Source: a virus
Length of the DNA: 30,253 bases
Strand: one strand, 5' to 3'
IMG/VR virus record: IMGVR_UViG_3300034104_003105
Location: 1 to 30,253 of that record
The number at the start of each line of letters is the position of its first letter. The stretch's first letter is position 1. Shown here one piece after another: positions 1-30,253 of this stretch. Made by a program: the position numbers and the translations under genes. Below the pieces are notes generated by a model. The model did no database searches. It was not told the origin of the DNA and was given only the letters and a program-made list of their open reading frames with translations.

Positions 1-308
1 TGAAATCACAACTTAAAGTTATTGAGGCCGGATTTTATAAAAAAGCTTTAATTGCATCAAATGTTGGTCCATATACAATTGATTTAAAACATGCACTTAA
101 AAATGGTCAATTCACAGATGGTAACGCATTACTTGTTAATGAACATAACAATCATAGTGACTGGACAAAAAATATTAAAAAACTAGTTGAGAACCCAAAT
201 CTTATAACAGATCTAGGTGAAAGATTATATGAAACTGTTAAAGATAGATATGATTTAAATGTGGTGACGGCTGAACGTGCATCTTTTTACAAATCTTTAA
301 TTAAATAA
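1..308 (+). CDS. Glycosyltransferase, GT4-like, C-terminal part (cut by left window edge)
   Basis: An open frame enters from the left edge (first full codon at base 3) and stops with TAA at 306-308, giving about 101 residues. The sequence looks like the C-terminal nucleotide-sugar half of a GT-B enzyme: an early stretch reading IEAGFYKKALIASNVGPY resembles the E-x7-E/'make the donor-site glutamate' region of GT4 enzymes, followed by a late 'LVNE...W...IKKLVENPNLITDLGERLYETVKDRYDL' type pattern that is standard at the end of this family. It lies 2 bases before the next gene, so it is part of the same operon. The acceptor and donor sugars cannot be read from this piece. The N-terminal half is outside the window. 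Confidence 0.75.
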   Translation, partial: KSQLKVIEAGFYKKALIASNVGPYTIDLKHALKNGQFTDGNALLVNEHNNHSDWTKNIKKLVENPNLITDLGERLYETVKDRYDLNVVTAERASFYKSLIK

Positions 309-310
309 AA

Positions 311-1012
311 ATGATTAATATACCAATAACTAAAATTTTATTTCTGGATATTGAAACGGTTGGGGCTTGTCCGGATTATGATGCTTGTCATAAGTTTAAC
401 CCAACCATCGCTGAACAATTTGACAAATACTTTGATTGGTTTTTAAAAAGATTTCCGGAAGACACTGGATTATCCAAAGATGAGGTTTTTACAAAAAGAG
501 CAGCGCTTGTTCCGGAGTTTGCAAAAATTGTTTGTGTATCTGTGGCATTTGTTTTGGATAATGGCGAAACAAAAAAACAATCTTTTTTTGGTGATGATGA
601 AAAAAAATTATTAAAAGAGGTAAGAACATTACTTGACAGATGTCATAAATTAGATTTTTATCTTTGTGGTCATAATCTAAAAAACTTTGATATCCCAGTA
701 CTTGCAAAAAGAATGATTATAAATGGAATACGTCCATCAAAAATTCTTCCGTCTTACGATACAAAACCTTGGGAGATAAAAGCAATTGATACAAAAGAAA
801 TCTGGCAATATGGTTCCTACACATCAATTGGTTCGTTGGATTTATTATGTTCTTGTTTAGACATTCCAACACCAAAAGATGGTGAGATTACCGGGGCCAA
901 CGTTCATAAAGCTTATTGGGAAGAACAAAAAATAAAAGAAATAGCCGAATACTGTGAAAAAGATGTTGATGTGTTGATAGAGGCAATAATGAAATTAAAA
1001 AGTTTAGAATAA
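311..1012 (+). CDS. PolB-like 3'-5' exonuclease (DEDDy)
   Basis: The 233-residue protein has the three exonuclease motifs of the DEDDy class: Exo I at residues 9-17 (LFLDIETVG, metal ligands D13 and E15), Exo II around 119-128 (CGHNLKNFDI, D127) and Exo III at 214-218 (Y-x3-D; YCEKD). The short length and the absence of any polymerase domain match the stand-alone 'predicted 3'-5' exonuclease related to PolB' family (PF10108 type), which is frequent in Bacteroidota and their phages. It probably degrades single-stranded DNA or trims 3' ends during replication or repair. It is followed by the dUTPase gene with a TAATG stop-start overlap, so the two are probably translated together. Confidence 0.85.
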   Translation: MINIPITKILFLDIETVGACPDYDACHKFNPTIAEQFDKYFDWFLKRFPEDTGLSKDEVFTKRAALVPEFAKIVCVSVAFVLDNGETKKQSFFGDDEKKLLKEVRTLLDRCHKLDFYLCGHNLKNFDIPVLAKRMIINGIRPSKILPSYDTKPWEIKAIDTKEIWQYGSYTSIGSLDLLCSCLDIPTPKDGEITGANVHKAYWEEQKIKEIAEYCEKDVDVLIEAIMKLKSLE

Positions 1013-1629
1013 TGGAAGAAAAAAACAAAATTGAAGAATTAAATAAAAGTCTTGAGAGTATTGATAATTTATTTTCAAATGACTTTTCATCAACTGAAGA
1101 TGAGGAAGAAATTGATATAAATTCAATTATGTCAAATCTTGGATTTTCTTTTGAGGATTTAGAAAAGGGATTTGACGAATACGAACCAACAATGCCTTTA
1201 AGATTTTCAAAATCAAATGAAGATGCTGTAACTCCAGAATACGCCTACCCAACTGACTCAGGGTTTGATTTATATTCAACTGAAGAAATTGTTATTGAGT
1301 CATTTGGTAGAGCCCTTGTGCCAACCGGGTTACATTTTGACATTCCAGATGGTTATGAAATACAAGTAAGATCAAAAAGTGGTTTAGCCTTAAAACAAGG
1401 ACTTATGGTTTTAAATTCTCCTGGAACTGTGGACCAAGGATATACTGGTGAAGTAAAGGTTATTTTATTTAACACTAGTAAAAGTAAAATTACAATAACA
1501 AAAGGACAAAAAGTTGCTCAAGCTGTTGTTAGTCCAGTTGTATCTGGAAAATGGATTGAGGTTATTGAGGTTAATAATGTTTTAGATAAAGATAGACAAG
1601 ACAAAGGATTTGGTTCAACAGGGATATGA
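1012..1629 (+). CDS. dut: dUTPase (dUTP diphosphatase), trimeric type, with acidic N-terminal extension
   Basis: It hydrolyses dUTP to dUMP and pyrophosphate, keeping uracil out of phage DNA and feeding dTMP synthesis. All five motifs of the trimeric family are visible: I at 83-90 (SGFDLYST), II at 120-126 (RSKSGLA), III at 138-146 (GTVDQGYTG, catalytic D141), IV around 165-172 (GQKVAQAV) and V at 195-204 (RQDKGFGSTG). The conserved enzyme begins at about residue 60. The first ~60 residues are an extra, very acidic and Ser-rich stretch with no recognised domain, longer than in typical 140-160-residue dUTPases. The ATG overlaps the previous stop (TAATG), and the stop overlaps the next start by 4 bases. 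Confidence 0.95.
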   Translation: MEEKNKIEELNKSLESIDNLFSNDFSSTEDEEEIDINSIMSNLGFSFEDLEKGFDEYEPTMPLRFSKSNEDAVTPEYAYPTDSGFDLYSTEEIVIESFGRALVPTGLHFDIPDGYEIQVRSKSGLALKQGLMVLNSPGTVDQGYTGEVKVILFNTSKSKITITKGQKVAQAVVSPVVSGKWIEVIEVNNVLDKDRQDKGFGSTGI

Positions 1630-3137
1630 TTACAATAGTTTATTCAACACATAAAGATTCTGAATATAATTTTAAATTCCAACAACATTTATTACAATCT
1701 GTTGGGTTAAAAGATGTTCAAATATTAGAATATAAAAACAACAATCAATACTCTTTAGCTGAAGTTTATAATAGTGGTATTACAGAATCAATTTATGATA
1801 TTGTTGTTTGTTGTCATAATGATATTAAACTTGAAAAGGATTGGGGTAAAAAATTATTAAACGATTTTTCTAGTAATCCAGAATTTGGTATAATTGGGAA
1901 AGCTGGTTCTTGTTATTTTCCAGAGTCTGGAGTTTATTGGGAGAAGTTACAACAAACAATGGTTGGTCAGGTATATCACCAACCACAAGGACAAAAAAAA
2001 TGGTTAAGTAAATATTCACCAAAATTACCTTTTTTAATTCCTGTTGTAACAATTGATGGTTTATTTATTTCTTTTGACAAAACAAAAATAAAACATAAGT
2101 TTGATGAGTCTTATGGTAAATTCCATTTCTATGACCACGGATTTTCTGTCCCAAATTATTTGGATAATGTAAAGATTGGGGTAACATCATCTTTTGAAAT
2201 TACTCACGAATCAATTGGTCAACCAAACGAAGAATTTTTTGCAAGTAAAAATAAATTTGTTAAAAAGTGGGGTGATAAACTACCACTTGAGCTTTTACCA
2301 GAAAAAATATATGTTCCAGAAATAAAAGAAAAACAAATAAAAAATATCGGTAAGGTTGCTATAATAATACCAACAAAAGGTAATACAGAATTATTATACG
2401 ATTGTGTGAAATCTTTTTATGATAATTGTAATGAAAATTTATTTGAGATTTTTATTGCTGATACCGGATCCAGTGAAGATGAAAAAAATTGGATTAAAGA
2501 AAACATTTTAAATTTTGGTACAATTCATTTTATTGAATATGATTATTATAATTTTGCAAAAATAAATAATGATGTTGTAAAAAATCATATTACTAAAGAT
2601 TTTGAATTTTTACTTTTTTGTAACAATGATATTAAAATACTTAATAACGTAATTTATGGTATGCTCTCAATTATGAAAAACAATAAACGAGTTGGGACCG
2701 TAGGTGGTAGATTACATTTTGAGGATAACAAAATACAACACGATGGAATTTTTGTTGTAAAACAAAAAGTTAATAATGAAGTTCGTTTGGGTCATTTAAA
2801 TTTCCAATCTTACTATAACCATAAAATAGGACAAACACAGGTTATTGGTAATACTGGTGGTCTTATGATGATAAGAAAAAATCTTTTTGAGAATTTAGGA
2901 ATGTTTAATGAAAATTATATTTCTTGTTTGGAAGATGTTGAGTTAAATTTAAAATGTAGATTACTTGGTCTTGAAAATATTTGTGATAGTAATTTGGTTG
3001 CATATCATTATGAGTCACAAACAAGAAATGAAGATAATGATAAAATAAAAAAATATTACTTTGATTATTCAAATAATTTACTATTATTTATTCAGAATAA
3101 TTCAGAAAGATTAAAAAATATAATACCAGTAGTATGA
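1626..3137 (+). CDS. Two-domain glycosyltransferase (GT2-type, tandem GT-A folds)
   Basis: The 503-residue protein appears to hold two glycosyltransferase domains. Residues 1 to about 225 resemble the Glyco_tranf_2_5 (PF13712) group, opening with ITIVYSTHK and carrying an HNDIKL motif at 64-69 in place of the usual DxD. Residues 243 to about 500 resemble rhamnosyltransferase-type GT2 enzymes, opening VAIIIPTKGN, with an NNDIK metal-site equivalent at 333-337, a GNTGGLMMIRK acceptor-side stretch and an EDVELNLKCR motif (the usual ED of GT2 enzymes). It could add two successive sugars, but donors and acceptors cannot be inferred. It starts with ATGA overlapping dut and ends overlapping the next gene by 4 bases, so it is translationally coupled on both sides. 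Confidence 0.82.
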   Translation: MITIVYSTHKDSEYNFKFQQHLLQSVGLKDVQILEYKNNNQYSLAEVYNSGITESIYDIVVCCHNDIKLEKDWGKKLLNDFSSNPEFGIIGKAGSCYFPESGVYWEKLQQTMVGQVYHQPQGQKKWLSKYSPKLPFLIPVVTIDGLFISFDKTKIKHKFDESYGKFHFYDHGFSVPNYLDNVKIGVTSSFEITHESIGQPNEEFFASKNKFVKKWGDKLPLELLPEKIYVPEIKEKQIKNIGKVAIIIPTKGNTELLYDCVKSFYDNCNENLFEIFIADTGSSEDEKNWIKENILNFGTIHFIEYDYYNFAKINNDVVKNHITKDFEFLLFCNNDIKILNNVIYGMLSIMKNNKRVGTVGGRLHFEDNKIQHDGIFVVKQKVNNEVRLGHLNFQSYYNHKIGQTQVIGNTGGLMMIRKNLFENLGMFNENYISCLEDVELNLKCRLLGLENICDSNLVAYHYESQTRNEDNDKIKKYYFDYSNNLLLFIQNNSERLKNIIPVV

Positions 3138-3907
3138 AGTTAGGTGTAAGTTATAATGTATTTGATGGTGAAGAACTATTAGAAGGGTCAATAAAACAAA
3201 TAAGGTCTGAAGTTGATTATATAAGTGTTGTATATCAAACCGTTTCAAACTTTGGGAATAAGTGTGATGATAATTTAATTCCTCTTTTAGAAGACTTAAA
3301 AAATAGAAATTTAATTGATGAAATTTATGAGTATAAACCTACGGTACATAATGGTAGTGGAAATGAAATAAATAAAAGAAATATTGGTTTAGAACTTTCT
3401 AAAAAAAATGGATGTACTCATCATATGTCAATGGATACGGATGAGTACTATGATACAGAACAATTTAAATTTTTAAAGAAAATTGTATTTGATAATAATT
3501 ACGATTCTTCCGCTTGTCAAATGGTTACGTACTATAAAGAACCAATATACCGATTAGAACCAAAAGAAACTTATTATGTATCATTAATTTATAAAATTAG
3601 AGAGGGGATTTATTTTAATAATGTTGGTTTTCCTGTTTTAGTTGACCCAACAAGAAGAATGAATTGTGGTAATTGTAAATTATTTACAAGAAATGAGATT
3701 GAGATGCACCATTTAAGTTATGTAAGAAAAAACATTTCAAAAAAAATGAACAATTCTTCAGCTAAAATTAATTTTCAAAATGCAATTCCAATGCTTACCG
3801 AATATTTTAATAATTGGGAATTTGGTAAAAAAGCTTTAATGCCTGGGAGACCACCAAGAGAGTTTGATATAGTACAAACTGAAAATAAATTTAATATTAA
3901 TTTATAA
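3134..3907 (+). CDS. Glycosyltransferase-like protein (GT-A fold, DxD)
   Basis: The 257-residue protein starts with a beta-strand pattern typical of GT-A enzymes (MKLGVSYNVFDGEELLEGSI), has a mid-region alternating alpha/beta pattern, and a clear metal-binding D-T-D at residues 101-103 in the stretch SMDTDEYYD. It resembles GT2-like or GT92-like enzymes but cannot be placed precisely. A Cys pair (MNCGNCKLF) near residue 177-182 is unusual. It lies inside the glycan operon with ATGA coupling to the upstream two-domain transferase, and its stop overlaps the start of a very small ORF (TAATG). The predicted role is transfer of a sugar to a cell-surface or virion glycan; the substrate is unknown. 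Confidence 0.72.
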   Translation: MKLGVSYNVFDGEELLEGSIKQIRSEVDYISVVYQTVSNFGNKCDDNLIPLLEDLKNRNLIDEIYEYKPTVHNGSGNEINKRNIGLELSKKNGCTHHMSMDTDEYYDTEQFKFLKKIVFDNNYDSSACQMVTYYKEPIYRLEPKETYYVSLIYKIREGIYFNNVGFPVLVDPTRRMNCGNCKLFTRNEIEMHHLSYVRKNISKKMNNSSAKINFQNAIPMLTEYFNNWEFGKKALMPGRPPREFDIVQTENKFNINL

Positions 3908-4020
3908 TGTCAGGTATAGTAATTTATTCTTCTTTTTTTCCTAATGAAGAACAACTAGTTTTTTATTGTGGTGAAGGACCAGGAAACGTATGGGGTGGTA
4001 TTGGTTTAATTATAAAATAA
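3907..4020 (+). CDS. Possible 37-residue microprotein
   Basis: An ATG that overlaps the previous stop (TAATG, same coupling as at 1012 and 11749) opens a 37-codon frame ending in TAA at 4018-4020. It fills almost all of an otherwise empty 125-base gap between two glycosyltransferase genes in an operon where gaps are nearly absent. The protein is hydrophobic at both ends with a Gly-rich tail (GEGPGNVWGGIGLIIK). No family is recognised. The coupling and the gap filling argue for a real gene; the short length and lack of homology evidence argue for caution. It might instead be the remnant of a longer gene. Confidence 0.4.
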   Translation: MSGIVIYSSFFPNEEQLVFYCGEGPGNVWGGIGLIIK

Positions 4021-4032
4021 AAATATATAACA

Positions 4033-4713
4033 ATGGAAAAAAAATTTAAACTATTAGTTAAATTCCCAACAAGAGGGAGGAAAGATCTTTTTTTTGAAGT
4101 TCTTGATAAATATTATGAATTTTTGGACGATCTTGACAACACAATATTCGTTGTAACTTGTGATTTAGACGATACCGAAATGAATAACGAATCTGTAATA
4201 AAAAAATTAGAAAATTATAAAAATTTATTTTTTTATTTTGGTGATTCTAAAACAAAAATAGAAGCGGTTAATAAAGATTTAGATAAACATGATGATTATG
4301 ATATTATATTGTTGGCATCTGATGATATGATACCTCAAATTCAAGGTTACGATAAAATAATCAGGGACAATATGAATGAACATTATCCAGACACTGATGG
4401 GGTTTTATGGTTCTATGATGGTTATCGTAGAGATTTAAACACCCTTAGTATTTTAGGTAAAAAATATTACGATAGATTCAATTATATTTACCATCCTAGT
4501 TATGTCTCTTTTTATGCTGATAATGAGTTTATGTTAGTCGCTAAAAACTTAAACAAACAAACATATTTCAACTATTGTATAATTAAACATTTTCATCCGG
4601 ACATTACAAAAGATGTTCATAGTGAGTATGATGAAACTTATAAAAAAAATAATGTAAGTGGTGATCAAAAAATTTACAAAGAAAGGTTAATAAACAATTT
4701 TAATATAAAATAA
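4033..4713 (+). CDS. Glycosyltransferase-like protein (GT-A fold)
   Basis: The 226-residue protein opens with a strand-loop pattern of GT-A enzymes (KLLVKFPTRGRKDLFFEVL). It has a predicted nucleotide-sugar site in the middle, where ILLASDDMIPQ (residues 92-102) supplies the acidic pair (D97, D98) that usually binds the metal and diphosphate. The C-terminal part contains several His and Asp residues (IIKHFHPDITKDVHSEYDE) that often shape the acceptor side. It is shorter than the canonical GT2 catalytic core plus extension. It is followed after 2 bases by a FkbM-type methyltransferase gene, so glycan synthesis and methylation seem to be co-expressed. The specificity is unknown. Confidence 0.68.
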   Translation: MEKKFKLLVKFPTRGRKDLFFEVLDKYYEFLDDLDNTIFVVTCDLDDTEMNNESVIKKLENYKNLFFYFGDSKTKIEAVNKDLDKHDDYDIILLASDDMIPQIQGYDKIIRDNMNEHYPDTDGVLWFYDGYRRDLNTLSILGKKYYDRFNYIYHPSYVSFYADNEFMLVAKNLNKQTYFNYCIIKHFHPDITKDVHSEYDETYKKNNVSGDQKIYKERLINNFNIK

Positions 4714-4715
4714 AA

Positions 4716-5345
4716 ATGTATTACGGACAAAATAACGAAGACAAAATAATCAATGATTATATTTTGGAAAAACACGGACCAGATTATATTGGTACTGTTT
4801 TAGAAATTGGTGCAAATGATGGAATAACCCTTAGTAACTCAAAATTTTTTAGGGATCTTGGTTGGCAAGGTTTTTTAATTGAAGCAGGGAAAAAACCTTT
4901 TGATAAACTAGTTGAAAACGTTTTAGGAAATAGTAAATGTTATAACGTTGCATTGGGTTCTGAAAATTGTAAATTGAAATTTTATGAAAGTGGTGACCTT
5001 CTTGGATTAAGGGATACGGGGTTAGTGTCAACTCTTATTATGGATGAAACTATTAGGTGGAGACGTAGTGGTGTTACCTTTGAAGAACACGAGGTAGATT
5101 GTTTAACTTGGAATTCTTTTTTAGAAAAATACAATCTTACAGAACAAAGTTTTAATATAATTAGTATTGATATTGAAGGAATGGATTATATAGTTCTTAA
5201 TCAAATTGATTTAAATAAAGTAAACTGTGAGGTTGTTTGTGTTGAGTTTAATGGTAAACAAAAAGACCTTTTTGTTGATTATTGCCAAAAATTCAATATG
5301 AATTTAATACACCAAAACGGTGAAAACTTAATTTTTGTAAAATAA
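4716..5345 (+). CDS. FkbM family SAM-dependent methyltransferase
   Basis: The 209-residue protein has the FkbM layout. An N-terminal YGQNNEDKII stretch is typical of the family. The SAM-binding motif I is VLEIGANDG at 28-36, followed by a loop FLIEAGKKPF that replaces the usual 'EP(x)' ribose-binding strand. Near the C-terminus is the family's signature SIDIEGMDY (150-158) before the last beta-strands. FkbM-type enzymes O-methylate sugars and polyketide-like hydroxyls, and in phage and capsule clusters they normally modify glycans. The flanking glycosyltransferases support a glycan substrate here. It is separated from the next FkbM gene by 40 bases that hold an imperfect 30-base direct repeat. 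Confidence 0.88.
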   Translation: MYYGQNNEDKIINDYILEKHGPDYIGTVLEIGANDGITLSNSKFFRDLGWQGFLIEAGKKPFDKLVENVLGNSKCYNVALGSENCKLKFYESGDLLGLRDTGLVSTLIMDETIRWRRSGVTFEEHEVDCLTWNSFLEKYNLTEQSFNIISIDIEGMDYIVLNQIDLNKVNCEVVCVEFNGKQKDLFVDYCQKFNMNLIHQNGENLIFVK

Positions 5346-5405
5346 TAATAAAATAAAACCACACAAATATTTAAATAATAATAAAATGAACCCACACAAA
5401 TCTTT
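5343..5405 (+). repeat. Imperfect tandem duplication spanning the start of the second FkbM gene
   Basis: Bases 5343-5372 and 5376-5405 are two copies of a 30-base unit with a 33-base period, matching at 27 of 30 positions. Both copies contain TAATAATAAAAT followed by CCACACAAAT. In the right copy the unit contains the ATG (5386-5388) of the downstream methyltransferase gene; in the left copy the matching triplet is ATA and lies in frame 11 codons upstream with no stop between. The unit therefore looks like a duplicated ribosome-binding and start region. Confidence 0.85.
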
Positions 5406-6318
5406 AATAGAAAAACTAAATTCTAAAAACTATAACACATCTGAAAAAACGTATGACGAGGACTTTTATACGGACAATGTTTTTGACTTATTAGAAGACG
5501 AATCAATAAATAACTTAAAAGGAGGAGTTAATAGTCCATTGGATAATTTTAATAGATTTAAAGATATTATATCTGACCCAAACAATTTGTTTATTAATAG
5601 AGTAGATAACGCCGGTACCGTTGAAAACGGGACTATTACTTTACATAATGGTATAAAACTTAGTACTGAATATTACGGTAACTTTATTGAGATATTAAAA
5701 TATAATTTAGGTGTTCACGAACCATCCGAAGAACGAGCGTTTCAAAAAGTTTTAACTAAACTAGACAAAGGTTCTATTATGATTGAATTAGGTAGTTACT
5801 GGTCAATGTACTCAATATGGTTTATGAAAACAATTGAAGATTCAATCTCCTACTGTATTGAACCTGACGCTAATAATATGAGAGTTGGAATTAAAAATTT
5901 TGAAATTAACGAATTAAAACCAAATTTTATACAAGGCAAAATTTCTAAATCCGATTTTAACCCACTAACGTTCTTTTTAAAAAATAATTTAGAAAAAATA
6001 GATATATTACATAGTGACATTCAAGGATATGAGGTAGAGATGTTGGATATGATACAACCTTATCTTTCTGAAAAAAAAATAAAATATTTATTTATCAGTA
6101 CACACAGTAATCCACTTCACTATGAGTGTATTTCTTTTTTAAAAAAAAATGGGTATAAAATTTTATGTTCGTGTGATTTTGATAACGAATCTTTTCAGTA
6201 TGATGGTTTTATACTATCTTGTCCAGATAACTTATATGAGATTGATAAATTTAAAATCGGTAACAGAAGTAAAACTGAGTTAATTAGTGATCAAGAATTA
6301 AATAAAATAATTAAATAA
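5386..6318 (+). CDS. FkbM-like methyltransferase with N-terminal extension
   Basis: The 310-residue protein has a FkbM-type Rossmann core at about residues 115-285: SAM motif I equivalent IMIELGSYWSMYS (131-143), acidic ribose-binding strand end at EPD (159-161), and the FkbM-like HSDIQGYEVEML (209-220). Motif I is degenerate: the usual Gly-rich loop (GxNxG) is replaced by GSYWS. That keeps the fold but makes activity uncertain. The first ~110 residues are an extra domain with no recognised family. It probably methylates a glycan like its neighbour. The ATG lies in the right copy of a local duplication, so a start 11 codons further left at ATA is conceivable but less likely. Confidence 0.78.
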   Translation: MNPHKSLIEKLNSKNYNTSEKTYDEDFYTDNVFDLLEDESINNLKGGVNSPLDNFNRFKDIISDPNNLFINRVDNAGTVENGTITLHNGIKLSTEYYGNFIEILKYNLGVHEPSEERAFQKVLTKLDKGSIMIELGSYWSMYSIWFMKTIEDSISYCIEPDANNMRVGIKNFEINELKPNFIQGKISKSDFNPLTFFLKNNLEKIDILHSDIQGYEVEMLDMIQPYLSEKKIKYLFISTHSNPLHYECISFLKKNGYKILCSCDFDNESFQYDGFILSCPDNLYEIDKFKIGNRSKTELISDQELNKIIK

Positions 6319-6323
6319 AATTT

Positions 6324-7241
6324 GTGAATAACAAAATATTAATTACGGGAGGTAACGGTTTAGTTGGGTCTGAATTTATTGGAGAACAATATATTAAACC
6401 AACCTCAAAAGAATATAATTTAATAAATAAAAATGATGTAAATCGTCTTATGTTGAAAGGTTTTGATGGTGTTATCCATTGTGCGGCAAAAGTTGGTGGG
6501 GTAGGTAGTAATATGAACTATAAAGGTGAGTTTTTCTACGATAATATTATGATGAATACTAACGTTATTGAGGCATCAAGATTGTCAAATGTAAAAAATT
6601 TAGTTTCATTTTTATCTACGTGCATTTTTCCTAATCAAGTTGAGTATCCTCTTACTGAAAAAAAAATACATTTAGGTCCCCCACATTTTTCAAATGACGC
6701 ATATGCATACGCAAAAAGAATGGCGGATGTACAAATTAGAGCATATAAAGAACAATATGGTTTAAATTATAAGTCAGTAATACCTTGTAACATATATGGC
6801 CCTAACGACAATTATGATATTGTTAATGGTCACGTATTACCTTCGTTAATTCATAAATGTTTTTTAGCAAAAAAAAACAAAACTCCACTCACAATATGGG
6901 GGTCAGGAAAACCATTAAGAGAGTTTATATTTAGTAAAGATGTTGCTAAACTAACTGAGTGGGTTTTATATAATTACAATGAAAATGAACCAATCATATT
7001 GTCCACATCTGAAGAGATATCTATTAAAGATGTTGTAGATATGATTATTGAAATAATGAATTTTAAAGGGGAGGTTATATTTGATTCAACTAAACCTGAC
7101 GGACAATTTAGAAAACCATCAGACAATTCCAAAATAAAACATTATTTACCTAATTTTAAATTCACACCTTTTTATGATGGGCTAAAAGAAACTATTGAAT
7201 ATTTTGAAAACTATTATAATATTGTAAGAAAAAATGGGTAA
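6324..7241 (+). CDS. fcl: GDP-L-fucose synthase
   Basis: This enzyme is the 3,5-epimerase and 4-reductase that converts GDP-4-keto-6-deoxy-D-mannose to GDP-L-fucose using NADPH. The 305-residue extended SDR protein has the nucleotide-binding GGNGLVG (9-15), the family signature AAKVGGVGSN (54-63), catalytic S98 and the Y127-x3-K131 pair, plus GSGKPLREFIFSKDVA, which is diagnostic of fucose synthases. The start is GTG at 6324, 5 bases after the previous stop; no better ATG lies near. It overlaps gmd by 8 bases, so the two enzymes of the pathway are translationally coupled, here with fcl first. Length and motifs are complete, so it should be active. Confidence 0.93.
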   Translation: MNNKILITGGNGLVGSEFIGEQYIKPTSKEYNLINKNDVNRLMLKGFDGVIHCAAKVGGVGSNMNYKGEFFYDNIMMNTNVIEASRLSNVKNLVSFLSTCIFPNQVEYPLTEKKIHLGPPHFSNDAYAYAKRMADVQIRAYKEQYGLNYKSVIPCNIYGPNDNYDIVNGHVLPSLIHKCFLAKKNKTPLTIWGSGKPLREFIFSKDVAKLTEWVLYNYNENEPIILSTSEEISIKDVVDMIIEIMNFKGEVIFDSTKPDGQFRKPSDNSKIKHYLPNFKFTPFYDGLKETIEYFENYYNIVRKNG

Positions 7242-8217
7242 AAAAATTGCATTAATTACCGGTATTAACGGTCAAGACGGATCATATCTTGCGGAACTAC
7301 TTTTAGAAAAAGAATATGAAGTATGGGGAACCGTAAAAAGAAATTCTGTATCCGAAACTCAATCATCAAGAATAGAATCATTAAGAGACGGAAATTTAAT
7401 AAATTTAGAATATGCCGATTTAACAGATATGGCATCACTTGTTAGAATTTTATCTAAAATCCAACCAGATGAGGTTTATAACTTAGCGGCACAATCCCAC
7501 GTAAGAATTAGTTTTGACCAACCTATTTATACCGCAAATGCAACAGGTGTCGGAACTTTAAATCTTTTAGAAGCAATTAGAATGGTATCACCACACTCTA
7601 AAGTATACCAAGCATCTTCTTCTGAAATGTTTGGCAATTCAATTGACGACGACGGTTACCAAAGAGAGACAACACCAATGAATCCTGTATCACCATACGG
7701 ATGCGCTAAAGTGTTTTCATACAATATCTGTAGAAATTATAGAAATTCTTATGGTATAAAAATTTGGAATGGGATTTTATTCAATCACGAATCACCAAGA
7801 CGAGGAACAAACTTTGTAACTAATAAAGTTGTTAAAGCGGCAGTTAGGATTAGTTTAGGATTACAAGATAAACTACATATTGGTAATTTATCCGCAACAC
7901 GGGATTGGGGTCACGCTAAAGATTATGTTTACGCAATGTGGTTAATGTTACAATCGGATAAACCAGATGATTACGTATGTTCAACAGGTAAATCCCATTC
8001 AGTAAAAGATTTGTGTGAATATGTGTTTAGCTCTTTGGGATTAGATTATTTAAAATATATTGTTGTTGATGAAAAACACTTTAGACCTGAAGAATTGGAA
8101 AATTTAAAAGGTGACTCAACAAAATTAAGAAAAGAACTTTTATGGGAACCTAAGTACACTTTTGAAACCATGTTAGATGAGATGATAGAGTTTTGGGTTA
8201 ATCATTTTAAAAAATAA
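7234..8217 (+). CDS. gmd: GDP-mannose 4,6-dehydratase
   Basis: It converts GDP-D-mannose to GDP-4-keto-6-deoxymannose, the substrate of the adjacent fucose synthase. Visible features of this extended SDR are TGINGQDGSYL at residues 9-19 (NADP-binding), NLAAQSHV (83-90), the catalytic region SSSEMFG (128-134), Y155-x3-K159 in SPYGCAKV, and the gmd signature NHESPRRGTNFVT (184-196) followed by NLSATRDWGHAKDYV. At 327 residues it is slightly shorter than typical 340-370-residue enzymes but lacks no key motif. Its start overlaps fcl by 8 bases. Phage copies of gmd are known from cyanophages. GDP-mannose itself must come from the host, as no mannose-activating enzymes are seen in the window. Confidence 0.95.
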   Translation: MGKKIALITGINGQDGSYLAELLLEKEYEVWGTVKRNSVSETQSSRIESLRDGNLINLEYADLTDMASLVRILSKIQPDEVYNLAAQSHVRISFDQPIYTANATGVGTLNLLEAIRMVSPHSKVYQASSSEMFGNSIDDDGYQRETTPMNPVSPYGCAKVFSYNICRNYRNSYGIKIWNGILFNHESPRRGTNFVTNKVVKAAVRISLGLQDKLHIGNLSATRDWGHAKDYVYAMWLMLQSDKPDDYVCSTGKSHSVKDLCEYVFSSLGLDYLKYIVVDEKHFRPEELENLKGDSTKLRKELLWEPKYTFETMLDEMIEFWVNHFKK

Positions 8218-8234
8218 ACAAATTAATAATTAAT

Positions 8235-8975
8235 ATGACAGCAAGAAAAAAACCAATACAAAAAGATGATGAAACGTCTCCACAACCACAGTTTTCCAAA
8301 AAAGATTTTATAAATTCTGTAATTAAGAAAAAACAAAAAAATAAATTTTTATCTGAACACCAAGAAGAATATTATAATATTTTAAAAAATAATCAGATTA
8401 CTGTTGCTTCCGGACCTGCCGGTGTTGGTAAATCGTATATTGCAATGAAGGCCGCTGTTGATTTACTTATGGATCCAGATAATTCATATGAAAAAATTAT
8501 TATTGTTAGACCAGCAGTTGAAGCTGAGGAAAAACTTGGTTCACTTCCTGGAAATCTTGAGGAAAAGTTAGATCCTTATATTTTCCCATCTTATTATCTT
8601 TTAAATAAAATAATTGGTAAAGATGCCAGAGAAAAATTAAAAGAAGCTGAAATAATTGAGGTTTTTGCTTTAGCGTATATGAGAGGTATGAATATTGATA
8701 ATTCAATCCTTATTTTTGAGGAAGCACAAAACTCAACACCAAATCAAATGAAACTACTATTGACAAGAATTGGTTTTAATAGTAAATTCTTTATATCTGG
8801 TGATTTAGAACAAACTGATAGATATAAAGACAAAAAACAATCTGGTCTTTACGACGCATTACAAAGATTTAAAAATATTTCAGATATTGGTGTTTATGAT
8901 TTTAGAAATGCTAAAAACGTTCGTAATCCATTAATTAGTAAAATTTTGGCGGAATATGAAGAGAATAGGGATTGA
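8235..8975 (+). CDS. phoH: PhoH-like P-loop ATPase
   Basis: The 246-residue protein has Walker A GPAGVGKS (60-67), Walker B ILIFEEAQN (158-166, with EE instead of the more usual DE), a sensor-like FISGDLEQTD (186-195) and the PhoH-specific RPAVEAEEKLGSLPG (92-106) that matches 'RPxxExGExLGFLPG'. PhoH proteins are ATPases, some with RNA helicase or RNase links, and are very common in marine and freshwater T4-like phages. The phosphate-starvation role known from bacteria is not established for phages. About 45 N-terminal residues precede the core and are Lys-rich. It overlaps the next gene by 20 bases. Confidence 0.93.
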   Translation: MTARKKPIQKDDETSPQPQFSKKDFINSVIKKKQKNKFLSEHQEEYYNILKNNQITVASGPAGVGKSYIAMKAAVDLLMDPDNSYEKIIIVRPAVEAEEKLGSLPGNLEEKLDPYIFPSYYLLNKIIGKDAREKLKEAEIIEVFALAYMRGMNIDNSILIFEEAQNSTPNQMKLLLTRIGFNSKFFISGDLEQTDRYKDKKQSGLYDALQRFKNISDIGVYDFRNAKNVRNPLISKILAEYEENRD

Positions 8976-9633
8976 GCTTAATGGTGTACTTAGAGATACT
9001 ATTGAAAAATTTAAACAAATTTATGAAAAACATCTTATTGATTACAATGATGTTGAGTTAACTGATAAAACTTATGAAATTACTTTTTCTGGGGAAACCG
9101 ATGAGAATAGTAATATTATTGAAAATGTAATCCAACCTAGATTTAAATATGAAATTTTAAGTGACGTTAATTCACTAGAATTGCAAAATCATTTTAGTTT
9201 CCAAAATGAAGAAGAATTATATTCTTTTATGTATGAAGAATATACAATGGAATTATTTGGTCACGCACCGTCAACTGAAATGAATACGTTTAATGTTTTA
9301 AATGAAATATATTACGAATTAAGAGACAATTATGATTTTTTAATTCTATCTGACGAAATTGGTAAATCAAAACCTGCGTCATTATTTTTCTTAGCAAAAT
9401 TTGGTTGTCTTTTAGAAAAAATAATTTTTTATAGTCAAACAACAAAAAATAATATCTGGAATGAGGTAGACATTTTACTTACGGCAAATCCTACCTTACT
9501 ATTAGAAAAACCAGAAGACAAAACTGTAATTAAATTTAACACAAATTACAATAAACAAATTAAATCGGAATACGAAATTAATTCATTGTCTGAGTTTAAT
9601 AAAATTTTAAAAAAAATAGAATCTTATGTTTGA
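8956..9633 (+). CDS. HAD-like protein with degenerate active site (probable pseudoenzyme)
   Basis: The 225-residue protein has the outline of a HAD-fold phosphatase, but the key motif is altered. Motif I, normally hhhDxDG(V/T)(L/I), reads IGIELNGVLRD (4-14): the nucleophile Asp is E7 and the general acid Asp is N9. Motif II fits FLILSDE (128-134, S132), motif III a Lys in GKSKP (136-140), and motif IV an acidic pair near EVDILL (170-175, E170 and D172). The cap region (about 30-110) is acidic and not recognised. With both catalytic aspartates replaced, phosphatase activity is unlikely; binding or regulation is more plausible. It overlaps phoH by 20 bases and the next gene by 8. Confidence 0.6.
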   Translation: MKRIGIELNGVLRDTIEKFKQIYEKHLIDYNDVELTDKTYEITFSGETDENSNIIENVIQPRFKYEILSDVNSLELQNHFSFQNEEELYSFMYEEYTMELFGHAPSTEMNTFNVLNEIYYELRDNYDFLILSDEIGKSKPASLFFLAKFGCLLEKIIFYSQTTKNNIWNEVDILLTANPTLLLEKPEDKTVIKFNTNYNKQIKSEYEINSLSEFNKILKKIESYV

Positions 9634-9880
9634 AGTATGGAATGAAAATTATTATATAGACTTGGACAAGCTAGATGAGTTCACACAATTTATGGGTGAA
9701 TCTGGTGAAACAAATATTCATGTTGTTAAATATGAAACAACAAAATTGTTATTAGATGTTTTATTTAGTGAAGATGGTGAAATTGATGAAAATTTAGGTA
9801 TGAAATCAACTGAACTATCAATACCATTTAAATTAGCATTTAATACATTACTTGTTAAAGGAATAATAAACAAAATATAA
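9626..9880 (+). CDS. Small acidic conserved-type hypothetical protein
   Basis: The 84-residue protein has an acidic N-terminal half (YIDLDKLDEFTQFMGESGET) and a hydrophobic C-terminal end (AFNTLLVKGIINKI). It has no signal peptide and no clear membrane segment. No family is recognised. Its start overlaps the HAD-like gene by 8 bases and it ends 5 bases before the next glycosyltransferase gene, so it is a tight member of this operon. The alternating charged and hydrophobic pattern suggests a small folded cytoplasmic protein, perhaps a partner of a neighbour. Confidence 0.7.
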   Translation: MFEVWNENYYIDLDKLDEFTQFMGESGETNIHVVKYETTKLLLDVLFSEDGEIDENLGMKSTELSIPFKLAFNTLLVKGIINKI

Positions 9881-9885
9881 AAAGT

Positions 9886-10947
9886 ATGAATCAAGAACAA
9901 ATTGCAAAAGTAGAAAAGTCTATTGAGAATATGAAAAATAAAATCAATCGGATTTATTTTTTAGTTCAGGACACAAAAGGAAACGCAAAGGCTTCTGTTA
10001 GTTACATTTACAGAATGGCAATGTCGTTAAAGAAAAACGGATATAATCCAATTATGTTGCACGAAAAACCAGATTATTATGGTGTTGCAAATTGGTTAGG
10101 TGAAGAATATATGAATGATTTAATTCACTTACCTATTGAAGGGTCAAGTCTTGACATTTCACCAGAAGACCTAATCGTTATCCCAGAACTTTATGGTTTT
10201 GTTATGGAACAAATTCAAAAACTACCTTGTGGTAAAGTGGTTCTTTGTCAATCATACGATTACATTTTTGAAACATTACAACCAGGTGAAAGTTGGTCTC
10301 AATTTGGATTTTTAAAATGTATTACAACATCAGAAAAACAAAAAGAATGGATTGAGGCATCTATGAGAAATGTATCTGTTGACATCATTGAACCTTTAAT
10401 TTCTGATAATTTTAAAAAACCAGAACACTTACCAAAAACAATAATTAATATTCATACAAGGGACCACAGAGATACAACAAACACAATTAAAGCTTTTTAC
10501 TCTAGGTTCCCTCAATATAGATGGTTTACGTTTAGAGATTTAAGAGGTCTATCTGAAGAAGATTTTGCTGATAGAATGAAAGAAAGTTTTGCGTCTGTTT
10601 GGGTTGATAATAACTCTGGTTACGGAACATTCCCACTAGAATCAATTAAAATGGGTATTCCAGTAATTGGTGTCGTTCCTAATCTTGTACCAGGTTGGAT
10701 GAATGAAAACAATGGAATTTGGATTAACAATCAAAATATTTTGGTTGACGTTATTGCTGATTTTATTCAAAATTGGTTAGAGGATAATATTAGTTCGGAG
10801 ATTTATACTGAAATGGAAAAAACTGCGGCAGCATTATCTGACCAAGAAAAATTTGATAACGATGTTACATCAACATTTGAAAAAATGATTTCAACAAGAT
10901 TGAAGTCTTTCACAGAACAATTAAATAAACTTGAAACAATTGAATAA
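9886..10947 (+). CDS. Glycosyltransferase, GT-B fold (GT4-like)
   Basis: The 353-residue protein has a GT-B layout. The N-terminal domain begins RIYFLVQDTKGNAKASVSYIYRMAMSL (22-48 region), where a Lys/Gly loop precedes the first helix, and reaches to about residue 175. The C-terminal donor-binding domain begins near KTIINIHTRDHRD and contains GYGTFPLESIKMGIPVIG (245-262), where E252 matches the conserved glutamate before the 'A/K MG(I/V)PVI' strand. That strand order is typical of GT4 and related families. A Cys (C145) in FLKCITTSEKQKEWI is the usual interdomain 'vtSe...' position. Donor and acceptor are unknown. It lies 1 base before another transferase gene (GT-A), so the two probably act in sequence. 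Confidence 0.78.
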   Translation: MNQEQIAKVEKSIENMKNKINRIYFLVQDTKGNAKASVSYIYRMAMSLKKNGYNPIMLHEKPDYYGVANWLGEEYMNDLIHLPIEGSSLDISPEDLIVIPELYGFVMEQIQKLPCGKVVLCQSYDYIFETLQPGESWSQFGFLKCITTSEKQKEWIEASMRNVSVDIIEPLISDNFKKPEHLPKTIINIHTRDHRDTTNTIKAFYSRFPQYRWFTFRDLRGLSEEDFADRMKESFASVWVDNNSGYGTFPLESIKMGIPVIGVVPNLVPGWMNENNGIWINNQNILVDVIADFIQNWLEDNISSEIYTEMEKTAAALSDQEKFDNDVTSTFEKMISTRLKSFTEQLNKLETIE

Positions 10948-10948
10948 T

Positions 10949-11749
10949 ATGGAAAATAAAATATCGGTAATTTTACCAATAAAAAGTGGTAAAAGTAATT
11001 TGTTTGATGAATACTTCGCAAAATGTATTCAGTCAGTTCAAAATCAAAACTCATACGTTGAGGAAGTTGTTATTGTTCACACAGATGAGACTTTGTTAAC
11101 TAATTTTTTAGATAGTTTTGATTTTAGTGGATTATCTGTTAATAGAGTTGTTTGGAACGAAGAACCAAACTTTTCAAACCAGGTTAATAAAGGAGTTTCC
11201 GAAGCTAAAAGTAATTGGGTTTCACTTCTTGAGTTTGATGATGAGTACTCAAAAATTTGGTTTAAAAATGTAGATAAATACATTAAACATTATGATAATG
11301 TTGACGCATTTTTACCAATTGTTGTTGATGTTGATGAGAAAGGAGTTTTTGCTGGTTTTACAAATGAAGCGACATTTGCTGCAAACTTCACAACCGAGAT
11401 TGGGATTCTAACTAATGATGTTTTACAAACTTATCAAAACTTCCAAATTTCTGGTATGGTAATTAAAAAAGACGCATTCTTAAATAATGGTGGTTTTAAA
11501 TCTCACTTTAAATTAACATTTGGTTATGAGTTTTTCCTTCGTATGACAAACTCTTCGGTTAATTTTATGACAATCCCAAAAATTGGTTACAAACATATGA
11601 ATATGAGAGAAGGATCAATCTTCTGGAATTATAAAAATGGTAATGATAGATTGAGTGAAGATGAGGTAAGATTTTGGATTGAGTCAGCTAAGAAAGAATA
11701 TTTATTTACCGCTGATAGAGAAATAAAATATGAACCACAAGAAGTTTAA
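10949..11749 (+). CDS. Glycosyltransferase family 2-like protein
   Basis: I chose the ATG at 10949 (266 residues), just after the previous stop at 10945-10947. A TTG start at 10931 would add six residues inside the previous gene and is less likely. The protein opens with the GT2 strand ISVILPIKSGK, has FDDE (96-99) in the position of the metal-binding DxD after NWVSLLEFDDE, and a later acceptor-side GGFKSHFKLTFGYEFFLRM that corresponds to the usual 'ED' helix, although the acidic pair is not obvious there. It lies at the end of the glycan operon and overlaps the sigma-factor gene by one base (TAATG), which links glycan genes to the late transcription gene. Confidence 0.8.
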   Translation: MENKISVILPIKSGKSNLFDEYFAKCIQSVQNQNSYVEEVVIVHTDETLLTNFLDSFDFSGLSVNRVVWNEEPNFSNQVNKGVSEAKSNWVSLLEFDDEYSKIWFKNVDKYIKHYDNVDAFLPIVVDVDEKGVFAGFTNEATFAANFTTEIGILTNDVLQTYQNFQISGMVIKKDAFLNNGGFKSHFKLTFGYEFFLRMTNSSVNFMTIPKIGYKHMNMREGSIFWNYKNGNDRLSEDEVRFWIESAKKEYLFTADREIKYEPQEV

Positions 11750-12498
11750 TGTTAGAAAATGAAGAACTAACTAACCAAACAAACGAGAAGAAAAAGAAGG
11801 GGCGAAAACCAACAACAAAAAAATATTTTGATGAACCGGAAGAAAATGCTGTAAAACTTTATTTAATATCTGACTCAAGTGAAGATAAAAATAAAATTTA
11901 TAATGAGTTCTTAAGAAGCCCCTTAGATAAAATGATTTCGTCAATTATAAGACGATATAAGTTATACAGAAAGGATATGGATTTTGAAGAAATCCATATG
12001 GATACTCATTCGTTTTTAATGACCAAAATTGATAAGTTTAAACCTTCAAAAGAAAAAAAGGCTTATTCTTATTTTGGTACAATATGTAAGAATTATCTTA
12101 TGGGTCAAATTCAAAAAGACCAAAAAGAAACTAATAGAAAAGTTTCCTATGAAGATATTTCTAGTGACATAGATAATATGCCTAATATGGTATATTACAT
12201 TGACGGTGAAGAAGTAACGACAGAACAAATCATAGTTAAATTTTTAGATGAGTTAAAATTTTCTATGGACGATAAAACAATATCAGAACAAGAACAAAAG
12301 TTAGGTTCCGCCCTTTATGATATTTTTTCAAATTACTCAACAATTTTTCAAGACACAACCAATAATAATAAATTTAACAAGAATATAATTTTATTTGAAT
12401 TAAGGGAGATGACCAATCTTTCAACTAAAGAAATTAGAAACTCACTTAAAAGATATAAAAAAATATATGCCAAAATTATTAACGAAATTAATAGATAA
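11749..12498 (+). CDS. gp55-like late RNA polymerase sigma factor
   Basis: In T4, gp55 binds host RNA polymerase and recognises the single TATAAATA box of late promoters. This 249-residue protein has a sigma-70 region 2-like helical block at about 56-128 (LDKMISSIIRRYKLYRKDMDFEE..., then YSYFGTICKNYLMGQIQKDQKE), the 'YF.t.ikN.l...i.k..k' pattern of gp55-type factors. A second helical part near the C-terminus (ELREMTNLSTKEIRNSLKRYKKIY, about 213-237) looks like a helix-turn-helix. The first 30 residues are a Lys-rich tail. It is longer than T4 gp55 (185 residues). A GATAAATA box lies at its 3' end, before the structural block, which supports the role. Confidence 0.82.
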   Translation: MLENEELTNQTNEKKKKGRKPTTKKYFDEPEENAVKLYLISDSSEDKNKIYNEFLRSPLDKMISSIIRRYKLYRKDMDFEEIHMDTHSFLMTKIDKFKPSKEKKAYSYFGTICKNYLMGQIQKDQKETNRKVSYEDISSDIDNMPNMVYYIDGEEVTTEQIIVKFLDELKFSMDDKTISEQEQKLGSALYDIFSNYSTIFQDTTNNNKFNKNIILFELREMTNLSTKEIRNSLKRYKKIYAKIINEINR

Positions 12499-12501
12499 AT
12501 A
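12494..12501 (+). promoter_or_regulatory. Possible T4-type late promoter box
   Basis: GATAAATA matches T4 TATAAATA at 7 of 8 positions and the NATAAATA form reported for cyanophages. It overlaps the end of the sigma gene and stands 9 bases before the ATG at 12511, the first gene of the putative virion block. An identical spacing is seen at 23436-23443. AT richness makes chance matches common, so this is a candidate only. Confidence 0.4.
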
Positions 12502-12510
12502 TTTATAGTT

Positions 12511-12879
12511 ATGGGCAGACCACCGAAAAAAGAAATTAACTTATCTAAAGAATCAATTTTATCATTGATGCAAGAAATCTATAATGAACTTGTAGAACAA
12601 AGAAACACAGCAATAAGGATTCAAAATAAAATGTTATCAATGATGAAAGAACCAGAAGATATGACTCTAATTGGTCCTGTTATTGAAAAACAACAAAAAA
12701 TAATAAATGACTGTGTTGAGAAAAAATTATCTCTATCAAAACTACAAACTCAGATATGGCAGAAATCTGCTGATAAACAAGAAAATCTAACATTGTCTGA
12801 TTTAGACTTTGATGACGACGTTATGAAATCTTTAATAGATAAAGATATATCAACAACAAATTATAAGTTAAATAAATAA
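12511..12879 (+). CDS. Helical coiled-coil protein of unknown function
   Basis: The 122-residue protein is predominantly helical and charged. Residues 1-10 are basic (MGRPPKKEIN). Residues 13-80 have a heptad-like pattern (ILSLMQEIYNELVEQRNTAI..., then IEKQQKIINDCVEKKLSLSKLQ), and the tail is acidic (LTLSDLDFDDDVMKSLID). No family is recognised with confidence. It sits between the gp55-like sigma gene and the first large putative structural gene, only 1 base from the latter. Speculative options are a gp33-like late co-activator (T4 gp33 is of similar size and its acidic, hydrophobic tail touches the polymerase clamp or sliding clamp) or a small structural chaperone. Neither is proven. Confidence 0.75.
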   Translation: MGRPPKKEINLSKESILSLMQEIYNELVEQRNTAIRIQNKMLSMMKEPEDMTLIGPVIEKQQKIINDCVEKKLSLSKLQTQIWQKSADKQENLTLSDLDFDDDVMKSLIDKDISTTNYKLNK

Positions 12880-12880
12880 T

Positions 12881-14794
12881 ATGGCGGTTCCAGATATAAA
12901 TGATGGTTACAAGTCAATATCCAATAAGATTACAACAAACAAAAAGTATAAAAAACTTAAAGAGGATGTTGATGAGTTAAAGAAAAAAAAGGGTGAGACT
13001 TTTGAAAAAAGTAAAAGTAAGGTGTCCACCACTTTATCTGATGCCCAAAAATTAAAAAAGAAATACCAAAAACAGTTAAAAACTCAACTAGATAATTTAT
13101 TGGAGTTAAAGTTTTTATCAACCGGTTCTGGTAATAGTACAAAACAATATTTAAAAAAAACGTTTGTAAAAGCGATTAAAGAATTGCAACCAAAAATAAT
13201 TGAGTTATTAACCCAAGAAGTTGTAAAAACAGTTGGGTGTTCACAAGACCAAACTTTCAATCAACAAACATTTTACATTAGAGTCAAAGCATTAGATTTA
13301 ACAAATCTTTTAAAAGACGACCCAACAAGTGATACTGGTAAATTATTGTATGAACCAAGCGGTATACAATTTTTTAATTATCCATTTTCAATGAATAGGG
13401 AACTATATGATTTAATCCAAAATATAAATGTACCATTTTCAACTACAGCTGGTTCAGCATATAAAGGAAAGTCTGGACAAGAGTTATTTGATATTACATA
13501 TGTAGAAAGTTATGTTGACATTAATGGTCAAACAATACAAGGAAATTTTTATAAAATTGATTTAAAAAATAGAACAAACAATGTTAACAAAATTGTTGAA
13601 TTTTTAAAAGATTATTATAGTACTATAAAGTTTTTAGATTTTAAAAACTTCTTTGCAAATTTAATGAATTTACTTTCTGGTGCGATATCAATTAAAAGAG
13701 GTGATGGGAAATTAGATTTATCAATTCTTCAAAAAGTTCTTTTAATCATACAAAGGATTTTAGGTTTGTGTTTTGACAAGACAAAAGAAATTGATGTTAC
13801 TGGTAGTGCTAAACTTTCTGAAGGTGATTCAATTGACGAATCTTTTTTTGAATTTACGGAAATTGATTTAAGAATTATTGATCAAACCGTATCCGACATT
13901 AAATTGGGTGTTGTTGAATTTGAGGAATGTGATACTGTAAAACTTCCAGTAAATACAGATGATATATTAACAGCTGTTAATAATTTAAATTTCTTTGGTG
14001 ATGACAATAACAATGCAATTGATGATGCTAGTAATTTAACTGATGCTCTAACAAAAAACCCTGGGTGGTTTCCTTTAGAAATAAACATTGATTTATCTTT
14101 TTTAAAAGAGTTTCCTAAAGCATTACTTGTAACAATACTTTCACCAAAAGTCTTATTACCGTTATTTATTGCTTTAAAATCAATTGGTGATGATATTGAT
14201 AATAAAATAAATTCTTTTTTAGATTTTATGAAAAACTTTAAAACTTTCATCATTCAGTTAACATCAAAAATTACAGCTTTATTTATTAAAATTCTTGTTG
14301 ATATTATTAAAAAAGATATTAAAAATCTTGTAAGTTCAATTATTGCTGATATTGGAAATGAAAAATTAAGATTAAGATTGGAAGTAATAAAATCTCTTAC
14401 TGAGGTTGTTACAACAATACTTAATTTAGTTAGAGATTTTAGGGAATGTAAAAGTATTATAGATGAATTACTCGCATTATTAAAGTTGGCCAGTAAAGGT
14501 TTTGGAAATAAAGTACCATACCCACTATTATTAAGTGCTGAATTATTAGATGGTTATTCATCAACGAGGGCTTTTCTAAATGTAATTGAAGAGTTTGAGA
14601 AGTTAGGTTTACCAACAGGACCAATGCCAGATGGTAGTCCAAATCTAATGTTGGCATCAATTAAAGGAATGATGGATGGTATGGATAAAGAAGAAGCGCA
14701 AAATGGAAATTATCAGATTGCTGTAAAACCAACAGCGGTTTTACCAATAGGAATAACACAAGGATTAACAAGTTATGGAAAAAAAGGAACCTAA
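12881..14794 (+). CDS. Putative virion structural protein (baseplate or tail region)
   Basis: The 637-residue protein begins with a Lys-rich coiled coil (about 10-75), then a mixed domain (80-340), an acidic, loop-rich region (about 340-400) and a long hydrophobic-helical region (about 400-560: FPKALLVTILSPKVLLPLFIALKSI, then FIIQLTSKITALFIKILVDII). The tail ends in a Pro/Gly-rich stretch (GLPTGPMPDGSPNLML, AVKPTAVLPIGITQGL). The hydrophobic region resembles amphipathic helices rather than classical membrane segments. No family is recognised. Position directly upstream of a gp5-like hub gene, in the late block, suggests a baseplate or tail-tube-associated protein, perhaps with a membrane-active helix used during infection. 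It overlaps the next small gene by 20 bases. Confidence 0.68.
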   Translation: MAVPDINDGYKSISNKITTNKKYKKLKEDVDELKKKKGETFEKSKSKVSTTLSDAQKLKKKYQKQLKTQLDNLLELKFLSTGSGNSTKQYLKKTFVKAIKELQPKIIELLTQEVVKTVGCSQDQTFNQQTFYIRVKALDLTNLLKDDPTSDTGKLLYEPSGIQFFNYPFSMNRELYDLIQNINVPFSTTAGSAYKGKSGQELFDITYVESYVDINGQTIQGNFYKIDLKNRTNNVNKIVEFLKDYYSTIKFLDFKNFFANLMNLLSGAISIKRGDGKLDLSILQKVLLIIQRILGLCFDKTKEIDVTGSAKLSEGDSIDESFFEFTEIDLRIIDQTVSDIKLGVVEFEECDTVKLPVNTDDILTAVNNLNFFGDDNNNAIDDASNLTDALTKNPGWFPLEINIDLSFLKEFPKALLVTILSPKVLLPLFIALKSIGDDIDNKINSFLDFMKNFKTFIIQLTSKITALFIKILVDIIKKDIKNLVSSIIADIGNEKLRLRLEVIKSLTEVVTTILNLVRDFRECKSIIDELLALLKLASKGFGNKVPYPLLLSAELLDGYSSTRAFLNVIEEFEKLGLPTGPMPDGSPNLMLASIKGMMDGMDKEEAQNGNYQIAVKPTAVLPIGITQGLTSYGKKGT

Positions 14795-15011
14795 TATAGA
14801 AAAAATTGAATCAACAAAGGTTGTTGAGATTATAAAGGATTATAAATCAAGGTCAAATAAAGACCTTATTATTGTTCTTGAATTTATTAAAAAAGACTTT
14901 GAAGTTACAAAAGAGAATTTAATAAAATTAACAGACCATTTAGATAAACTTGAGGTAACTTATAATACAATATTAAAAGAATATGAATCAAGAGGCTTGG
15001 TTTCAAAATAA
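14775..15011 (+). CDS. Small coiled-coil protein in the baseplate block
   Basis: The 78-residue protein is Lys/Glu-rich and almost entirely helical. Hydrophobic residues recur at heptad spacing from about residue 14 to 72 (VVEIIKDYK..., LIIVLEFIKKDF, LIKLTDHLDKLEVTYNTILKEY). It overlaps the upstream structural gene by 20 bases and the downstream hub gene by 29 bases, so it is embedded between two virion genes in other frames, which argues that it is translated. Possible roles are an assembly chaperone or a small baseplate component; no family is recognised. Confidence 0.62.
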   Translation: MEKKEPNIEKIESTKVVEIIKDYKSRSNKDLIIVLEFIKKDFEVTKENLIKLTDHLDKLEVTYNTILKEYESRGLVSK

Positions 15012-16530
15012 AACGATTTTTCCTGGTTATGTAAAGGATAATAAAGACCCAATGATGTTGGGTAGAGTTCGTGTTGTTCCTTTATTTGAGAGATATAGTG
15101 ATTCGTTACCTGAGAATTGGGATGAAGAAAATGATAAATGGACATCAAAAGACCCTTTTATTTGTTTACCACTTTTACCTTATTATGTAAACCAAGTTCC
15201 AAAAGAAGAAGAATATGTAAACATTTTTTTCTATGATAAAAGAGAAAGATTAGACAATAGTAAATTTTATATTCAAGGTCCAATAACAAGACCACAAAAT
15301 AACTTTAAAGAGTTATATACAAACTCACAAGCAATGCTTGCTAGTGGTGAATATTTTAAACAAGCAAATGAATTAAGAGATAGAAGAACTGGTGTTACAA
15401 AACCAGAAGTATATGGGATTTATCCAGAACCAGGTGATAACGCCATTCTTGGTAGAGGAACTTCAGATGTTATTGTAAGGGATGATTATGTATTGATGAG
15501 GTCTGGAAAATTAAATCCGCTCACATCATCAAGTGCTGATTTTAACATACCACAAAAAAACGATAAAAGGTCATTTGTTCAGGTATCTACTTTTGGTTTA
15601 GAAAAAGTAAGTACCGGATCAACAACTGTAACAACAAGCAAAATAGTCCCAAAACAAGTTAGAAATCTTGTAGAGTGGGAAATTACAAATTTATCAACAA
15701 CTGGCACAACATTTGACGGTAATATTAAATTATATGGATTAAAGGACGCACCAGAAACACAAAGTGATAAAGTTTTTATTTCATCGGATTTATCAAATTT
15801 TATAAACACAAAGTTATATGAGTTAAACTTCACAGGACTTACTGTTGAAGATTCTGTATCGGTAATAAATCAATTTATCCAAGGTGTAAATGGTGGAAAA
15901 ATAAGTGTAAGTGGTTACACTTCATATCCAGCTCAAGATGGGTTAAATTTAGAGAATCAATTTCCATTTTATTTTAGACCGTCAAAAAATAATTCCGTAT
16001 TTTTAGAATCAGCCGACCCAACAAATGTTGTTAGTGAACAAAATTTATTAAAGTTATTTAATAAAATTAAACTTTCACCGGCAAACGCTGTTGGTGGTTA
16101 TTCACTTATTTGGGAACAAAATGTTGTTGGTCAACAACCAACATTTAAAAAAGAAACAGTTGAAGGTTCAATCTATAATCAAACACCGGTAACATATGGT
16201 GCAATAGGTGGTGACTTTTTATATTTTCTTTCACATAAATCAGATGCCATTCCATCAAAAACAAAAATAGATTTACAAGGGACTTTATATGGTATTGACC
16301 AAAATAAATTTACAAAAGAATTGTTAAATCAAACAGACGCAATGGTTAGAGGAGATCAATTAATTGAGCTAATTGACCTTATTGTTAAGTTCTTAGTTTC
16401 ACACGTTCATGCTTTTCCAGGATTACCACCAGTACCAGTTGGTACTGACGGAACGAGTACTGAAGACATACTCCAAAAAATATTAAACGCAAATACTACA
16501 ATTCTAAATCAAAATATTCGTATTAATTGA
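14983..16530 (+). CDS. Baseplate hub protein with gp5-like OB-fold domain
   Basis: The 515-residue protein begins with a region matching the N-terminal OB domain of T4 gp5: WFQNKTIFPGYVKDNKDP then MMLGRVRVVPLF (6-35), like the 'v..r.DP..LGRVRVrv.g' signature, followed by W and P residues and a VNIFFYDKRERLDNSKFYIQGPI strand set (to about 105). Residues 105-440 are mostly beta-rich and Gly/Ser/Thr-rich with no recognised lysozyme motif. The end contains LIELIDLIVKFLVSHVHAFPG, a helical stretch seen near the end of several phage hub proteins. It probably forms the central hub or spike base of the baseplate. Unlike T4 gp5, no lysozyme domain is visible, so cell-wall cutting must lie elsewhere. 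Confidence 0.75.
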   Translation: MNQEAWFQNKTIFPGYVKDNKDPMMLGRVRVVPLFERYSDSLPENWDEENDKWTSKDPFICLPLLPYYVNQVPKEEEYVNIFFYDKRERLDNSKFYIQGPITRPQNNFKELYTNSQAMLASGEYFKQANELRDRRTGVTKPEVYGIYPEPGDNAILGRGTSDVIVRDDYVLMRSGKLNPLTSSSADFNIPQKNDKRSFVQVSTFGLEKVSTGSTTVTTSKIVPKQVRNLVEWEITNLSTTGTTFDGNIKLYGLKDAPETQSDKVFISSDLSNFINTKLYELNFTGLTVEDSVSVINQFIQGVNGGKISVSGYTSYPAQDGLNLENQFPFYFRPSKNNSVFLESADPTNVVSEQNLLKLFNKIKLSPANAVGGYSLIWEQNVVGQQPTFKKETVEGSIYNQTPVTYGAIGGDFLYFLSHKSDAIPSKTKIDLQGTLYGIDQNKFTKELLNQTDAMVRGDQLIELIDLIVKFLVSHVHAFPGLPPVPVGTDGTSTEDILQKILNANTTILNQNIRIN

Positions 16531-16550
16531 TATTTATTATAAAAAAGTAA

Positions 16551-18005
16551 ATGTCAATAAACAATTCATACTTTAGTAAGAACAACACAATTATTTCAGA
16601 AAGTTTTGTAAATACTGGAAGAAACCCAGTCGTAGACCTTTTTTATGGTGATGGAGGTATTGCAAGACCAATAGGTTTTAGTAGATTTATTTTTGATTTA
16701 GATTTAAAACTTCTAAAAGAAAAAATCAGTCAAGGAGTAATTTCAACTGGATGTACCAAAAATATGAAACATACTTTACGAATGACTAACACAAGTTATT
16801 TTGATAAAGGTTTTTTAAATGATAAAACATCTCAACAAAGATTAAGAGCAACATCATTTGATTTAGTTTTACTTAGAATTCCATATGTTGATATGGACCC
16901 AAATACTCCACAAAATTGGGATGAAGGTGTTGGTTATGACTATTACGATGTAATTACAGAAATACCAAACGATAAGAATTATTCAGATAGACCATCAAAT
17001 TGGTATCAAACAACAACAATTGGGGTTTGGGAACAGCCGGGAATATATAATAACACAAATATTGGTCCTGTACCATACTCTGGTTTAACTGAAGTTTCAA
17101 GACAACATTTTGAATTTGGTGATGAAAACATTGAGTTTGATATGACCGATGAAATAAATAACTTATTAATTGGTGGTATACCAAATTCTACTGGTTGGAT
17201 AATTGCTTTCTTACCTCAAGTTGAGAATTTGTCTGGAACAACTGGAACATATTCCGTTGGGTTTTTTACAAGACATACTCAAACTTTTTATGAACCATTT
17301 TTGGAAACAACATATGACGATTTAATTGAGGATGATAGAAATTCATTTTCTTTAGGTAAGGCAAATAAATTGTATTTGTACATTTATGAAGATGGGGATT
17401 TTAAAAATTTAGATAACCCACCACCTGTAACAATAACAGACCAATCTGGGGATGTTATATTTTCTAATTTACCATCATGTCAAAGAACAAAAGGTGTGTA
17501 TGAAGTTACAATACCACCACTTTTAGGATATAAAACACCTTGTGTTTTCCAAGATATATGGAAAAATATTTCTATGGACGGCTTTGTTTTACCAGATGTT
17601 TACAATGAGTTTGTTTTATACCCAATTCAAAAAAATATTCAAATCGGTACCTCAACAAACGACCCAAAAGTTTATGGTTTTGATTTTTTTGGAATTAAAC
17701 AAGATGAAAAAATATTAAACACGGATATTAGAAAAGTTGGTGTTATAATAAAACAAGCGTATACAACAAATAAAATGTTACCAAAAGTAGATGGTTATTA
17801 TAGGGTATATGTAAGAGAAGGTCAAACAGAAGTCCAAGTCCAAGACTGGACAAAATTAAATAGAACACCAAATGAATACTACTTTATTTTTGATACTAGA
17901 GATAAAATACCAAACGAATATTTTATTGATTTAAAGGTAATTTCTAGCGGCGAAGTAAATACTTATAAGAAACAAATAAAGTTTCAAATTGTAAATAAAA
18001 AATAA
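16551..18005 (+). CDS. Virion structural protein with DNRLRE-like beta-sandwich
   Basis: The 484-residue protein has an N-terminal beta-sandwich of the DNRLRE type, at about residues 5-255. Its pattern is an opening 'sYfs.nnTI...f.NTGRNPVVDLFYG', an SRFIFDLDL strand (44-52), FDMTDEINNLLIGGIPNSTG (196-215), and a closing TRHTQTFYEPFLETTYDD (240-257), corresponding to the 'rP.L.vtY' last strand. Residues 258-484 are a second beta-rich part with a GDVIFSNLPSCQRTKGVYEVTIPPLLG stretch resembling an Ig- or carbohydrate-binding-type fold. No enzyme motif is seen. The position between the hub gene and the Cys-rich fibre genes suggests a baseplate-periphery or fibre-attachment protein. Confidence 0.62.
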   Translation: MSINNSYFSKNNTIISESFVNTGRNPVVDLFYGDGGIARPIGFSRFIFDLDLKLLKEKISQGVISTGCTKNMKHTLRMTNTSYFDKGFLNDKTSQQRLRATSFDLVLLRIPYVDMDPNTPQNWDEGVGYDYYDVITEIPNDKNYSDRPSNWYQTTTIGVWEQPGIYNNTNIGPVPYSGLTEVSRQHFEFGDENIEFDMTDEINNLLIGGIPNSTGWIIAFLPQVENLSGTTGTYSVGFFTRHTQTFYEPFLETTYDDLIEDDRNSFSLGKANKLYLYIYEDGDFKNLDNPPPVTITDQSGDVIFSNLPSCQRTKGVYEVTIPPLLGYKTPCVFQDIWKNISMDGFVLPDVYNEFVLYPIQKNIQIGTSTNDPKVYGFDFFGIKQDEKILNTDIRKVGVIIKQAYTTNKMLPKVDGYYRVYVREGQTEVQVQDWTKLNRTPNEYYFIFDTRDKIPNEYFIDLKVISSGEVNTYKKQIKFQIVNKK

Positions 18006-18019
18006 ATAAAAAATAAAAA

Positions 18020-18640
18020 ATGGCAAATTACCTAATACAAACTTGTGATGGAGTAACAAGTTTAATTGTTGACCCAAACGGAAACACTATAAATATTGGT
18101 TCAAAATATTTTTTCACATTTACAGGTGAAACATTACCAATTTGTGGTGAGGTAATTAGTGAAGATTCTGGATTAATAAATGAGACATTAAATACCGTAA
18201 CTTTATATTCCAACTGTTTAGAATGTTTAGAAAGTGAAGGATTTTCAGCAACATTAGCATCATGTAATGATGAATTTATTTATCCTCAAACATTAAATGA
18301 ATTTCCTAACTTACCTATAGTTGGTGAATATTACAGATTTTGTGATTCTGAAGGTGGTGGACTTTGTTTTTGTTTTGAATTTGTAAGTTTTACATATGAA
18401 CCAGGATTACCGGCAGTTTATAATGGTGGACCTTTTTTAAATTGTGATTGTCAACAAGAACCACCAAGAAGTGCGAATACCGAAACATTAGTTTGTGCAA
18501 TTTGTTGTGATTGTGGTGCGACCGGATCAACAGTAACACAAGTAAGTCCTCCACATCCAGTATGGACTGATGGTTATGGAACTCAAGTAACTCAATTAAA
18601 TATGATTACACTAGGCGGACCTAATGGGTTAAATAATTAA
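18020..18640 (+). CDS. Small Cys-rich fibre-like protein (two four-Cys modules plus shared C-terminal module)
   Basis: The 206-residue protein consists of two copies of a four-cysteine module (about 1-72 with C9, C42, C66, C69; about 73-147 with C82, C118 and a C142-x-C144 variant) and a C-terminal module (148-206) with a CxxCCxC cluster. The C-terminal module is 52/59 identical to the end of the next, 922-residue protein. No signal peptide, membrane segment or enzyme motif is visible. By position in the late block it is probably a virion appendage component (short fibre or fibre adapter). The shared end suggests that both proteins bind the same partner or trimerise by the same element. Cysteines may form disulfides or bind metal. 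Confidence 0.72.
   Translation: MANYLIQTCDGVTSLIVDPNGNTINIGSKYFFTFTGETLPICGEVISEDSGLINETLNTVTLYSNCLECLESEGFSATLASCNDEFIYPQTLNEFPNLPIVGEYYRFCDSEGGGLCFCFEFVSFTYEPGLPAVYNGGPFLNCDCQQEPPRSANTETLVCAICCDCGATGSTVTQVSPPHPVWTDGYGTQVTQLNMITLGGPNGLNN
18461..18640 (+). repeat. Shared C-terminal module, copy 1
   Basis: This 180-base segment, including the stop codon, encodes residues 148-206 of the small Cys-rich protein. It pairs with 21248-21427 at 158 of 180 bases. Of 60 codons, 40 are identical, 13 differ synonymously and 7 change the residue. Confidence 0.93.
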
Positions 18641-18658
18641 TAAATAAAAAAAAATATT

Positions 18659-21427
18659 ATGGCATTAGATAACGCGACTTACTGTCAAGGTGAAAATAGA
18701 CCACTATCAGTAAATTTTAACGGAAACATACCCTCAATTGGTGAAGTGTGGAATACTTTAAACATAATCTCACTTGAGGAACCCGTACCATATTGTGTAA
18801 CAATAACAACTGGAGTTACAGAAGTTACTAGTACAACGTTATTAACCACACAATATACTGATTGTTATGATTGTATGTCAAATAATTATGGTGTTGTTGT
18901 GGTAACAGATTGTATTGGTGGTGACATTAGGGGGAATCAATATTTTCTAACATTAGAAAGTTTTGGTTTTTTACCAACAATTGATGCTACGTATTATTTA
19001 ACATTTTTAATATCAAGTCCTAGAGGGTCTAATTTAATTACAACTTGTGTTACTGTTAATAGACGGGGGGGTATTCAGCAACTTACGGAAAATGAATATA
19101 ATAGTGGTGTCGCTAACGGACAAATAGGTGTAGTACAAATAGTACCAACATTAGAAACTGATTGTCAAGACTGTTTATCTGGTAACTCACTTTCTTATGA
19201 AGTTCAAAGATGTACAGATGGTGAAACAGATTACGTGTTATTAATAAATGATAGTTTTATAGATCATATTATAGCATACTCAGATGGAGTTAACGAATAT
19301 TGTGGAACTGTAGTTGGATTAGGTACCGGTGGTTTTCCATTTACATTTATTAATGATTATGGTTTAGGTGGTGACGGTGGTAGTGCAACTTGTGATGACT
19401 GTCTTGCAACTGAAAATCAAAAAGTATTACTACAAAGTTGTACTGACTCTGAATATACTGAAGTTGTTTGGGCAGCAAGTTTATTTGGGACTGGTGATAT
19501 ATCAAATTTATCAACCGATAGTGGTTGTTTTATAGTTTCTGGTTTAACAGACGCCGAAGTAACAATTAATAATTATTTAAACTTTGATCCACAACCAGGG
19601 TGTGAACCTTGTATTGAGTGTAATGGTATTGTTTATTCTTATGAAACTTGTTATGGTGCTTCTGGATTTACAGAACAAGGCTTTATTGGTTTTGGTAGCG
19701 AAAGTGAACAACCTTTAGCTGTTGGTTATAATCCAGACACGCAACATATGTATGTTACAACACAATCAACAAGAATGATTGTTATTGATCCGTCAACAAA
19801 CACAGAAGTTACAAGATATGCAATACCTGGTGGGGGCGTTAGAGATATATTGTATTATAATACAGATTTGATGTATCTAACAAGAACTAATCCTATGGGT
19901 GGAATAATCGGATTAGACACTTCTGGTACTATTTCAGGAACAACGACAGCATACGGTTTAGGTAGTGTCTCTTTTCAAGTAGAAGGTGATTTACCAAATA
20001 ATAGATTATTTATTACTTGTAGTGATTATTCCGTAAAAATATTTGATACAAATACAAATACAGTTACATCCTCAATCTCAACAGTAAGTGGTTACCTTGA
20101 ACAATTTTTAGCTTACGACCCAATAAACAATGAAATCTACACAACCGCAAGTGGTTATTATACCGCTGAAGTTTATGATGTTTCAACATTAGCTCACGTA
20201 CAATCAATTGGGTTAACAGATGGTGCATATGATATTGCTTATGAACCAAATAGTGGTAATATGTATGTTACTTGTAGTGGTTATTATAATATAAAAGTAA
20301 TTGATACAAACACAAAAACAGTTATTAAAACAATTAATACAATAGAAAACCCAGGAAAAATAAGATATAATAGTACTGATGGTTATATGTATGTAACAAC
20401 AGACAGTGGTTTGTTAATTATTAACCCATTAATAGATGAAATAGTAGTACAAACAACTGGTTTAGGTGGCTCAATGTGTTGTTTTGGTTTTGATTTTTAT
20501 GATTTAAATAATAGACCATACGTTAATACAAATAATTATGCTGGTGATGACGGTTTAAGGTATTTTGAACTTCAAAACAATGGTACACAAAGTGGTTATA
20601 TAGAATCGTACCAATATTTACCAAGTAATTCAGTTTTTTACAATCCAGCAATTGATGAATGTTGTAATATTACTGGAACAGCATCTGGATATGTTGGTGA
20701 TGACACATTATATAGTGTTGAAACCTTTGAAGATTGTACTGATTGTGAAAATAATGTAGATGTTGTTATTTGGAACGCTTCAGCTTGTACAAACTCAAAT
20801 ACATATAGTAGTATTTATGTTACGACGGACAGTACAGCACAAATTGGTGATGTTGTTAAATTAATGTGGGGCTCAAACGAGTGGATTTGTGCTGGTCTTA
20901 TTAATACGGCCAGTTTTTACAGTGGTGGTTATACATATTACAATACACAAAAAAATGGACTTGGTTCAACATTAATTTATGATAGTTGTGAAACTTGTAA
21001 CTCACAAGGATTAATTGGTGTTACATTAGTTAATTGTGATACCCTTGTTGAATCTTTTGTTAGCATAACACTTGATAATTACTTGTCAGTTTATAATTTT
21101 GGTTCATTAACAAATTATAGTGTTAAAGGTTCTAATGGTAGTTGTTATCAAATAACAAATCTTTGTCCAATACCTTTAGAAGAACAAGGATTTACTGCGG
21201 TTGAGTTTTATTTTAATTGTACATTTTGTGAATCATCAGATGTAAATCCACCAAGAAGTGCAAATACCGAATCATTTGTTTGTGTAATTTGTTGCGATTG
21301 TGGTGCAACCGGATCAACAATAACACAAGTAAGCCCACCGCATCCAGTATGGAGTGATGGTTATGGAACACCAGTAACACAATTAAATATGATTACACTT
21401 GGTGGTATGAACGGATTAAATAATTAA
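18659..21427 (+). CDS. Large Cys-rich tail fibre/adhesin candidate with inserted YVTN-type beta-propeller
   Basis: The 922-residue protein consists of seven copies of a four-Cys module, each reading C, ~30-45 residues, C, ~25-35 residues, CxxC. CxxC pairs sit at 69/72, 169/172, 245/248, 315/318, 693/696, 777/780 and 854/857. Module five is split by a ~310-residue insertion (about 348-655) with repeats of the YVTN beta-propeller type: PDTQHMYVTT...VIDPSTNTEV, NNRLFITCSD...IFDTNTNTV, NNEIYTTASG...VYDVSTLAHV, SGNMYVTCSG...VIDTNTKTVI and DGYMYVTTDS. The last 59 residues equal the upstream protein's tail. This looks like a virion receptor-binding or adhesive protein; beta-propellers often bind glycans or proteins. 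The assignment as a fibre is inferred from position and architecture. Confidence 0.75.
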   Translation: MALDNATYCQGENRPLSVNFNGNIPSIGEVWNTLNIISLEEPVPYCVTITTGVTEVTSTTLLTTQYTDCYDCMSNNYGVVVVTDCIGGDIRGNQYFLTLESFGFLPTIDATYYLTFLISSPRGSNLITTCVTVNRRGGIQQLTENEYNSGVANGQIGVVQIVPTLETDCQDCLSGNSLSYEVQRCTDGETDYVLLINDSFIDHIIAYSDGVNEYCGTVVGLGTGGFPFTFINDYGLGGDGGSATCDDCLATENQKVLLQSCTDSEYTEVVWAASLFGTGDISNLSTDSGCFIVSGLTDAEVTINNYLNFDPQPGCEPCIECNGIVYSYETCYGASGFTEQGFIGFGSESEQPLAVGYNPDTQHMYVTTQSTRMIVIDPSTNTEVTRYAIPGGGVRDILYYNTDLMYLTRTNPMGGIIGLDTSGTISGTTTAYGLGSVSFQVEGDLPNNRLFITCSDYSVKIFDTNTNTVTSSISTVSGYLEQFLAYDPINNEIYTTASGYYTAEVYDVSTLAHVQSIGLTDGAYDIAYEPNSGNMYVTCSGYYNIKVIDTNTKTVIKTINTIENPGKIRYNSTDGYMYVTTDSGLLIINPLIDEIVVQTTGLGGSMCCFGFDFYDLNNRPYVNTNNYAGDDGLRYFELQNNGTQSGYIESYQYLPSNSVFYNPAIDECCNITGTASGYVGDDTLYSVETFEDCTDCENNVDVVIWNASACTNSNTYSSIYVTTDSTAQIGDVVKLMWGSNEWICAGLINTASFYSGGYTYYNTQKNGLGSTLIYDSCETCNSQGLIGVTLVNCDTLVESFVSITLDNYLSVYNFGSLTNYSVKGSNGSCYQITNLCPIPLEEQGFTAVEFYFNCTFCESSDVNPPRSANTESFVCVICCDCGATGSTITQVSPPHPVWSDGYGTPVTQLNMITLGGMNGLNN
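21248..21427 (+). repeat. Shared C-terminal module, copy 2
   Basis: This segment encodes residues 864-922 of the large fibre-like protein, with Cys residues C875, C878, C879 and C881 and the conserved run GYGTPVTQLNMITLGGMNGL. It differs from copy 1 at 22 of 180 bases, mostly at third codon positions, which indicates selection on the protein. Confidence 0.93.
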
Positions 21428-21432
21428 TAGTT

Positions 21433-21870
21433 ATGAATTTAAATAGAATTATAAAAAAAGTTTTAAGGGAGGAAGAAGAACATAGGTCTAATAGATATAT
21501 GTTCTTCTCAAATCTTGAACAAATAAGAAGACAGTGTGATATACTTTTAGAGAAAGACGAAGATGAAATTGAGTCTATTTTAGAAAATGGTCACGACTGG
21601 GCTCAAGACCATATTGCTGAATCTAAAAATAATATGGACCAAGTTTTTGATTTTTTAATGAATGAACTTGAGGGTGAAGATTCTGACAATGACTATGAAG
21701 AAATGGTTAGTGAAGGAAAGAAAAAAAAGAATGTTGCAACTAATAAAAAATTATGGCAACAATCTTTGGCTTGGGCTAGACAACGCTATGATGTTTGTCC
21801 AAGTGCTTATTGTAATGGTGCTGCCGTAAAAAGGTATAATTCTAAAGGTGGTAAATGGACTAAAAAATAA
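21433..21870 (+). CDS. Putative internal head protein with capsid-targeting-like leader
   Basis: The 145-residue protein has a short basic amphipathic N-terminus (MNLNRIIKKV) leading to L11-R12-E13|E14, which fits the (L/I)-x-E| cleavage rule of the T4 gp21 prohead protease. The middle (20-100) is acidic and helical. The C-terminal 41 residues (from N104: KKLWQQSLAWARQRYDVCP... to KGGKWTKK) form a small basic domain seen at the end of many T4-like phage proteins ('W..aka.vcpSay.NGaA.K.Y...GGkW'). It begins 5 bases after the large fibre gene. I infer a protein packaged in the head with the DNA, processed by the prohead protease; the evidence is the motif and charge pattern only. Confidence 0.62.
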   Translation: MNLNRIIKKVLREEEEHRSNRYMFFSNLEQIRRQCDILLEKDEDEIESILENGHDWAQDHIAESKNNMDQVFDFLMNELEGEDSDNDYEEMVSEGKKKKNVATNKKLWQQSLAWARQRYDVCPSAYCNGAAVKRYNSKGGKWTKK

Positions 21871-21875
21871 ATTAA

Positions 21876-22037
21876 AAATTAACATCACCAACTGGTGTTG
21901 TATTTAATTTAACTTCTTTAAGAGAGTTTTGTGTTAAGAACAACTTAAGTGATAGTGCATTACATAGAGTTGGTAAAGGTGAATTAAAACATTATAAAGG
22001 TTGGAAATGTGAATATGTTAAAATTATTTTAAAATAA
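21876..22037 (+). pseudogene. Fragment of a homing-endonuclease-associated DNA-binding module (NUMOD-like)
   Basis: An open frame of 53 codons with no ATG, GTG or TTG, preceded by TAA at 21873-21875 and closed by TAA at 22035-22037, encodes a clearly protein-like stretch. It has SPTGVVFNLTSLREFC, NNLSDSALHRVGKG and HYKGWKCEYV, the pattern 'sP.G..f...nL.eFC..NnLs...m..V..G...hyKGWkC' found repeatedly in phage HNH endonucleases and related DNA-binding modules. With no start codon and no upstream partner in the same frame, it is best read as a leftover of a lost endonuclease gene. Recognition of the motif is from memory of the family; a profile search would settle it. Confidence 0.6.
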
Positions 22038-22071
22038 TTAAATAATATTTTTTTAATTTAATTCTTTTATT

Positions 22072-22079
22072 TATATTTG
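22072..22079 (+). promoter_or_regulatory. Host-type (Bacteroidota) -7 promoter element
   Basis: TATATTTG matches the Bacteroidota sigma-A consensus TAnnTTTG exactly, 26 bases before the ATG at 22106. An obvious TTG at -33 is absent; that position is a T-run. It would let host RNA polymerase express this gene without the phage late factor, as expected for an early gene. Confidence 0.5.
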
Positions 22080-22105
22080 TAGAACAAATCAATAAACTAT
22101 AAAAT

Positions 22106-22561
22106 ATGAAAAAAAGAATTGAAAGGTTTCTCAAAAGATTAAAATTAAAATTATATATCTGGACAACCAAAGGTGCTGGTAGTTTTGCCACTCAAGAAGA
22201 AGAAATATCTTCATATGAAAAAACTTGTTTCCTTATCTGTCTTAAAACAATCAAACACAAAAATACAAAGTTTATGATTGCACCAATGTCTCAAAAAAGA
22301 TATTTGGAAAATAAAGATATGGATATTTTTATCACAATTAATGATGGTAGAATTGATTTAACAAATCATATATATCATTATGACGTTAAATTGTCAAAAA
22401 GAGACTGGGAAAGGATTACATATGTTTTTGATACAGAAACTGAAAAAAGAAGATTAAATTATGAGGATACAATCAATTCTCAAATTAAAAATTCATTACA
22501 TAGTGTTTTAGAACGAGTTTCTAATCTCACTGATAATACGACCAACCAAGGAATCAATTGA
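22106..22561 (+). CDS. Hypothetical protein with own host-type promoter
   Basis: The 151-residue protein starts with a strongly basic amphipathic helix (MKKRIERFLKRLKLKLYIW), followed by a mixed alpha/beta domain (about 30-125) with the conserved-looking stretch EKTCFLICLKTIKHKNTKFMIAP and an acidic-basic helix DWERITYVFDTETEKRRLN. No family is recognised. It is the only gene of this region on the plus strand with an exact TAnnTTTG element upstream, so it is probably expressed on its own early in infection. Its 3' end overlaps the convergent minus-strand gene by 54 bases, and its stop codon lies in the loop and arm of a hairpin followed by T-rich sequence. Confidence 0.75.
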   Translation: MKKRIERFLKRLKLKLYIWTTKGAGSFATQEEEISSYEKTCFLICLKTIKHKNTKFMIAPMSQKRYLENKDMDIFITINDGRIDLTNHIYHYDVKLSKRDWERITYVFDTETEKRRLNYEDTINSQIKNSLHSVLERVSNLTDNTTNQGIN

Positions 22562-23431
22562 TTCCTTTTTGGTTTTATATGATGTCATAACTGGTTTTTG
22601 TCCCTTACCTCTTTGTGGGTCATTTTTCTCAGCTTTTCTTTTTTGTTGACAAGCTGCTTTTTTTTGTGATGGTGACATTTTACCAGCAACACCTGCTGCT
22701 CTACATTTAGGGTATGAACCAGTGTCAGCATCTTTTCTACCACAAGGTGGGTGTTTACCATCAACCTTTCTACAAATATCAACCCAAGGCCCTTTTGGTT
22801 GTGATGAACCTTTTGGTTTTTTCTTTTTACCAAACCATACCGCAAGATCTTCACTTATTGTATGAACTGGATGTGTTTCGTCTTTTAATTTTTTAAAAAA
22901 TTCAAAACCCTTATAATATTTATCACTTTTTTTATTATTTTTTACATTAGTTTTTTTTGCGTGATGATTTGTATGATGGTCAACTTCATAATCAAAAGGT
23001 GATAATGATGTCTTTGGCCATTTTTTTAAACCTAAAGTAAATGGTGCATTAAATTCTCCAGCAGTAACGGCTGAATTAGCTTCATTTATTGGAACAATTT
23101 TTTTATTCTTTCCTGGTGTTGGATTTATGTTATTACCATCATCATCACTTGTAAAAACATCTGGATGGTTTTTCATATAATTTGTAATTTTTTTTGCTGT
23201 ATTCTCTATTTTTTTTATTTTGTTCTTTGGTGTGTCCATTTTTCCATCATAACTATCATATTCTAATTCTGGGGAATCATATTTTGAGACTTGTATATTG
23301 TATGGTCCGTTTTCTGAATTTTTAAATTTTCTTATACCTTTAACTAAAGGTCCAAAATACGAACCCCTACTACCAGTACTAGTTGCAGTTGCCTCTCTTA
23401 TTATTTCTTTTATTCGTTTAGAACTTATCAT
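22508..23431 (-). CDS. Putative head protein with DUF5872-like C-terminal domain
   Basis: The 307-residue protein is basic overall. Its N-terminus (MISSKRIKEI, then I11-R12-E13|A14) resembles a capsid-targeting leader with a prohead-protease site. A second site, I115-N116-E117|A118, is followed by a stretch similar in layout to that after the first (both E-A, Ser/Thr/Gly-rich, then a G...P-type run and K-rich helix). Residues 216-275 form a Cys-containing Lys-rich domain (WVDICRKVDGKHPPCGRK... YPKCRAAG... KKAACQQKRKAE) that resembles DUF5872, a small domain found on many T4-like phage proteins. I infer a DNA-associated internal head protein. It lies convergent to the plus gene at its 3' end. 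Confidence 0.68.
   Translation of the reverse strand: MISSKRIKEIIREATATSTGSRGSYFGPLVKGIRKFKNSENGPYNIQVSKYDSPELEYDSYDGKMDTPKNKIKKIENTAKKITNYMKNHPDVFTSDDDGNNINPTPGKNKKIVPINEANSAVTAGEFNAPFTLGLKKWPKTSLSPFDYEVDHHTNHHAKKTNVKNNKKSDKYYKGFEFFKKLKDETHPVHTISEDLAVWFGKKKKPKGSSQPKGPWVDICRKVDGKHPPCGRKDADTGSYPKCRAAGVAGKMSPSQKKAACQQKRKAEKNDPQRGKGQKPVMTSYKTKKESIDSLVGRIISEIRNSF
22548..22576 (+). terminator. Rho-independent terminator overlapping a stop codon
   Basis: AAGGAATC (22548-22555), loop AATT, GATTCCTT (22560-22567) form a perfect 8-bp stem, followed by TTT, GG and TTTT. The TGA stop of the plus gene (22559-22561) falls in the loop and first arm. The same bases encode part of the C-terminus of the convergent minus-strand gene. 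Confidence 0.7.
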
Positions 23432-23435
23432 TTAT

Positions 23436-23443
23436 TATAAATA
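23436..23443 (+). promoter_or_regulatory. Exact T4 late-promoter box TATAAATA
   Basis: TATAAATA lies 9 bases before the ATG at 23453. The spacing equals that at 12494-12501, and if the start site is 5-6 bases downstream the mRNA would be almost leaderless. It lies in the 21-base gap between divergent genes. It is a candidate only, because the region is AT-rich. Confidence 0.42.
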
Positions 23444-23452
23444 TCTTAAATT

Positions 23453-23668
23453 ATGGAAAACACAAATACTAACTTTGGTAATTTATTTGGTGAAATAAAT
23501 TTAATTAGTGAAGATCATTTAGATGCTATTTTATCAACAATGGATAAAGAACATGCCATTTACTATCTTATTGAATCTGTAAAAGCTGCATACAAAAGGG
23601 GTGCCTTTACAATTGGTGAAACTGAAGTTATATCAAAATCAATTAGAGTAATTTCTTCCAATCCATAA
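23453..23668 (+). CDS. Small conserved-type phage protein
   Basis: The 71-residue protein is helical and acidic at the start (NLFGEINLISEDHLDAILSTMD), then has AIYYLIESVKAAYKRGAFTIGETEVISKSIRV. This resembles short hypothetical proteins of T4-like phages, but no function is known to me. It is divergent from the DUF5872-like gene and has an exact TATAAATA box upstream. Its 3' end overlaps the convergent membrane-protein gene by 30 bases, where a hairpin includes its stop codon. The isolated plus-strand position inside a minus-strand region suggests insertion or rearrangement of this stretch. Confidence 0.7.
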   Translation: MENTNTNFGNLFGEINLISEDHLDAILSTMDKEHAIYYLIESVKAAYKRGAFTIGETEVISKSIRVISSNP

Positions 23669-24109
23669 TGTGTACAACATTATGTGCATATGATAGAATA
23701 CCAAACATACTATTGCCCAAGTTTCCATCCAGAAAAATCCCCCATTTAATAGAAAAAATAATGATAAAAGATATAGTGGGACATAGAATTTAAATTTTTT
23801 AAGTGACAACATAGATATTCCAGACATAACAAAAAAACTAACTGCCAGAACATTATGTAATATAAACCAATTCTCAACTGAAAAAACCGTTAAAAGTAAT
23901 AAAAGTATTGCTGGTATTCTCCACTTTGGTAAATCAAAGAAGAAATAACTAACAAGAGCGTTTGTAAAAATAAATAAAGGTTGTAATTGTGTCGTCCAAG
24001 ATTGTGATATTGAGACTAAATCACCACAAAAAAAATAAATAATAAAAGGTTGTAATACCGCTAAAACACATGTAAATATCCTTTTAATTATATCAAATTT
24101 TTCTATCAT
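23639..24109 (-). CDS. Polytopic membrane protein, coupled to the T9SS-type protein gene
   Basis: The 156-residue protein has about five or six hydrophobic segments: near 10-30 (IFTCVLAVLQPFIIYFFCGDL), 44-58, 67-82 (IPAILLLLLTVFSV), 86-102 (LAVSFFVMSGISML), 106-124 and 130-146. Loops are short and basic on one side (KKFKFY). No signature of a holin, transporter or secretion component is recognised. Its ATG overlaps the stop of the 817-residue T9SS-type protein by 4 bases (ATGA), so the two are translated together and may work together at the cell envelope, for example as an envelope anchor or immunity-like partner. Its 3' end overlaps the small plus-strand gene. Confidence 0.72.
   Translation of the reverse strand: MIEKFDIIKRIFTCVLAVLQPFIIYFFCGDLVSISQSWTTQLQPLFIFTNALVSYFFFDLPKWRIPAILLLLLTVFSVENWFILHNVLAVSFFVMSGISMLSLKKFKFYVPLYLLSLFFLLNGGFFWMETWAIVCLVFYHMHIMLYTLWIGRNYSN
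23664..23684. terminator. Hairpin at a convergent gene junction
   Basis: CATAATGT (23664-23671), loop GTACA, ACATTATG (23677-23684) is a perfect 8-bp stem that contains the TAA stop of the plus gene at 23666-23668 and lies in the coding end of the minus gene. No T-run follows on either strand, so termination is uncertain; transcript-end protection is an alternative. Confidence 0.4.
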
Positions 24110-26559
24110 CTAATTATTCTCTTCATAGTTCCATCTTCATAAATTTCAAATAACACACCTTTATAATTTTCATTTATTTCTTGACCTAATAAGTTTACAA
24201 ATTTAATTACTTTTTTATTTGAATAATTCCCTTCAATTACAATCGGTCCATAAATTTCAAACTTACCATCAATATCATATTGTAATAGTCTGTAATAGAC
24301 ATTATTTTGATTGATATAACTATCTAAATGTGAGTAATTAATTTTTGTTTGACTGTTGCCTGCGGCAGTTTTATTAGCAATAAATTTCCAAATTTCACCG
24401 TCTTCACTCCTTTCAATATCAAAGTGTGAAGAATTTTGTTCAGAAGCTGTGGCCCACTTTAGACTATTGAATGTTTTATATTTTGTACCTTCAAAGTATA
24501 AAAGTTCAACTGGTAAAGGTTGTGGTGATGTGACTGAAATACCAAAAGTTCCGGTTGTTCCACCGCCATATTCCCAAACACGAATATAAATTGTTTCATA
24601 CGGAAAGAAATCTGCTCTAGAAATAAATGACATTAAACCATTCGGTGAACTATCATCATCACATTGTATTTCTACTAATGAACCAATTGTACCTCTATAG
24701 ATTGCCATACCTGCATCTGTAATTCCACCAATTTGTGTGTCAAAATCCAATGATGTTACATATTGTGGTAATGTAACTTTAAACCAAACATCTTCCCCGG
24801 TATATGAAGCACAACTTGGTGTTGTTTCAGTTAGTGTATTTGTCGCGTTTATATTAGTATACGTTACATATGTAACTGTATTTGATATAGTTAATTCAAT
24901 AGCTCCACTTGGATTATCGTTAATTGGTGGTACTGGAGGTGCGGTACAAGTTCTAGATATTGTAAATGTTCCAGTTGAAGTACTACTTGTTAAGTAATGT
25001 GCGACATAAATATAATACTGAACACCCACCGTTGTAGTAAATGTATATGTTTCAGTTGTGAACGAATTATCAATGTTATTTATATAACTTAATCCACTAC
25101 AAGATCCGGACATAAATAATAAACTGTGGTCAAATGTAGCTGTTGATGTAATTGTTGTTTGTTGACCGTCACCCGCAAAAGTATACCAAACACCATAATT
25201 AGATGATAATGAAAATGGGGCTGTCTCAAGTATTGTCCCCACCGTTGTACCAGCTAATGAACTAGTACCACAAGAAACACTTACCGCACCAGAACAATAA
25301 TCATTTACTGGTGGAGGTGTTGGTGATGTTGAGCTAGTAGACGCATTCCAGGAACTATACGTTCCCCCACAATTACTTCTAACGTATAATGTATATGTTG
25401 TATTTTGAGTTAATGATGAGGTAGATGCCGATGTAACTCCCGCACCAACACTACCACTAGCAGTTAAACCGGTTGCACCACTACCTCCTAATCCGGAAGT
25501 TCTTATTTCCCATTCATATCCATTTGTCGGTAATGATGGTGATGCCGTCCAAGATAAGTTAGCGGATGTTGGTGATGTGTAAGTTACTAATAATGATGAT
25601 GGAGCAACACAAGATGGGGGCGTCCAAGTGTAAGTTAATCCGGTTGTTGGTTTAACCGTACTTGAAAGTGTTACAGTTGAGCTATTTAATGTTCCTGCGG
25701 TTGTTGACGACCAATTTGTGGTACTTGTTCTATTATTGAAATTAGTATTTGATGAACCTCTTAAACCAATTTCAAATGTTCTTGCGGTTGCACTTGTTGG
25801 TCCTTGTATATTATAAACAATATCTATTATATTAGTAGTTTCATTTAATCTTATCTGAAAATTATATAATTCACCAAAAACCCCTAATGTAGTAAATCTT
25901 TGCCATCCTGTCCACTGAACAACTAATGTCCTATTTGGTGCTGTACCTATTGTTTGAAATCTAATACCAGATCCCGACCTACTAAATCTAAAATGAAATC
26001 CTGTACAATTACTAGGAGGGCTTGGGATACAAGTACTTGTTGCGTTTGCAGAAATTGTAACAGTTGTTGCCGTTTTTGATAATACAGTCGCTCCTGCAGG
26101 AATACCAGTACCACTTACTTTATCACCAACTGATATTTGGTTTATATCTCCTCCAATAATCGTTATTACAGGACTACCTGATGTTCTATTTGCTAATAAT
26201 GAACCACGACCTATTAAATCGGCACCCATTGCAGAAATAACATTATTTGACGTACCAGTTGATAGTGGTAAATAACTATTAGTAGGTAAAGCGCCTAATG
26301 TTATAAATCCATTGGTGTTAACAGCAAATTGAGTATATGTTGTCCCGTTATAAACAAAATTAAACCCAATTGATTCTAATGCTGTTGAGTTATAATCATC
26401 TAAAAAATTTGTGTTTGTCCAACTTGTAAAGTTGTCATAGTTTGCACCACCAGTTATTGGTGTGTAAGTACCAGTTGATGTTGCGAATGTATACGAACTA
26501 ACTTGTGTAAAACCCAAAAAAGAAATTAGGGTAAATAGTAAGATTAAAAAACTTTTCAT
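24106..26559 (-). CDS. Secreted multidomain protein with T9SS type A sorting domain
   Basis: The 817-residue protein has a Sec signal peptide at 1-19 (MKSFLILLFTLISFLGFTQ), a beta-sandwich region (20-310), a fibronectin III-like domain (about 316-411, CVAPSSLLVTYTSPTSANLSW...YVRSNCGG), two PPC-like jelly-roll domains (about 418-540 and 545-680), the Bacteroidota-typical PLPVELLYFEG...SLKWATASEQNS...FDIERSEDG segment (681-778), and a type A T9SS sorting domain (782-817: VIKFVNLLGQEI...GVLFEIYEDGTMKRI). It should be exported by the host T9SS to the cell surface or medium. This is host-like content inside a phage structural region, so a surface-altering or adhesive role during infection is inferred. 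A membrane protein gene follows with ATGA overlap. Confidence 0.9.
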   Translation of the reverse strand: MKSFLILLFTLISFLGFTQVSSYTFATSTGTYTPITGGANYDNFTSWTNTNFLDDYNSTALESIGFNFVYNGTTYTQFAVNTNGFITLGALPTNSYLPLSTGTSNNVISAMGADLIGRGSLLANRTSGSPVITIIGGDINQISVGDKVSGTGIPAGATVLSKTATTVTISANATSTCIPSPPSNCTGFHFRFSRSGSGIRFQTIGTAPNRTLVVQWTGWQRFTTLGVFGELYNFQIRLNETTNIIDIVYNIQGPTSATARTFEIGLRGSSNTNFNNRTSTTNWSSTTAGTLNSSTVTLSSTVKPTTGLTYTWTPPSCVAPSSLLVTYTSPTSANLSWTASPSLPTNGYEWEIRTSGLGGSGATGLTASGSVGAGVTSASTSSLTQNTTYTLYVRSNCGGTYSSWNASTSSTSPTPPPVNDYCSGAVSVSCGTSSLAGTTVGTILETAPFSLSSNYGVWYTFAGDGQQTTITSTATFDHSLLFMSGSCSGLSYINNIDNSFTTETYTFTTTVGVQYYIYVAHYLTSSTSTGTFTISRTCTAPPVPPINDNPSGAIELTISNTVTYVTYTNINATNTLTETTPSCASYTGEDVWFKVTLPQYVTSLDFDTQIGGITDAGMAIYRGTIGSLVEIQCDDDSSPNGLMSFISRADFFPYETIYIRVWEYGGGTTGTFGISVTSPQPLPVELLYFEGTKYKTFNSLKWATASEQNSSHFDIERSEDGEIWKFIANKTAAGNSQTKINYSHLDSYINQNNVYYRLLQYDIDGKFEIYGPIVIEGNYSNKKVIKFVNLLGQEINENYKGVLFEIYEDGTMKRIIR

Positions 26560-26560
26560 A

Positions 26561-26588
26561 ATTAAGTATTTTTTCTTAATAAATACTT
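26561..26588 (-). repeat. Two mutually exclusive hairpins in the leader of the T9SS-type gene
   Basis: AAGTATTT (26564-26571) pairs with AAATACTT (26581-26588), and ATTAAG (26561-26566) pairs with CTTAAT (26575-26580). The first arms overlap, so only one hairpin can form at a time. They lie directly before the start codon at 26559 and could expose or mask it. The region is AT-rich, so chance is possible. No other feature is clear between 26560 and 26646. Confidence 0.35.
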
Positions 26589-26646
26589 TGAAAAAGTTTA
26601 ATTATAAAGTAAATTTTGTGTCAAATGAACATTTAGTGGTGATAGA

Positions 26647-27324
26647 TTATAATTTGTTTGATTTACGGATATTTTCTTTACCCCATAATGGTTGAAGGTT
26701 TTCTAATGACCAACAAGACATAAATTCTTTATCACCAATTTCTGTTATTTGAAATGACGATATTGGTTTTATGTGGTCTACGTGCCACTCACCATAATTA
26801 TTCCAAGTCATATTATCTTTAAATTTACTCTCTAAATGCTCTATTAGATTTTCTGGCGAATATTTTAGTGTCTCAAAGTAGTGACCATTTTTTTGAATTT
26901 GGTTTTCTTTTAATACTTGATATATTGCGGTTCTGAAATTATTGATTAGTTTATAGATGGGGTCGTTCGCTTTACGAGTTCTTTCGTAGTTTCTTTTATT
27001 TTCTCTATGTTTATCAATATTTTTTTCTCTCCATTCTTTGTGGTATTTAATTAAATGTTCTTTTTTATTTTCAGACCATTTTTTATGATATTCACTTAAT
27101 GTATCTTTATTTTTTTCACGATATTTTTTGTCCGCTAATTTTTTTCCACCTATAAATCTTCTTCCAGAAGAACCAACTTTAACACCATTTTCTTTTAATA
27201 TCCGTAATACAATATTTTGATTTAAATGTATTTTTTCTGATATTGTTTTTGAACCTAATAATTCTTCATTATACATTTTAAGTATTAAATCAATAGTTTC
27301 TTGTGTTGGAACGTATTTCTTCAT
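26647..27324 (-). CDS. HNH endonuclease (probable free-standing homing endonuclease)
   Basis: The 225-residue protein has an N-terminal helix-turn-helix-like part (about 5-50, TIDLILKMYNEELLGSKTISEKIHLNQNIVLRIL), a Lys-rich helical linker with repeated YHKKWSENK / YHKEWREKN / YERTRKAND units (70-120), and a C-terminal HNH core: EWHVDHIKPISSF (179-191, with H181, D183 and H184), then SLENLQPLWGKENIRKSN (206-223, with N209 and N218). This is the typical form of phage HNH endonucleases that spread by cutting an empty target. It is placed between the major capsid gene and the T9SS-type gene on the same strand. Its start codon overlaps a TATTTATAAATA palindrome (27324-27335). Confidence 0.85.
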   Translation of the reverse strand: MKKYVPTQETIDLILKMYNEELLGSKTISEKIHLNQNIVLRILKENGVKVGSSGRRFIGGKKLADKKYREKNKDTLSEYHKKWSENKKEHLIKYHKEWREKNIDKHRENKRNYERTRKANDPIYKLINNFRTAIYQVLKENQIQKNGHYFETLKYSPENLIEHLESKFKDNMTWNNYGEWHVDHIKPISSFQITEIGDKEFMSCWSLENLQPLWGKENIRKSNKL

Positions 27325-27380
27325 ATTTATAAATATAATAAACTATGATAAAAAATCTATTATTTATTTAAAATAAATAA

Positions 27381-27406
27381 AAAAGGTCAGATTTCTCCGA
27401 CCTTTT
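27381..27406 (-). terminator. Rho-independent terminator of the major capsid gene
   Basis: On the minus strand AAAAGGTC, a 10-base loop, GACCTTTT is followed by TTATTTATTT. Plus-strand arms are 27381-27388 and 27399-27406. It lies 23 bases after the capsid stop codon and would end the head-gene transcript before the HNH gene. The rest of the 27325-27428 gap is AT-rich with no gene. Confidence 0.85.
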
Positions 27407-27428
27407 CCTTATATTTTTAAGATTTTGA

Positions 27429-29279
27429 TTATCTCAATTCTCTTAAATCAAATGTACGAACACCATCAACAGTAATTCTCGCATAGAAGCGGTTGTTCAC
27501 CATTTTTTTCGCATATCTCGTCATTATACCTTTGATAGGTGTAAAGTTGAACGGGTTATACATTGTAGGTGTTAATTGTAGAGGTACATACGGTGCGTAG
27601 ATGTAACCTGTGTCAAGTAAAGACGTTCCTTTGTGACCCAACAAAACTTGGTTTGGTGGGAAATAAGGGTCTCTATACACTTGGTAACGACCAGCTAATG
27701 TTCCTACTCTTTCAATACCCATATTGTATTGATCTTGCTCAGGTGAAGCGTTAGATACGTGGAAGTACTCTAAGTCATCAAAGATAGCAGAAACCTCAGA
27801 AGAAACAACAATCCAGTTTGCACCACCTCTCAAAGTAGATTTGTGGATTTGTGCAGACAATTGGTTGATTGCTGTAATCAAAGTTTGGTTCCAGTCTTTT
27901 TGAGTATAAGAAGTTGTTAAGTTCAATCTTCTCCATCCGTTGTAATCCCAACGTAAGTTCCAAGCAGCACCTTTTCTAAGGTCTCTTAAGATTTCACGGT
28001 CAATTTCCGCAGCAACTTGCTCAGACAATAAAGCTGTTAATTCAGCCTCAGCGTCAATGTTATGGAATGCCGCAACATCTTGTGCAAGTTCTGGAGACCA
28101 TTGAGCTCTTAGTTTTCTTTCAGTTACAGAAACTGTTACTGACTCAAGATCAAATGATACTTCACCGATTTCATCTTGGAATTCTAAGTTTTCGTAAGTT
28201 CTATAAACAGCTGTAAACGCACTAGTTGTGAAAGTTTCGTCGTTAAGTGTTGTTCCAGTGTAACCATCAAGTGAGTCAGCACCACAACTAAAACATGCTG
28301 GACAAGAAAGATCAACTTCTAAATAGATACATCCTTCTGGTGTACAAATGTCATAGTACGAACCACCGTTTCCAGTTTCAGGGAAAGTTGTTGATGCTTG
28401 AGCACCGTAGTTAACAATTCCTTTACCGTATTGTTGAGTAACAACTCTGAATAAAAGTGGTTTACCAACAGTAGCTACATTACATGTATCAGCACTAGCA
28501 GTAATATCTGTGTTTGCAAAGATTTTAAGGTCAGAAAGGAAAGTTTCAGTGTCAACTTCATTTCCATCAGGACCAATTAATTTACCAGCACCATGAGATA
28601 AAGTTCTAAAATTACACAATCTTAAAAGAACTTTTCTTACATTACCTTGAGCAATATATGGGGCTGCGTTAACATCAAAACCACCATCAGCATTCCATAC
28701 AATAACATCAGTACTAGCTGTCACTGCAGACCATCTACCTTTTGAGTAGTCAAACAATCCTGGAGGATCCAAATCAGCTTCAGCACCTTCATAAAATAAA
28801 TCGTAAAGATTTTTCTTAAATGGAGCGTTTGCACTTGGTCCGTTATATCCTGGATAACCAGCACCAATTTCTTCAGGTACATCATAGTTACCTGGAGATC
28901 CGATTGGTGGGTAGTGTGAATTTGGTACAGCGTTAGGATTGTATCCTTGGATACGAGGTACAAAGTAGAACAATTTACCAATAGGTAAGTTCATTGCTTG
29001 TACAGAAACGATGTCATTAGCCAACAATTTAGAGAAAACTCTTCTTACGATTGGGAAAACAACTGTTTCAAAAGCTCCGTTAGAACCTTCTGAAGTCGCT
29101 TCGTTAATCAAGTGAGAAGCTTGGTTTTCATACAACTGCGCTACATTCTCTTTTAGGTGACCTTTAAGGCCTTCTAGGAACCCTAATCTGTCCCATTTGT
29201 TAATTGTGTCTTCTTTGATAACTTTAAGGTGTTTTAACCCAATGTTACCAACTAGACCTGATTCTAATAATGCTCCCAT
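27429..29279 (-). CDS. Major capsid protein, T4 gp23-like
   Basis: The 616-residue protein (T4 gp23 has 521) forms the hexamers of the head. Matches to gp23 are ENVAQLYENQASHLINEATSE (44-64), VSVQAMNLPIGKLFYF (91-106, cf. 'VQPMNSPTGQVFAL'), SVTVSVTERKLRAQWSPELA (380-399), AEIDREIL (424-431) and the end region AGRYQVYRDPYF...LLGHKGTSLLDTGYIYAPYVPLQLTP (529-571). A prohead-protease site I58-N59-E60|A61 fits the T4 cut at E65|A66. Residues about 260-345 are an insertion with five of the protein's seven Cys (C312, C317, C326, C329, C332), not present in gp23. Upstream is the prohead core gene, in the same order as T4 gp22-gp23. Confidence 0.93.
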   Translation of the reverse strand: MGALLESGLVGNIGLKHLKVIKEDTINKWDRLGFLEGLKGHLKENVAQLYENQASHLINEATSEGSNGAFETVVFPIVRRVFSKLLANDIVSVQAMNLPIGKLFYFVPRIQGYNPNAVPNSHYPPIGSPGNYDVPEEIGAGYPGYNGPSANAPFKKNLYDLFYEGAEADLDPPGLFDYSKGRWSAVTASTDVIVWNADGGFDVNAAPYIAQGNVRKVLLRLCNFRTLSHGAGKLIGPDGNEVDTETFLSDLKIFANTDITASADTCNVATVGKPLLFRVVTQQYGKGIVNYGAQASTTFPETGNGGSYYDICTPEGCIYLEVDLSCPACFSCGADSLDGYTGTTLNDETFTTSAFTAVYRTYENLEFQDEIGEVSFDLESVTVSVTERKLRAQWSPELAQDVAAFHNIDAEAELTALLSEQVAAEIDREILRDLRKGAAWNLRWDYNGWRRLNLTTSYTQKDWNQTLITAINQLSAQIHKSTLRGGANWIVVSSEVSAIFDDLEYFHVSNASPEQDQYNMGIERVGTLAGRYQVYRDPYFPPNQVLLGHKGTSLLDTGYIYAPYVPLQLTPTMYNPFNFTPIKGIMTRYAKKMVNNRFYARITVDGVRTFDLRELR

Positions 29280-29304
29280 TTTTTATTTTTTTTAGCTTTA
29301 TTTT

Positions 29305-29312
29305 TATTTATG
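29305..29312 (-). promoter_or_regulatory. Possible late promoter box of the major capsid gene
   Basis: On the minus strand CATAAATA (7 of 8 with T4 TATAAATA) lies 25 bases before the capsid ATG. A separate promoter would fit the very high expression of this protein. An unrelated TATAAATA at 29318-29325 points away from the gene. Confidence 0.38.
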
Positions 29313-29344
29313 TATATTATAAATATACTGTACTTTTAAAAAGT

Positions 29345-30253
29345 TTATTTTATTTTTGTCATCAAGTCTTTCATTCTCATAAATTGAGGGTTTTCATATG
29401 TTTTTGACTCAATTAAATTTACTGCAGATCCAGAAGCTGGTGCTTTAGAAACTCGTCTTTCAATTGATTCATTTAATGATACACTCTCATTTAATGAGCT
29501 ATTTGAAATTTCATTCTTGATTGTTCTATAAAGATTTTTAGATTCTTTTAAAGTTTCTGCGTTATCAAATCTTCTTAGAATATTTATTTTTTCTTGTTTA
29601 GTTGTTGAATGTTCTGTGAATAATCTTGTTGCATATGCTAGATTAGAGTTAAACACGGCAACCTCGTTCAATTTAGTTCTGAATAAATCAAGAGCTTTTT
29701 TGTATTCTTCATTTTTGCTTCTTAATTCAATAACTTCTTCTTTAATTTGACTTGGTGCTGCCATTAAACCTCTTTTAACTTTTCTATCAATAGACTTAAC
29801 AAATCTAGATGCTTCTTTAGCTTCAACCTTTTTTGGTTTAACTTTAAATTCACCGTCAAGATTTTCTCCGTCTTTGTACTCAAACTTTGCTTTACCGGTT
29901 CCAACAGCTTTAGTACCTTTTCCGAATGCTTCTTTTTTCTTTTCGTTAAATCCACCTTTAGTGTTTGAGGTATAATTTATTTTTTTAACTTTACCGACTC
30001 TTCCTTTTGGTTTAAATGATTTAGATTCATACATCATTTCTTCCATTTCAGTTCCGAACGCGTCCTCGTCTAATTCAATCTCATAGATTGTTTCTTCAAA
30101 TTCGTCTTCTTCGTCCTCATCTTCATCATAATCAGAAAGTGGTGTATTCCACCTAGCTTTAGGCATAAAATCGTCAGACGGTGAAGGTGCGTCCCACTCA
30201 TCATCCATTTCAAATTCGTCTTCTTCATCCTCATCATCCATTTCAAATTCGTC
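29345..30253 (-). CDS. Prohead core (scaffold) protein, gp22-like, 5' end outside the window
   Basis: The visible protein has at least 302 residues; the first in-window ATG is at 30241, but an in-frame DEFE precedes it at the edge, so the true start is outside. The N-terminus is very acidic (Asp/Glu repeats to about residue 65), followed by a basic Lys/Gly-rich linker (76-160) and a long helical core (163-245: KEEVIELRSKNEEYKKALDLF, TKLNEVAVFNSNLAYATRLF, KINILRRFDNAETLKESKN), similar to prohead core proteins of T4-like phages. The end (IESKTYENPQFMRMKDLMTK) is Met-rich. Several L-x-E sites (e.g. L250, L256, L276) fit cutting by a gp21-type protease during maturation. It is directly before the major capsid gene, as gp22 is in T4. 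Confidence 0.78.
   Translation of the reverse strand, partial: DEFEMDDEDEEDEFEMDDEWDAPSPSDDFMPKARWNTPLSDYDEDEDEEDEFEETIYEIELDEDAFGTEMEEMMYESKSFKPKGRVGKVKKINYTSNTKGGFNEKKKEAFGKGTKAVGTGKAKFEYKDGENLDGEFKVKPKKVEAKEASRFVKSIDRKVKRGLMAAPSQIKEEVIELRSKNEEYKKALDLFRTKLNEVAVFNSNLAYATRLFTEHSTTKQEKINILRRFDNAETLKESKNLYRTIKNEISNSSLNESVSLNESIERRVSKAPASGSAVNLIESKTYENPQFMRMKDLMTKIK
30201..30253 (-). repeat. 33-base acidic tandem repeat in the prohead core gene
   Basis: TCATCCATTTCAAATTCGTC is found at 30201-30220 and again at 30234-30253, a 33-base period that encodes DEFEMDDE-type units of 11 residues. The repeat reaches the window edge, so more copies may follow outside. Confidence 0.8.

Follow-up and report, generated by a model that had tools for sequence, protein, structure and literature searches.

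A capsid-side gene of a T4-like phage encodes a probable modular binding protein with a putative short type IX secretion signal of the Crocinitomicaceae kind

RESULTS

Gene content of the capsid-side locus

The window, i.e., the entire 30,253-nucleotide stretch of DNA that was analyzed, harbors at positions 24106 to 26559 an intact open reading frame of 817 amino acids, here referred to as the target. The preliminary description had given the correct coordinates, but the gene lies on the minus strand; the plus strand of this interval is stop rich. The locus comprises the following features, with the evidence for each:

24106..26559, minus strand: target gene, 817-aa modular, putatively exported protein (open reading frame)
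26506..26559, minus strand: predicted Sec signal peptide, residues 1-18, predicted cleavage ..FT/QV (sequence; AlphaFold helix 2-15; rule-based scan)
25612..26502, minus strand: N-terminal beta-rich module, residues 20-316 (same module in large secreted host-family proteins)
25336..25605, minus strand: fibronectin type III (fn3) domain, residues 319-408 (Pfam PF00041)
24652..24921, minus strand: galactose-binding/PPC-like beta domain, residues 547-636 (weak Pfam GBD_T9SS_assoc)
24235..24516, minus strand: PLPVEL module, residues 682-775 (hhalign; Ig-like strands in the AlphaFold model)
24109..24216, minus strand: short C-terminal tail, residues 782-817 (KKVIKFVNLLGQEINENYKGVLFEIYEDGTMKRIIR), proposed short C-terminal domain (CTD) of the type IX secretion system (T9SS) (hhalign, family genomes, model strands, CTD swap)
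27429..29279, minus strand: gp23 major capsid protein (MCP) gene, fixed upstream neighbor (Pfam Gp23, E 1.6e-73)
26647..27324, minus strand: endonuclease VII-like gene, optional neighbor in the exchanged island (phrog_1035, E 9e-14)
23639..24109, minus strand: gene for a 156-aa all-helical membrane protein (AlphaFold pLDDT 90; adjacent in many contigs)
23430..27420, unstranded: approximate island differing between the window and contig L181, with the endonuclease VII-like, target, and membrane protein genes (sliding identity)

Genes for a dUTPase, PhoH, a glycosyltransferase, and a GDP-mannose dehydratase, together with a weak baseplate OB match, indicate that the record is a phage. The proposed phage head context was confirmed by the gp23 MCP gene (phrog_138, E 5e-67), the second gene upstream of the target, and judged from this gp23-type protein the phage is T4-like. 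Glycosyltransferase, methyltransferase-like, and nucleotide-sugar genes form a block at positions 1626 to 8217 (GDP-mannose 4,6-dehydratase, E 4e-121), the products of which could alter the sugars of the cell surface or serve to decorate the phage.

The membrane protein gene is located directly downstream of the target and overlaps its stop codon by 4 bases; no relative of its product was found in Pfam, PHROG, PADLOC, or PDB. It adjoins the target family in many contigs, including L141 and L178, in whose vicinity gp23 was not seen. Since it follows the target family there even outside the capsid synteny, the two genes seem to form a functional pair, and the membrane protein is a candidate partner or immunity-type protein.

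Domain architecture of the target

The N terminus MKSFLILLFTLISFLGFTQ/VSSY is typical of a Bacteroidota Sec signal peptide, as originally proposed. By a rough criterion (K/R, hydrophobic core, xQ), such a peptide is predicted for 55 of the 58 distinct members of the family and, among the 31 open reading frames of the window, in one other product, the neighboring multi-pass membrane protein. The adjoining N-terminal module also directly follows the signal peptide in very large secreted proteins of the host family, to which its second half shows up to 59% identity. Residues ~120 to 195 have no counterpart in the host-family versions of the module; this missing segment (window ~25975-26200, ITGGDI..ISVGDKVSGTGIPAGATVLSKTATTVTISANATS) weakly resembles a stretch annotated as tail tubular protein A of Xanthomonas phage PBR31 (E 5e-3).

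The two beta domains suggested in the preliminary description were recovered in part. The fn3 domain matches Pfam PF00041 with an E value of 7e-5, but its 23.3 bits are slightly under the 25-bit cut-off, and the PPC-like domain is weak in the target itself (GBD_T9SS_assoc, E 0.11) and passes the Pfam cut-off in homologue L168. GEVED and CUB, like GBD_T9SS_assoc, pass the Pfam cut-offs in homologues, which thus contain fn3, GEVED, CUB, or galactose-binding domains; those passing are non-catalytic, binding-type domains, and a catalytic domain was not detected. The PLPVEL-type segment was corroborated as a module, homologous to the one located before canonical CTDs in proteins of Bacteroidota (hhalign 100%, E 4e-47). 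The AlphaFold model of the whole protein is of moderate confidence (pLDDT 65.5, pTM 0.36), Foldseek returned generic Ig/fn3-type beta-sandwich chains (TM ~0.1) that give no hint of the function, and searches of solved structures with the tail and whole-protein profiles gave no relative (best E 0.2). Overall, the target gene looks, from its modules, like a mosaic of the host secretome.

A short conserved tail in place of a canonical CTD

A type A sorting domain as defined by TIGR04183, which had been assigned to residues 782 to 817, is not what lies there. The target matched TIGR04183 neither in the genome-level search nor in NCBIfam with the threshold relaxed to E ≤10, and the Pfam CTD models gave no match. 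We do not claim that the short tail and canonical CTDs are directly homologous, as their profile-profile comparison was not significant (hhalign probability 0.2-0.5%); the comparison of bacterial short tails with canonical CTDs was likewise not significant. Residues 782 to 817 instead represent a different conserved tail family, in which two features of the canonical 70- to 80-aa sandwich, its PNP start and its first strands, are lacking. The conserved signal is located at the extreme C terminus and contains motifs B, D, and E, defined according to PMC11969387 (alignment of the short-tail profile A3, NLLGQEV..G..fEvYeDGt.kKiIr). In the AlphaFold model, the tail forms a single three-stranded sheet (strands 784-788, 802-807, and 812-816; pLDDT about 82-89).

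Phage tails and bacterial short tails match each other (hhalign 99.2%, E 3e-18). The PLPVEL module is followed by the 36-residue tail in phages and by a canonical CTD of ~75-85 residues in most bacteria; one bacterial match with the short form was a metagenome-assembled genome of Fluviicola (L030), a member of the Crocinitomicaceae. Among 100 genomes of this family, 60 encode secreted proteins with the short tail (A3 profile matches at E ≤0.001), with at most 11 copies per genome, always terminal and 0-4 residues from the stop codon. SprA is present in 99 of the 100 genomes, including all tail-positive ones; G020 contains neither SprA nor the short tail. Genome G001 additionally has 64 TIGR04183 matches. 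Five short-tail genes are clustered on contig C58 of this Fluviicola genome (33-47 kb, loci L187-L194), a grouping which suggests that short-tail cargo genes were duplicated locally in the host. In a sample of 296 Bacteroidota genomes, 228 of which have SprA, the short tail occurred in the Fluviicola of L030 alone and was absent from the 295 others; with a tail confined to one family, its phylum-wide co-occurrence with SprA is uninformative. Based on shared domains, the host of the phage is probably a freshwater member of the Crocinitomicaceae.

Relatives of endonuclease I in the family end in different ways. The short tail is present in, e.g., L231-L234 and L239; L236 and L241, whose bodies are 64-66% identical to the query, have a canonical CTD; and L240, L243, and L245 are tail-free. 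The short tail hence occupies a position equivalent to that of the canonical CTD, as endonuclease I bodies and PLPVEL modules take either of them.

Recurrence of the locus and exchange of alleles

The whole protein has homologues at 27 IMG/VR loci, and for the C-terminal module the best 80 viral loci were considered. Among the contigs concerned, about 60 phage contigs other than the window, from many samples, have the target-family gene immediately behind gp22-like and gp23 genes, often followed by the membrane protein gene and a homologue of the gene at 22508. Misassembly of a host contig into a phage, named at the outset as a result that would speak against the proposal, is excluded by this recurrence: every target module resembles host proteins, but the gene occupies the same slot in ~60 independent contigs, and in L001 it is 100% identical and has neighbors in common. 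The probability of such an artefact is practically nil.

Outside the capsid synteny, a PHROG scan detected phage or phage-compatible genes in L124, L115, and L141 and nothing in L156. The search of cultured phages returned four matches, all from uncultured huge-phage records, including LR745206.1 (L028, 635 kb). This record contains, at L028:2688-4366, an open reading frame with the same short tail (EIYEDGSVKKKYISE), which looks frame-shifted from a signal-peptide PPC-type reading frame directly upstream. A second signal-peptide gene is located between gp23 and the target family in four contigs (L113:2754-4184, L133:2979-4433, L144:2409-3839, and L182:2764-4218); its product of 476-484 aa ends with ..LPGMYFIVDNNIIVKRIYKN, a CTD-like end.

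Between the window and L181, the MCP is 100% and the 22508 protein 99% identical, but the ectodomains share 37% identity. Sliding identity is mostly 98-100% outside the island and about 45-79% inside, with sharp edges. In 10 of 24 contig pairs with an MCP identity of ≥0.95, which are not independent of each other, the ectodomain identity is ≤0.38. Contig L001 represents the converse case, with a 100% identical target gene and an MCP of 80% identity. The signal peptide and the tail stay constant while the middle varies, and the signal peptide is kept in unrelated ectodomain alleles. The endonuclease VII-like gene, present in some contigs only, lies just inside the boundary of the exchanged island; its product might be a homing endonuclease and as such promote the exchange of cassettes.

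A second variable locus is the gene at 18659 to 21427, which diverges sharply from L181 from ~21,300 onward. It encodes a 922-aa beta-propeller-like protein, possibly an adhesin, whose C-terminal repeat (NTE.LVC.ICCDCGATGST..QVSPPHPVW.DGYGT.VTQLNMITLGG.NGLNN) is common to the shorter product of 18020 to 18640.

DISCUSSION

Probable export of the target

The target is probably a host-derived modular binding protein with an export route via Sec and the host T9SS. The phage would make the protein in the infected cell, the N-terminal signal peptide would direct it through Sec across the inner membrane, and the short C-terminal signal (residues 782-817) of the Crocinitomicaceae kind would then address it to the T9SS for passage across the outer membrane, with the cell surface or the medium as the end point. 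That the T9SS actually transports the target is considered highly probable, and the protein would presumably be displayed on the surface.

The preliminary description had expected the host T9SS to export the protein by means of a TIGR04183 domain, and had regarded a missing match to this profile as grounds for giving up the idea. Taken literally, the match is missing; the export idea is nevertheless kept, since the tail recurs on proteins of SprA-positive Crocinitomicaceae, replaces the CTD on the same bodies, and is modeled as a three-stranded sheet. These three observations, together with the minimal signal of HBP35, whose last 22 residues are sufficient (PMC5445135, PMC11285876), make it very probable that the short tail serves as a short T9SS signal specific to this lineage. 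A precedent is provided by the short CTDs of Prevotella intermedia, stated to be the sole species reported to have them, which comprise 40-51 aa with one three-stranded sheet and for which cleavage and glycosylation were shown (PMC11969387). They resemble the target tail in the three-strand topology, the motif order B, D (G-x-Y-like), and E (basic end), and the small B-D spacing, but represent a different sequence family and lineage, the target tail being found in Crocinitomicaceae and their phages. The TIGR04183/Por_Secre_tail type A CTD likewise ends PLPVEL-containing secreted proteins and is interchangeable with the short tail on endonuclease I, but the short tail lacks a match to its profile. 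We strongly infer recognition as a signal of the Crocinitomicaceae type; it is not extended to the T9SS in general, because the tail is absent from 295 sampled genomes although 228 of the 296 have SprA.

The missing TIGR04183 match and the nonsignificant hhalign comparison would also suit a protein that is exported by Sec without the T9SS and remains periplasmic or is released by lysis, the tail having another role, e.g., as a periplasmic or outer membrane binding motif; in addition, some endonuclease I relatives are entirely tail-free. This explanation is improbable in view of a short tail that takes the place of the canonical CTD on the same body, is always terminal, and is confined to SprA-positive genomes within the family, and short three-stranded CTDs are experimentally known from P. 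intermedia (PMC11969387). A late virion decoration or fiber protein, binding glycans from the particle like Ig-like capsid decorations and retaining a signal-peptide-like N terminus as an unused relic, would account for the position directly 3' of gp22-like and gp23 genes in ~60 contigs, which could suit a structural gene, for the Ig/fn3-type domain chain with its generic Foldseek matches, and for a hypervariable ectodomain as in adhesins. The signal peptide, which 55 of 58 distinct members possess and which is retained across unrelated ectodomain alleles, the tail common to secreted host proteins, and a PHROGs search of the target without any match to a virion-type family make a virion role very improbable.

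Possible function of the putatively exported protein

At the fixed capsid-side slot, the signal peptide, the PLPVEL module, and the tail would be kept while the ectodomain is exchanged as a cassette. In a phage of the lytic type, a gene close to late genes whose product has fixed export signals and a varying binding part fits a surface protein under rapid selection for specificity. Superinfection exclusion or receptor masking is the most economical use of such a protein and is proposed tentatively: on the infected cell and on neighboring cells, the exported target would bind receptors or surface glycans and thereby reduce the adsorption of competing phages. Phage T5 makes a receptor-masking protein of this kind, Llp, a small periplasm-facing lipoprotein that blocks adsorption at the outer surface. 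As a phage-made, exported adsorption blocker, Llp is analogous to the proposed role of the target in function only, since it has neither a T9SS route nor a modular ectodomain.

The main rival of an exclusion role assumes the same export but another use, in which the target alters aggregation, particle attachment, or polysaccharide binding and serves as an auxiliary gene for spread or nutrient capture. The ectodomains are indeed the binding types of adhesive secreted host proteins, and the glycosyltransferase and GDP-mannose dehydratase genes of the window could alter surface sugars; but the allele turnover between near-identical phages is more readily understood as arms-race specificity than as a general metabolic function, and no catalytic domain was detected. 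This use of the protein is regarded as only slightly less likely than exclusion. The exclusion role may be extended to the view that widespread T4-like phages of Crocinitomicaceae possess a combinatorial surface-display locus, a late cassette beside the capsid gene with a constant signal peptide borrowed from the host, a constant lineage-specific short T9SS signal, and swapped ectodomains, so that the allele of the resident phage would cover the host cell and keep competing phages out; in this full form, the proposal is a speculative one and rather unlikely.

Relation to known systems and implications

The preliminary description knew of no comparable system, but two had been reported already. 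Bellas et al. (2020; PMC7468147) described phage-encoded T9SS cargo in Cryophage, which is highly variable between near-identical phages. The proteins reported there to have a type A sorting domain are an endoglucanase, a GH39, and a PA14 protein, and the authors proposed a hijack of the host T9SS, possibly for superinfection exclusion. The target shares with this cargo the presence of a T9SS sorting signal on a phage protein and the variability between near-identical phages, and it is set apart, going by the description of Cryophage, by its short non-TIGR04183 tail, the T4-like capsid-side slot, and binding-type domains only. In gut phages, BACON reading frames with T9SS sorting domains near head genes were mentioned in passing without a functional analysis (PMC6949934); they resemble the target in that domains of a carbohydrate-binding type occur together with a T9SS sorting domain, in their case upstream of a head gene block, but they belong to another phage group and contain other domains. 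Phage-encoded T9SS cargo with an exclusion idea is accordingly not new. In the open-access literature searched, no paper on a Crocinitomicaceae phage and the T9SS was found; as far as these papers show, the new aspects are the family of short-tail signals and its restriction to Crocinitomicaceae and these phages, and also the fixed capsid-side slot with a quantified cassette exchange.

If the proposed export is true, phages use the outer membrane secretion machine of their host systematically as a display platform and not as a one-off, as the same slot is occupied in dozens of contigs and alleles are exchanged between otherwise near-identical phages. Short T9SS signals would then exist in a second, distant lineage beyond P. 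intermedia (PMC11969387). Since the short tail is invisible to TIGR04183, such proteins would be missed in secretome predictions for Crocinitomicaceae and their phages.
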